64,000 nucleotides of DNA from Zingiber officinale (lineage: Eukaryota > Streptophyta > Magnoliopsida > Zingiberales > Zingiberaceae), in NCBI RefSeq assembly GCF_018446385.1, contig NC_055986.1, forward strand, positions 102,395,344 through 102,459,343. Reading direction: 5' to 3'. The notes under the pieces were generated by a model that saw only the letters and a program-made list of their open reading frames with translations, ran no database searches and was not told the DNA's origin. How positions within the stretch are numbered: the stretch's first letter is position 1; each line of letters starts with the position of its first letter. This document shows, piece by piece, positions 1-64,000 of the stretch. The position numbers and the translations under genes were made by a program.

Positions 1-835
1 ACCGGCGGACGAGAAGGAAGCGTGCGGTAGTTCCGAGGGACGAAAGCCAGAGCGAAAGATTGCTCGGGGAGCAAGAGATGCAGCTAGCGAAAAGGTCGGC
101 ACAGGGTGCGACCGAGGGACGAAGACTACGGATGAGTACGCTGGTGGGCGAGAAGGAAACGCGCAGCGATTCCGAGGGACGAGAAGCCGGGGCGGAAGGC
201 TGCTCGAGAAGACCGGAACTTGGGTTCGGGTGAGCCCTCTTCCGGATGGCAGAGATCACCCAAGCGAGCGGATCCGGAGCAGAAGAACCGGACCGAGGCG
301 GAACTTAACCGGAGAAGAGGTCCCAGACAAAAAGTCAACTACTGTTGACTTTTTCCTCCGGGGCACCCGGAGCAGTCCGAGGCGCCTGGAATGGCTCCGG
401 GTGCCCGAACCAGGAGATTTGACCAGAACGCGTCATTCGCGTTCTGAACGTTGGGCGATAAAGTTTTATGCCCCCCAGGGCGCCCGGAACCCTTCCAGGC
501 GCCCCGACCAAGGCTATAAATATAGCCTTGGTCCAGAAACTTCGAAACGAACTCCAAGTAATTAATTTCAACGCTTGTGTACTCTAGAGTTATAATTGAG
601 CTTCTGTTTCTGCACGTCAACATTGTAAGAGGCTTCTCCGCCTGAAGGAGTATTCTAGTACTTTCAACTTCCTTAGATTAACAATCACATCGGTTGTACG
701 TTCTTTATGTTTTTAATTTACTGCTTTGCTTTCTTTATGCAAGTGTTAGCTTAAAGAGTTTGAGGAAAAGTTGTTTGTTTTTATTTTACAGGGCTATCCA
801 ACAACCCCCTCCTAGCCGGTCGTAACTGTCCTACA
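1..835 (+). repeat. 5' LTR of element A1 (partial)
   Basis: This matches 2507-3402 of the 3' LTR, so about 180 bp of its start are missing. It ends in ...GTCCTACA at 835. GC-rich boxes containing ggcgccc or gggcaccc lie at about 355-505. The TATA box (tataaatata) lies at 515-524 inside an inverted repeat with 13-bp arms (506-518 and 521-533). Confidence 0.85.
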
Positions 836-850
836 AGTGGTATCAGAGTC
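836..850 (+). other. Primer-binding site of A1
   Basis: The motif tggtatcagag (838-848) immediately follows the LTR. This is the standard plant Ty1/copia site complementary to the 3' end of initiator Met-tRNA, which primes minus-strand DNA synthesis. Confidence 0.9.
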
Positions 851-894
851 GAGACGCCTCAGAAGGACTAATCGCCGTCTGAAGCAACAAAACG

Positions 895-1414
895 ATGGTC
901 GGAGCTAGCGACTACCCACCAGTATTCGAGGGGGAGCTCTCCTTATGGAAGCAACAAATGGAGGTATATCTAAACTCTTATTCTGGTATTTTTTTCAATA
1001 ATGAAATTTGGTTATGAAGCACCAATGAACACGAACGGAGAAAAAATCGAGATACGCCTCTGGACCGAGAAGCAACGTTACGAGTCTATGGCAAATGCTC
1101 GGGCAGAGTTTCACATTCTAAGCGCAATACCAAATGAAGATTTCGACAGAGTCCGAGAATACAAAAGCGCGAAAGAACTTTGGGAAAAGTTCTTGAAACT
1201 CTACGAAGAACAAGTCGAGGCTGAATCCAACACCGATCCGTCATCTGAAGAGTCCGAAACCGAGATAAGTGCTGCAACAGCCCCAACAGCCGAAGTACAT
1301 CTCGAGGACACAGAAAACCCTTCTTCACTGAGCGTCGATGAAGGGGGAGAATCTTTGGAAGAAAGCAATTCAACATGGGGAGAACCAACGGCCGCCGAGG
1401 TAAGTAAGGTATGA
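895..1414 (+). pseudogene. Copia gag of A1, frameshifted
   Basis: Gag would form the virus-like particle shell. The ATG at 895 starts MVGASDYPPVFEGELSLWKQ, the usual copia gag opening in which a short 'FxGxxxxxWK' segment precedes the capsid-like region. A frameshift between about 985 and 1001 moves the rest into another frame, which runs to 1414 with SMANARAEFHILSAIPNEDF and AKELWEKFLKLYEEQVE. An acidic Ser/Glu-rich tail follows and no CCHC zinc knuckle is seen. The homologous gag in A2 (minus strand, 43538-44359) is open, so the reading is well supported. Function is lost unless supplied by other copies. Confidence 0.8.
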
Positions 1415-2331
1415 CCTCTACCTTCTGAATAATTGATTAAAACAATCGAAAAATTACCTGAAGATTTTTTCGAATCAGAAATTGAATCATCGAAAGAGTT
1501 TTTCGGATTAGAAAATCAATTGTCAAACTTGTCTTGCAAATTAGAAATATTATCAAAATAATTCTTCGAATTGCAAAATGTTTCGACAAAAGATTCTTAC
1601 GAATTATAAAATATTTTGATAAAAGAATTTTGCAAGTTAGAAATATTGCCGAAAATTTTCTTCGAATATTATTTTGAATTACAAATTATGTTATTGAAAG
1701 AATTTTGTGAAGTAAAGTCTATAAAGTTAAAAGAAATAGCTTGTCGATTAAAGTATCTCGACAAACTATTAATGGAAATTAACTTAATACAATTTTTTTC
1801 ACGTTAATATTTGTTGCTTTAAATCTGAAAAAGTGTGATTTAAGAAGTTATGATATATTAAAATGGAAATTTAAAACTTTCTGATAAAAGCATTAAAAAA
1901 TATATAAAATAAATTTAAAAATAAATGCATAGAATTTTTTAATTATTTTACATGTTCTAAAAATGTTTTTTATGCATAAAGTTTTCTGCTGAGAAAATTC
2001 TTAATTTTGATGACGAAAACTTAGAAATTTTCCAAAAGTCATTTTTAACTTAGAAATTTTCCTTGACTTAGAAGTGTTTTCAAGAAAATCATTTCTCACA
2101 ATTTTTTCTAAGTATCAACCCTTAGATTCTTTTTGTACCCCATTTTTTTTATGTGATCAAAGGGAGAGAAGAAAGTATCAGTCTAGGGGGAGGTAGAAGG
2201 TAGAAAATTGAAAATTTTTGAAATTTAATTTTTCTATCTTGATGCACGTTATTGCAATATAAATTGTTTAATTTTCATGTCTATTTTGACCCTAGCTTAA
2301 CTTGGATTGATCACATCAAAAATGGGGAGAT
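1415..2331 (+). other. Degenerate gag tail, 3' interior and polypurine tract of A1
   Basis: The stretch is AT-rich and full of stops. From 1440 to 1800 it still carries degenerate repeats that in A2 encode short Leu/Cys/Lys units (such as LLLKNSCKLE). No pol is present. The purine-rich run aaaatggggagat (2319-2331) directly before the 3' LTR is the likely plus-strand primer. Confidence 0.6.
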
Positions 2332-3402
2332 TGTTGGAACCCCAAGGTTGTTTTGGTGTGATCAACAAGTTAAGATAGGTCCTGTGTGTTTCTAACCTTG
2401 TGTCTAAGTGTACAAGAGCTTAGGAGCGCAAGTACTCAAGCGGAAGACACAGCTAGCGAGAAGGACGGCATGCGGTGCGTTCGAGGGATGAGGTGCTGCG
2501 GAAGAGTACACCGGCGAACGAGAAAGAAGCGTGCGGTGGTACCGAGGGACGAAAGCCAGAGCGGAAGATTGCTCGGGGAGCAAGGGACGAAGCTAGCGAG
2601 AAGGTTGGCACGGGGTGCGACCGAGGGACGAAGACTGCGGATGAGTACGCTAGTGGACGAGAAGGAAACACATAGCGATTCCGAGGGATGAGAAGCCGGG
2701 GCGGAAGGCTGCTCGAGAAGACTGGAACTTGGGTTCGGGTGAGCCCTCTTCCGGATGGCAGAGATCACCCAAGCGAGCGGATCCGGAGCAGAAGAACCGG
2801 ACCGAGGCGGGACTTAACCTGAGAAGAGGTCCCGGACAAAAAGTCAACCACTGTTGACTTTTTGCTCCTGGGCGCCCGGAACCAGTCCGGGGGCCCAGAG
2901 CAGTCCGGGGGCCCGGAGCAGTCCGGGGCGCCCGGAATAGCTCCGAGCACCCAGACCAGGAGATTTGACTAGAACGCATCATTCGTGTTCTGAACGTTGG
3001 GGGATAAAGTTTTATCCCCCCAGGGCGCCCGGAACCCTTCCAGGCGCCCTGACCAAGGCTATAAATATAGCCTTGGTCTAGAAGCTTCGAAACGAACTCC
3101 AAGTAATTAATTTTAACGCTTGTGTACTCTAGAGTTGTAATTGAGCTTCTGTTTCTACGCGTCAACATTGTAAGAGGCTTCTCCGCCTGAAGGAGTATTC
3201 TAGTACTTTCAACTTCCTTGGATTAACAACCACATCGGTTGTAACCAAGTAAATATCTTATGCCTCGTTCTTTATGTTTTTAATTTACTGCTTTGCTTTC
3301 TTTATGCAAGTGTTAGCTTAAAGAATTCGAGAAAAGGTTGTTTGTTTTTATTTTACAGTGTTATCTAACAACCCCCTCCTAGCCGGCCGCAACGGTCCTA
3401 CA
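2332..3402 (+). repeat. 3' LTR of element A1
   Basis: It starts TGTTGGAACC at 2332 and ends GGTCCTACA at 3402 (1071 bp). GC-rich boxes lie at about 2865-3050. The TATA box is centred in an inverted repeat at 3051-3078, as in the 5' LTR. Confidence 0.88.
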
Positions 3403-4725
3403 ATAATGAGATTCAAATAAAATCTAATATAAAGCATTGAATAAAATAGGGAATGCAATAACAAGACATAAGATAAATCTGATCCAAAGCACCAATTAAA
3501 GCCCTAAATTAAACTTAACACCCTAACAATTAACTAAACATCAAACAAAACTTAAACTAAATGGCATCAATGAAATTATAACTACTAAACATGAATTAAA
3601 CTTCAACAAGACAAAGAAATGCTAGATTACTTAATAAGAACATAACAAACATCAAAGAAATCTGTTCTAACTTCTAAAATAGTAATAAAATGAAATAAAA
3701 TGGTAAACCATTCCAATCTCACAATCAATTTAACAAACTTCACACTCTTGCCGTCACACAAGAGGTTGGAGACGAGAACGCCCAAATCCGGTCATCAGTG
3801 GAGAGTCTCAGCTGTGCCTCGGTTCCAGGTTTGCTCAACAATACCGGCGGAACGCCTCCGGTAGGTTGGAAACAACCCAACCCTAAGATATGGCTGAAAA
3901 TCTGGAATGCTAGAAATCTAGATCTCAGAATCTGGATGGAAGTTGTGGATTGAGGATGAACGTCGAATGAAGCTCATCAACACCGGAGGAACGCCGCTAG
4001 ATGTTGCTAATGGAAGATGGATTCACAGATTGGAGGAACGCCGCCTAATCTAAGAAGAACAGGGGATTACCGAGAGGAGAATTCCGTCGGAGGGAACGCT
4101 CGCTGATAGCTCCAGATGATCGGGAACTAGCTACCGTGAAGCTCTACACTGATGTCGAAGCTCGAGAAGTTGATCGGAGAAGGGAAACGGGGTCAGAATC
4201 ACCAGAGACGCTCGTCGCGGGACGCGAAGCAGTGCGGAGGAGATCGACAAACACGAAGCTACTGTAGCTTATGTTTTAAATCAGATCCAGATCTGAACGG
4301 GCGGCTGGGAACAATTCGGATCTTGATCAAAAGGTGAAAATTTGCTTTAACTCTGATCCGAAGGTGCTGATCTTAATCTAGGGTCTGGATCTACTCTCCC
4401 TTAGGTCTGAAGGACCAGATCTTCAATGGATGGCTCAGATCCGTCCGATCATTGATGAACGGTCCATAATGCTCCACAGCTTGATCTTCTCGTTTAAACT
4501 CCGATTCGAGTACAAATTCAGTTCGAATAGATCCAAATCCAAGATCCTTTGATGCCTACAAAATAAGAATCAAATATTAGCATCAAATAACACCAAAAAT
4601 AAGATAATTTGTAATTAAGTCCAAGAATAAAGATAATGCATGAAATGTGATGCATATATAGGTTTCATCTATGAATATAGCATCAAAACATACATGTATG
4701 AATCAAAATAATATAGTAAAATCAT
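3403..4725. other. No gene seen; possible degraded repeat
   Basis: AT-rich flank (3403-3720), then a more GC-balanced stretch (3750-4560) with short recurring phrases such as 'cggaacgcc' and 'tcagatc'. No long frame, tRNA boxes or clear terminal repeats are visible. It could be an old LTR on either strand, but I cannot show that. Confidence 0.4.
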
Positions 4726-5371
4726 GGTTATCGGGCATCCAGGGGGTTTGGGCACCCGGAGTTGCTCCAGGTGCCTGGACAACCAAAAACTCATCAACAC
4801 GCTGAGCTGGAGCACACAACTAGCTGACCCATGTCAATGGTCCAAGCGCCCGGAGGGGGTCCGGGTGCCCGGATGTGGATAAACTTCGAGGATGAACTTT
4901 CGACAAGAGCTCGCCACATCAGCATAGTCTAGGCATCTAGGAAGGGATCTAGGCTCCCGGATGGAGCTATAAAAGGAGGCTTCAACCAACAGCTTTAACA
5001 CATCATTTCAAACATCTTTCGCTTTTGTACGCTTCTCCAAAAAGGTTTTTACGACACCCGAAAGCTGCTCTGATGACAACTACGTTCAAGATCATTTCTA
5101 AGTCATCAGTATTGTTTAATTTCAAAGTTGTACTTAATTGTAAATTTACTTTTGTAAATTTCAATTAATTAGTGATTGTTTAATGAAAGTACTCTCACGT
5201 GCGGGCCTTGGAATAGGAGTCACCAAAGGCTCTGAACCAAGTAAATCTTAGCTTGTTAGCATGGCTTTCTTTTCCATCTCCTTATATTCTATTGTGTTTT
5301 ACTCTCTAAGTTTTTTAAACGAACGTGAAAGTCACAAGCACTATTCACCTCCTAGAACTTTCGATCCAACA
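4726..5371 (+). repeat. Truncated or solo copia-type LTR (family F)
   Basis: The segment has the same order of signals as the other LTRs: GC-rich boxes such as gggcacccgga at 4740-4960, a TATA box (ctataaaagg) at 4967-4976, and the phrases 'acgtgcgggccttggaataggagtc' (split here by wobble positions) and 'ggctctgaaccaagtaaa' that also occur near the ends of LTRs C and E. It ends ...gatccaaca at 5371. No primer site follows and the left end is not a clean TG, so it is a fragment or solo LTR. Confidence 0.6.
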
Positions 5372-5429
5372 ATTAGGGCAAAGGGAGTCAGGCAAATTTT
5401 TAAAACTAGGGTTTTTAGCGACAAAAATA

Positions 5430-6309
5430 AATTCATTACTAAATTCGTAATAGATTCTGCAACGAATCCATGGATTCATCGCAGAACGACATTTTCTTTT
5501 TTTATTATAAATTTAAACTTTTCGAAGCCGGGAGGTACTTAGACAACTTGAAATTAAATGAAACTAGTTTTTATGGGTTCCTATAAATCTCTTGATTATA
5601 TAAATACCCTTAAACACTAATTTGACCTAATTGGTGATTTTTTAAATGTAAATATGAAAAATCTTAATCGTATTTAAAAAAATCACTAATCTCAATATAT
5701 TAGGTAAAATAAATATTTTATCACATTTATATAATCAAGAGATTTATTGGACCCATGTGAACTGGTTTATATCATTTTGAGCTCTCTAGGTCCATCAACC
5801 GACTTCGAAAAGTATATATTAAAAAAATTATATTTTATGACGAATTCTTAGATTCATCGCAGAATGCCATTTTTTTTATAAATTTAAACTTTTCGAAACC
5901 GATTGAGGTACCAAGAGAACTCAGAATGACATGAAACAAGTTCCTATGAATTTCTATAAATCTCCTGATTATATAAATTTCATCAAATACTAGATCTAAT
6001 ATATATTTTTTCTTATTGCTAAGTCAATTACATGCACTTAATACTTAGTAAAATTACTAGAAAAAGTTATGAATTTAATATGTTAGACTTATTTTGACCT
6101 TAAAACATCATCAATCTCAATATAATAGGTAACATTATTATTTTATTGTATTTATATAATTAGGATATTTATAAAAATCTATAGAAATTGATTTTATGTC
6201 ATTCCGAGTTCTTTAAGCTTATCAACCGGATTCGGAAAGTATAATTTTATTTTTTAAAAAAAATTTGTAATTTGTGATGAATTTCTGGATTTATCGTAGA
6301 ATGACATTT

Positions 6310-6384
<75 letters not shown>

Positions 6385-7090
6385 TTAAAGTTTCTTAAGC
6401 CGGTTGAGGTATCTAGACAACTTGGAATTAAATTAAACAAATTTCTATGGGTTTATATAAATCTTCTAATTATATAAATACGCTTAAACACTAATTTGAC
6501 TTAATCAATAACTTTTTGAATGTGAATGTGTTTAAAAAATCTAAATCACGTTTGAAAAATTACTGATCTCCATATATTAGGTAAAATTAATATTTTATGG
6601 CATTTATATAATCAAAAGATTTATAGGACCATATAGAAACTGGTTTTATATCATTGCGAGCTCTCTAGATCCGTCAACTGGATTAGGAAAGTATAATTTT
6701 TTAAAAAAATATATTTTACGACAAATCTATGGATTCATTGCATAATGTTATTTTTTTTAAAAAAATTGATTTAAACTCTCCGAAGTTGGTTGTCGGACTT
6801 AGAGAGCTTGGAATGACTTAAAACTAGTTTTTTTATTCTTATAAATCTACTAATTATATAAATATCCTCAACCACTAATTTGACTTAATCAGTAATTTTT
6901 TGAACACGAATGTGTTTGAACAATCTAAATCGCATTCAAAAAATCACTGGTCTTATATATTAGGTAAAATTAATATTTTATAGCATTTATATAATTAGGA
7001 GATTTATAAGAACTCATAGGAACTAGTTTCATGTCATTCTAAATTCTCTAAATCCGTTAATCGACTTTGAAAATTTTAAATTTAATAAAA
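5430..7090. repeat. Four tandem foldback (long inverted repeat) units
   Basis: A motif like 'ggattcatcgcagaa' recurs at about 5473, 5850, 6287 and 6727, and a second motif like 'tcaaccgacttcgaaaagta' at 5795, 6224, 6675 and 7050, giving units of roughly 380-440 bp. Inside each unit the left half is an approximate reverse complement of the right half: for example 'aaatctcttgattatata' near 5585 against 'tatataatcaagagattt' near 5729, and 'ttttcgaagccgg' against 'ccgacttcgaaaa'. They resemble tandemly arranged MITE or foldback elements. No protein is encoded. Confidence 0.65.
6314..6380. repeat. (AT)n microsatellite
   Basis: An uninterrupted TA/AT run sits inside the third foldback unit. Confidence 0.95.
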
Positions 7091-8301
7091 AAAATTTGTC
7101 TTCAATCTTTAAGAATTTTTTAAAAACATATTTGACTTTTATTAATGATGAAATGTTCTAGATATGTTTAGTTTTTTATTTAATTGTCTCATTCACTAAT
7201 GAATAATTTGGATGATAATTTAGAATGGTAAAATAAGTATTTTTGAGTTTTACTAAACAGAATTTTAATAATTAAATAAAGGTGCTGAGGTATTTTTACA
7301 TTAATACAATTCTAAAAAGATATTTTAATTAAATTTAAAAATAAATAACTATTTACTTCTCTTTTTTTTGACTTTTTGAGAATTTTCATCAACTAAAATT
7401 ACTCGAAACAAAAATGGGTTCGGACGGGTGATCGGAGGCCGCCGGTAATAGACAAGTGGTCAGGTAGCCTAGCGTCGAATGAGGGACAGCTTCTGTATGG
7501 CTTTCGGCCACCCGTCCCGGCCCAAACTATAACTTGGGGGGACGGTGAACTCAAGGATGGATCACAACCAATTACGATCGAATCACGTTCACGATCCGAC
7601 TATAATTATAAATGGTTCATCTTTTACTTCATTTTTTATGGACCAAGAGATCTGGACTTATGATAAATGACACCATCTATATTAACAAACCATGAGGGTT
7701 AAGAAGGTTGTGACTAAAGTTATGAATTATTAAATTGATAGAGGTTATGAATCAAACGTTTTTGAGACTTAGGGAATCAAAGAAATTCAATAAATTTTGC
7801 TAAAAATTATTGATGATTTAACTGTTTTTAAAAATTTTTAATTTTAGCATGGATAAAATTAGGAGAGTGCAAATTAGTTAGTGGTGTTATTGTACAGTAA
7901 GTCGAAATATAATACTGCACTAAAAAAAAAGAGAATATTTTCTTTTAAATAATTTCTCTAATTAACAATGTGATGAATTAATGAAAAGTTTAACGAAATC
8001 AACATCAAGATGATAGTTTAAAGAAATTAATACTATGATATGATGAAGCTTTAACGAAATCAATAATAAAATAATGATGCTTTAAAAAATTAGCACTAAA
8101 ATGGTGATATTAACCAAAGAAACACTAATTATAAGGTGGTAATATTTTGACTAAAACAACACTAAGATGGTGATATTTTGATGAAATCAATTTCAAATAT
8201 GTTGATGTTTTAATAAAATCAAGGTAATGATGCTTTGAACTTATGAACATAAAAAAGCTAGCCTTGCGTAACCTGACGGCCTCAAGGAATAATAAGAGGA
8301 T
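7091..8301. other. AT-rich intergenic DNA, no gene seen
   Basis: Mostly AT-rich. A short GC-rich island at 7410-7560 has no convincing reading frame. From 7975 to 8230 a degenerate repeat of 'gatgatnttttaanaaaatcaa' type runs for about 250 bp. Confidence 0.5.
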
Positions 8302-8515
8302 TTGGCTTTGAGACTCAGAGGATAACGAGAAGGTGGAAGAAGTCTTTGTTTTTACGAGTATGTTAGGAATTGATTTCTCCTTATCTTATCACCTTCTAAT
8401 TAAGTAGCACCCTACCCTAGTTTAAATGATATTAGAAAATATGACTCATGCCGATTTTATATATTTGTATGTTTGGTACGAAAGTCACAGTCTCCACCAA
8501 CTGTTGAATAATTTA

Positions 8516-8775
8516 GGGGGTGTTTGATTGATGGGTTTAGGAATGAGGTAATAGAATGATTGTAAAAGATAATATTTGGATTGTAGGTTTGGGAATAATA
8601 TTTTGGAAATGATTATTAGATTTATGGGAATCAATCAAATCCATATAACTTGATGAATTTCATTTCTATTCCTATTCTCATTTCATCCCACTATTAAATC
8701 CATACTCATAATCATTCTCATCATTTAACTAAATGCTACCTTAATACTGACTTCCATATTCAACTAAACGCTCCC
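8516..8775. mobile_element. Tourist-like MITE (PIF/Harbinger type)
   Basis: The ends are gGgGgTGTTTGATTG and its near reverse complement CAACTAAACGCTCCC, flanked on both sides by TTA (8513-8515 and 8776-8778). A 3-bp TTA target site is typical of PIF/Harbinger elements. The body is 260 bp without coding capacity. The last 35 bp are a near-duplicate of the preceding 35 bp, so the original right end may have been at 8740. The duplicated segment at about 24525 lacks the insert. Confidence 0.7.
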
Positions 8776-8835
8776 TTAATATTGACTTCCATTTCCTTCT
8801 AGAAACTGATGAATAATTAACTCGAATAACCCCAT

Positions 8836-9068
8836 TGTGCAAAAAGGCGGGTTCCGCCGCCCAGCGGCCCCCTAGGCCTGGCCCCACAGGGATCCTAGGA
8901 GGAGGTAAATCAGCGATGAATGCTGACCCGGGTAAAGCGTGGTGTCTTCGGAATTTAATACAGTCGGCCCAGATTATTCATCCAGTGCGCGTCCGTGGAC
9001 CTTCGACCCTATGACTCATTGTACAAGGATGTCACGCCTTAACCGATTGATCCAGCCCGCGGGGGCTG
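8836..9068 (-). mobile_element. tRNA-derived SINE (SINE-1)
   Basis: A 233-bp insert is bounded by a perfect 16-bp direct repeat, actcgaataaccccat, at 8820-8835 and 9069-9084. Read on the minus strand it begins with a tRNA-like head: A box tggatcaatcggttaagg (near 9050) and B box gggtcgaaggtcc (near 9006), and it ends in a T-rich tail. These are the internal RNA polymerase III promoter elements of tRNA-derived SINEs. The duplicated copy at about 24575 has the site uninterrupted. Confidence 0.85.
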
Positions 9069-10440
9069 ACTCGAATAACCCCATGCAGAGGCGGCCAGTG
9101 GTCAAAATGCCGACGTCGCACAGGGACCAATTTTTATTAATTAATTAATTTATTTATTTAATAAAGGCTAATAAAATAAGAGGTGTTTTTCTTTTCTCAC
9201 AATTATTTATTCTCCCCGTTCAAAAAAATCTCCAAAATCTCTTAAATCCTCACCACCAATTTAAGCTGTCGGTCATCGGAAATTAAAAATTGACCACGGT
9301 TTTTGATAGAACTCGGCTTGGACTACGTTTTGGTATCAAAATTATACAGAATCCGCGACTCCAAGCTCCAAGCTCAGACCGTCACCCTCATCGCCTGTCT
9401 TCCTCGTGTGCGTTGTCTCATTTTTTGTTGCTGACCGTTTTGTAACCTAGGACAGTGTCCTTTATGAGATTTTGGGTTGATTCTAAATCTATTTTGCAAG
9501 GTGAGAAAAATATGAGCTTGTTCTTTGAATGAAGAACCAAGTTCATTGATTACACTTGACATTTTAATGTTAGAAATTAAAAGAATTTAGATCTTAAGTG
9601 GAAGGATCAATTATTGGAAAAAGATTCTATAAGAGATAAATTAATAGAAAAAAGTCTCAAACATAGATCAAATAGATGATTCTTTTCCGATTTCTTCACT
9701 CAGATTTCTCCAAATGATCAAAACATCATAGAGATTAGTTGATCTATTCAAAAGTACATGATAAAAAATTTTATTTTTTTTGTAAGTTGTTTTAAAAGGG
9801 CTCAACTAAGTCAACTAGTATATGAGTCATGATGTAATTGAGGACATCTTAGTAGTATATTTAAATAACATGAGATAAATATTGAGTATTTCAATTATTA
9901 TGCTAGCTGACAGGTTAGTGTTCAAATCAAGTAGTCAAAAAAAGCGTTGGAGGAAGGTATTATACTAATTAATTTTACTTGTGAGCTGTTTGATTAAACA
10001 AAACATAGTATTTTGTGATAGTAATGAAAAGTTTTATGATGATAATAAGAGAAATTTTATGGCTATTATTGAGATGATTAGTAAGTGAGACTCAATGATC
10101 AAGGATCATCGTGAGAAAAAGAAAAATATATATCATCATTATCTCTACTATAAAATTTAAAATAGTTATCTTTACTATAAAATTTAAAATGAATTGAGAT
10201 GTTTGTTAATTCTAAAATCCAGATTTCTATTCTTCAAGAGCCTGGTTTTTTTTTTCCCCACCAGATGGACTGTTTAGAGTGTAGGGCCGGCCTTGTCCCC
10301 ACCTCAGCGTTTTAGTTATTTGAATTAATCTATTTCTCTTTAATTAATATTTAATACCTACCTATTCCACTTTTCCGGTCAAACTGCAGCTTCTTAATTA
10401 ATTAAGCAGGAAGTTTCCTCCTCTAAGATGATTAATCATT

Positions 10441-10450
10441 CTATAAATAA
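10441..10450 (+). promoter_or_regulatory. TATA box of HIPP copy 1
   Basis: ctataaataa lies about 65 bp upstream of the ATG at 10506. The same block in copy 2 reads ccataaataa (26787-26796), so the promoter is shared by both copies. Confidence 0.6.
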
Positions 10451-10505
10451 GGGGGATCGGACTCTCCCTTAATTTCGTCTCATGATCCATCAAGTAATTA
10501 ACGAA

Positions 10506-11850
10506 ATGGAGAAGGTGGGTGATTCTCAGCCGTCTTCATCAGAGCCCGTTTCGCCGACTAGTAAAGAGATATGAAGGTGAAGAGTTCTCACTCGTCTTTC
10601 AGAAATAATTAATTAAATCCTAAAATTCTCTCCAACTTTCTTAAACCATGTAGCTAGCTAGCGTATTTGATCATGTATCGTGGGAATCCGCATAGCTGCT
10701 GCGCTTAGTTAATTATTTCGGGGGTTGACTACACAGTAGTCTATTATAGTTAGTTTATTTTAGCTGTTATTTGACAGTAGTGATCTAGTTTTGTTTAAAT
10801 AAGATTCCTGATAACCCTAGCTAGCTACTTTTGTTATACTTTCTTGCAGCAGCAGCAGAGAGTACTGAAAGTTGAGGCTGAATCTTCAGAAAAGTGTTTG
10901 GAAAAGATAAAAGGTGTCTTAGCAAAGCTTCGAGGTATGACTGATCCCTTGCTTAAAAATACAATCCCTGTATTCTGCTGTTATCATGCAATGGACATCT
11001 AATTAAGACCTCTCCCTCTGCTTTAATTGGCAACTTGATGTCTTATTGAAGAAACGAGTGACATCGACACATGGCGTGAAGAGACAGATGGGACGGTGAT
11101 GGTCTGGGGTTACTCTGATCCTGAGAAGCTTAAAATAAAGTTAGAAAATGAGGCCGGCGATGCGATCAAGTCAATTACAGACGACCCAACTAACAGCATT
11201 CACAGCAGCAGAGATGGGACGGTAATCTTCGAGTTAGAAAATGAGGATGTCTTGGGTCAACCGCAAGGGTTGCCTGAGAAGCGAGTTAACGAAGTTGCTG
11301 ATAGTAGTCATGAAATTCTCTACCACAGTCAAAAAACAATTGAGTCCAGACAAAGCAGACCGTCGTATCGACGGTGGCTTCGCAGGTAACGGAGAAGTTA
11401 GAAATAAACTAAATATTTAAAATTGATTTTAACATTAAAATTTATTTATAAAGTAATTTATTTATAATAATATTTAGTGGATTTATGGCCAACTAAACGA
11501 GTCAAGTTAGGTGAGTCAATTTCAAGTCTACTTAATAAGATACTTGAGTTAAATTGAGTTTAAAATAATTAGATCATTGAAATGACTATTTAAATTTGGT
11601 TTGATTTTTTTTATGTGTTTGAATTTTATTTATTTTTAGTTTGATTAGATATTATTGAACTCTTAATTCAAATTTATTTAATTATTTAAATTTTTTATAA
11701 TTTTAAATTTATTTAATTAATTATTAAGTTTGATAATATAAATTTATTTATTTATTTTTAAAATTTCTTTAATTGATTATAGTGAAGTTAGCTTGAGTGA
11801 TGCGGGTGGATGTTTGACTGCATTGGAGGCAACTCCAGTGCATGCTTGTC

Positions 11851-11914
<64 letters not shown>

Positions 11915-12069
11915 TAAATTTATTCCTTTAATTCATTTTCAGGCATGGTGAGAAGGCTTTTTCATCCAGGATCCCTGCGATACTTGTTGCCGATGTCAGT
12001 GGTTTCGATTATTTATCGTCTGAATCAAAATCAGAGCCCCAAAAAAAAAGTGGGTGTTGTTGTTGGTAA
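10506..12069 (+). pseudogene. HIPP-like gene copy 1 (heavy-metal-associated isoprenylated plant protein), broken in exon 1
   Basis: Exons inferred by alignment with copy 2: 10506-10576, 10850-10934, 11052-11385 and 11943-12069, all with GT-AG borders. Exon 1 is 4 bp shorter than in copy 2, which puts a TGA in frame at 10572-10574 after 22 codons. Exons 2-4 stay open and encode an HMA-type fold (VLKVEAESSEKCLEKIKG ... DGTVMVWGYSDPEKLKIKLE). The last residues are SGCCCW, so the CaaX-like end differs from copy 2 (CCIL); Trp is an unusual final residue. Family members bind metals or partner proteins at membranes. An upstream-ATG bypass or alternative donor site could still rescue it, so I call it a pseudogene with moderate certainty. 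Confidence 0.65.
11854..11907. repeat. (AT)n microsatellite in HIPP copy 1 intron 3
   Basis: A pure AT run within the third intron. It is absent from copy 2, whose intron has an ATTT-type run at 27785-27830 instead. Confidence 0.95.
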
Positions 12070-12567
12070 TATTGAAGTTATAAATAAAAAAATATATTTA
12101 AAATTAATTTTTAACTAGAGATGGGACACTAATGGTCATGGACTACTTTAAGCATCAGACGTCAGAAATTGCCTACATACATTGTGAAGAAGTTACTGGG
12201 AGAAGATATACTCCCGTATATTTTAAGAATGAATATAACATCAGTTTATATACAAAATATAAATCTAATAAAGAATTATATGAAGTAAAAGAAATATAAT
12301 ATACATAATAAATATACAATAAATAAAGAATATATCATAATAAATTCACAATAAATAAAAGATATATGCCAATTGACTCTCTAAAGTTGGTGGGCACATG
12401 CAGACACCAGCCTTGGAACATAGTAGATGAAAGGATAAACTAAAGGCTGGGTCAAAACATCATTCAATTTGTCAGAGGGTGAAATATGAGAAACATGAAC
12501 TTTGTTATTTTGAATCAGCTCATGAACAAAATAATAATTCAAAGTAATGTGTTTTATGTGAGAATGA
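12070..12567 (+). other. Downstream flank with a HIPP exon-3-like scrap
   Basis: 12117-12175 (agatgggacactaatggtca...) resembles the start of HIPP exon 3 (agatgggacggtgatggtct) followed by 'ctactttaagcatcaga', which matches the left border of duplication copy 2. It looks like a remnant of a further tandem copy. The rest is AT-rich without a gene. Confidence 0.45.
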
Positions 12568-13446
12568 TGTTGATGTAGTTTACATTAACGATCTAACTCA
12601 TATTTTGATAAATAATAAGTAAATTAAGTTACGTTTTGTTGTGATCTAAACACTTGATTAAGTGTGTAGGAGAAGTCCAGATAGATCGACAGGTTGACCA
12701 GATATCTGGTAGGAAAGCCAGTTAGGTCAACGGGTCGATCGAATAACTGGTACGAAGTCCAAATAAGTCGACGGACTAACTAGATATCTAGCAAGAAGTT
12801 CAACTAGGTCAACAATCCAACCAAATAGCTGGCATAAGTCTAGACAGGTCGACAGGCTGACCGAATGTCTGACAAATTGGTAAGTAAAGATAAGTCACTA
12901 GAGGAAAGTGACCTTGTAAGGATGCGTCCCCGTTGAGGGGCAGTAGGCGTCGGTCCAATTTAGCCCTATTTGAAATCCCTAAACTGAGATCTGGGCTAGT
13001 TCCTGGTCCTGAGAGGACAAGAACTAATTACTACTCTTTAATATTAATTATTATTGTTCTAATATCTGTGTTGTAGGTTATTTGGACTAACATTATTTTG
13101 CAGGATAAAGGAGAAAATTTGTCTTTGGATGAATAGTGTCTGAAGGTGCCTTCAAGCAGTGAAAGCGTCTTTGTACTGTTCATAGAAGGCACATTCCATA
13201 GCTATGGAAATCGCTTTAGTAGTATTCATCGAAGCCATGGAAGGCGCCTTAGTACTGTTCATCGAAGGCGCCTTCCATGGCTATGGAAGACGCCTTCCGC
13301 AGGATAAATTTTGGACGCAATCGTGGATAAGCACCAGGCTATTCAAGATCAAGTTTAACCCATTGGACGTGCATTCAATAGCTATGGAAGGCGCCTTCAA
13401 TAGCTATGGAAGGCGCCTTCCATCCCTTATATAAGACAGTCTCAAG
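12568..13446 (+). repeat. 5' LTR of element E, first part
   Basis: It contains about five tandem stem-loop units at 12672-12880 (outer arms such as CCAGAT/ATCTGG at 12677-12682 and 12704-12709, and CCAGTT/AACTGG at 12718-12723 and 12745-12750). From 13160 to 13425 it has palindromic boxes combining ggcgcc with catagctatgg. A TATA block, the palindrome CTTATATAAG, lies at 13426-13435, shortly before D interrupts the LTR. Confidence 0.75.
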
Positions 13447-15159
13447 TGTTAGGATCCTTTGTACTCGGCTAGAGAGGGGGGTGTGAATAGCCGCCCCAAA
13501 TCGATCGCGTTTCTTCCTACAATTCGTTAGCGCAGCGGAAAAATAAACTAGAAACGAAAAGAAGAATATCAAACCTTAGACGCAGCGATGTAACGAGGTT
13601 CGGAGATGATACTCCTACTCCTCGGCGTGTCCGTAAGGTGGACGAAGCCTACCAATCCGTCGGTGGATGAGTCCCCGGAAACCCGGCTAATAGATACTCC
13701 TTGTGGGTGGAGAAACCTCGCCACAATAACTCGCAACAGCAAGATAGAATACAAGGAATACAAGTAGAAGGACAAGAACAATGTACAAACACTAACTCGC
13801 CTTCTCGTCGACTGCCTGTGAAGCAACAACTTCTCGACAACAGCAGATGATCGACGTCGGAAGCTCACGCGAAGCTTCGGAGGAGCTCAACAAAACTCAA
13901 GCACAGCAGCACTTAGGGACAGGAAGAAGAAGAAAGGAGAAAAACACCAAAGCCTTGATCTCCTTTTATAACCTGCGAAGCTGCCAGCGAAGAAGAAGCC
14001 AGCGGAAAAGACGGAGCGACCCGTTGTGACTCAACGGTCGAACGTGGACCGATCAGGCTCCACCCTGATCGATCTAGGACCCTTCTGATAGGTCTGGGGA
14101 CCGATCAAGCCCTGGCTGATCGGTCCCTAGATCGATCAGACTGCTTCACGACAGTTGCTCAACTTTCTGATCGGTCCCCGACATCGATCGAAGCTTCTTT
14201 GCCTTGTTATCTGATCGGTCACGGACCGATCAGATACAAACGATCACTGATCGGTGCAGACCGATCGAGCAATTTTGCCCAAACCAAGTCCCAAGTCTCC
14301 CAAACCAACATTTGGTCAACCTCGACCTGTTGGTACTTAATTCCTAGCATCGGTCACTCCTTGACCTGCTAGAATTCCTCGCCAAGTGTCCGGTCAATCC
14401 CTTTGACCTACTTGGACTTTCCTCAACACCAGATGTCCGATCATCCCTGATCCATCTGGATTTTCCCTTGCCTGGCTTCACTCACCAGGACTTTCACCTG
14501 GCTTCACTCACCAGGATTTCCACACTGCCTAACATCCCAGTTAGGACTTTCTCACTGCCTGGCTTCACTCACCAGGACTTTCCAACTGCCTAACATCCCA
14601 GTTAGGACTTTCCCTCGTGCCAAGCTCCCTGCTTGGACTTCTCCGTGCCAAGTCTCCATACTTGGACTTTTCCAGTGCCAAGTCTCCATACTTGGACTTT
14701 TCCCGTGCCAAGTCTCCATACTTGGACTTTTCGCGTGCCAAGCTCCCTGCTTGGACTTTTCCAGTGCCAAGTCTCCATACTTGGACTTTTCCCGTGCCAA
14801 GTCTCCATACTTGGACTTTCCGCATGCCAAGCTCCCTGCTTGGACTTTTCCAGTGCCAAGCTCCCTGCTTGGACTTTTCCGGTGCCAAGTCTCCATACTT
14901 GGACTTTTTCCCGAATCAGGTCAACCAGGTCAACCTTACCTACGGTTGCATCAATACTTTCCCAATCATCTATTCTTGTCCCATATCAAGAATAGAACTC
15001 TCTCACGAGTGTCAAACATCAACATGCAACTCAACTAGGTCAATCTTGACCTAAGGTTGCATCAACAATCTTCCCAAGTCAAACATCAAAATACAACTCG
15101 AGTCAAGTCAACTCGAGTCGGGTCAACCAGGTCAACCTTGACCTAAGGTTGCACCAACA
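13447..15159 (-). repeat. 3' LTR of element D (left copy)
   Basis: It runs from TGTTAGGATCC to GCACCAACA (1713 bp). On the minus strand the order is U3 with stem-loop arrays (14310-14910), gatcggtc boxes (14040-14265), a TATA box (ggttataaaagg, reverse of 13966-13977) and then R/U5. Confidence 0.92.
14612..14910. repeat. 29-bp stem-loop tandem array in D 3' LTR
   Basis: Ten units of about 29 bp each carry a short inverted repeat. Two versions alternate: CCAAGTctccatACTTGG and CCAAGCtccctGCTTGG. Both arms change together. The array reads open in several frames on both strands, but this is a by-product of the repeat length and not a gene. Confidence 0.93.
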
Positions 15160-17078
15160 ATCTCCCCCTTTTTGATGTTTGACAAAACCATAATCAAGTT
15201 AGGTTAATCCGATAACCTAACTTAGGTTTTCCAACCATCTTCCAATGTCCAATGTTCTTTCCTTGAACATTCTCTGGACATTCTCCCCTTAGGTTAACCC
15301 GATAACCTAACTTGGGTTCTCCAATAATTCTCCCCCTTTTTGACACACATCAAAAAGTATTCCAATGTTCTTCCTCGAACATTCCTTGACATTCTTCCCC
15401 TAGCTTAGGTTAACCCGATAACCTAACTTGGGTTTTCCAATAATTCTCCAATGAACGCTCTCCCCTTTTTGACACACATCAAAAAGAAAAAGGAGAGTAT
15501 CAAGGTCAAGAGTTTCTTCCTAATGAAAGTCCCATACCTTTCATTGAAACTCTTAATTTCCCCCTTGATACTAAACTCAACAATCAACTTAGTGATAATC
15601 CCATATCACTAATCCTCAAAAGTCTTAAGGAGTAAAAACTCCCCCTAAAAGTCAACTCCCCCTTGACAATTAGGTAAAAACTCCCCCTAAAGGTCAACTC
15701 CCCCTTGACCATTGCACCAACAATGTCTTGGAGAGTTTCAAACCTTTAGAAATCCACAAAACCTAACTTCCAGCTGAAATTTCAGACCAACAGCTGAAAA
15801 TCAGAAACTGGCACGCTCTGATCGGTCCCCAAACCGATCAGAATCCCCCTGGATCGGTCCCCAGACCGATCCACGCTTCACTGATCACACTGGATCGTCA
15901 CTGATCGGTCACCAGACCGAACAGAACTTCCCTGGATCGGTCCGGTGACCGATCCACACTCTGAAATCAGAGATTTCTGATTTCCCTTCCCGGAAATTCA
16001 GAAACTCCTAAAAAATTCCAGAAAATTCGAAAAAATGTGAAATTTTGAGGATACATTCCTCATAACATATACTATCATGGAAAAATAGTTTTCTATGAGA
16101 ATAACTTCCATTTTCAAATCTTGATACAAAATTCAAAAACTTTGAAATAGTTCAAAGTTAAGTCAACTTTGTATCACAATGTTCAATGATGAATGCTATC
16201 ACTAGGAAAGCTTCATCAAGGTTTTTCAAAACAATTTTGAAATGATTTCAAACCCTTTAATTTGGGACCACAATCTTAGGGCTATATGTACATGACTTGT
16301 ACACAAGCTTTCCCTATGATCCCCCATATCTTGAATTAGGCTCATCTAGGTACAAGAGCTATGCACCTTGATCCTAATTCATGATCCTAATATCTCACAC
16401 ACATCTAGAGTGTATCAAGCACATCCATGTCAATTTTGATGTGAGATATGGGTTTAGGTATCTTAGGCTAAGGTCTCATGCATTTTCTAAACACAAATTT
16501 GATCTCAATATCAAAATGTGTTTTTCATCCTTAAATCAATTCAATTGATTATTAATGCAAGAGATGATGACATGGCATAAAATGGTATCATAAATGAGAA
16601 CATGTGCCAATGTCATGATGTCATGGCATAAAGTTTGAAACTAAACTAACACATGACATATAAACTAGCCTAAGTATTATCATGACATTTCAAATGATAA
16701 TAAGACTAAATATGATGTCATGACATGTGAGGGCAAACAATCATGGCAAGATTTAGCATAGATAAATATACCTAGATTACCTATCTAAGTATCCTTAACC
16801 ACTTTGCTAACTTAAAATCTAACCCTAGATTGCCCATATATCCCTAAGAGAAAACCAAAATCCCAATTATGGTATTTCTCTAGGTTTTCTTAAATTGTGC
16901 CAAATAAGATTGAAATCGATATTTTTCAAATATGGCACAATTTACTCTTTAAGGAGTAAATAATAATTCTTTTTCATTTTCAAAGGTTATCAAAACCTTG
17001 AAAATGCTCCTTGAGTGTCAATTTCCTCAAAGTTGGGTTAACTACCCTTCTAATTGGAGTTGACACTCTCTAACCCAT
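15160..17078 (-). other. Non-coding 3' interior of element D
   Basis: The pyrimidine tract at 15160-15172 is the polypurine primer on the minus strand. Three copies of 'aggttaacccgataacctaacttgggtt'-type repeats lie at 15190-15450 (written here only as a type). gatcggtcc...gaccgatc boxes at 15817-15955 match those in the LTR. The remainder is AT-rich and no gene is seen. Confidence 0.6.
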
Positions 17079-18552
17079 CTATGGGGTAGAGAAGATGCTC
17101 CTAGGAACCCAATACCTATTAGAGCTCATTGGGTTCACTAAATATTCATTAGGGATAACTTCCCTAGCAACCCTCCTAATGACCCTCTTAGGCTTTGAAG
17201 CCTTGGTCATTTGGGTCTCATCAAGGTCAACTATAGGGGCGACTCCTTGTGACCTTGGTAGTGGTCTTCCTAGCCCTAGGTTTTGTTCCATAATCGAATG
17301 GAACATTATGATAAGTGGGCTTGACCACTTGGGACTTAAGTTTGTGACCCAAACCCTTTTTGTCCTTGGACATTGGTTTTTGACCCTTAAACCCTAGAGA
17401 TGACTTCTCCAAGTTCTTAAGAGCATTTTCCAAAGTATCAAGTCTTGACCTCAAGACTTGATTCTCCTTCTCTAGTACCTCAATTTTTGATTTGTCATTT
17501 TTCTTTGAGGCATTCCTAGGCATGTGTCTAGTTGATTTGGGATTCCTACCTAGGTTCTCCTTAACCTTAGATGAGGTAATTCTAGGGTTGGCTTTCCTAG
17601 TGTTATCCTTATCTAGGCTCACATGTTTGGCACCTAAGCATGTGTATCGATTTCTAATGTTATCATGCTTATCATTATTGACTAGTGCAATAAAATTTCT
17701 AGCATGCATCTTACTAGTATTGCACGAATGAGACTTAAATGATACCTTAGGGTTTGCCTTAGCTCCCCCTATAGAAGTGCTCGGTCTCTTGCCCTTGTGA
17801 GGTTGCCTCCCCCTCGGACAATGACTCCGATAATGTCCCCTTCGCTTGCATTGGAAGCACACCACGTGCTCCTTGCCCTTGCGTGTCGGGACTCCGGCTA
17901 CCTTGACCTTTGGCGCCGGTGGAGTCTTCCTTACCCTCTTTGGACACTTACTCTTGTAGTGCCCAAATTCCCTACACTCAAAACACATTATATGCAATTT
18001 ACTTGAACTTAAAGTGTTTGAGTTACCTAGGGTTGAGGATGAATGGATGCTCTCTTCTTCATCCCTCCCGGAGGTAGAAGCTTCTTCTTCGTGCTCCGAT
18101 CTTGAAGAAGAAGAACTCACTTCCTCTTCTTCTTTAGATGTTGAGTAACCCTCAACTTCCAATTTGCTCTCTTCATGATGTGAGCTACTTGGCTCACTAG
18201 ACTCCTCTTCATGGCTTGAAGTGGAGCTCTCTTCATGGTACTTGGCCAAGTTATCCCATAATTCCTTGGCATTGTTGTAACCTATCTTACACAAGATGTT
18301 AGTAGGCAATGAAAATTCAATTATTTTCGTTACCTCTTTGTTGATTTCGGATTTGTGAATTTGTTCTCTTGTCCACTCCTTCTTCTCAAGTGGTTTTCCT
18401 TCCTTATCCACCGGAGGAGTAAATCCTTCTTGTACACAAAACCAATTCATTATGTTAGTCATAAGAAAATACTTCATCCTTACCTTCCAATACGCGAAGT
18501 CGCCGCATTCGTAGAAGGGTGGAATGGTGACATCTTCTCCATAGAGATCCAT
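17079..18552 (-). CDS. Copia gag polyprotein of D, C-terminus frameshifted
   Basis: A long frame of 441 codons begins at 18552 with MDLYGEDVTIPPFYECGDFA and ends at 17227. The capsid-like part has W/K-rich and ELWDNLAKYHEE motifs, then a Ser/Glu-rich acidic linker, two CCHC zinc knuckles (CFECREFGHYKSKC and CFQCKRRGHYRSHC) and a basic tail with a coiled-coil stretch. The expected ending (...IPNEYLVNPMSSNRYWVP...) is present in the next frame from 17306 to 17079, so one frameshift lies near 17230-17300. The zinc knuckles would bind the element's RNA for packaging. With no pol in the element, replication would need enzymes in trans. Confidence 0.85.
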
Positions 18553-18599
18553 TCTCTAGCTTTGCTCCCACGGGTGTTGATCCGATGAAGAGCGAACCT

Positions 18600-18615
18600 T
18601 CGCTCTGATACCACT
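18600..18615 (-). other. Primer-binding site of D
   Basis: gctctgataccactt is the reverse complement of the standard plant Met-tRNA primer site and abuts the 5' LTR at 18616. Confidence 0.9.
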
Positions 18616-20384
18616 TGTTAGGATCCTTTGTACTCGGCTAGAGAGGGGGGTGTGAATAGCCGCCCCAAATCGATCGCGTTTCTTCCTACAATTCGTTAGC
18701 GCAGCGGAAAAATAAACTAGAAACGAAAAGAAGAATATCAAACCTTAGACGCAGCGATGTAACGAGGTTCGGAGATGATACTCCTACTCCTCGGCGTGTC
18801 CGTAAGGTGGACGAAGCCTACCAATCCGTCGGTGGATGAGTCCCCGGAAACCCGGCTAATAGATACTCCTTGTGGGTGGAGAAACCTCGCCACAATAACT
18901 CGCAACAGCAAGATAGAATACAAGGAATACAAGTAGAAGGACAAGAACAATGTACAAACACTAACTCGCCTTCTCGTCGACTGCCTGTGAAGCAACAACT
19001 TCTCGGACAACAGCAGCAGCTGATCGACGACTGGAAGCTCACGCGAAGCTTCGGAGGAGCTCAACAAAACTCAAGCACAACAGCACTTAGGGACAGGAAG
19101 AAGAAGAAAGGAGAGAAAAAACACCAAAGCCTTGATCTCCTTTTATAACCTGCGAAGACAGAAGCCAGCGGAGAAGAAATCTAGCCGTTGCGTCGCAACG
19201 GCTAGTGCCCTGATCGGTCTGTGGACCGATCAGGGAACCTACTGATCGGTCCCCAGACCGATCAGCATGTTTCACAGAAAGTTGCCCAACTTTCTGTTCG
19301 TTTCCTGATAGGTCAATCTGATCGGTCCACGGACCGATCCCACCTCAGGTGGTAGCGTCCCTGATCGGTCCGGAGACCGATCGGTAAGCCCACAGAACCA
19401 TGATTGCCTTCTGTTTGTTATCTGATCGGTCACCAGACCGATCAGATACACAAACGTATCACTGGATCGGTCTGCAGACCGATCCAGAGCTTGGTTTTTG
19501 CCCAAACCAAGTCCCAAGTCTCCCAAACCAACATTTGGTCAACCTCGACCTGTTGGTACTTAATTCCTAGCATCTGGTCACTCCCTTGACCTGCTAGAAT
19601 TCCCCGCCAAGTGTCCGGTCAATCCCTTTGACCTACTTGGACTTTCCTCAACACCAGATGTCCGATCATCCCTGATCCATCTGGATTTTCCCTTGCCTGG
19701 CTTCACTCACCAGGACTTTCACCTGGCTTCACTCACCAGGATTTCCACACTGCCTAACATCCCAGTTAGGACTTTCCCATGCCTGGCTTCACTCACCAGG
19801 ACTTTCCAACTGCCTAACATCCCAGTTAGGACTTTCCCATTGCCTGGCTTCACTCACCAGGACTTCTCCGTGCCAAGTCTCCATACTTGGACTTTTCCAG
19901 TGCCAAGTCTCCATACTTGGACTTTTCCCGTGCCAAGTCTCCATACTTGGACTTTTCGCGTGCCAAGCTCCCTGCTTGGACTTTTCCAGTGCCAAGTCTC
20001 CATACTTGGACTTTTCCCGTGCCAAGTCTCCATACTTGGACTTTCCGCATGCCAAGCTCCCTGCTTGGACTTTTCCAGTGCCAAGCTCCCTGCTTGGACT
20101 TTTCCGGTGCCAAGTCTCCATACTTGGACTTTTTCCCGAATCAGGTCAACCAGGTCAACCTTACCTACGGTTGCATCAATACTTTCCCAATCATCTATTC
20201 TTGTCCCATATCAAGAATAGAACTCTCTCACGAGTGTCAAACATCAACATGCAACTCAACTAGGTCAATCTTGACCTAAGGTTGCATCAACAATCTTCCC
20301 AAGTCAAACATCAAAATACAACTCGAGTCAAGTCAACTCGAGTCGGGTCAACCAGGTCAACCTTGACCTAAGGTTGCACCAACA
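18616..20384 (-). repeat. 5' LTR of element D (right copy)
   Basis: It has the same ends as the left copy (1769 bp). Stem-loop units run from 19528 to 20125. The gatcggtc box region (19206-19490) is longer and more regular than in the left LTR. The TATA box on the minus strand is the reverse of 19137-19148. Confidence 0.92.
19528..20125. repeat. Stem-loop series in D 5' LTR
   Basis: Consecutive inverted repeats with different arms: CCAACA/TGTTGG (19528-19533, 19551-19556), CCTAGC/GCTAG, CCAAGT/ACTTGG (19607-19612, 19635-19640), CCAGAT/ATCTGG (19654-19659, 19679-19684), CCTGG/CCAGG, CCTAAC/GTTAGG (19753-19758, 19765-19770), then nine 29-bp units with CCAAGT/ACTTGG or CCAAGC/GCTTGG. The first four enclose a second inner pair, GGTC/GACC or GATC/GATC. 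Confidence 0.9.
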
Positions 20385-20389
20385 TCAAG

Positions 20390-20894
20390 AAGCCATTAAT
20401 ACAACACTGATATATGAGCTACTACGCATCTGTTTAAGCATTTGACTACTCCTGGTTTCTGCTACAACTCTACGGCAAAGCTGTTGTGCCCGATGACTGC
20501 TCCGAGGAGTTCCGATCGCGCCCGATAGACCGATATCAACACAAGTGCTCTTATTTCAATCCTTAAGTGTTGGCAACGTTTTTTTAATTACTACAAATGG
20601 ACAAGTGCAGTGTGTTGCACTTGACCTAATCTTTCTTGTACTCGATTATCTCTTCTGGAGATACCGAAAGAGGTTTATAGTGAATTACCCATCGATAGGT
20701 CCACGGGACCTGAGTCTTGGAGTAGAAGTCGTCGAAGGCTCCGAACTAAGTAAAAACCACTCATATTTTCTGGTGTTTGGCTTGCTTTCTTATTTACTTT
20801 CCGCTGCATACACTTTGATTTTAAAATGAGAAAAAAAAGTTTTTAAAAATCATGTGATTCACGCCTCCTTTCACGTGTGCGTATAATTCCAACA
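20390..20894 (+). repeat. 5' LTR of element E, second part
   Basis: The LTR resumes after the TCAAG duplication and ends ...attccaaca at 20894. It shares 'ggagtagaagtcgtcgaaggctccgaac'-type wording with LTR C near 46530. The primer site that follows (ttgtatcagagcagg) has one change from the standard. Confidence 0.75.
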
Positions 20895-21149
20895 AATTGT
20901 ATCAGAGCAGGTTTTGCTCTAAATTGGTGTAACCACCAATCAAGCCGGGGGAATCGTTTTTAGACTTCTTTGTTTTCCGTCTTCTATTTGAATTGGTAAA
21001 ACTTTACCTATTCAAATAATTTTGTCGTTCGATCTTAACTTGAAGTTGGTGCAACACCTGTCAAGTACTTTTATATTTTTTTCTCAAACTCTGCTAATCC
21101 AAGACCAAGTCTTGGCACCTTTTTTTAATTTTCTATCTACAGCTGTGAA

Positions 21150-22655
21150 ATGACCCAAAATAAAGGATACAACACCATTCGCCCCCCACTCTTCAATGGG
21201 GATGATTTCCCGTACTGGAAGAAGTGGATGGAGGTGTACCTGAAAATGGACTTCGATTAGTGGTTCAGCGTCACCAAATGATACAAGGCACCAATGTACA
21301 ACGCTGGAATTCCAATGAACCCAAAAAATTAGAATCCAGAAATGAAGAAAAAAACACAAATTGACTTCAAGGCCCTCAACAAAATCCAGTGTGGGCTAAC
21401 AAAAGAAGAGCTGAACCGCGTCGAACCTCACCAAAACGCCAAAGAGCTATGAGACAAACTTATAGAACTACACGAGGGGATCATCTACGCAAAGGTAACG
21501 AAAAGAGACTTATATCTAAATAAATTATTTAATATAAAAATGCAGGAAGGTGAGACTGCCAATCAGCTGCATGCGGGGATAAAGGATATCCTCAACGGAC
21601 TTCACATCATTGCTCACAAGATGGAGAACAGGGATCTAATCAGGTATGTTCTAAACGTGTTTCCTCGGAATGCATTATGAGCATCCATCGTGAATGCCTA
21701 TAAAATGTTGAGGAATTTATCAAAATTAAAATTAGATGAACTCTTTTGTGAATTAGAGCTGTACGAATAGATTAACACAAAAAACGAGAAAGGTATTGCT
21801 CTTGTTGCAGGAATGTCGAAAGAAAAATCCAGGACCAAGTTGGAACCTGAAGTCAAGTCTAACTCAAAGTCAGACGATGAAGAATACTAGTTGAACTTGG
21901 AAAGAAAGATGTTCACCAGGAGAAAGAAGAATTTCAGCAAAAAGGACCTGTAAAAGATCAACTCCACCTCCAATGCTAACAGCAAGAATGTGACCTACTT
22001 TGGATGCAACAAGAAGGGAAATTACAAGACCGACTGTCCAAATCTGAAGAAAAATAAGACCCTCAAAGCAACGTGGGACGAATTATCTGGAGATGAATCA
22101 GATGGTGGAGAACCAAAGCACTCCAACTACCTTGCGTTGATGGCCTACGGACCATAATCGGAGAGCGAATTGGAAGACGGGTCCGAACCCGAGTCAAGTC
22201 ACGAGTCCATAGTCGTTTCCGAAGGTTCCAATGAGGTACATTTCAATTTAAGCAAAACGTTTTTTAAAATTATTGCATTTTTAAATAAGAAATTAACTAA
22301 CCCTGAAAATTCCACAAACAAACTAATAAAAGAAAATAACAAACTTAATGAACAATTAAAATCAAGTTCAACAACTGAACCAATTCAAGCTGAAATCCCA
22401 ACTCAAGTTGCAAAACTTGATAAGGATAATTTCAGACTAAAAAATGAAATAATTGAACTAAAAAATTACTACAAAAATTCAAAACTAGATCCAAGTACCT
22501 CGACATGATACTTAGGTCACAAAGAGCTGTGTATAACAAGTCCGGACTCGGATACAAGTCCAGCTCAACCAACAAATCCTTTATTTCTTTAGTTAACCAA
22601 AATAAAAATCAAATTAAGGCTTGGGTTCCAAAAGCGTGCCTAACCACACAAGTAT
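21150..22655 (+). pseudogene. Copia gag of E, many stops
   Basis: The ATG at 21150 opens MTQNKGYNTIRPPLFNGDDF, closely matching C gag (46933). An in-frame TAG follows near codon 37 and frameshifts recur. The zinc knuckle region survives at about 21990-22040 in altered form (first Cys context YFGCNKKGNYKTDC). An open stretch at 22170-22508 holds the acidic segment and a Asn/Lys-rich coiled coil. The tail (AWVPKACLTTQV) ends near 22655. The element cannot make an intact Gag. Confidence 0.8.
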
Positions 22656-23330
22656 AACTCAATCAATATTATATACATAAAGATAAAATCTATTACATAA
22701 ATCAAAATAAATCAAATGACTCTCCCTTAAATTCGAAATTAAATCTTCAAAAATAAATACAAATCAAAGGAAAAACCTTAAGTTAATTAAACCTAATTTA
22801 AAAGAATACAGCATAAACACAAGCTATAACCGAGTATGCTACAATTATAAAACAAATAGACATAAACCCAAAACTTGAACCCAAATGTTCAATAATTGAG
22901 GGGGAGACTCCAAATTAATTGGCACCTCCAAAATAATAACATACCCAGTTAGGTAATTAGGACTAGCCTAAATAGGGACAAAAGTTTAACTTGACCAACA
23001 GTACTGGTAAAGTTTTGGATAATAGTAGGTTAGGGGAACTTTGTCTATACATGTCTAGGAAGATATGACTTCGACCTGATGCATTTTACTTAGTGGAACT
23101 AATTGAAGCTACCCCTTACTAATCCTAACTAGTTAGACCAAAATTTTTTTACTAAGTTCAGTGGATGAGACTATTTGGAAAACCTTGAAGGCATGGTTAC
23201 TCTAATGATGTCCAAGTGACTCACCATAGCCTAGAAATGTTGAACCCAAAGCTAAACCTGAATCTAATATAAAGTTAAACCAAACCCTAAAATCAAACTT
23301 AACTCATCTCACAAAATCATAGGATTCCCT
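22656..23330 (+). other. Non-coding spacer of E, homologous to the gag-pol spacer of C
   Basis: It aligns with C 48607-49095, including 'cctccaaaa', 'ggactattcggaaaacct'-like wording and the final 'aaaatcataggattccctg'. Similarity ends at 23330, which marks a truncation breakpoint. Confidence 0.6.
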
Positions 23331-23640
23331 GTGGCCAGCCGCGAGTAGGCGACCGCCGCAGGGGCCTGCGGTAGTGGCCAGCTGGCCGCGAGCAGGCCCC
23401 TGCGGCATCCGACCGACCGCGAGCAGGCCCCTGCGGTTGCCGGCCAGTCGCGAGCAGGCCCTGCAGCGGCCGTTGTGTGTGTGAAACGGAAGAGACGAGG
23501 GAGGAGGAGAGGAGCATACTTGAGTTGTCGGTTGCCGATCGCCGAGATCGGGAGAGGACACGAGGCTGCTGATCACCGAGGACGCGGAGAGGAGAGGAGA
23601 TCATCGAGAAATTGAGATCTACCAAGAAAGTTTGCGGGGA
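23331..23640. other. GC-rich block with short palindromic repeats
   Basis: The phrase 'gcgagcaggcccctgcgg' recurs about four times at 23340-23475. The minus strand stays open for about 100 codons in two frames, but composition bias explains this. It directly adjoins the CACTA-like end, so it may be part of that element. Confidence 0.4.
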
Positions 23641-24235
23641 GAGGAGAGAGAGATCACGTGCCCTAATTTCTAATCGTGTTTATCGACGGAATTCAAATTC
23701 CGTCGGAAATTGTCGATAGGATTCAAATTCCGTCGATAATTACCGACGGAAGTCAAATTTCGTCGGTAAATTATATCCCACCCTCCCCCTTCCCCTCAAA
23801 AAAATTGTAAATCGTGAATCCCTAAACCTGTAAACCCAAAGGCCCGATTTCCTGACCGAATTTCAAATTCCATTAGTAATTACTGATAGAATTTGACTTT
23901 CGTCGTTAATTATTGACAGAATTTGAATTCCGTCGGTAAACGATACCCCCCCCCCCCCCTCCCAAAAAAAAAAAACCTGTGGATCCCTAAACCCATAAAT
24001 TCAAAGGCCCAATTTGCGGATTGAATAACCCATAAATTCAAAGGCCCAATTTGCGGATTGAATAATAATTTCAGTCGAAGATCACAACTGAATTAAATTC
24101 AGTCGATAATTACTGACTGAAATGATCATTCAGTCAAAATTTTAAATTAAATTCAATTGATATATTTTTGACTGAATTAAAATTAATCGATAGTTATTGA
24201 CTGAATTATATTCAGTCGGAGATTCCTGTTGTAAA
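23641..24235. mobile_element. CACTA-like transposon end with subterminal repeats
   Basis: Repeated imperfect palindromes built on 'ccgacggaatt...attccgtcgg' (23680-23950) give way to 'gactgaatt...aattcagtc' (24070-24215). The block closes with 'cggagattcctgttgtaaaatg', whose reverse complement starts close to the CACTACAACAGGAA-type end of plant CACTA elements but has lost the exact CACTA. No transposase and no second end are visible in the window. Confidence 0.45.
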
Positions 24236-24319
24236 ATGCAGTGGACATTTAATTAACACCTCTGTCGCTCTATTTTGGGCCTCCGGCAAATCCTAGAAAC
24301 GGGTGACATCGGCCATGAA
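24236..24319 (+). pseudogene. HIPP remnant (intron 2 / exon 3 junction)
   Basis: Wording such as 'gcagtggacatttaattaacacctct' type and 'gaaacgggtgacatcg' parallels the end of intron 2 and the start of exon 3 in both HIPP copies (10991-11066 and 27361-27440). Only about 85 bp remain, which suggests a third, mostly deleted tandem copy. Confidence 0.5.
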
Positions 24320-26786
24320 CTACTTTGAGACTCAGAGAATAACTAAAAGGTGGAAGAAGTCTTTGTTTTTACGAGTATGTTAGGAATTGATTTCGTCTTA
24401 TCTTATCACCTTCTAATTAAGTAGCACCCTATCCTAGTTTAAATGATATTATAAAATATGACTCGCGGAGCATGCCGATTTTATATATTTATATGTTTGG
24501 TATGAAAGTCAGTCTCCTCAACTGTTGACTAACTTAATATATAGTTCCACATCCTTCTACAAACTGACGAATAATTAACTCGAATAACCGCATACAGTGC
24601 CAGTGCCAGTGCCGGCCAATGGTCAAATGCGGACGTCGCACAGGGCCCAATTTTTTAGTAATTTATTTATAGTTAATAAAGGCTAATAAAATAAGTGGTG
24701 TTTTTCTTTTCTCACAATTGTTTATTCTCCCCGTTCAAAGAAAATCTCCAAAATCCTCACCACCGCTTTAAGCTATCGGTCAAGGGAAAGTAAAAATTGA
24801 CCACGGTTTTTGATAAAACTTGGCTTGAATTTGGACTATATTTTGGTACTAAAATTATACAGAATATATCCGCAACTCCAAGCTCAACCCATCACCCTCA
24901 TCGCACGTCTTCGTCGTGTGCATTGTCTCATTTGTTGTTGCATTCTAACCGTTGTGTAACCTAGATGAATGCCTTTTATGAGGCTTTGGGTTGATTCCAA
25001 ATCTGTTCTATGAGGTGAGAAAAATCTGAGTTCGTTCTTTGATTTTGATTATAAACTTATGAGCTATGGCATGATTATTGATTAGTTTAGTTGTGCAGTG
25101 CTATTGTGTAGTTATTGAAGCCTTTAATTTGCTCTAGAAGTTGCCAGTTTCAACACGAACTTTGCGTCAAGGTTGATTGTTTCGAGTTGAACCTTATTTT
25201 AACTGTTTCAATTCGAAAGTAGGCTTTTTGGAATTTGGATTGTGAAAATAGATCATCAATGATATTTAAAATTTTTGAAATTTTGATCCAGATTATTTAT
25301 TCGGAGGATTTTTGCCTGTTTTAGTATTGAATAATTTAATTTTGGAGTTTTGATGCATTAGAATTGTTAAATATGATATTTAGAAATTTAATGTATGAGT
25401 TTTGAAAGTGAACTGCAAAGTTTAGAAATTTTAGAGGATTCTAAATAGTTAGCTATTTAAATTCTAATTTACCTTTAACGTTAAAGTTAAAATGAGCATT
25501 TTATGTCTATAATAAATGGTTGTTTGAGAATTTAATTTGTTTATTTTTATATAGAAAATTGGAATCCATCATACTATAAAGTATCTAATCAGGACTTGAT
25601 AAGTAGAAAAAAATTGAAGAATTTATTGAGTTTTAGAGAGAGGCGATTGACAAATTTATTATCAAAAATCAAGAAATCCGTTACTTCAAGATTTGGTTAA
25701 TGAAGAGGAAAAAAAATAAAATAATTATAATAAATTACACAAAGGTTTAGTAGTTGAAAATGATGTAAAGGAAGATATGAATGAGCTTGAAGGCAATGAA
25801 AGTAGTGATGACTTAGATTTTAAAATTAATTATTTTGAAAGTGATGATAATATTATTAATGTAGTGAATGAAGAACCAAGTTCATTAATTACACTTGACA
25901 TTTTGATCTAGCACGTACGAGAATTTAGATTTAAAGTGGAAGGACCATTTATTGAAAAAAAATCATGTAAGGGATGTATTAATAGGAAAAAATCTCAAAG
26001 ATGGATCAAATAGATGATGATGATCTTCATATTTCTTTACTCACTCAAATTTTGTCAAATGGTCAAAATACAATAGAGATTATTTGATCTAGTCAAAAGT
26101 ACTTGATAAAGAAATTTATTTTTTTTGCAAGTTATTTAAAAGGGGGCCTCAACCAAATCATCTAGTAAATGAGAGATACTGTGATTAAGGACATCTTAGT
26201 AGTAAACTTAAAGAACATGAGATAAATATTGAGTATTTCAATTATTATGTTAGCATAATCTGAGTTGCGTATCAAGTTAGTGAAGAGTACAATAATTAAT
26301 CATGCTATTCAATATCAAATCAAGAAGGTAAAAGAGTATTGGAGGAAGGTATTGCACCGATTAATTTTACTTGTGAGCTTTTTGACAAAATAAAACAAGG
26401 TATTTTGTGATAGTAACAAGAAACTTTATGATAATAATAATAATAGAAATTTTTTGACTGCTATTCAGATGATTAATGGGACTAAATGATGAAAGAGCAT
26501 CTTGAGAAAAATACACATCATCGTTATATTTACTATAAAATTTAAAATGAATTAATATGTTTGTTAATTCTAGAATTCTATTCTTAAAGAGCCTGTTTTT
26601 TTTTTTTTTCCACCGGACTGTTTAACGTCTAGGACCGGCCTTGGCCCCACGTCCCCGTAGTTGATTCCGCCCCCTCCGCGTTTTAGTTAATCTAATTCTC
26701 TTTAATTAACACCAACTCCACTGTTCCGGTCAAACTGCAGCTTCTTAATTAATTAAGCAGGAAGTTTCCTCCACTAAGATGATTCA

Positions 26787-26796
26787 TTCCATAAAT
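26787..26796 (+). promoter_or_regulatory. TATA-like box of HIPP copy 2
   Basis: ccataaataa lies about 55 bp before the ATG and is conserved with copy 1 (ctataaataa). Confidence 0.5.
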
Positions 26797-26848
26797 AATG
26801 GGGGCTCTCCCTTAATTTCCTCACATGATCCATCAAGTAACTAACGAA

Positions 26849-28026
26849 ATGGAGAAGGCGGGCGATTCTCAGCCGTCTTCATCAGAGCCCGTTTCGCCAA
26901 CTAGTAAAGAGATGATGAAGGAGGTGAAGAGTTCTCACTCGTCTTTCAGAAATAATTAATTAAATCTTAAAATTCTCTCCGACCTAATTTCTGAAACCAT
27001 GTAGCTAGCTAGCGTATTTGATCATGTATATATCGTGGCTCGTGGGCAAGGAATCCGCATAGCTGCTGCGCTTACTTAATTATTTCGGGGATTGACAGTA
27101 GTTTATTTGACAGTAGCGATCTAGCTAGTTTTGTTTAATTAAATTAGATTCCTGATAACCCTAGCTAGCTAGCTACTTTTGTTAATTATATTTTCTTGCA
27201 GCAGCGGCAGCAGAGAGTCCTGAAAGTTGAGGCTGAATCTTCGGAAAACTGTTTGGAAAAGATAAAAGGCGTCTTAGAAAAGCTTCGAGGTATATACGAC
27301 TGATCCCTTGCTTAAATATATATACAATTAATCTGTATTCTGTTATTAATTATTATCATGCAATGGACATTTAATTAAGACCTCTCTCTCTGCTTTAATT
27401 GGCAACTTGATGTATTATTTGAAGAAACGAGTGACATCGACACATGGCGTGAAGAGAGAGATGGGACGGTGATGGTCTGGGGTTACTTTGATCCTGAGAA
27501 GCTTAAAATAAAGTTAGAAAATGAGGCCGGCGATGCGATCATGTCAATTACAGACCCAACTAAGAGCGTTCACAGCGGCAGAGATGGGACGGTAATAGAG
27601 CACTTAGAAAATCAGGATGTCTTGGATCAACCGCAAGGGTTGCCTGAGAAGCGAGTTAGCGAAGTAGTTGCTGATAGTGGTAAAAAAACAACGGAGTCCA
27701 AGCAAAGCAGACCGTGGAATCGACGGGGGTCTCGCAGGTAATGGAGAAGTTAGAAATTTATTTATTTGATTATTAAATTTGATAAAATAAATAAATAAAT
27801 AAATTTATTTATTTATTTATTTATTTTAATTTATTTAATATTAATTTTGTTCATTTAATTCATTTTCAGTGATAAGTTGGCGTCGTATGAGTACGCTGGT
27901 CCGGACTGTGCAGCCAGAATCCCTGCGATGTTTGTTCGCGATGTCAGGGATCTCGAAATTCTACCGAATGGTGAATGGAGAAGGAAGACCAAAGAAAAAA
28001 GTGGGTGCTGTTGTTGTATATTGTAA
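26849..28026 (+). CDS. HIPP-like protein (heavy-metal-associated isoprenylated plant protein), four exons
   Basis: Inferred exons are 26849-26923, 27202-27289, 27425-27737 and 27870-28026, giving 210 residues with GT-AG borders and consistent phase. Residues about 28-95 fit the HMA fold: RVLKVEAESSENCLEKIKG, then the turn and DGTVMVWGYFDPEKLKIKLE. The canonical metal motif MxCxxC is reduced to a single Cys (SENC), so metal binding is doubtful and a protein-binding role is possible. A charged linker follows. The C-terminus is SGCCCCIL, a CaaX-type box (CCIL) that predicts prenylation, with a final Leu favouring geranylgeranyl. The start is the first ATG after the TATA-like box and is shared with copy 1. 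Membrane attachment is inferred from the CaaX box. Confidence 0.75.
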
Positions 28027-28766
28027 TGCTGAAGTTATAAATGACAATTAGAATCGGATCAGCAGGATATATTTTTGTAAGTTATTATCAAAAATATTTT
28101 AATAATATTTTTAACAAAGTTTGAGCTTTGATTGTTTATATATTATCAAGCTTTTAATTTGAATTTATTTGATTCCTTGACACTTTTATATTTTAAAATT
28201 TAGTTGGTTAAGGGACTCGATATTTAAAGCTCATTTATTCTTTGAGAGTATATTCATGAATATGATTTACCAGTTTTGTTTTTGGAGATTATTCACATAT
28301 AATTCACAATCTATCTTTATGAAATTATCTTCATGAAATGAGCTTATTGAATTATTCAATAATTTGCACTATATTTTATAGTGTAGAAAAATATAATAAG
28401 ATAAAGTTCGTTATTATTTTTTAAAGATCGTTTAGTTTTTTAATAATAAGTCATTTTAGTTTTATTTAAAAAGTTTGTTAAGAAGATAAGTAGTGCCATT
28501 AATGTATAAAATAGATTAGGATCCCATATATTGGAACTAATGATTTTAGTGTTAATACAATTTTATTTTATAATATTAAGGTCAAGTTCTTTTCTTTTTT
28601 TTCCCTTAAATCCTAATTATTCTTTTCCCTAAAGCCTAAATCACATGCTCCATTGCCTTCAAAAATAGCAATCAAGAAGAAGTGTTGACCACCCATCCAA
28701 CAAACTAGACCAGATCTACCCTTGGTTTAAATCAACCCATCCCCAATCACCCCCTTCTAAGTTCTA
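28027..28766. other. AT-rich flank, no gene seen
   Basis: Low-complexity AT-rich sequence downstream of the HIPP gene, probably including its 3' untranslated region and poly(A) signals. Confidence 0.5.
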
Positions 28767-28776
28767 ACTCTAAAAA

Positions 28777-29028
28777 AGTTCCCAGGGCTATAATGTCATG
28801 GTAAGTTATTCAAATTCACTCAAATATCCGCGATTCAATTTCCAACTATGGTATATTTGTAAAAAAAATTCTTTAAATGGGGTGCACAATCAAAGGATGT
28901 TAGGCTTATGAGTTGCCCGTCGCGTGCACTTCCCGATTTATTTTGATGACCGATGGCAAAATTCTGTGGGGTGGGCCGGTCATCCTAGGACTAGTCAATG
29001 AAACTACTAGATTTATATATTTATATAT
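28777..29028 (+). mobile_element. tRNA-derived SINE (SINE-2)
   Basis: An A box-like motif (ataatgtcatggtaag, 28789-28804) and a B box-like motif (gattcaatttcc, about 28832-28843) lie 40 bp apart, as in tRNA-related SINE heads. The body contains 'ggcttatgagttgcccgtcg' and 'gggtgggccggtcatcctag'. A 10-bp direct repeat, actctaaaaa, flanks it at 28767-28776 and 29029-29038. It differs from SINE-1 in sequence. Confidence 0.7.
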
Positions 29029-29038
29029 ACTCTAAAAA

Positions 29039-29554
29039 CAGAAACTAGAAGAACCTATAACACAGTCATAACCCAGAACAGAACTAGAACTCTAAATAAA
29101 ATTAGAACTCAAGAAAAACTTAGAACCCATAACAAAACCAAAACTTAGAACAAAACTAGATCCTAAAACTAAAACTCAAAATCGAGAATCCAGAATTAGA
29201 AACCAGAATTAAAAACGAAACCAACCTGACAAATAGACTTGACAGATAGAAAAATAAACTAGATCAAATAGACAGATATACAAACTAGACAAGTAGATCA
29301 AACAAATATGCAAATCAAATCGAACAAATTGAAATAATAATAAAAAAAATGTCGTATAAAAAGGGTAGTCTAATGCATGAAATTTCTATCAATGTGTCTC
29401 AAGAAAAAAATCGGACTACATTGGATCTATAATATGCAATGTTATCCTACATTCCAAAAAGTTATTTTTCAACTCAAACTTATGACTACAATAGAAGCAA
29501 TGAGATGGAATTATGAAACATCCTGCACAATGACTTTTGTGTAATGATACGGGG
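29039..29554. other. A-rich degenerate simple repeat, no gene
   Basis: 29030-29340 is a purine-rich run of 'agaactagaac' variants. 29360-29550 is unassigned. Confidence 0.5.
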
Positions 29555-30946
29555 TGTTAAATGTGGATCCTGGAATGATGTGGAAGTCAAGGTCAAGATT
29601 ATATGACAGTCAAAGTCAAGGAAAGGTGGCAACCCGCATGTCACTCCCTTGCTCCTTACTCAACGTTGAGACCCTCAATCTAAGGACAACTCGAGAGGCC
29701 TGGTGAGTCGTTCCTGCATCAGAACAATTAGCATATAATCAAGCATTCTTGAGATGCTCAAGTTTAATAAAATACCGATGGGATGTAGGGTCATCCAGGT
29801 CTCAAGGATCCAACTTTTCACTCTCAAATTCAAATTTACAACTTAATATACAGCTAGTCAAGCATATGGGCTCTCACTTGACATTCCCTCGTCCTCCTAC
29901 ATACGGATGGCCGAGTTTAACGTTGACCAAAATGCCATGGCTTAGTATCCTAATCTCTATAAAGCAAGCACACAAAGGCAAAACTAAGAAGAAACCCGAC
30001 CGAATTTATGGAGCTCAGGATATCAGTTCAGAGATAGGCCTCCAGATACCAGGACGACTGGTTAAAATCACCGGTTGGGCCTTTAGGGAGTCGGTTCCCC
30101 ATTCTTCAGAAGCAAGTAACTCACATATGGCCAGTTGGTCGTAGAACTACCTAGGGACTTGACTCTCTATCTGTAATCAGATCTCCAATGCCGCACGATA
30201 TATAGTAGGGCAGTCTTAATGGCTGAATGTTCTTACAGAACTCAGTGTCTCCTTTATATATCGCTAGCTATCACTACAATATGTGGCAGAACGGCTAAAT
30301 ATCAAGCCGAGATATACTCAAGGGCAACATTGTCAGAAAATCGCAACCGTTTATCAGAAAATAAAAACCATATATTAGAGAATATTCTTCAATAATAACA
30401 TGAGGATTCAATAAAACCTTTCTTGAGGGTGGCTTTATTACACCTTCCATCAGTCGACATATTATGATAGGATAGTCCTCCAACCGCCTCATTAATAGTG
30501 TCAGTTACAGAAAGGGTGCACACGGGTAACGAAAGATTCCTCGGACGGTGACTACACACCTCCCAAGCTATACATATTCCCTTATTTAATAACTTCTGAC
30601 ACTCGATGTTCTCTGTTATTTCATAATTGCGGAAGTTATAGAGGTGATATATAAATGGGGGGTCCTCTCCGATGGTAAGGTATGCTTTGTCACATATTTT
30701 ATTATCGCAAGCTCTCATTGTTCAACTAGTATTTTTCTTCCCGCTTGGGCAGTTATTGACTTAAGCATCAGAGGGCTTTTGTTAGGGACCTCTTCCCTGG
30801 TTTTTGGTACTGACGTTTTGTTTGTTCGTTTGGGTGTGTGCAAAGCAAATTTGTGCACCAGCTCACAACCCTTCCTTAAATCTGAGAGTCTTCGCCGAGT
30901 CAATGTCATAGCCACCTACCTAGTGCGCTATCTCTAGCTTTCAAAC
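29555..30946 (+). repeat. 5' LTR of a second Tat-type Ty3/gypsy element
   Basis: It starts near TGTTAAATGTGG (29555) and ends near ...TTTCAAACA (30946). A gypsy-type primer site and a gag follow directly. A TATA-like box (ctataaag) lies at about 29957. No second copy of this LTR is in the window, so the exact ends are estimated to within about 10 bp. Confidence 0.6.
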
Positions 30947-30955
30947 AGGATTATA

Positions 30956-30977
30956 TTTGGCGTCATCTGTGGGAACC
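30956..30977 (+). other. Primer-binding site, Tat type
   Basis: atttggcgtcatctgtggga closely resembles the 'tttggcgccgtctgtggg' site that follows LTRs of Tat-lineage elements, with two substitutions. Confidence 0.7.
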
Positions 30978-31001
30978 TTCACCTGAATCTGAAACTCAAA
31001 G

Positions 31002-31622
31002 ATGGAAGAAGTTGGACGACTCACCACAGTTACTTTAACGCAAAAAGCATTAGAAATGTTTATTAATGTTTGGGCATAGAAGCTGGTGCAGCAACAACAA
31101 CAAATAGCAACCGATGACACTTTGTCGCATGACCCTGCCATGTCAACAATAGGCCCTCACACTGAGTGAGGAGACTGAGCGGGGGATCCAGTGGGGCACC
31201 ACCCAATTCCTCCGGCTGTTGGCTTGGTACCGCCCTATGTTCCACCAGTCCATCTGTCACCCATGCCACCCTTCTCGATCATATGCCATTGACCATTATT
31301 TTGCACGTCGATCGAGGACATAGACCGGGTGGAACAAAGCATCGTCTTCAAGAAATGCACCTGTATAAGACGTGCGCAAAGGAAAGGTCCCTATGGCTTG
31401 CAGTTCTCCTAAGCGGATTAGCACACCATTCTCCTAGAGGATATTAGATGACAAATTGGAGAAGCATTACCACCCCTAGCAATAGGGGAATATGCAGGGG
31501 TAACCAACTTCGAAGACCACCTCTTAAAATTCAAAAACGCCTATCTCCTTCACTAATATATGGAAGCTGTAAAGTACCTAGCATTTCTCACCACACTCTC
31601 TGGCTCATAAAGTGCTTCAGAA
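31002..31622 (+). pseudogene. Ty3/gypsy Tat gag, truncated with stops
   Basis: The ATG at 31002 opens MEEVGRLTTVTLTQKALEMF. Several in-frame stops follow. The downstream part retains the gag core in one frame: KLEKHYHP, then IGEYAGVTNFEDHLLKFKNA (about 31460-31550), then YMEAVKYLAFLTTLSGS. This matches the retrotransposon gag family, in which 'Y.G.tdP.dHl..f' precedes the capsid helices. It is cut off at about 31617-31622, where A-type LTR sequence begins. Confidence 0.7.
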
Positions 31623-32310
31623 GAGTACACCGATGGATGAGAAAGGAGTGTGTGATGTTTCAGAGGAACGAGAAACCGGAGCGGAAGATTGCTCGAGGAG
31701 CAAAAGATGCAGCTGTCCGAGGGACGAAAAGCTATGGAAGAGTACGTTGGCGGACGATAAGGAAGTAAGCAATGATTCCGAGGGACAAGAAGCCGGAGCG
31801 GAAGTTTGCTCGTGAAAGCCGGAAGTTGGGTTCGGGTGAGTCATATTCCGGATGGCCAAAATCACCCAAACGAGCAAAGCCGAAGCGGAAGACTCAGATC
31901 GAAGCGAGCAAAACCGAAGAAGGAAGCTGGACCAAAAGTCAGCAAAAGGCTAACTTCTAATGCCCGGGGCGCCCGAACCAGTCCGGGGCGCCAGGACCGG
32001 TCCGGGCACTAGGACCAGTCCGGGGCGCCGAGATCGGTCCAGGGCGCCTGAAGCAAATCGAGATGCCCAGACCAGTCTGGGGTGCCCTAAACCTGAAACT
32101 TAGCCAAATTCGACATGCCACGTACCATTGTGTCGAGTATAAAATATTATTCCATTCCAGGCGCCTCGAGCAGGGATATATAAGCAGCCCTGCTCTCAGA
32201 AGCTAAATATGACAAGAAACTGTGAAACAACACTTGTACACTTTTAATTTTCTGTTTAGCTCTCTGATTCTGTACTATCATTGCTGTTGATCCTGTCTAA
32301 GAAGCTGTAC
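31617..32310 (+). repeat. Truncated A-family LTR (A3)
   Basis: It begins at an internal point of LTR A (agaagagtacacc, compare 2498-2510) and continues through the gggcgcc boxes (31960-32170), a TATA box (atatataag, 32176-32184) and 'cacttgtaca'. Similarity fades near 32310. Both LTR ends are missing. Boundary sequence at the junction (gaagag) is shared by gag and LTR. Confidence 0.7.
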
Positions 32311-33230
32311 AAAATGGAAAGGTGGGGAGAGAACTCACTGCTGATGAGGAATAATACCTGCAGAACACCTGATCCAAGAAAACCAAAGCGGATCTGGAAG
32401 AATGAAGCCACAGAACGCCCTCCTGGCACAGAAATCCGAGGATCAAAGGAAGAATCCGATGAGAAATACCTAGATCTGGAGCTCCGACGACTTCCTGCAC
32501 ACAAGAGACCAGCCAACACTATCGTTAGTGACCTAAGACCGGGGTGAGAATCTCTGGCTAGGCCCTCCGACGCTTAAGTCAGTGATCTCTCTTAGTGTGG
32601 AAGAAAGAAGAAGAAGATGAAGAAGAAGAAGATAAACAATAATGGAAAATTAGGGTTTGCCACACGAGTGATGAGTATCAATACTAGCCTTTACTTGTCT
32701 TGCCAACGGAAAGGATTCCCCTTTTTATACCACTTCATATAACCTCCGTAGTCATGAAGTGGATCCCGGTTTGTTAGAGTTTGTTATGAGATGACGTCAA
32801 CTGTGTACTTGTGGAAAATAGTTTTTAAAGAATCTTTTTTGTATCCCAGATGTACTTTCTTTGTCATCTAGTACCTGCAGAAGAGCCTAGAAGCATTTTT
32901 CTCGCCAAATTAATCAACCTGTTATACAATCACATAAACTATTTATGAATATTCTTAAAACATTTGCTCTCGCCCTGTCTTATATCGAGTTATATTTATC
33001 GCTCATGTTTGCTTACCCTGTCTCCACTATGTTGTGGACAACCCGATATTATACTATGATTTATATTGGACAAAATTGAGCCTAAGTTATGTCCGGGGTG
33101 GTTATGACTATTGTTCAACGTAGGTCCTAATCGTCCAGTAATATACTGTGAATTTCGTAAAGCCTAGTATCTTTTCAGACCTAGGCGATTATATACACCC
33201 AACTAATACTAGTCTATGTTCAGATGTACT
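32311..33230. other. Unassigned repeat-like DNA
   Basis: 'ccctccgacgcttaagtcag' at 32565-32584 and the following GAAGAA run resemble transcribed parts of some gypsy LTRs, but I find no paired repeat. Part may be the 3' LTR of the minus-strand Tat element. No gene is seen. Confidence 0.35.
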
Positions 33231-33235
33231 AACCC

Positions 33236-33597
33236 AAATAGTTCTTAATCTCGATCGATATTAGCCTACCTTCCTTAAGGTATATCTCGATCGATATTGG
33301 CCTATCTTTCTTAAGGTACATCTCAGTCGATATCGACTTACCTTTCCTAAAGTATATCTCGATCGATATTGGCCTACCTTTCCTAAGGTATATCCCGTTC
33401 GATATTGGCCTACCTTTGTTAAGGTATATCTTGACTAGTTTGGACTCTCTTTTCTTAAGGTATTATCCCAGACGGTACCTCTCAAGGTATATACTGACCG
33501 ATATTACTCTATCTTTCTCAAGGCACATCCCGACCGATATTACTCTATCTTTCTCAAAGCACATCCCGACAGATATTATCCTACTTTCTTAACTCTG
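33236..33597. repeat. About ten 37-bp tandem repeats in Tat 3' region
   Basis: Units read approximately 'atctcgatcgatattggcc' + 'tacctttcttaaggtat'. The sequence drifts gradually along the array. Similar wording (atatcgtcc..., ttataaccggtcg) recurs in a looser form at 54410-54760 between the two antisense genes. Confidence 0.85.
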
Positions 33598-34736
33598 CCA
33601 TTCCCTTTCTCCTTCCCACTGGGGACCCACTAAACCTAGCCCATATCACTAGCCTTCCCTTCAAGTCTAGTCGAAGGAGGTGTAGCCGACTGACTAGACC
33701 CAAGCCTAATTTTGTCTCTTTGCTCATCTTTAGTCATGTCCTTGCCATGGCCATTGCAGTAGTCTTGTGACTTTCTCTATAGTAATCCTCGTGGCTCATA
33801 GTACAGCAATCCCGTGAACCCAGGTATAGTGATGTCGTGAGTCCTTTAGCCCCTTTAAATAGGGTTGTGATCCTCCCTTCCTTCTTCACTTTCCTCAGTT
33901 CTTTTCCATTTTCCTTACTGAGAGTATGACTTTAGGCCTCCCTCTCTGGGAGAAATTTCTATTGGGGAAGATAGGATTTGTAATGAAGCTGCTCAAACTC
34001 CAGATCCAGCTAACTCTCAGGCACGAGAGTTAGAGGTATTTCTGTCGCTCACCAGTTCCAAACAAGGTCAGGGACAATCTTAAGGAGCAAAGTTTGTCCG
34101 ACTCAAGAGCGTAAGACCCTAGAGTGGAAAGGCTTAATGGCTCGATGTTCTATTAGTGATCAATTAATGTCACCATCGCAACCCAGGTTGCTTCGGTCTC
34201 AGGCTAAGGTGGATGTTCTGGAAGCAGAGTTCTAAAGTCTCAGGCAGGGGGCGAACCCTTCAGCCACATGTTTGAGAGGGTATGAACGAGTTTGTGCCCT
34301 CTTCTTCATGATACCACTCTGCTTCATGGTTTCCTTCGTCCGGGCAAAATATTGCCACTTCTTCAACCCGGGCAAGCTTCCTTCGTGCCAAGCAAAATAT
34401 TTCCACTTCTTCCACCCATGTGAGTTTGTGAGCTTGTGTTTGTAACTTTTATTGACCTTCTAAGGTTTAATGTTTTGAGAGGAAAATGTAACACTATATG
34501 ACTAATTGCGTCTTTCATATGAAATTGAATGGTTTCTTGTATAAGACTGGATGATTTTCTTGGGGTTTTCTAGTTAACAAGAGTAAATGGGATTCCTTAT
34601 CTGTTCAAAACATCCCACTATGACACTTACTCGATCTATAATGCTCGGTCAATATTTCCCTTTCTTGGACAAGCCAGGAGGCTTCTAATCTAAATTATAT
34701 CACTACTAAACTCCTTTTTAAGTTTAATCTGTAGAA
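33598..34736 (+). other. Upstream region of aORF1 with a TATA-like box
   Basis: tttaaatagggttg at 33862-33875 followed by a CT-rich stretch (33884-33935) resembles a plant core promoter on the plus strand, antisense to the Tat pol. No long frame is present from 33900 to 34730. Confidence 0.4.
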
Positions 34737-37117
34737 ATGGTGTCAGACTTTATTTTATTATTTCTTCTCCCATCTCTCTTTATTGCACACAGTAAACTGC
34801 GCCTCTTTTTCCAGAATTTCCTTGATTATGATTGGCCTTTCAACGGTAAGAGAATTTTTAGGCGTACAACGAGGCGCCACCAACCCCCCTATGATTTGAT
34901 TTGTCGCATCCATCATAAATGCCCATTTATGGTCACATGATGCGTGTCTTTTCTCATCTTCTTTGTAACACTAGCGTCTGCACACTTCTATAATCAACAG
35001 TGTTCATTGAAAAAAGGCATTCTGATCTAATGGTGACCCTATGTTCTATCAACCCTAAACCCTTCATCTTCTTGTCGACCTTGTCCCTCCTTTCCTGCCT
35101 TAGCGTTTCTTCTTTGCTGCAATCTTTGATCAACCCTCGCGCTCACCGTTTCCCAGTGATCTTCTTTACTGATTCTAAGTAAGTAACCTGTTGTGCTGTT
35201 AACCCTTACTTCTGTCTATGGTTGAAGAAACGATTGCTTCCTGGTATACTCAAATTTCATCTTCTTTCAACAAGGATGCTCAGCTAGCTATTCGTAGGCA
35301 ATATGAAATTCCTAGGGCATATGACATCATAATTCCTAAGCTAGATGAGCATCCTCACCATCCTCCTGTTAACTGTGTAACTTTCTTTAAGGATCAGTTG
35401 ATAGGGTTTAAGGTTTCCTGTTCCTCCCTTTCTAATCGATGTAAGCCGATACTTTGACATTCCTCTTCAACAATTTGTGCCCAATGCCTTTCGTTATTTG
35501 TGTGATATATACATGTTGTTTCGTACACTTGATATTCCTCCTACTCCTCAAAATGTTTTTATGTTTTCCTATCCAAAGGTAGCGGAGCTAGGTGTTTTCC
35601 TTTTCCAATCTAGGACTAAGATGGCCCTTTTTGATGATATGCCTTCCTCTCTCAAAGCCTGGAAATCTTGCTTCTTTTTTGTAAAGTTTCCGGGACCTAT
35701 TCCTTGGTCTCATGCTTGGAAATCTTCTTTACCCCCTTTGCCTGATATTAAGGAGCTTCACCTTCATCCTTCTTTTCCCCTCTACTGTGAAAAGTTACTA
35801 TGTTGTCGTCTTTCTATCACTAAATGGCTGTGGAGCGATCTTTTGTATCAGTTTGGTTTAAGCCCGGTCAAATATAAGATAGACGACTCCTTAGGTAAAG
35901 TTCTGTTTCTTCTCGTATCAATTTTTACTAAGTAAAACATTTTCTTCCCTTTGTGTAGTGGCTGGTTTTTATGCTGCTTTAATTGATGAAGAGCTACGTC
36001 TGGAAGAGGCTGAGTTGCGTGCTAAAGAGCAAGAACTTCTTGCCGCACTCAATCAGCCCTCCTCAACTGAGGTCTCAATTCCTCTGGCAGAAGCCTCCAG
36101 CTCTTAGGTGGTTCCTGAGGTGCCTGAGAGCCTTCCTGCGAAAACTCCTGCTGTCCCTTTTCCAGCTGTTTCTTCACCAGTGGTTGTTGCTTCTTCAGCA
36201 ACCACTTCCCTTCCTGTTATCGAGCTTACATCCCCTCTATAGGCTCAGAAAAATCCCTGGCTGAAGTTGCTCCCAGCAAACACCCAAGACACAAACTTAC
36301 CAGAGCTCCTCCACCCAAAAGGAGACTCATTCTTTCTGCTGAAGAATTACTTTCGAAAGGTTTTGCTTCTGCTGACCTTCCTCCTGTTGAGCCTACTTTG
36401 GCTGACCTCTATCCTTCTCTTGTTTTCTCTTCCTCGCCTTCTTCCAGTACTACTGCTCCTGGTGGCACTTCTTTTTCTTTTCCCCTATCTCTTCCAGAGT
36501 CTGGGTCTTTACCTTCTTCCTTTTCTTCTTATTTAATTTTTTCTCCCCCTTCTATCTCAACCTCTTCCTTCTCCACGGGTTGTTCTACCGTTCCCGTCCT
36601 CCCTGTTTTGCTGGGAGGTCCTTTTGCCACTGCTCAAGAGGAAATCCACCCCCTCTTCGAAGGGCTGACTCCTCCTGAAACAATCGATCAATTCTCTCAT
36701 GAGGAAACCAAGGTATGTTTGCTTTTACTTGCTCATTATTTATCCTTGACTAATTTATGACCCCTTATTATATTCTTAGCGATGGATATCTAATATGGGT
36801 CTGACTCTCTTGCTGCATAACTTATATCATGAGAACGAGAAGCTGAAACAACAAGTTGCTGAATTGTCCTCCACCACACTCTCCAAAGAATCCAAGAAAC
36901 AATATGAAGCCCAACTTGAGAGTCTTCAGACTCAATTTAAATCGACTACAGATCTCAACTCTGAACTATCTTCCAAATTAGAGAAGCAGATTACTGAGAC
37001 TAACAAGTTGAAGTCTGACTATGAGTCTGCGTTAGCTGATAAACTAAAGGCTCTACATCTGAAAGATGATGAAATAGCCTCTCTAAACACCTCCTTGAAT
37101 GTAGTTAAAGCAGAGGC

Positions 37118-37785
37118 TGTAGGACCGTTGCGACCGGTTGGAAGAGGAGTTGTTGGATATCCTGCAAAATAAAAAATGAACAACCCTTCCTCGAACTCTT
37201 TAAGCTAACAGTTGTAAAATAAACAAAGCATATAAATAAAATATTAAAAAGACGAGGCACAAGATTTACTTGGTTACAACCAATGTGGTTGTTAAACCAA
37301 GGAAGGTTAAGCGCACTAGAATACTCCTTCAGGCGGAGAAGCCTCTTACAATGTTGAAGCGCAGAAAACAGAAGCTTAAATACAACTCTAAAGCACACAA
37401 GCGTTGGAAATGAATTACTGGAGTTCGTTTTAAAAGCTTCTGGACCAAGGCTATATTTATAACCTTGGTCGGGGTGCCTGGAAGGGTTCCGGGTGCCCTG
37501 GGGGGATAAATTTTATCCCCCAACGTTCGGATCGAGTCAAACCTCGATATAGTCAAAAAGCCATTTTCGGGCGCCCAGAATGGATCCGGGTGCCCGGAAT
37601 ATTAAAGTCAACCCAATTGACTTTTGGTCCGGTCTCTTTGCTCCGGTTTAGCTCGCTTCTGGTCCGGGTCTTCCGCTCCAGCTCTACTTGCTTGGGTGAT
37701 CTCTGACATCCGGAATAGGGCTCACTCGAACCCAACTTCCGGTCTTCTCGAGCGTGCTTCCCTTTGGCTTCTCGTCCCTCAGAAT
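37118..37785 (-). repeat. 3' LTR of A2, outer part
   Basis: It begins TGTAGGACC and includes the TATA inverted repeat (37443-37470, one mismatch) and gggcgccc-type boxes. It is interrupted at AGAAT (37781-37785), the target site of element B. Confidence 0.88.
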
Positions 37786-38848
37786 TGTTGGAGCAATGCC
37801 AATGGTCCGCGGGACCATGTGTTTTTGTGTTTGGGCAAAGGGTTTAAGTTAGGTTTACCCTCGTTATTTGATATGTGTACTTGAGTTGTGCAGGACTGCA
37901 GGTGACACATGTGACTCAGGTTGACGGCTTCGGGTCCGATGAAGGATGGCATTGAGGACAAGCCGCGGGCTTGAATGCATCTGAGGGATCGTGGACAAGG
38001 CAGCAAGGACAAGGGCCGAGGGAAGCGACTTCGAGGCATACGCGAAGGATGGCATTGGAGACAAGCCGCAGGCTTGGATGCATCCGAGGGACGAGAGCCA
38101 AAGGAAGTAGGCTTAAAGGAAAGAGGTCAAGGCTGCAAAGAAGAGTCAAGTAAGTCGTGAGGGTCCGAGTGCGAGTGAAATGTACTCGGGATGGGAAACC
38201 CTAAGTTTAGGGTTGTACCAGTCGACTGGTACTGGGACCAGTCGACTGGTGGTGAGCACAGAAGCATTCTGTGCCCGAAATGGCTGGGATCAGTCGACTG
38301 GTCATGGACCAGTCGACTGATAGATAGCCGTTGGAGTGCCGTTGTGGCTGGCACTAGTCGACTGGTGCATGAACCAGTCGACTGGTAACGGGCAAATCAG
38401 CAAGGCTGATTTACCCAAGCTCTATAAGAAGGAGCTTGGTATGGCCGGCCAAGGCGACGAAATTAGACTTGGTTAAAGCCTAATTAGTAGTCACAAGAGT
38501 GCTCAAGTGTTTGTGGAATCCAAGAGGTCTTGGTGTGTTGTGGTGAGGTTTCTCCACCCACAAGGAGCGACTTGAGATAGCCGGAGTTTGCCGGGGGCTA
38601 ATCCACCGAAGGATCGGGATCGTCCACCTTACGGACAGTCGTGGAGTAGGAGCCATAATCTCCGAACCACGTTAAACAACGTGTTAGCTTGGTTTGCATC
38701 TCTTATTCTTGTCTTAAGCTTTCTTTGTATTCATATTTGTAGTTAGTATTAGATTTCCGCTGCGTAAACTAACAATAGTGTAGAAAGCGACTATTTGGGG
38801 GTGCCGTCTATCCAACCCCCCTTCAAGCCGACCACCGATCCTCCAACA
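37786..38848 (+). repeat. 5' LTR of element B
   Basis: TGTTGGAGC to CTCCAACA, 1063 bp. Six cagtcgactg-type palindromes lie at 38218-38392. The TATA motif (tataagaag, 38423-38431) is flanked by CCAAGCTC (38415-38422) and GAGCTTGG (38432-38439). Primer site tggtatcagag follows at 38851-38861. Confidence 0.95.
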
Positions 38849-38912
38849 AGTGGTATCAGAGCGAGGACACACTTCATTGGGCTAACCGCCGAGAAGAGCA
38901 ACGCATAAGAAG

Positions 38913-40553
38913 ATGGCCGGGTTGATTGTCCCTCCAAAGTTCGAAGGAGGAAGCCTTGGGGACATCACGTATTGGATGATGAGGATGGAGGTTTTCTTCG
39001 ACACGAATTGGGACACCATGTTGGTGGTAAATGAACCATTCGAAGTCCCTAAAGACAAGAAAGGGAAGAAGCTACGACCACAACATCGGAAGGAGGAGCA
39101 AACCACACGGTCAAAGGCAAACGATAAGGTAATATCTATTTTGATTGATATTTTGCCTAATCATGTGATAAATGGTGTCGGTGAGTATAAGAACGCCCAC
39201 GAGTTGTGGAGCAAGGTGAAGATGGTTATACAAGAAGAACCTAAACCTACACAAGAAAAAGAAGAACCCAAGGAGATGGGTTTAATTGCTCAAGTTGAGG
39301 AGGAGCAAATGGAAGTTGAGCCATGCTCAACATCCGTGGAGGAGAAGGAAGATGAAGCATCATCAACATCCTCAAGGGTTGAAGAAGAATCCAAGACGGA
39401 TGAAGAAGAGGTCTTGGAGGTCAACCTAGTGAGCACCTCCACCGAAGCTAAGTTAAAGGACCACATTGTATGCTTCGGGTGCAATAAGAAAGGACACTAC
39501 AAGAGTAGATGTCCTATGGGTAAGAAGAAGGTAATTCCTAAACCCAATCAAGTTATTTTGAATACTAACATGGGTTGTAGGAATAAAGAAGCCCAAAAGA
39601 AGGAGAAGAAATGGCACATAGTGTGCTTCACGTGTGGTGAGCGGGGTCATTACCACACCAAATGCCCAAAGAAGAAAGAAATCAAGAAGTTGGCGCATTT
39701 GAAGAAATGGGAGAAGAAGAGAAGCAAGAGTCAAGGGGGAGCTTCAAGGGTAAGGGAGGTATACCCTAACTTGAAGGTTAATTCAAATTTAAACTCCTCC
39801 ATGCATGTTAGGAAAAATAATGTTAATCATTATATGCCCATGCAAAATTTTGGTTTCAAATATCATGATAGGAGTAGGGTAATTGTAGATCAAAATCCTA
39901 GGAGACCCATTCATGAAAAATCTAGAAATGGTAGACCTAAGGAGACCCAAGGCATTAATCCCAAGAAGGGGAGACATATGCCTAGAAAGGGTAGGTCTAG
40001 GAATGTTCAATGTGGACAAGTTAATTCTAGGGTTAGGAACCTAGAGAGGGAGAATCAAGCTTTGAAGTCAAAGCTTGATAATTTAGAGAAATTTCTTAAG
40101 AGATTCACTATTGGATCTAAGGAATTAAGGATGATGTTGGGTAGCCAAAGACCCAACAATGATAGATCGGGCTTGGGATACCGATCTAGTCCCTCCAAGG
40201 CCAATGAGAGTTCATATGCTAGGGTGGCAAATGATCATAGCAAGGGAGAGTCCTCCAAAGCTAAGGGAAAGTCTTATGCTAGGGTTGCATATGACTATAG
40301 CAAGGAGAAACCAATAAATGGCAAGGGAAAGTCATTTAAAAGTAAGGAAAAATTAACCAAGGACAAAGTGTCCAAGGTTAAGAAAGTTAGGTTTGTAGGC
40401 CAAGTGTCACCGGAGGTGCACCGATGTGGCCTAGTTACAATAGATGAGTCACCTAGGGAGGTGACTAAGGTAAAGAGCTCTAGGGGGAGATCCAAGAGTC
40501 AATTTGGGACCCATGGCCAATGGATCTCAGGTGGGTTCTACTTGGGAGTCTAG
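38913..40553 (+). CDS. Copia gag polyprotein of B, intact
   Basis: An open frame of 546 codons starts at the first ATG after the primer site, MAGLIVPPKFEGGSLGDITY. An N-terminal capsid-like part (to about residue 115, with YKNAHELWSKVKMV) is followed by a Glu/Ser-rich acidic linker, two CCHC zinc knuckles (CFGCNKKGHYKSRC near residue 189 and CFTCGERGHYHTKC near 236), a basic region, a coiled coil (residues about 375-395) and a Lys/Ser-rich tail containing the repeat SYARVA. Gag would package the element RNA. It is the only unbroken retroelement gene in the window, which suggests selection or recent insertion. The layout matches D gag, so B and D are related. Confidence 0.9.
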   Translation: MAGLIVPPKFEGGSLGDITYWMMRMEVFFDTNWDTMLVVNEPFEVPKDKKGKKLRPQHRKEEQTTRSKANDKVISILIDILPNHVINGVGEYKNAHELWSKVKMVIQEEPKPTQEKEEPKEMGLIAQVEEEQMEVEPCSTSVEEKEDEASSTSSRVEEESKTDEEEVLEVNLVSTSTEAKLKDHIVCFGCNKKGHYKSRCPMGKKKVIPKPNQVILNTNMGCRNKEAQKKEKKWHIVCFTCGERGHYHTKCPKKKEIKKLAHLKKWEKKRSKSQGGASRVREVYPNLKVNSNLNSSMHVRKNNVNHYMPMQNFGFKYHDRSRVIVDQNPRRPIHEKSRNGRPKETQGINPKKGRHMPRKGRSRNVQCGQVNSRVRNLERENQALKSKLDNLEKFLKRFTIGSKELRMMLGSQRPNNDRSGLGYRSSPSKANESSYARVANDHSKGESSKAKGKSYARVAYDYSKEKPINGKGKSFKSKEKLTKDKVSKVKKVRFVGQVSPEVHRCGLVTIDESPREVTKVKSSRGRSKSQFGTHGQWISGGFYLGV

Positions 40554-41662
40554 AGGAGCCATGGAGTGTGCCAAAAGGTTTGGAGATGGATTTGAGTCTC
40601 AAACCTAGGGATTTGGCACACATGGTTTGTGTTTCATGCAAGAAATATGACATTTGGGGTCATATAGCATGATAATTGGTTTTAGATGTATAGATGTCAT
40701 ATAAACCAATGCTAGGGATGCATTTTGGGTTGGTATGGGCAAATACATCAAAAGGAAGCCAAAACTAGGACTTTAGGTCAAGGTTCAATTGAACCATTTA
40801 GCTAGTTTTGGATTTTGTGTCAATCTTGGGATTGGTGATAGATACATTTTGTAATGTATTTTTCCCAAGTAGACACTGGTACAATAGACCTCTCCACAAA
40901 ATTTGGGAATTTTTGGAGGTCTAGGGAATTACTGGTGCATTTCTAAAGTTGGCCTGAAAATGCTGATTTTTTCAGAAAAAGGGTACCAGTGTTTTTCGAC
41001 CACAGAATGCTTCTGTAAGGTTGTGTCGAAGGGGGCAGTCGACTGGCACTTGGGCAGTCGACTGATACCAGCCTGATATTATTTTTCAGAGCTGTTCTTG
41101 ACCATGTCAACTCACTTAGATGTATGGGATCCAAGGGGGATTAATACATGAGTTTAGGGTCAGTTTGGATGATAAGTTTTCAACAATTGGGATATTGTTG
41201 GAGAACTTTTTGGATGTTAGGCAAAGGGGGAGAATTAAGGTTTAAATTGGGAAAACCTTAAGTGCCTTTGTGTAGGGGGAGCCTTGGGATAGGTTCTTAA
41301 AAAGCCCGTTGTAAAATCCTAGCTCATTGGGGAGTTTAGGTGTAGGGGGAGCCTTGGGATAGGTTCTTAAAAAGCCCGTGGTAAAATCCTAGCTTAATGG
41401 GGAGCGTAGGTGTAGGGGGAGCCTTGTGATAGGTTCCAATGCTTGGTGCATTGTTTCGGCGGTTGCCAAGTGTGTAGCCTTGGCAACGTAAGTCCATTCG
41501 GCGTTGTAAGTCCAAGTGTGTAGCCTTGGCATCGTAAGTCCATTCGGCGGAGTAAGTCCAAGTATGTAGCCTTGGCATCGTAAGTCCATTGTATTAGCAT
41601 GTTTATTTTCTATATGTTTTCCTTAACTTAAACGTATTGCCAAACACCAAAAAGGGGGAGAT
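40554..41662 (+). other. Non-coding 3' interior of B with repeats and polypurine tract
   Basis: A cagtcgactg pair lies at 41037-41066. A 62-bp repeat (gtgtagggggagccttgggatagg type) occurs about 2.5 times at 41280-41440, and a 'gtaagtccattcggcg' repeat three times at 41488-41590. The purine tract aaaaagggggagat (41649-41662) precedes the 3' LTR. Confidence 0.75.
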
Positions 41663-42686
41663 TGTTGGAGCAATCCCAATGGTCCGCGGGACCATGTGTT
41701 TTTGTGTTTGGGCAAAGGGTTTAAGTTAGGTTTACCCTCGTTATTTGATATGTGTACTTGAGTTGTGCAGGACTGCAGGTGACACATGTGACTCAGGTTG
41801 ACGGCTTCGGGTCCGATGAAGGATGGCATTGAGGACAAGCCGCGGGCTTGAATGCATCTGAGGGATCGTGGACAAGGCAGCAAGGACAAGGGCCGAGGGA
41901 AGCGACTTCGAGGCATACGCGAAGGATGGCATTGGAGACAAGCCGCGGGCTTGGATGCATCCGAGGGACGAGAGCCAAAGGAAGTAGGCTTGAAGGCAAG
42001 AGGTCAAGGCTGCAAAGAAGAGTCAAGTGAGTCGTGAGGGTCCGAGTGCGAGTGAAATGTACTCGGGCTGGGAAACCCTAAGTTTAGGGTTGTACCACGA
42101 TCGGTGGTGAGCATGTACATTCGTGCTCGAATGGTTGGATCACCGACCGTCATGGGACCACCGATCGATAGATAGCCGCTTGAGTGCTAGGCACCACGAC
42201 CGGGTGCATGGACCGCCGATCGGTAACGGGCAAATCAGCAAGGCTGATTTCCCCAAGCTCTATAAGAAGGAGCTTGGTATGGCCGGCCAAGGCGACGAAA
42301 TTAGACTTGTTAAAGCCTAATTAGTAGTCACAAGAGTGCTCAAGTGTTTGTGGAATCCAAGAGGTCTTGGTGTGTTGTGGTGAGGTTTCTCCACCCACAA
42401 GGAGCGACTTGAGATAGCCGGAGTTTGCCGGGGGCTAATCCACCGAAGGATCGGGATCGTCCACCTTACGGACAGCCGTGGAGTAGGAGCCCTAATCTCC
42501 GAACCACGTTAAACAACGTGTTAGCTTGGTTTGCATCTCTTATTCTTGTCTTAAGCTTTCTTTTGTATTCATATTTGTAGTTAGTATTAGATTTCCGCTG
42601 CGTAAACTAACAATAGTGTAGAAAGCGACTATTTGGGGGTGTCATCTATCCAACCCCCCTTCAAGCCGGCCACCGATCCTCCAACA
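41663..42686 (+). repeat. 3' LTR of element B, with different palindrome boxes
   Basis: Outside 42090-42230 it is nearly identical to the 5' LTR. In that segment the cagtcgactg boxes are replaced at matching positions by cgatcgg or ccgaccg-type boxes. The TATA stem (42253-42260 and 42270-42277) is unchanged. Confidence 0.93.
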
Positions 42687-42691
42687 AGAAT

Positions 42692-42992
42692 CACCGCGTG
42701 TTTCCTTCTCATCCGCCAGCGTACTCATCCGCAGTGTTCATCCCTCGGTCGTCGACCTTCTCGCTAGCTACGCCTCTTGCGAAACCACCGCGCGCTTCCT
42801 TCTCGTCCGCCGATGTACTCTTCCGCAGCGCCTCGTCCCTCTGACGCACCGCGTGCCGTCCTTCTCGCTAGCTGCGTCTTCCGCTTGAGTACCTGTGCTC
42901 CTAAGCTCCTGCACATTTAGACACAAGGTTAAATACAAACATGACCTAACTTAACTTGTTGATCACACTAAAACAACCTTGGGGTTCCAACA
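42692..42992 (-). repeat. 3' LTR of A2, inner part
   Basis: It continues the A2 LTR after element B and ends ...GGGGTTCCAACA at 42992. The adjoining pyrimidine run (42993-43010) is the purine tract on the minus strand. Confidence 0.85.
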
Positions 42993-43010
42993 ATCTCCTC
43001 CTTTTTGATG

Positions 43011-43537
43011 TGGTCAACCCAAGTTAAGCTAGGGTTAAAATAGATATAAAAATAAACAATTTATATTGCAATCACGTGCAACAAGATAGAAAAAATTAAA
43101 TTTTAACAAAAAAAATTAAAATTTCAATTTCTACCTCTCCCTAAACTTATACTTTTTCTTCTCCCCCTTTGATCACATAAAAAACATGGGGTTCTAAGAA
43201 AAAAAAATCTAAGGGTAGACACTTAGAAAAATTATGAAAATTTATTTCAATGATTTTCTGAAAAAATTTTCCAAGTCAAGGAAAATTTCTAAGTTAAAAA
43301 TAACTTTTGAAAAATTTCTAAGTTTTCGTCATCAAGAAAAAACTTTTTAAGTCCAAAACTTTATGCAAGAAAATTTTAAAAAAAAATTCTATGCATTTTA
43401 TTTATTTAATTTTTAGTTCTAATGCTTTTATTAGAAAGTTTTAAATTTTCATTTTAATTTTTCATAATTTTTTAAATCACACTTTTCAGATTTAAAGCCA
43501 CAAATATTAAGCATGCAAAAATTTGTATCATGTTAAT
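43011..43537 (-). other. Non-coding 3' interior of A2
   Basis: AT-rich, homologous to 1800-2320 of A1 in reverse orientation. No gene is present. Confidence 0.6.
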
Positions 43538-44359
43538 TTATATTATTTTTTGAATTTCAACTTCACAAAAATACTTCAATAGCATAAATTCTAACTTGAT
43601 AAAATTTTTCGACAATATAAAAAATTCTTTCAGCAATGTGCAAGATTCGTTCGAAAAAATATTTTGTAGTTTGCAGGAATTTTTTAACAACAAAAATTCT
43701 AATTTGCAGGAGTCTATTAATAATAGATTTCTTAATCTAAAAAACTTTTCCGAAGATTCAATTTCTGATTCGAAAAAATCTTCAAGCAATTTTTCGATTG
43801 ATTGAACCAATTGATCAGAAGTTTGAGTCCATACCTGACTTACCTTTTCGATAGTTGATTCTCCCCCTGTCGAGTTGTTTTCTTCTGAAGTCTCTCCCCC
43901 TTCATCGTTGCTCATCTGGGATGGGCTTTCTGTGGCTTCGGGATGGAATTCAACCATTGAGTTTGTTGGGGCTGTTGCGACACTTATCTCGATTTCGGAC
44001 TCTTCAGATGATGGATCGGCGTTGGATTCAGCCTCGACTTGTTCTTCGTAGAGTTTCAAGAACTTTTGAAACAGTTCTTTCGCGCTTTTGTATTCTTCGA
44101 CTCTGTCGAAATCTTCATTCGGTATTGCGCTTAGAATGTGAAACTCTGCCCGAGCGTTTGCCATAGACTCGTCGCGTTGCTTCTCGTTCCAGAGGTATAT
44201 CTCGAGCTTTTCGCCGTTTGCTTTCTTTGGTGCTTCATAACCAGATTTCATTATTAAAGAAATACCAACATCAGAGTTAAGATATACCTTCATTTGTTGC
44301 TTCCAAAAAGCAAGCTCCCCCTCAAATGCTGGTGGGTAGATGCTAGCTCCGGCCATCAC
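43538..44359 (-). CDS. Copia gag of A2, open
   Basis: An open frame of 273 codons starts MMAGASIYPPAFEGELAFWK and ends at 43538. The capsid-like part includes SMANARAEFHILSAIPNEDF and KELFQKFLKLYEEQVE. A Glu/Ser/Thr-rich acidic segment follows, then a C-terminal series of short Leu-rich repeats (LLLKNSCKLQ, LLKEFFILSK, LLKYFCEVE) that could form a helix bundle. No zinc knuckle is present, unlike B, C and D. The gene is shorter than usual copia gag, so it may be truncated. A1 encodes the same protein with a frameshift. Confidence 0.75.
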   Translation of the reverse strand: MMAGASIYPPAFEGELAFWKQQMKVYLNSDVGISLIMKSGYEAPKKANGEKLEIYLWNEKQRDESMANARAEFHILSAIPNEDFDRVEEYKSAKELFQKFLKLYEEQVEAESNADPSSEESEIEISVATAPTNSMVEFHPEATESPSQMSNDEGGETSEENNSTGGESTIEKVSQVWTQTSDQLVQSIEKLLEDFFESEIESSEKFFRLRNLLLIDSCKLEFLLLKNSCKLQNIFSNESCTLLKEFFILSKNFIKLEFMLLKYFCEVEIQKII

Positions 44360-44400
44360 CTTATTGCTTCCATCGGCGATTAGTCCTCCTGAAGCGCCTT

Positions 44401-44415
44401 GGCTCTGATACCACT
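44401..44415 (-). other. Primer-binding site of A2
   Basis: ctctgataccactt next to the 5' LTR is the reverse complement of the Met-tRNA primer site. Confidence 0.9.
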
Positions 44416-45401
44416 TGTAGGACCGTTGCCACCATCTTGAAGGGGGGTTGTTGGATATCCTGCAAAATCAAAAATGAACAACCCTTCCTCGAACTCTTTA
44501 AGCTAACACTTGTAAAATAAACAAAGCAGATAAATAAAACATTAAAAAGACGAGGCACAAGATTTACTTGGTTACAACTGATGTGGTTGTTAATCCAAGG
44601 AAGGTTAAGCACACTAGAATACTCCTTCAGGCGGAGAAGCCTCTTACAACGTTGAAGCGTAGAAAATAGAAGCTTAAATACAACTCTAAAGCATACAAGC
44701 GTTGGAAATGAATTACTGGAGTTCGTTTTCAAAGCTTCTGGACCAAAGCTATATTTATAGCCTTGGTCAGGGCACCTGGAAGGGTTCCGGGCGCCCTGGG
44801 GGGATAAATTTTATCCCTCAACGTTCAGATCAAGTCAAACCTTGATTCAGTCAAAAAGCCATTTCCGGGCGCCCAGACCATTAAAGTCAACCCAGTTGAC
44901 TTTTGGTCCAGGCTCTTTGCTCCGGTTCAGCTCGCTTCTGGTCCGGGTCTTCCGCTCTAGCTCCGCTTTCTTGGGTGATCTCTGACATCCGGAATAGAGC
45001 TCACCCGAACCCAACTTCCGGTCTTCTCGAGCGTGCTTCCCTCCGGCTTCTCTTCCCTCGGAATCACCGTGTGTTTCCTTCTCGTCTGCCAGCGTACTAA
45101 TCCGCAGTCTTCGTCCCTCGGTCGTCGACCTTCTCGCTAGCTTTGTCTCTTGCTCCCCGAGCAATCTTCTACTCCGGCTATCGTCCCTCGGAACCACCGC
45201 GCGCTTCCTTCTCGTCCGCTGGTGTACTCTTCCGCAGCGCCTCGTCCCTCGGACGCACCGCGTGTCGTCCTTCTCGCTAGTTGCATCTTCCGCTTGAGTA
45301 TCTGTGCTCCTAAGCTCCTGCACACTTAGACTCAAGGTTAAATACAAACAGGACCTAACTTAACTTGTTGATCACACCAAAACAACCTTGGGGTTCCAAT
45401 A
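44416..45401 (-). repeat. 5' LTR of A2
   Basis: It runs from TGTAGGACC to GGTTCCAATA (986 bp). TATA inverted repeat at 44741-44768 has one mismatch in an arm. gggcgccc boxes lie at about 44770-44880. Confidence 0.9.
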
Positions 45402-45604
45402 TAGGCCTCCACCAAAGATGCCGAGCTGAAGTCCTCCCACTCAGCTCTGGTGGTTTACAAAGCTGGTGAAGATACTCGCTTCAAGGAGTGGGCTACCATC
45501 TTGATCCACTCTACTGAATTCAACAGACCAATCGTAAAGTCTATTTTGGCCGCCTATACCGCTGGAGCTGAAGGAGCAGTAAAGCAATTACGAGAAGAAG
45601 ACTT

Positions 45605-46660
45605 TGTTGGTGCGGGTAGCACTAACGGTCTAACCTAGGTTTTGATGAATGACAAATAGGTTAAGTTAGTTTTGTTGTTGTCTGACACTTTGATCGAGTG
45701 TGCAGGGGAAGTCCAGACAGGTCGACGGGCTGACCGGATGTCTGGCACGAAGTCCAACTAGGTCGACGGGCTGACCGGATAGCTGCGAGAAGTCCAAGTG
45801 GGTCGACGGGCTGACCGGACGCTTGGCGAGAAGTCCAGCTAGGTCGACGGGCTGACTAGATAGCTGGCGAGAAGTCCAGACGGGTCGACGGGCTGACCGG
45901 ACGTCTGGCAGGTAAGTGAGGTAAGTCACTGGAGGGGAGTGACTGCGAGGACGCGTTCCCGGGAAGGGAACATTAGGCGTCGATCCAGCTTAGATCCATT
46001 TCGGATATCTAAGTCGAGATCGTGACTAGATTCCGGTCTCGGAAAGACGGAATCTAAATCATATTTTTACTGTTAATTCTATTTCATAAATTGTGCTAAC
46101 AATCTGTGTTGCAGAATACATATGTGCCTCGGACTAACTCTATTTTGTAGGAAAGGAAGTTTCTGGAAACAGGAGGTCCGGGCGCCCGGAGGTCCAGGCG
46201 CCGGAAGTGATCCGGGCGCCCAGAGTTGATTAGACCTGCCACGTCGCACCAGGGCGCCCGGAAGGGATCCAGGCGCCCGGAGCAGCATATAAAAGAAGCC
46301 CCAGGGATGGAGCTTCTTCCATCATCAATCTGAGAACTCTTCTACTGCTGGTCCTGCTACTCTACGTTCCTGCGACGCCAACAAAGCTCCGACAAAGTGC
46401 TCCTTCGATTTTTAGTTAATTTCTTTGTCGGTATTACTTTGTTTCACTAGCATTTCCTGTATTCATTTTGTAATTATATTCGAATTGCTAGTAATTGCCC
46501 AACGAAAGTGGTCAAGGACCACGGGCCTTCGAGTAGGAGTCGTCACAGGCTCCGAACGAAGTAAAAACAACTGTGTTCATTTACTTTTCTGCTGCGTATT
46601 TTTACTCGACTTTTCGAATCGATATTCACCCCCCCTCTATCGAACGATCACGGTCCTACA
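45605..46660 (+). repeat. 5' LTR of element C
   Basis: TGTTGGTGCGG to GGTCCTACA, 1056 bp. Five stem-loop units of about 41 bp lie at 45711-45910, then gggcgccc boxes at 46180-46280 and a TATA box (atataaaag) at 46287-46295. Primer site tggtatcagagcc follows at 46663-46675. Confidence 0.93.
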
Positions 46661-46932
46661 AGTGGTATCAGAGCCAAGTTCCGCTCTGATTTGGTGCAAC
46701 CACCAATCAGACTGGGGGTGAAATTTTTTTTTCTTTTTTTCTGTGGTTTTCAGTTCAACGCTTAATTCTAAAACTGGTGTATCAGTACTTTAATATTTTC
46801 TTCAATTAATCTAAATTGGTGCAACACGAATCTAGATTTTTTTTAACTAATTTTTCTCTCTTCCCGCACTACTAATCCAAGACCAAGTCTTGGGATTTTT
46901 TTTCTTTTCTCTCTTTTGTGCGCAGGACTAAA

Positions 46933-48606
46933 ATGTCGCAGACAGAAGGATTCAGCACAGTACGACCTCCACTTTTCAACGGGGACGATTTTCCGTACTG
47001 GAAGAAGCGCATGTAGGTTTACCTCAAAACAGACTTCGACCAGTGGATGAACGTTACGAGACCCTATAAAATTCCAGCAGACACTTCCGGGAATATACTA
47101 GATCCTGAAGACTGGACAGCTGATTTGAAGAAAAAGGCGTCAACAGAGAATAAACCAATCAACACTCTACAGTGCGGATTAACAAGAGAAGAACTAATTA
47201 GAGTCGGTCCACACAAAAACGCTAAAGAACTGTGGGACAAATTGATCGAGCTGCACGAAGGAACGAGCGACGCCAAGGTAACAAAACGAGACCTGCTTTT
47301 AAATAAAATTTTTAATATAAAAATGCAGGAAGGTGAAACGGCGAGTCAGCTCCACACGAGGATCAAGGACATCCTCAACGGGCTTCATGCGATAGGCCAC
47401 CAGATGGAAAATAGAGACTTAATAAGGTACGCATTAAATGCTTTTCCACGTAATAGTTTGTGGGCATCAATAGTGGTGCCTACAAAATTTCTAAAAATCT
47501 TTCTAAGTTAAAGTTAGATGAGCTTTCCTGTGAATTAGAATTACTTGAACAAACTAATGCTGGAGCCAAGAAAGGTATAGCTTTATTTGCAGGTTCCACC
47601 AAAGAAAAGAAAAGCAAACCTGAATTTGAAGAAGACTCCGACCAAGACTCCGAAGACGAAGAACACCTGGTGAACTTGGTAAGAAAAATGTTCACCAGGA
47701 GAAAAAGGAGTTTCAGCAAAAATGACCTTCAAAAGATCAGTTCTCCCTCAGAACAAAAGAACGTGACTTGCTACGGCTGCAACAAAAAGGGACACTACAA
47801 GAACAAATGCCCAAAACTGAAGTTCGACAAATCTAAGCCAACCAAAAAGAAGGCCCTCAAAGCAACGTGGGACGACTCCTCGGACGAATCGGAGGAAGAA
47901 GAGCAGAAACATCAGAGCCACCTCGCACTGATGGCCCGCGAAGCTGAAACAGAAGACGAGTCGGAAGATGAAGACGGGTCTGAACCCGAAACAAGCCACG
48001 AGTCCGTACTCGTTTCCGAAGGCTCGAACGAGGTATATTTTAATTTAAACAAAATTTTTTTTAGAATTATTTCCTGTTTAAATAATAAAGTAATTAAAAT
48101 AGAAAATGAAAACAAATCACGTCTTGAGGAAATCAAAACCTCAAGGAACAAATAAAAAATTCAAATCCAACTCAAGATCTAACACTTGAGGAGGAGAATT
48201 TATCATTAAAAAATGAAATAAACAATTTAAAAGAGATATTAGAAAAAATCACAACAAGATCAAAAAATCTAGACTTAATCCTAAATAATCAAAAAGCATG
48301 CTATAATAAAACCGGACTAGGATATAAGTCGAATTCAAATAAAACCTTCAAATCATTAATAACCCAATACAAATCAACCAATCTAGCTTGGGTTCCGAAA
48401 GCGTGCTTAACCACGCAAATAGGACTTAATCAATATTATATACCTAAAGAAAAAATACATTATATAAAATCGAATAAACCAAACCAAAATCCAAAATACA
48501 AACCTAAATCAAAATCAAAATGTAAACACTTTAAAAATCAACAAAATTATCACCAAGTTAACCATAACTATAAAAAGAATCGACACAAACCTAAAACCAA
48601 AACTTA
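46933..48606 (+). pseudogene. Copia gag of C, one stop and two frameshifts
   Basis: The ATG at 46933 begins MSQTEGFSTVRPPLFNGDDF. A TAG replaces codon 28 (47014-47016). The frame continues from 47047 (MNVTRPYKIPADTSG ... AKELWDKLIELHEG) to a 1-base deletion near 47475, then 47460-48155 in the next frame with one CCHC knuckle (CYGCNKKGHYKNKC, about 47770-47811) and an acidic segment. A second frameshift near 48150 leads to a coiled coil and the tail (YNKTGLGYKS ... AWVPKACLTTQIG) ending about 48606. E gag has the same domain order. Confidence 0.85.
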
Positions 48607-49133
48607 AATTAATAGCCAATAATTCAGGGGGAGGCTCCAGAATAGCTGGCACCTCCAAAAGTAACTTACCCGACAGGGTAACCCAAAACAAACTAACCCG
48701 GCAGGGTAATTAGGATTAGAGACCATGTTTAACTTGAATCATGGTACTGGTGAAGTTTTTGCATGATAGTACGTTAGGGAAACTTGGGCATCGCATGTCT
48801 AGAAAGATATGGCTTCGATCTGGTGCATTTGGCCAAGTGGAACTGACCGAAGCTACCCTTAAATGAATCCTAACCAGTTAGACCAAGATTTAGTACTAAG
48901 CTCCGTGGATAGGACTATTCGGAAAACCTCGAAAGGTTGATTACTACTAATGACGTCCATGTGACTCACCAAGCTTAGAAGTTTATCCGAAGAATGCCTA
49001 TTTGTGGAGACCAAAGCTAAATCTGAATCTAACACAAGTTAAACCAAAACTCCATAATTAATCCAATTTCATCTCGCAAAATCATAGGATTCCCTGATTG
49101 ATAATATAGATCGGGTGAGATGAATAAGGCTTA
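48607..49133 (+). other. Non-coding gag-pol spacer of C
   Basis: It has no usable frame but is clearly conserved with E (22656-23330), so it is an ancestral part of this family and not a random insertion. Confidence 0.65.
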
Positions 49134-49490
49134 AATTTTAATTTTAAACTTAAAAATTAATTTCAAAATTTTAATTTTAAACTTAAAAATTAATTTCAAA
49201 ATTTTAATTTTAAACTTAAAAATTAATTTCAAAATTTTAACTTAAAAATCAATTTCAAAATTTTAATTTTAAACTTAAAAATTAATTTCAAAATTTTAAT
49301 TTTAAACTTAAAAATTAATTTCAAAATTTTAATTTTAAACTTAAAAATCAATTTCAAAATTTTAATTTTAAACTTAAAAATTAATTTCAAAATTTTAATT
49401 TTAAACTTAAAAATCAATTTCAAAATTTTAATTTTAAACTTAAAAATTAATTTCAAAATTTTAATTTTAAAACTTAAAAATTATCATAAA
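49134..49490. repeat. 36-bp AT-rich tandem array before pol of C
   Basis: Units of 'aaaattttaattttaaact' + 'taaaaattaatttc' type occur about ten times, with only attaat/atcaat variation. It reads open on the minus strand as a Lys/Ile/Phe repeat, but this is an artefact. Confidence 0.95.
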
Positions 49491-49520
49491 AGGACTAACT
49501 TTAAATCCTACTTACTGTAG

Positions 49521-52520
49521 GAAACCAAGTGGATTTTGGACAGTGGTTGCTCCAAACATATGACTGGAGATCACACCAAGTTCACTCAACTCACTTACAA
49601 GAGCTTAGGAATAGTTGCCTTTGGAAACAATGGCAAACTCAAGGTAATTGGTATAGGTAATATTGAATTAAAAATAGACTTTATAATTACAAATGTTTTA
49701 CTTGTTGAAAATTTTAAATATAATCTTCTGAGTATAAGTCAATTATGTGATACTAGGTATAAGGTCAAATTTCTATCCACAGAGTGTTTAATTAAACATC
49801 TACAGAATCTTACTATAAGCCTAAAAGGTTTTAGAAAAGACAACATCTATGCCATCAACTTAACCACTTCTTCCATTAAGTGTTATTTAACACAAAAAGA
49901 AGAAACATGGTTATGGCATAGAAGAATGTCTCACACCAACTTTAGAAATATAAGCAAATTAAATGGACTAGTGAGAGGCTTACCAAAATTACCTAACATA
50001 GATTCAACCATATGTAATGCTAGTCAACAAGGTAAACAAACTAAATCCACTCACAAACCAATAAATCAGCCACAAACCAACTCAATATTAGAACTTCTAT
50101 ACTTAGATCTTTTTGACTCTCATGGAGTCAAATCCATAAATGGAAACTTATATTGTTTAGTCATAATAGATGATTATTCTAGATTTACTTGGGTAAAATT
50201 CTTAAAACATAAAGACGAAACTTTTAAAATCTTTACAAACTTTTGCAAACAAATTGAAAATGAGAAAGGTCTTAAAATTAAAAGAATTAGGAGTGACAAT
50301 GGGGGAGAATTTAAAAATCATAACTTTAACAAATTCTGTCTTGAAAATGGCTACCATCACGAATTCTCATGTCCTAAAACTCCCCAACAAAATGGAATTG
50401 TAGAAAGAAAAAATAGAACCCTACTAGAAGCCTCTAGAACTATGTTAAATGAATATAACCTACCTAAATATTTCTGGGCAGAAGCTGTTAGCACAGCCTG
50501 CTATGTGCAAAATAGAACAACATTAAATAAAAGACATAATAAAACCTTCTTTGAAATATTTTATAACAAACAACCTAACATAAAATATTTTAAAGTATTT
50601 GGGTGTCCATCCTTCATCCTAAATACTAGAGAACATTTAGGAAAATTCGCCTCTAAGATAGAAAATGGAATTTTTGTAGGATATTCTCTAAACAGTAGGG
50701 GTTACAGAATATATAATAAAATTACGCTAAAAATCGAGGAAACCACAAATGTAAAATTTAAAGAAACCCAAGGACAAACTCAACTTCAACCTACTGAAAT
50801 TAATAATTCTGAAGAAACCAATCAAACCCTAGACTATGAAGAAGAGGAACAACATCAAGAGAGTCAACCCCCTAGAACAATAAGGGTTAGCCCAAATCAC
50901 CCAACTGATCAAATAATTGGTGACCCAGACTTGAGAGTTCAAACCAGATCATCCTTTAGAAACCTAAGTCAAATTTCTCTAATTTCAAAAATTGAACCCA
51001 AAACTGTGGATAAATCCCTACTAGACCCAGATTGGATTATAGCGATGCAAGAAGAACTAGCCCAATTTGAGCGTAATGAAGTTTGGGACCTAGTACCACC
51101 ACCTAAGAATAAGAAAATAATAGAAACAAAATGGGTATTCAGAAACAAACTAAGCGAAACTGGAGAAATTACTAGAAATAAGGCTAGGCTAGTTGCCAAA
51201 GGATTTAGTCAGGTTGAAGGACTTGACTATGATGAGACCTATGCCCCAGTAGCCATATTAGAATCCATTAGAATGTTACTAAGCTATGCAGCCCATAAGG
51301 GATTCAAACTATACCAAATGGATGTTAAGTCTACCTTTCTTAATGGACTAATTAAAGAAGAAGTTTATGTAGGTCAGCCTCCTGGGTTTGAAAGTCTAGA
51401 ACACCCTGATTATGTTTTTAAATTAAAGAAAGTATTATATGGACTTAAACAAGAACCCAGGGCATGGTATGAAAGGCTAACATCTTACTTAACATCTAAA
51501 GGATTCAACCAAGGTCAAATTGACCCAACCTTGTTCGTTAAATCATTAAATGCAGACATATTTATTGCACAAATATATGTAGATGATATAATATTTGGTT
51601 CAACAAATTCAGATTTTTTAGAAGAATTTATCAATCTAATGGAAAAATAATTTGAAATGAGCTTAGTAGGAAAATTAACTTATTTCTTAGGATTACAAAT
51701 CAAACAAACAAATGAAGGAAATTATATTTATCAACACAAATACACTAAAGAATTACTTAAAAAATTCGGAATGGAAAATACAAAAGAAATAAAAACACCT
51801 ATGGCAGTAAACACAATCTTAGATAATGACCCAAATAGAAAACCAGTTGATTTAAAATATTATAGGAGTGCAATAGGTAGCCTACTATACTTAACTGCAA
51901 GCCGACCTGACATTTTATTTGCAGTTAGTATGTGTGCTAGATACCAAACTTGTGCTAAGGAATCCCATTTGACACAAGTTAAAAGAATTTTTAGATATCT
52001 TAAAGGAACAACAAATGTAGGAATCTGGTATCCTAGGACAAATAATTTTGAACTAATAGGATATTCTGACTCAGATTATGCTGGATGTAAATTAGACCGC
52101 AAAAGCACAAGTGGTGGATGCCAATTATTAGGTTCATCACTTGTTAGCTGGTTTAGTAGAAAGCAACATTGTGTTGCTCTATCTACAACTGAGTCAGAAT
52201 ACATAGATATAGGTGAATGTGTTGCACAATTATTATGGATGATGCATACTCTAAAAGATTTCAACTTAAACATCACAAATGTAAAAGTATTAATTGACAA
52301 TATAAGTTCAATTAACTTAACCAAGAACCCTGTGCAACATTCAAGAACCAAACATATTGAAATTAGGCACCACTTTATCAGGGATCATGTTACTAAAGGT
52401 GATATTGAACTCAAATACATTGAGTCCAAATCAAATTTAGCTGACATTTTCACAAAACCACTCCCTGAAAGTGAGTTTAGCAACTTACATCGAAAATTAG
52501 GGATGTGCTCAATAGACTAG
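49521..52520 (+). CDS. Copia pol of C: protease, integrase, RT, RNase H (one in-frame stop)
   Basis: One frame runs from 49521 to 52520 with a single TAA at 51648-51650. Domains in order: aspartic protease active site [13 protein letters not shown] at the very start, so most of the usual N-terminal linker is missing; integrase zinc region (HRRMSH ... CNASQQGK, where the second Cys is lost), then core motifs [21 protein letters not shown] and [15 protein letters not shown] with [31 protein letters not shown] and catalytic YVDDIIFGS; RNase H with [28 protein letters not shown] and ending [13 protein letters not shown]. No ATG is near the start; TAG precedes at 49518. Closest in character to the SIRE/Maximus lineage. 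The stop lies between RT and RNase H. Confidence 0.9.
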
Positions 52521-53090
52521 GATTTTTTTAAAAAATTGTTTTCAAAATAAATGTTTTCAAATTATAAGTTAAACATGTTTGTTTTCAAAACTTTCCATTT
52601 TTAGATTTTCAAAAATAGTTTTGGCCTTAGACTAGTTTTAAATCCTTAGAAAGCATGTACTCATAGGACTAGTTTTTGAGCATCTCACCAACACCTTAGG
52701 TTTACCTTGCTTGTGTCTGACAAACATAGAAAGGGGTGAGATGCATAGGCCAACTGTCTGGACTTAAGATGCTTATTTCAATGCATCAGCATAAGTCTGG
52801 ACGTTAAATACAAATCAGACAGTAATCAGATTAAGATCATCAGTCAAGTCAAACACTGACTGTTTATAATCACCTTAATCTGACTAACCAAGTGAAAGCT
52901 ACTATCTTCTGATAGTTAGTTAGTACCTAATTGGTTAGACAACTGTTTAAATTTAAGTATCAAGTTCAGGGGGAGAAATTAATTAAAATTCTGTGTGTTT
53001 GAAAAATGCTTTTTAAAACTAACTTATGTTTGAACATTTGTTTACAAAAAGTTAAATTTAACTAAGTGTTTGAAAAACTTGGAAGTTTAA
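52521..53090 (+). other. 3' interior of C; polypurine tract region deleted or moved
   Basis: No gene. A purine run (cagggggagaaatta) at 52967-52981 lies more than 100 bp before the recognisable LTR, where it would normally be adjacent. Confidence 0.6.
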
Positions 53091-54165
53091 TCCCACCTAA
53101 TTTGATGAATGACAAATAGGTTAAGTTAGTTTTGTTGTTGTCTGACACTTTGATCGAGTGTGCAGGGGAAGTCCAGACAGGTCGACGGGCTGACCGGATG
53201 TCTGGCACGAAGTCCAGCTAGGTCGACGGGCTGACCGGATAGCTGGTGAGAAGTCCAAGCGGGTCGACAGGCTGACCGGACGCTTGGCGAGAAGTCCAGC
53301 TAGGTCGACGGGCTGACTAGATAGCTGGCGAGAAGTCCAGACGGGTCGACGGGCTGACCGGACGTCTGGCAGGTAAGTGAGGTAAGTCACTGGAGGGGAG
53401 TGACTGCGAGGACGCGTTCCCGGGAAGGGAACATTAGGCGTCGATCCGGCTTGGATCCATTTCGGATATCTAAGTCGAGATCGTGACTAGATTCCGGTCT
53501 CGGAAAGACGGAATCTAAGTCATATTTTTACTGTTAATTCTATTTCATAAATTGTGCTAACAATCTGTGTTGCAGAATACATATGTGCCTCGAACTAACT
53601 CTGTTTTGCAGGAAAGGAAGTTTCTGGAAACAGGAGGTCTGGGCACCCGGAGGTCCAGGCGCCCGGAAGGGATCCGGGCGCCCCGAGGTGAATTTTATCC
53701 AGGCCGAGTCGTCGCTACATGGAGTTCGCTGATTAGACCTGCCACGTCGCACCAGGGCGCCCGGAAGGGATCCAGGCGCCCGGAGCAGCATATAAAAGAA
53801 GCCCCAGGGATGGAGCTTCTTCCATCATCAATCTGAGAACTCTTCTACTACTGGTCCTGCTACTCTACGTTCCTGCGATGCCAACAAAGCTCCGACAAAG
53901 TGCTCCTTAGGTTTTTAGTTTATTTCTTTGTCGGTATTACTTTGTTTCACTAGCATTTCCTGTATTCATTTTGTAATTATATTCGAATTGCTAGTAATTG
54001 CCCAACGAAAGTGGTCAAGGACCACGGGCCTTCGAGTAGGAGTCGTCACAGGCTCCGAACGAAGTAAAAACTACTGTGTTCATTTACTTTTCCGCTGCGT
54101 ATTTTTACTCGACTTTTCGAATCGATATTCACCCCCCCCCTCTATCGAACGATCACGGTCCTACA
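53091..54165 (+). repeat. 3' LTR of element C, 5' end deleted
   Basis: It matches the 5' LTR from 'ttttgatgaatgacaaatagg' onward. Stem-loop units lie at 53171-53369, boxes at 53640-53780, TATA at about 53790. A 45-bp segment (53690-53735) is absent from the 5' LTR. Confidence 0.9.
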
Positions 54166-54264
54166 GACTTCTTGTCTCGTGATCCTCCTCCTAACTTTCT
54201 GAACCGACGCAAGCTCTTTGATAATAGGCCTGCTATTTTGTTTCCTCAGCTATCCCTAGAGTAA

Positions 54265-55215
54265 TCTTTTTCTCTTGAATCTGGATCATTGTGTAAAGTT
54301 AAACTTCTCCTTCTACCACTAAATTTGCTCCTTTGCGTTCATGGTGGTTGTTTATTTTACCCAAGCATGCTTAATGTCGCCCGACTTGCTACTACAAAGC
54401 CCTAATCAATATATTATAATATCGTCCATCTTGACCGGTCTGTTATAACCGGTCGATTTATATTTATGCTTACAAATATCATCCGACACTCTGTATTTAA
54501 TCAAGTCCCGTCCGATATGGTATGGTACGTTATAATATTAGTAATATTGCTCGGTTTATTATAACTAGTTGATTTATATTTATATCGATAAATATCGTCC
54601 GGTACTTTATACTTAACCAGATTTCGCCCGATCTATTGTGATACACTATACTATCAATCTCAGTCGGTCCCATTATAACCGCGAATATCGTTCAACTCTT
54701 CATACTTAACTGAATCTCGTCTGATCTCTTATGACCGTCTGGGTTTGTTGTTAATCAAATAGATGGTCTTAAGTCACCCTATTAACCTCATTCTCGACCA
54801 ATTTTCGTGACACCTCTTTGATTTTTTAGTAATCTGGTGCAGAAAGAAAAAAACTTGTCTCACTTTCTGAGGATGATTGCTAAGCTTATTACCCTTTCCT
54901 TGGGATCCAGTTTTCTTTTTTGAATTCGATCTCATTCCTCGGTGACATCACCTCTTTATAATACTGTGTGTCCTTCTTTATTGAATTTATACCCTTTCCT
55001 ACCCTCTTTTATACCTAAGTCTTGCACGAATCATTGTTAGTCCTATTATTTAGATATTACTGTGATTTTGGGTTCCTTCTTCTCCTAGTCCTTTTTTGTC
55101 TGTTTGAGGGTTTTGGTATAAGGCCTAGAGGAAGGGCAAAGGTTTAAAACACTTTCTTCCGCTTCTCGACTGTTCCTTCTTCTTCCTCTGCCCGCCTTCC
55201 TTCTGCTATTTGGCC
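54265..55215 (+). other. Spacer between aORF1 and aORF2
   Basis: 54410-54760 has loose repeats of 'ataatatcgtcc' and 'ttataaccggtcg' type, related to the array before aORF1. No LTR end, primer site or gene is found, which argues that both antisense genes belong to one element. Confidence 0.5.
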
Positions 55216-57663
55216 ATGGCCACTTCTTTCCCAGCGTGGTTTATTTCGTGCGCTTCTAGCCTTGCCGATCCAAAGGAGGTGGAGTTACAAGTAAACTATG
55301 GTTTTCCCTCCTATATGGTCCGTCCTTCCTCTCAGGACAGTCCACATCTTCCTCCTCTAGGAAGTATATCTATCTTCTTTGATCAAGTTTTACAAGGTTT
55401 TTGATTTCCTCTTTATCTCTTTTTTGCTGATGTTAGTATTTACTTTGAGATTCCTCTCAATCAGCTTACTCCTCAATCTTTTTCTATCCTTGTGGGTTTT
55501 GTTGGGGTATCTAAACTGCTGGATTTTCCTCTGTCCCCTCACTTTTTTCACCACTTCTTCATTCCTCGCCAAGTAGACATTGGTATCTTTAACTTTCAGT
55601 CTCGCCCTAAAGCTATTTTGTTTGGTGGGATTCCTCCTCAAGAGGAATGACATCACAAATTTTTCTGTATGTGTCTTCCTTCTCCTCCCCCTTTTCCTAT
55701 CAATTGGATATATGCCCTCCCCCCAGCTCCTAGCACTGACGTCCCCCTTACTGATCCCTTAGTTTCGGCCCTACTTAAGTTAAAGGGTACTAAATTTTGC
55801 TTATCGGATTTGCTTGTGGAAGGTCTAATGTTTCCCTTTAGCATAAGTTCCATTGAAACCCCCTTAGAGGTTTCTTTTAGTATGTCCAGGCATTCTCGAT
55901 TATGTTTATTAGCCGTTTGTTAACTATTTTATATAATAACATCTGATTCTTATATTTCAGCCGAGGCTCTTCTACCTGCTTTCATGTACAAGAACACAAC
56001 TATGACCAAATCTTATTTGAATAAATTTGGAGAAAAATGGCTACAGGCTCATCAAGCTACTCCTTCTTCTATTCTGGGCTTATTATCTAAGGAAGAGCAA
56101 GAAATGGAAGCTGTTGCTTCTATGGAAGAGGAAGAGGAACAACCTTTTGTTGCCATAGTCAAGAAACACAGGCTTACTGAGGAAGTTCCTTTTCGTGACA
56201 CCTTTGGTACCTTTGTGGAGACCCTCGTTGTTCCTTCACATATTTCTTTTGAGAGAGGTAAGGCACCAATGCTCCCTACCCACATTATCTCCAATCTTTC
56301 TCTTAGAATGATGAGACCGGCTCTGCTTATTCCTTCCTCTTCTATTATTGTTTCAGCTACTTCTGCCTCTCAAATAGCTACTACCACTTCTACATCCTCG
56401 CAACCTCTTCCCTTGGCTTTACTTCCTCTGACTTCGGAACCATGGGCTAAAAGAACATCTTGCAGGAGATCTTCTCCGAGTCCAGGGCCATCAGCTATCC
56501 ATGCCTCAGCAATTGAATCAACTCTCCTTGCTTTGTCGTCTTCCATCCCTTCTAGTTCTTCCTCTGTCGTTCCCATTCCTACTACTTCCTTTCCTTCCAT
56601 TCCTTCTTCTTCTTCTCGACCTTCTTCACCTTCTGTCCTCACACCTTTATTTAGACAAGTTGTGGGTCTACCATCTCAGATGGGACAAGCTTCAGATCCT
56701 CCTGGTTATGGTTTTCTATAGCTATACGGCCCCTTGGCTGAATCTTGGCTACATAGTCAAGGTCAGTTAAGGGGTACCAGTCTTTCAAACCGCATTGATA
56801 GTCATAGTCGTCAAGCTATTACTGTAAGTGTTTTTCATTGTATATTGTTGGCTTCTCATTATTTCTGCTAATTGCATTATTATTTTAGTTCCTTGCCTCA
56901 AGTATTCATATAGACCAGCTACTCATTGCTTTAGAATGGGAAAATAACAAGTTAAAAACTCAAGTAGAGGCATTGAAAGCCAATCTTCCTCCTTCTCACA
57001 TTGAGCTTACTCAATTACGAGAGAAGATAGCTTTGCAGACTCAGCAAATAGAGGATTTGAAGAAGGAACTGCAACATCAGTAGCAGCTATTGGCGGGCAA
57101 AGAACTTGAAAGGAAAACTTTGGAATTACAAGTGGACCGATTAAATTCCAGCCTCCAGGTGGAAAACTACTTTAAAAGACAAAGCCCTCTCAGATATTTC
57201 TCATAAAAACATTGTCTTAGAGAAAGTGGAAAGACTTCACAATGTCTTTCTTTCTGATCAGGCTCAAGATTTAGCATCAAGAGATTTTGCTCTTCTACAA
57301 GAGCAAGAACAAAGGAAAGCTCAGGATGCCGAGATATCTTCACTCCAGAAGGAGATAGATCAGCTTAAATCAGAAAGAGACACTTTCAAAGATCAGGTTG
57401 CCAAATTACAAACCGAATTTCAAAATTACAAGGAGCAGGAAGAGGACCGATGGGAGGGCAAGCACTTAGCTTATCTGAGGTCTTCGAGGTTTAATAATGA
57501 GTATGTCCGTTGTATGATAGGGACTTTGAATCATTCTGTGACTGGGGTTATTCAGCAATTGAGGGAAGGTGGTTATCTATCTAGAGAACCCCTCATTCTA
57601 TTCATAAACCGTCGCAGACTTAATCAGGAATTGCCCGAAAACTTAACAAGCAATTTTGAGTAA
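55216..57663 (+). pseudogene. aORF2: second antisense extra gene of the Tat element
   Basis: Exons inferred: 55216-55879, 55961-56823 and 56889-57663, with GT-AG introns of 81 and 65 bp at the same positions as in aORF1. It begins MATSFPAWFISCASSLADPK. The first part carries the 'gypsy-type transposon' pattern (IPLNQLTPQSFSILVGFVGV, LFGGIPPQEE). A Ser/Thr/Pro-rich middle follows, then a long coiled coil (EISSLQKEIDQLKSERDTFK) and the tail QQLREGGYLSREPLILFINR, similar to aORF1. TGA stops at 55402-55404 and 55648-55650 and TAG near 57079 break it. The first two would each be restored by one T-to-C change. Function unknown; known from Tat elements as an extra gene of unclear role. Confidence 0.75.
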
Positions 57664-58429
57664 ACATGACTATATATTTAAAAAGACTTGTAATCAAGTG
57701 CTTGCATTTTATAAAAATTTGCACTTACTTATTTATCCGACTTTTGTTATCTTGTTACTGCTTCCTTTGAAGTGATTGTGAGGAATGAGAATAAGTATCA
57801 CCTTGTTCAAGAATTCTCCCTTATTTCTCAAAGTTAAGCATCGTTTTGATAAACTCCTCCATTTGTGGTATCTTTATTGACCATATGATCTTAAGCAACA
57901 GAACTTTCCATAAACTCCTTGAACTTCAACTAGGTACGACCATATATAAAGAATTCTAAAGACCTCAACGCTTCCGAGGGATATGTAATCCCAAGCAGTT
58001 TCATATGAAGAACTCTATAGAATTTGTGTGCTTTGGTTGAGCGTAGAATCCGGAGTAATTTTAGATAAAGAGCTCCATATGATTGGGACTTCTGATTGGG
58101 AATGTAATTTTGAATGAATATATATATATATATATACATAATTCCCACTAAACTTTGCATCCCAGTCGAGAGTATAACCTTAGGTAATTTTATAAAAAAA
58201 TCCATATAACTTTGAATTTCAACTAGGAGTATAATCCCGACCGATTATAACGAGGGAATCAATCAGTTTGTATTTTTCAGTTATGCCTTCCGTCTCGATT
58301 GACTTAATATGAAGAATTTTATCATCCTTGGAGTCTTCGATCGGGCGTGTAGTGCCGATTGATTTGAGTCAATAGATTCCTGTGTTGTATCATATATGGC
58401 TCGAGTATTCAATCTTGCAAGACTTTGCT
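57664..58429. other. Non-coding Tat region, no gene seen
   Basis: AT-rich with loose repeats of 'gaattctaaagacctcaacg' type at 57950-58230 and an (AT)n run at 58118-58137. Confidence 0.5.
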
Positions 58430-59515
58430 CATGATAGTTTAAAGTCTCCGGTCCCTCCCACGAAGACCCGTCTAGGGTTACTTCAGGAGATTTCCCGATC
58501 GACTATACTTTTATGATAGTTTAAAGTCTCCGATTTCTCCCGCGAAGACCCGTCCGGGGTTGCTTCAGGAGATTTCCGGATCGACTATGCTTTTATGATA
58601 GTTTAAAGTCTCCGGTTCCTCCCGCGAAGACCCGTCCGGGGTTTCTTCAGGAGATTTCCCGATCGACTATGATTTTATGATAGTTTAAAGTCTCCGGTTC
58701 CTCCCGCGAAGACCCGTCCGGGGTTGATTCAGGAGATTTCATGACCGACTATGATTTTATGATAGTTTAAAGTCTCCGGTTCCTTCCGCGAAGACCCATC
58801 CGAGGTTGTTTCAGGAGATTTTCCGATCGACTATGATAGTTTAAAGTCTCTGGTTCCTCCCATGAAAACCCGTCCAGGTTACTTCATGAGATTTCCCGAT
58901 CGACTATGCTTTTATGATAGTTTAAAGTCTCCGGTTCCTCCCATGAAGACCCGTCCATGTTACTTCATGAGATTTCCTGATCGACTATGATAGTTTAAAG
59001 TCTCCGGTTCCTCCCATGAAGACTCACCCGGGTTACTTCATGAGATTTCCCGATCGACTATGCTTTTATGATAGTTTAAAGTCTCCGGTTCCTCCTATGA
59101 AAACCCGTCCAGGTTACATCATGAGATTTCTCGATCGACTATGCTTTTATGATAGTTTAAAGTCTCTGATTCCTCCCATAAAGACCCGTCCATGTTACTT
59201 CATGAGATTTCTCGATCGACTATGCTTTTATGATAGTTTAAAATCTTCAGTTCCTCCCATGAAGACCCGTCCAGGTTACTTCATGAGATTTCCCGATCGA
59301 TTATGCTTTTATGATAGTTTAAAGTCTTCGGTTCCTCCCATGAAGACCCGTCCAGGTTACTTCATGAGATTTCTCAATCGACTATGCTTTTATGATAGTT
59401 TAAAGTCTTCGGTTCCTCCCATGAAGACCCGTCTAGGTTACTTCATGAGATTTCCCGATCGACTATGCTCTTATGATAGTTTAAAGTCTCCAATTCCTCC
59501 CATGAAGACCTGTAA
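58430..59515. repeat. 81-bp tandem array in Tat 3' region
   Basis: About 13 units built on 'gatagtttaaagtctccggt' + 'tcctcccatgaagacccgtcc' + 'aggttacttcatgagatttc'. Because 81 is divisible by 3, 59016-59543 reads as 27-residue repeats without stops, which is not evidence of a protein. Left units have cgcgaag/cttcagg, right units have catgaag/cttcatg. Confidence 0.93.
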
Positions 59516-59904
59516 AATTAAAATGCTTGCACTAACCTTGTGATGGTTTTAACATCTTTGAGATTCTTTTAAGGAAGCTTGGTCGATCATTCCTTATAGC
59601 CCACACTCGATGAATATTTGAGTGGAATAAGAATGTTTGCCCGATAATCACCACATTGTTTAAACCGTGTTTTTCGAGTGATATTTTGCCTGCACTATAT
59701 TTGCAACATTAAATGAAGTACATAAATCATGAACATACTTGTTATCTTTTCGCAAGATCGAACGGGGGGAACTTGCTCAAAGTAAACTCGATCTATTCCT
59801 TTGAATAGGCTGAATTTCTTGTGACCGAGTGATTGGAGTATTACTGAGGAGGAATTAATCCGCTCATTCAGGGATATTCATATTTATCGGGTGATATAAG
59901 TCTG

Positions 59905-60986
59905 TTAAGTCCGATAGGGCTGTAAATGATTCGCACTCCATGGACGTTCAAGAATTCTTCCTTCAGCGTCTTGTAGATAATATGAACCCGATGCAAGTTT
60001 TTCTACCACCTTGTAAGGTCCTTCCCATTGTGGTGCTAATTTACTAACATCTCCCGCGAGCTTAACACGTTTCCATACTAGGTCTCCCACTTGAGAAATC
60101 TCGGGATAACTTTTCTGTTGTAGTTTTACCTCATTCGTTGTCGGTATGATGTGAGACGAGTTACAGCTTTGTCTCGAATTTCTTCTATTAGGTCTAGCTC
60201 CATGAGCCGACCTGCATTATCATCATCATATAGTTGTCTTCTATCTGATTCTAGCCCTACCTCAATAGGAATGACAGCTTCTCCCCCATAAACCAGCTGG
60301 AAGGGAGTAATCCCTGTAGCTTCTCGGGGTGTGGTATGGTATGCCCAGAGAACACTAGGCAATTCCTCTACCCAACTGCCACCAACATGGTCTAGTTTGG
60401 TTTTTAGGCCTCTTATAATCTCTCTATTGGTTACTTCTGCCTGTCCATTACTCTGTGGATATACCACAGAGGTAAATGCTTGAGTAATGTCGTAGCTTTT
60501 GCACCAGTCTAGGATCGTGTCTCCTTGAAACTGCCTTCCATTATCAAAGATTAATTTGTGAGGCATACCAAATCTGCATACAATGTTTTTTCACAGGAAT
60601 TTAATAACTGCATATTCAGTAATCCGAGCAAGTGGTTCTGCTTAAACTCATTTAGAGAAATAATCCACTACTACTAATAAAAATCTTCTTTGTGCCGTTG
60701 CCATAGGAAATATACCCACTATATCCATGCCCCATTGATCAAAGAGACAGGAGACTATAGAGGTTCTTAATAATTGTGTAGGATGATGTGGAATATTTTG
60801 ATGTTTTTGATAAGAAATACAAGTTCTTACCAATTTGTTAGCATCTTCATGTAGAGTAGGCCAGAAATATCCTGTTAGTAAAATTCTACGAGCTAAGGAT
60901 CTCTCTCCTATATGGCTGCCACATGAGCCCTGATGAACCTCTTGCAAGATAAATTGTATATCTCCTGTTCCAATACACTTAAGCAA
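59905..60986 (-). pseudogene. Ty3/gypsy Tat integrase, broken
   Basis: Read right to left: zinc-binding part at 60986-60648 (HQGSCGSHIGERSLARRILL ... CISYQKH, second Cys lost) and first catalytic Asp (QWGMDIVGIFP); core at 60566-60126 with DNGRQFQGD and QSNGQAEVTNREI giving the other Asp and Glu; C-terminal part at 60090-59905 (GDLVWKRV ... WEGPYKVVEKL). A stop and frameshift separate 60648 from 60566 and 60126 from 60090. The enzyme would insert the DNA copy; it is now inactive. Confidence 0.85.
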
Positions 60987-61334
60987 AGGTCTGGAGAAAG
61001 CTCTTTTGTATAACTATTCCCCTATCATGGTATACTGAGCAGCCCTCTTCTTAAATATCCTTGCCTGTTTTGCATCACTTGGAAGAATGGCCTGCTCCAA
61101 ATATAATATGATTGGTGCCCTCCAGTCACCTTATATTTCTGCGTCAGTTTGTCTTTCAATACAATATACCAGCAATGTCTACTCCACTGGCTGATCCAGG
61201 TTCCATGGTGTTATAGTAGAGGCCAATTTAGCTAATTCATCTGCTACTTGATTTTCAGATCGAGGAATTTTTTGTATGTTTACTTCTTGAAACAGAGTTT
61301 TCAATTTATCAAATGCCTCAGCATATAATTTGAG

Positions 61335-61734
61335 TCAATCATTATTAATTTCAAAGTTACCTGATAATTGTTGGGATGCTAACTGAGAATCAGAATAGAT
61401 GAGAACCCAAGCTGCTCCTACATGCCGAGCAACTTGTAACCCTACTATCAATGCTTCATATTCTGCTTCATTATTAGTGGTCCTATAATTCAGCCTGACA
61501 GAAAGTTGAAGCCTATCTTCCCTTGGAGATATAAGGAGAACACAAATTCCACTACCTTGTCTGGTTGAAGATCCATCCACATAAATTTTTCAAGTATTTT
61601 CTTCTTCAGGACCTTGAACTTCTATGATAAAATCTGTTAGAGCTTGTGCCTTGATGGCTGAGCGAGGTTGATATTGTATGTCATACTCACTAAGTTCGGT
61701 CATCCATTTGATCAACCGACCCGATGCCTCTGGG
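61335..61734 (-). pseudogene. Second (archaeal-type) RNase H of the Tat element
   Basis: Open part 61580-61335 reads MDGSSTRQGSGICVLLISPR, TTNNEAEYEALIVGLQVARH and IYSDSQLASQQL, with Asp, Glu and Asp of a type I RNase H. A second RNase H between the first and the integrase is a hallmark of the Tat lineage. A frameshift near 61795 and a stop near 61583 separate it from RT. Confidence 0.8.
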
Positions 61735-63174
61735 TTAAGTAGCACCCGCCCGAGAGTACTGTTGGTCAATACAATAATTGCATGTGCTAAAAAAATATGG
61801 GCGTAATCTCCGAGCAGTTAACACTAATGCATAAGCCAACTTTTCGAGTGTAGTATATCTACACTCGGCTCCTTTTAATAAATGGCTAGAAAAATATACA
61901 GGTTGTTGCTCTTTTCCTTCCTGTCTAACTAACACTGAGCCTACAGTATTTTCATTGGCTGATAGATATACCCAGAGGGTTTCTCCCACTACAGGCTTAA
62001 CTAATACAGGAAGGGTAGACAAGTAGTCTTTTAATTCCTGGAAGGTTTTGTCACATTCTTCATTCCACTGAAATTTGTTAGCCTTCCGGAGTATTTTGAA
62101 GAAATGGAAGCTACGATCGGCCGACCTTGAGATGAATCTAGACAAGGCGGTGATCCGACCGGTGAGTCTTTGGGCTTCCCTCATGTTGCATGGTGACTCC
62201 ATGTTCTGAAGTGCTTTGACCTTGCTTGAGTTGGTCTCTATTCCTCGCTCGGACACCATATATCCCAAGAACTTTCCACCTTTTGCTTCAAATAAACATT
62301 TGTCTGGGTTTAGCTTGAGCCCATATTGCCTCAATATTTTGCAAGTCTCCTCTACATCCCTGCATAGATCAGTAGCTTGAAGAGACTTAATTAAAATATC
62401 ATCAATATATACTTCCATATTTCTTCCTATCTGCTTCTGGAAGACCTTATTCATAAGCCTTTGATAAGTTGCTCCTGCATTTTTTAGTCCGAAAGACATA
62501 ACATTATAACAATAAGTACCTTCGGATGTTACAAAACTGACCTTCTCTTGGTCCTCCTTAGCAAGAGGGACCTGGTGATAGCCTTGATAAGCGTCCAACA
62601 TAGAAATATATTCACACCCAACCGTAGAGTCTACTAATTGATCGATCCGGGGCAGAGGATAATAATCTTTCGGGCAAGCCTTGTTAAGATCACAAAAATC
62701 AATACATACCATCCATTTATTTCCTGGTTTAGAGACCAGGACCACATTAGCTAGCCAGCTAGGGAATTGCACCTCCCTGATGTAGCCGACTTCCATGAGC
62801 TTAGCCACTTCTTCCTTGATGATCTGATTTTGCTCTGCACTTAAATTCTTCTTTCTCTGCATGACAGGCCGAGCATCCGGAAAGACATGTAAAGAATGCT
62901 CCATTATTGAAGGAGAAACGCCCGTGACTTCTTTAGGCGTCCAAGAAAAGACATCATTGTTTCTCTCCAAGCATTGAACTAGCTCAGTCTTCAATGTAGG
63001 GTCGAGATAGGCCGCGATATAAGTAGTAGCTTCAGGTCGACCGGTCTGTATCCGGATCTCCTCCTTCTCCTCATAGACCAGGACATACGACTTCTCTTGA
63101 ATGGCATTGACCTCCATTCTTTGCATTTTTCGAGCGGTAGTGGCTTCAGTCCTAACGATTTCAACATAACACAT
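61735..63174 (-). pseudogene. Ty3/gypsy Tat reverse transcriptase and RNase H
   Basis: A 479-codon stretch contains RT motifs: GYIREVQFPSWLANVVLVSK, DFCDLNKACPKDYYPLPRID, FGLKNAGATYQRLMNKVF and catalytic EVYIDDILIKS, then RNase H (LWVYLSANENTVGSVLVRQE, ...YTTLEKLAYALVLTARRLRPYF). It ends in a frameshifted tail (CNYCIDQQYSRAGAT). In RNase H the usual catalytic Asp context (YLAVSE-type) reads YLSANE. RT looks complete; upstream and downstream parts are broken. Confidence 0.88.
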
Positions 63175-63282
63175 ACGAGTCGTCTTCTGATCACCTCATA
63201 CTTCCCCGACCTGGTCATCAACCAGAAATTTGATTTTTTGGCAAAAAGTAGAAACGACCGCTCTAAACTCGTTTAGGGTCGG

Positions 63283-63738
63283 TCAACCCAGTATTACATT
63301 ATAGGAGGACGGGGCATCCACCACCATAAAGTAAGATCTTCTTGTCCTCATTAGTGGCTCCTCCCCTAAAGATATGGCTAACTTTATTTGACTTAGCGGT
63401 TGTACCTCATTACCAGTGAATCCATATAAAGGAGTTACCATCTGTTGAAGTTCGTTCGGGTCAATCTGCAGTTGATCAAAAGCTTTCTTGAAAATAATAT
63501 TTACAAAACTGTCAGTGTCTATAAAGGTGTGGGAGATAGTATAATTGGCTATTACAACCTTAATTATTAGTGCATCATCATGGGGTATCTCTACCCCTTC
63601 AAGATCTTTGGGCCCAAAACTAATTTCTGGCCCTGCTGCTCTTTCCATGTTGCATCCTATAGCATGGATCTCAAGTCTCCGCGCGTGTGCCTTTCTGGCC
63701 CTGTTGGAATCTCCATTAGTGGGCCCGCCCGCGATCAT
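63283..63738 (-). pseudogene. Tat protease region
   Basis: FIDTDSFVNIIFKKAFDQL (about 63530-63475) corresponds to the aspartic protease active site that normally reads D-[ST]-G-[SA]; here Gly is Asp, which should inactivate it. PSSYNVILG at the end is the usual second protease block. A stop at about 63280 separates it from RT. Confidence 0.75.
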
Positions 63739-64000
63739 ATTAATGTTTCCTCGGGCAGCATTGCTTCTATTCTCTTCTTACCGGGTGGTCATGACTTCAG
63801 GCTGAGTCTTCTCAAGCACCTGAGTTGTACCGCTCGGAATTGGTAATACACCTTGTTGAGGCTCGACCGAGTGATATTCTAATTTGAGTGGACTTTGCTG
63901 CCTGGGATATTACTATCGATAATAGTTTTGCTTCTGATAGTGATCCCTATTTGCTTGCTTATTTTTCAAAACAAAACAGTCTTCTGTATGGTGACTGCTG
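63739..64000 (-). pseudogene. C-terminal end of Tat gag, running off the window
   Basis: The minus strand from 64000 reads SSHHTEDCFVLKNKQANRDH, resembling the zinc-binding end of Tat gag (...H.TEdC..Lk...). A TAA follows near 63915. The rest of gag and the 5' LTR lie beyond the window. Confidence 0.6.

Follow-up and report, generated by a model that had tools for sequence, protein, structure and literature searches.

A tandem hairpin array with co-changing arms in the U3 region of a Sirevirus-type Copia element of Zingiber officinale

Element D and its neighbours

The window analysed here, a 64-kb stretch of Zingiber officinale DNA, holds nested LTR retrotransposons of plant type, and all hairpin copies considered below come from this one window. 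The elements concerned are called D, E, G and X, and the coordinates of their features are collected in Table 1. D is a Sirevirus-type Copia element, assigned from the non-coding hallmarks of that group, which according to Bousios et al. 2010 (PMC2829016) comprise multiple PPTs, an AT/TG attachment site, a PPT inverted repeat, CGG-CCG boxes, a TATA box and a C-rich end. Copies of TCAAG lie on both sides of D, one at 13442-13446 and the other straight after CCAACA (20384). Adjoining the 5' LTR, near 18610 on the minus strand, is TGGTATCAGAGC, the putative PBS; the LTR/PBS junction, AACAAGTGGTATCAGAGC, resembles the junctions of E and X within the window.

The hallmarks themselves are found as follows. 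Ten purine runs of at least 8 nt containing GGGG (the terminal PPT and nine upstream) are present between 15706 and 15161. The attachment site at the 3' LTR junction reads GGGGGAG-AT-TGTTGG, which has the AT/TG form of Sireviruses, and the terminal PPT is bordered by a Sirevirus-like inverted repeat with perfect 14-bp arms, GTCAAACATCAAAA / TTTTGATGTTTGAC. The right arm of this repeat lies ~65-70 bp inside the LTR; the mean distance in published Sireviruses is 28 bp (PMC2829016, in excerpt). E has a PPT inverted repeat too, less perfect than that of D. Boxes of the form CGGTC-NNNN-GACCG (19208-19486), together with the TATA-like box at 19147, correspond to the RM boxes of Sireviruses; they begin ~900 bp into the LTR, and those of published Sireviruses 200-400 bp into it (same excerpt). 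The C-rich signal near the 3' end of the LTR, CACCCCCCTCTCT, is likewise of the Sirevirus kind. The GATCGGTC-GACCGATC palindrome recurs in the D linker, at 15820-15954, ~650 bp upstream of the PPT.

Because TATAAAAGG lies at 19147 on the minus strand, the hairpin array falls inside U3; the part of the LTR upstream of this motif, up to 20384, is taken as U3, with a presumed transcription start. The original prediction had placed the array in the U3 region of an LTR, and the minus-strand orientation, the TATA-like box downstream, and the PBS and PPT in their expected places bear this out. The gag-like frame of D contains a second CCHC knuckle, recognised by eye, and a comparison of this frame with solved structures gave no match. 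Both it and an open frame of E (38886-40553), the latter judged by eye, are long and gag-like; a pol frame was not seen in D or E at the frame lengths listed, which for D means none of at least 80 aa.

Table 1. Features of elements D, E, G and X in the window
Feature	Position	Strand	Remarks
Element D, Sirevirus-type Copia	13447..20384	-	LTR pair 90% identical; TCAAG target-site duplications on both sides
D 5' LTR	18616-20384	-	
D 3' LTR	13447-15159	-	
D gag-like open frame, 442 aa, CCHC zinc knuckle	17227..18555	-	PF00098 E 6.8e-4, 20.1 bits, just below the cutoff of 20.8 bits
D terminal PPT and AT, then 3' LTR start TGTTGG	15160..15173	-	
D putative TATA box TATAAAAGG	19139..19147	-	second copy in 3' LTR at 13970
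D RM-type palindrome block, GATCGGTC-NNNN-GACCGATC	19208..19486	.	between hairpin array and TATA-like box
D 5' LTR, four long hairpin units	19528..19684	-	spacing 41-44 nt
D 5' LTR, fifteen short hairpin units	19696..20127	-	spacing ~30 nt
D 3' LTR, copy of the array	14305..14902	-	one unit differs as a whole hairpin
G 5' LTR array, five homologous units	12677..12872	+	two with perfect 7-bp stems; partly decayed
E short units CCAAG...CTTGG, three	41466..41575	+	in linker just upstream of PPT
Family X element	45605-54165	+	GACTT at both outer ends; Copia-order integrase and reverse transcriptase
X 5' LTR array, five 41-nt hairpin units	45713..45908	+	two damaged
X 3' LTR array, five perfect 7-bp hairpins	53173..53369	+	

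The palindrome blocks of these elements show some peculiarities of their own. Between the two LTRs of D, the RM block beside the TATA-like box (19180-19499 vs ~14000-14270) is 41% diverged with 59 gap columns, and four other segments are 0-3.6% diverged; local conversion, hypermutation or an assembly error is a possible cause. The palindrome block of the E LTRs (38211-38395 vs ~42070-42230) is 27% diverged and the sequence on both sides of it 1.3-1.4%; ACCAGTCGACTGGT boxes occupy one LTR and CGATCGGT-type boxes the other, and the AGAAT target-site duplications of E are intact. Divergence is mildly raised in the GGGCGCC block of X (4.4% plus 42 gap columns vs 0-2.3% elsewhere).

The hairpin units and their relatives in other families

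Between 20127 and 19528, the 5' LTR of D contains 19 tandem hairpins, all of them fully Watson-Crick paired over 5-7 bp, with starts 26-44 nt apart. At least seven successive inverted repeats with six different arm pairs had been predicted; all six pairs are present, and a seventh, CTAGCA/TGCTAG (19567-19597), had been overlooked. Each unit consists of a spacer ending in AAGT or similar, followed by a variable outer stem of 5-7 bp that mostly starts with CC and ends with GG. The short units carry the arms CCAAGT/ACTTGG (6 units), CCAAGC/GCTTGG (3), CCTGG/CCAGG (4) or CCTAAC/GTTAGG (2), and their spacer resembles GGAAAAGT. In the long units the outer arms are CCAGATG, CCAAGT, CTAGCA and CCAACA, each with its complement, and they enclose a more constant inner stem; the kept inner pair foreseen for four units is indeed there, as GGTC/GACC in three and GATC/GATC in one. 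A GGG or GGAG loop is found in 14 of the 19 D units (and is absent from the other five), in 9 of 10 X units and in 1 of the 5 decayed G units. Just beyond the array, at 19490-19511, is an 8-bp hairpin, CTTGGTTT/AAACCAAG.

The array is repeated in the 3' LTR of D with one difference: a CCAAGC-type hairpin at 14620-14636 occupies the position of the CCTGG-type hairpin at 19843-19861 in the 5' LTR, and the spacer upstream of it is intact. Since the whole hairpin differs between the two LTRs, arms can co-change through replacement of a unit. Counting perfect stems of at least 7 bp was tried as a detector of the array and rejected for D, where 1 was observed against a shuffle mean of 0.6; there is no excess because the D arms are mostly 5-6 bp long. 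The X 3' LTR array has 5 such stems (shuffle mean 0.29).

A long unit of the same plan is present in the U3 regions of X and G, so the pattern extends to two other families. In the X 3' LTR the arms are, in order, CCAGACA, CCAGCTA, CCAAGCG, CCAGCTA and CCAGACG (four different, units 2 and 4 being alike), and the inner part, GGTCGAC(G/A)GGCTGAC(CG/TA)GA, is almost constant. At 53080-53110, the X 3' LTR is without the opening bases seen in the 5' LTR and has no PPT directly beside it; the junction thus appears rearranged, even though GACTT is present at either outer end of X. In G, the 5' LTR belongs to an older copy and was cut in two when D inserted, the parts being ~12580-13446 and, past D, 20390-20895. 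The G PBS is at 20900, and the sequence after it is 68% identical to its X equivalent; G also has palindrome boxes of its own, of the GGAAGGCGCCTTCC type and with one 18-bp stem, just left of the D insertion (13233-13282 and 13374-13420). Two of the E units differ from a short D unit by 2-3 mismatches over 24 nt (0 expected from 100 shuffles). These units lie on the plus strand, the same strand as E; the module is absent from the E LTR. Every strong match to the module is in the sense orientation, on the minus strand for D and the plus strand for X and G. A G in the loop hardly varies across the aligned units, and the inner GGTC-N8-GACC is a conserved dyad.

The relationship between the families rests on two kinds of comparison. 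With BLASTN, the 5' LTR of D matches that of X in the module only, by two overlapping alignments (best E 4.7e-10); no similarity at E 0.1 links the D LTR to the left-hand portion of the G LTR, and the D and E LTRs have part of U5 in common. The second is a search of the whole window, filters off, with a covariance model whose training rows came from X and G alone; E-values from models of this kind are rough. Each of the four long units in the D 5' LTR is recovered on the sense strand, at E 1.7e-5 to 8.2e-4. In the D 3' LTR, three long units are recovered at the same E-values and one, carrying two single-base deletions, at E 0.66; outside the module, the best match has E 0.19. When the same X and G rows are used without base pairs, the four long D units are found at E 0.0025, 0.054, 0.095 and 0.48. 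Because the E-values are worse without base pairs, structure carries much of the signal of the model. Exact-pattern scans of viral contigs and genome contigs gave no match, viral contigs held no relatives of the X pol end or the D gag, and Rfam gave 0 matches at the gathering score for 13440-20900.

Pairing and change of the arms

The outer stems vary from unit to unit, yet keep Watson-Crick pairing, and the long unit is common to three LTR families. In a permutation test of this pairing, the 3' arms were swapped 200,000 times among distinct hairpins; only distinct arm pairs were used, and those of X were taken from the better-kept 3' LTR. The D arms (27 Watson-Crick pairs and 1 GU pair at 28 variable positions) were matched by 32 of the 200,000 permutations. 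For X alone, which has four distinct arms, all 20 variable positions are paired, as was the case in 8,305 permutations; for G alone, 23 of 25 are paired (3,360 permutations). When D and X are combined, 35 Watson-Crick pairs and 1 GU pair occupy the 36 variable positions, and no permutation equals this; the same is true of D, X and G together (49 Watson-Crick, 1 GU and 2 unpaired at 52 positions). Thus, the predicted joint change of the two arms stands well above permuted arms.

Shuffled alignments give a more divided answer. Three alignments were used: A1, with 19 units (five from each X LTR, five of G, and the four long units among the 19 of the D 5' LTR; unit X5_2 was entered one base short, and is full in A2); A2, with 12 X and G units out of 15, which omits three from the X 5' LTR that duplicate units of the 3' LTR; and A3, with one D unit of each kind (8 out of 19) and two of the three E units. 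In A1, 94.8% of cells are paired vs 81.8% in shuffles, and the covariation score is 0.478 vs 0.210, a value reached by 0 of 500 shuffles. Indeed, the covariation score, the share of paired cells and the number of cells changed on both sides were each reached by 0 of 500 shuffles in all three alignments. The number of pairs changed on both sides was matched by 8 (A1), 88 (A2) and 2 (A3) of 500 shuffles, and the number of further pair types by 52, 234 and 177. Measures of the covariation-score type can be inflated by relatedness, and the two counts are described as less prone to this; consequently, the case is at its weakest on how many of the paired changes are independent. Set against shuffled sequence, three of five measures favour co-changing arms, and the two counts (changed pairs, pair types) are less decisive. 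With this qualification, confidence is high that the array exists and that its arms co-vary above chance, if slightly less than it might have been, because two of the five shuffle measures are indecisive.

Relatedness among units also raises the question of ordinary tandem-repeat growth, in which a few ancestral hairpins were amplified and a co-change inherited from few events has been over-read. In favour of this, D has seven distinct arm sequences, with 15 of its 19 units in four arm classes and many of them plain tandem copies, and X units 2 and 4 carry the same arms. The shuffles, moreover, make no correction for relatedness, and up to 88 of 500 reached the pair count and up to 234 the count of pair types. 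However, all seven distinct D arms and the four X arms pair in one frame, and control alignments of A1 in which the partner was slid, keeping relatedness, have 12.8-36.8% paired cells vs the 94.8% observed. Growth of repeats is thus an improbable explanation of the whole pattern.

Among the X units, the variable arm columns are 52% identical, the 19 inner nt 94% and the 8-nt spacer 78% (arms vs inner columns, P 8e-5); in G, the arms are 72% identical vs 64% for the inner part, so that they are not more variable. The 5' and 3' LTRs of X differ at three places in the outer arms (two substitutions and one gap), all one-sided. With 3 of 3 differences one-sided (n=3), no coupling is seen in passive chromosomal copies; such differences fit decay after insertion, as expected, and arm coupling seems to belong to the replicating phase of the element. 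Comparison of X with G covers 35 arm pairs, of which 6 are changed on both sides (all re-paired), 6 on one side and 23 not at all. The double changes have P 0.002 with random sites and P 0.024 with a position-aware null; a context-specific background predicts 3.7 both-sided and 14.4 one-sided changes, and P for at least 6 both-sided is then 0.16. C>T and G>A account for 17 of the 18 changes, which makes decay of the methylation type a real alternative explanation. These double changes were therefore dropped as main evidence, their excess being insecure under the stricter nulls, and the comparison favours two-sided change only weakly.

Paired changes can also arise from mutation without selection. 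Template switching is a published, selection-free route to them, which can create and repair perfect stems (PMC8794818, in excerpt); at quasi-palindromes, and together with duplication or conversion of whole units, it would copy one arm onto the other. The hairpin swapped as a whole between the D LTRs, with its upstream spacer unchanged, is what such a process would leave behind, as is the scarcity of GU intermediates in undamaged copies (1 in 36 positions of the D and X arms). An inverted loop, however, is not apparent in the aligned units, and the persistence of inner stem, loop and spacer across otherwise unrelated LTR families is unexplained by mutation alone. The uncoupled arm differences of the X LTRs also count against it, but they bear on chromosomal replication only, and not on reverse transcription. 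A purely mutational origin is accordingly judged unlikely, though clearly less so than repeat growth.

RNA-level and DNA-level readings of the array

The strength and strandedness of folding were predicted for both arrays. The D stems have a mean predicted probability of 0.24 in the sense RNA and 0.49 in the antisense RNA; with DNA parameters, these values are 0.58 and 0.74. As RNA, both strands of the D array fold better than shuffled sequence, with a z-score of -4.8 for sense and -6.8 for antisense (20 shuffles each). The five X stems have predicted sense RNA probabilities of 0.99, 0, 0.96, 0.01 and 0.23, and the X sense fold has a z-score of -1.6, with 12 of 200 shuffles as good. Thus, thermodynamics gives no preference to the sense RNA. 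Paired changes had originally been read as the usual sign of a selected structure, in RNA or in cruciform DNA. The co-change of the arms does exceed permutation; the step from there to a selected RNA structure is weakened by the poor sense stems (0.24 vs 0.49), the hairpin replaced as a whole in D, the selection-free route of template switching and the weak result of X vs G.

Folding of the miRNA-like kind was scored in 110-nt windows, with MFE below -40 kcal/mol as the threshold (as in PMC10760457). None of 100 windows of the D array passes (the best is -39.6). In X, 14 of 19 windows of the 3' LTR array and 2 of 19 of the 5' LTR array do so; among 581 background windows the proportion is 4.3%, and the RM block of D passes with a mean of -50.7. 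As a miRNA-like hotspot, the array falls short in D but may qualify in X.

These results bear on the possibility that the array works as DNA. In that case the palindromes would be promoter-distal boxes of U3, serving as dyad binding sites or extruded hairpins and perhaps also feeding small-RNA silencing, an explanation that is possible but on the unlikely side; the same reserve applies to the corollary that the array belongs to the palindrome-rich cis region that Sireviruses are known to have. The array does lie upstream of the RM-type boxes and the TATA-like box, its stems are more probable with DNA parameters, GU pairs are nearly absent, the inner GGTC-N8-GACC is a conserved dyad, and the X windows (14/19 and 2/19) pass the folding threshold. 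Precedents exist in the palindromic RM boxes upstream of TATA and in small RNAs that map to palindrome clusters (excerpts of PMC2829016 and PMC10760457, respectively). A sequence-specific factor, however, leaves the freely varying outer arms unexplained, and it is the RM block, not any of the 100 D array windows, that passes -40 kcal/mol. Related units of E are found outside the LTR, although published RM boxes occur in the linker too.

Tentatively, and at less than even confidence, the hairpin units are proposed to work as RNA structures within the 3' region of the genomic RNA. While the element is active, what is kept would be the fold rather than the sequence of the arms, and the stem would display its G-rich loop, or else the inner stem, to a protein partner, for which the CCHC gag of the element itself is the obvious candidate. 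New arm sequences would arise by duplication of units, by replacement of whole units and probably by template switching in reverse transcription. The constant sense orientation, the G-rich loop and the conserved inner stem favour RNA, as do the related units near the RNA 3' end, both inside (D) and outside (E) the LTR. This proposal is weakened by the poor formation of the sense stems, by fold z-scores that are better for antisense, and by the weak z-score of the X sense fold. RNA stems usually tolerate some GU pairs, and the near absence of these weakens it further, as do the counts of both-side changes and pair types reached by shuffles, the unclear excess in X vs G, the G arms being no more variable than the inner part, and the 5 of 19 D loops that lack GGG or GGAG. 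On balance, a role at the RNA level is placed slightly ahead of one at the DNA level and of a purely mutational origin. A more specific version, in which the array would be a multi-copy packaging or strand-transfer element in U3 whose interchangeable stems show the G-rich loop to gag, and which outlived the other LTR sequence between families, is doubtful, more so than either of these two alternatives; what was observed of a retroviral-type packaging hairpin is the G content of the loops and a CCHC gag.

Relation to known systems and meaning

Sirevirus RM boxes are high-copy palindromic repeats in U3 and linker, upstream of TATA; within one element they have nearly one sequence (66.5-100% identity), with a CGG-CCG core in all but one of the entries of Table 3 (PMC2829016, in excerpt). 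D resembles the elements described there in carrying boxes with a CGGTC-GACCG core at 19208-19486 and 15820-15954. In contrast, the arms of its hairpin array vary between units, the more constant parts being inner stem, loop and spacer, and CGG/CCG is present in 0 of its 7 arms, so that the array is not a set of RM boxes in the sense of one high-identity palindrome with a CGG-CCG core. The Sirevirus PPT inverted repeat is a single structure around the PPT, whereas the D array has many units. In Tnt1, a tobacco Copia element, the U3 repeats are conserved by sequence as activator boxes; the stem sequence of the D array, by contrast, is not conserved. Tandem repeats in U3 and a symmetric box are nevertheless a point of likeness to Tnt1 (excerpts of PMC3601003 and PMC2829016).

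A 2016 study (Genome Res 26:226, as cited in PMC10760457 and PMC5311732) is reported to have described a hairpin-forming, highly variable LTR region that is a hotspot of small-RNA mapping; the maize motif is CACCGGAC-NNN-GTCCGGTG (PMC10760457, in excerpt). The excerpts of the two citing papers say nothing, for this LTR region, of arms that co-vary from one tandem unit to the next. Among the matches listed, no published description of LTR arrays with variable, co-changing arms was found, although the 2016 paper itself may contain one. A search for the six motifs as letters returned, among the matches listed, only the 10-mer CTGATCGGTC, in unrelated work, and a search for covariation together with packaging in LTR retrotransposons found nothing in the library covered.

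Palindromic LTR repeats are thus already known in Sireviruses, and it is the variable, co-changing arms that set the D array apart. To our knowledge, the cis-acting RNA and DNA structures of plant LTR retrotransposons are little charted. Here, a U3 module keeps its pairing while its letters change, and is common to LTRs that have otherwise diverged beyond recognition. Arms that change together around an inner part that is more alike suggest that shape matters more than letters. The module is a concrete target for structure probing, for small-RNA mapping and for deciding whether paired changes are due to selection or to template switching.
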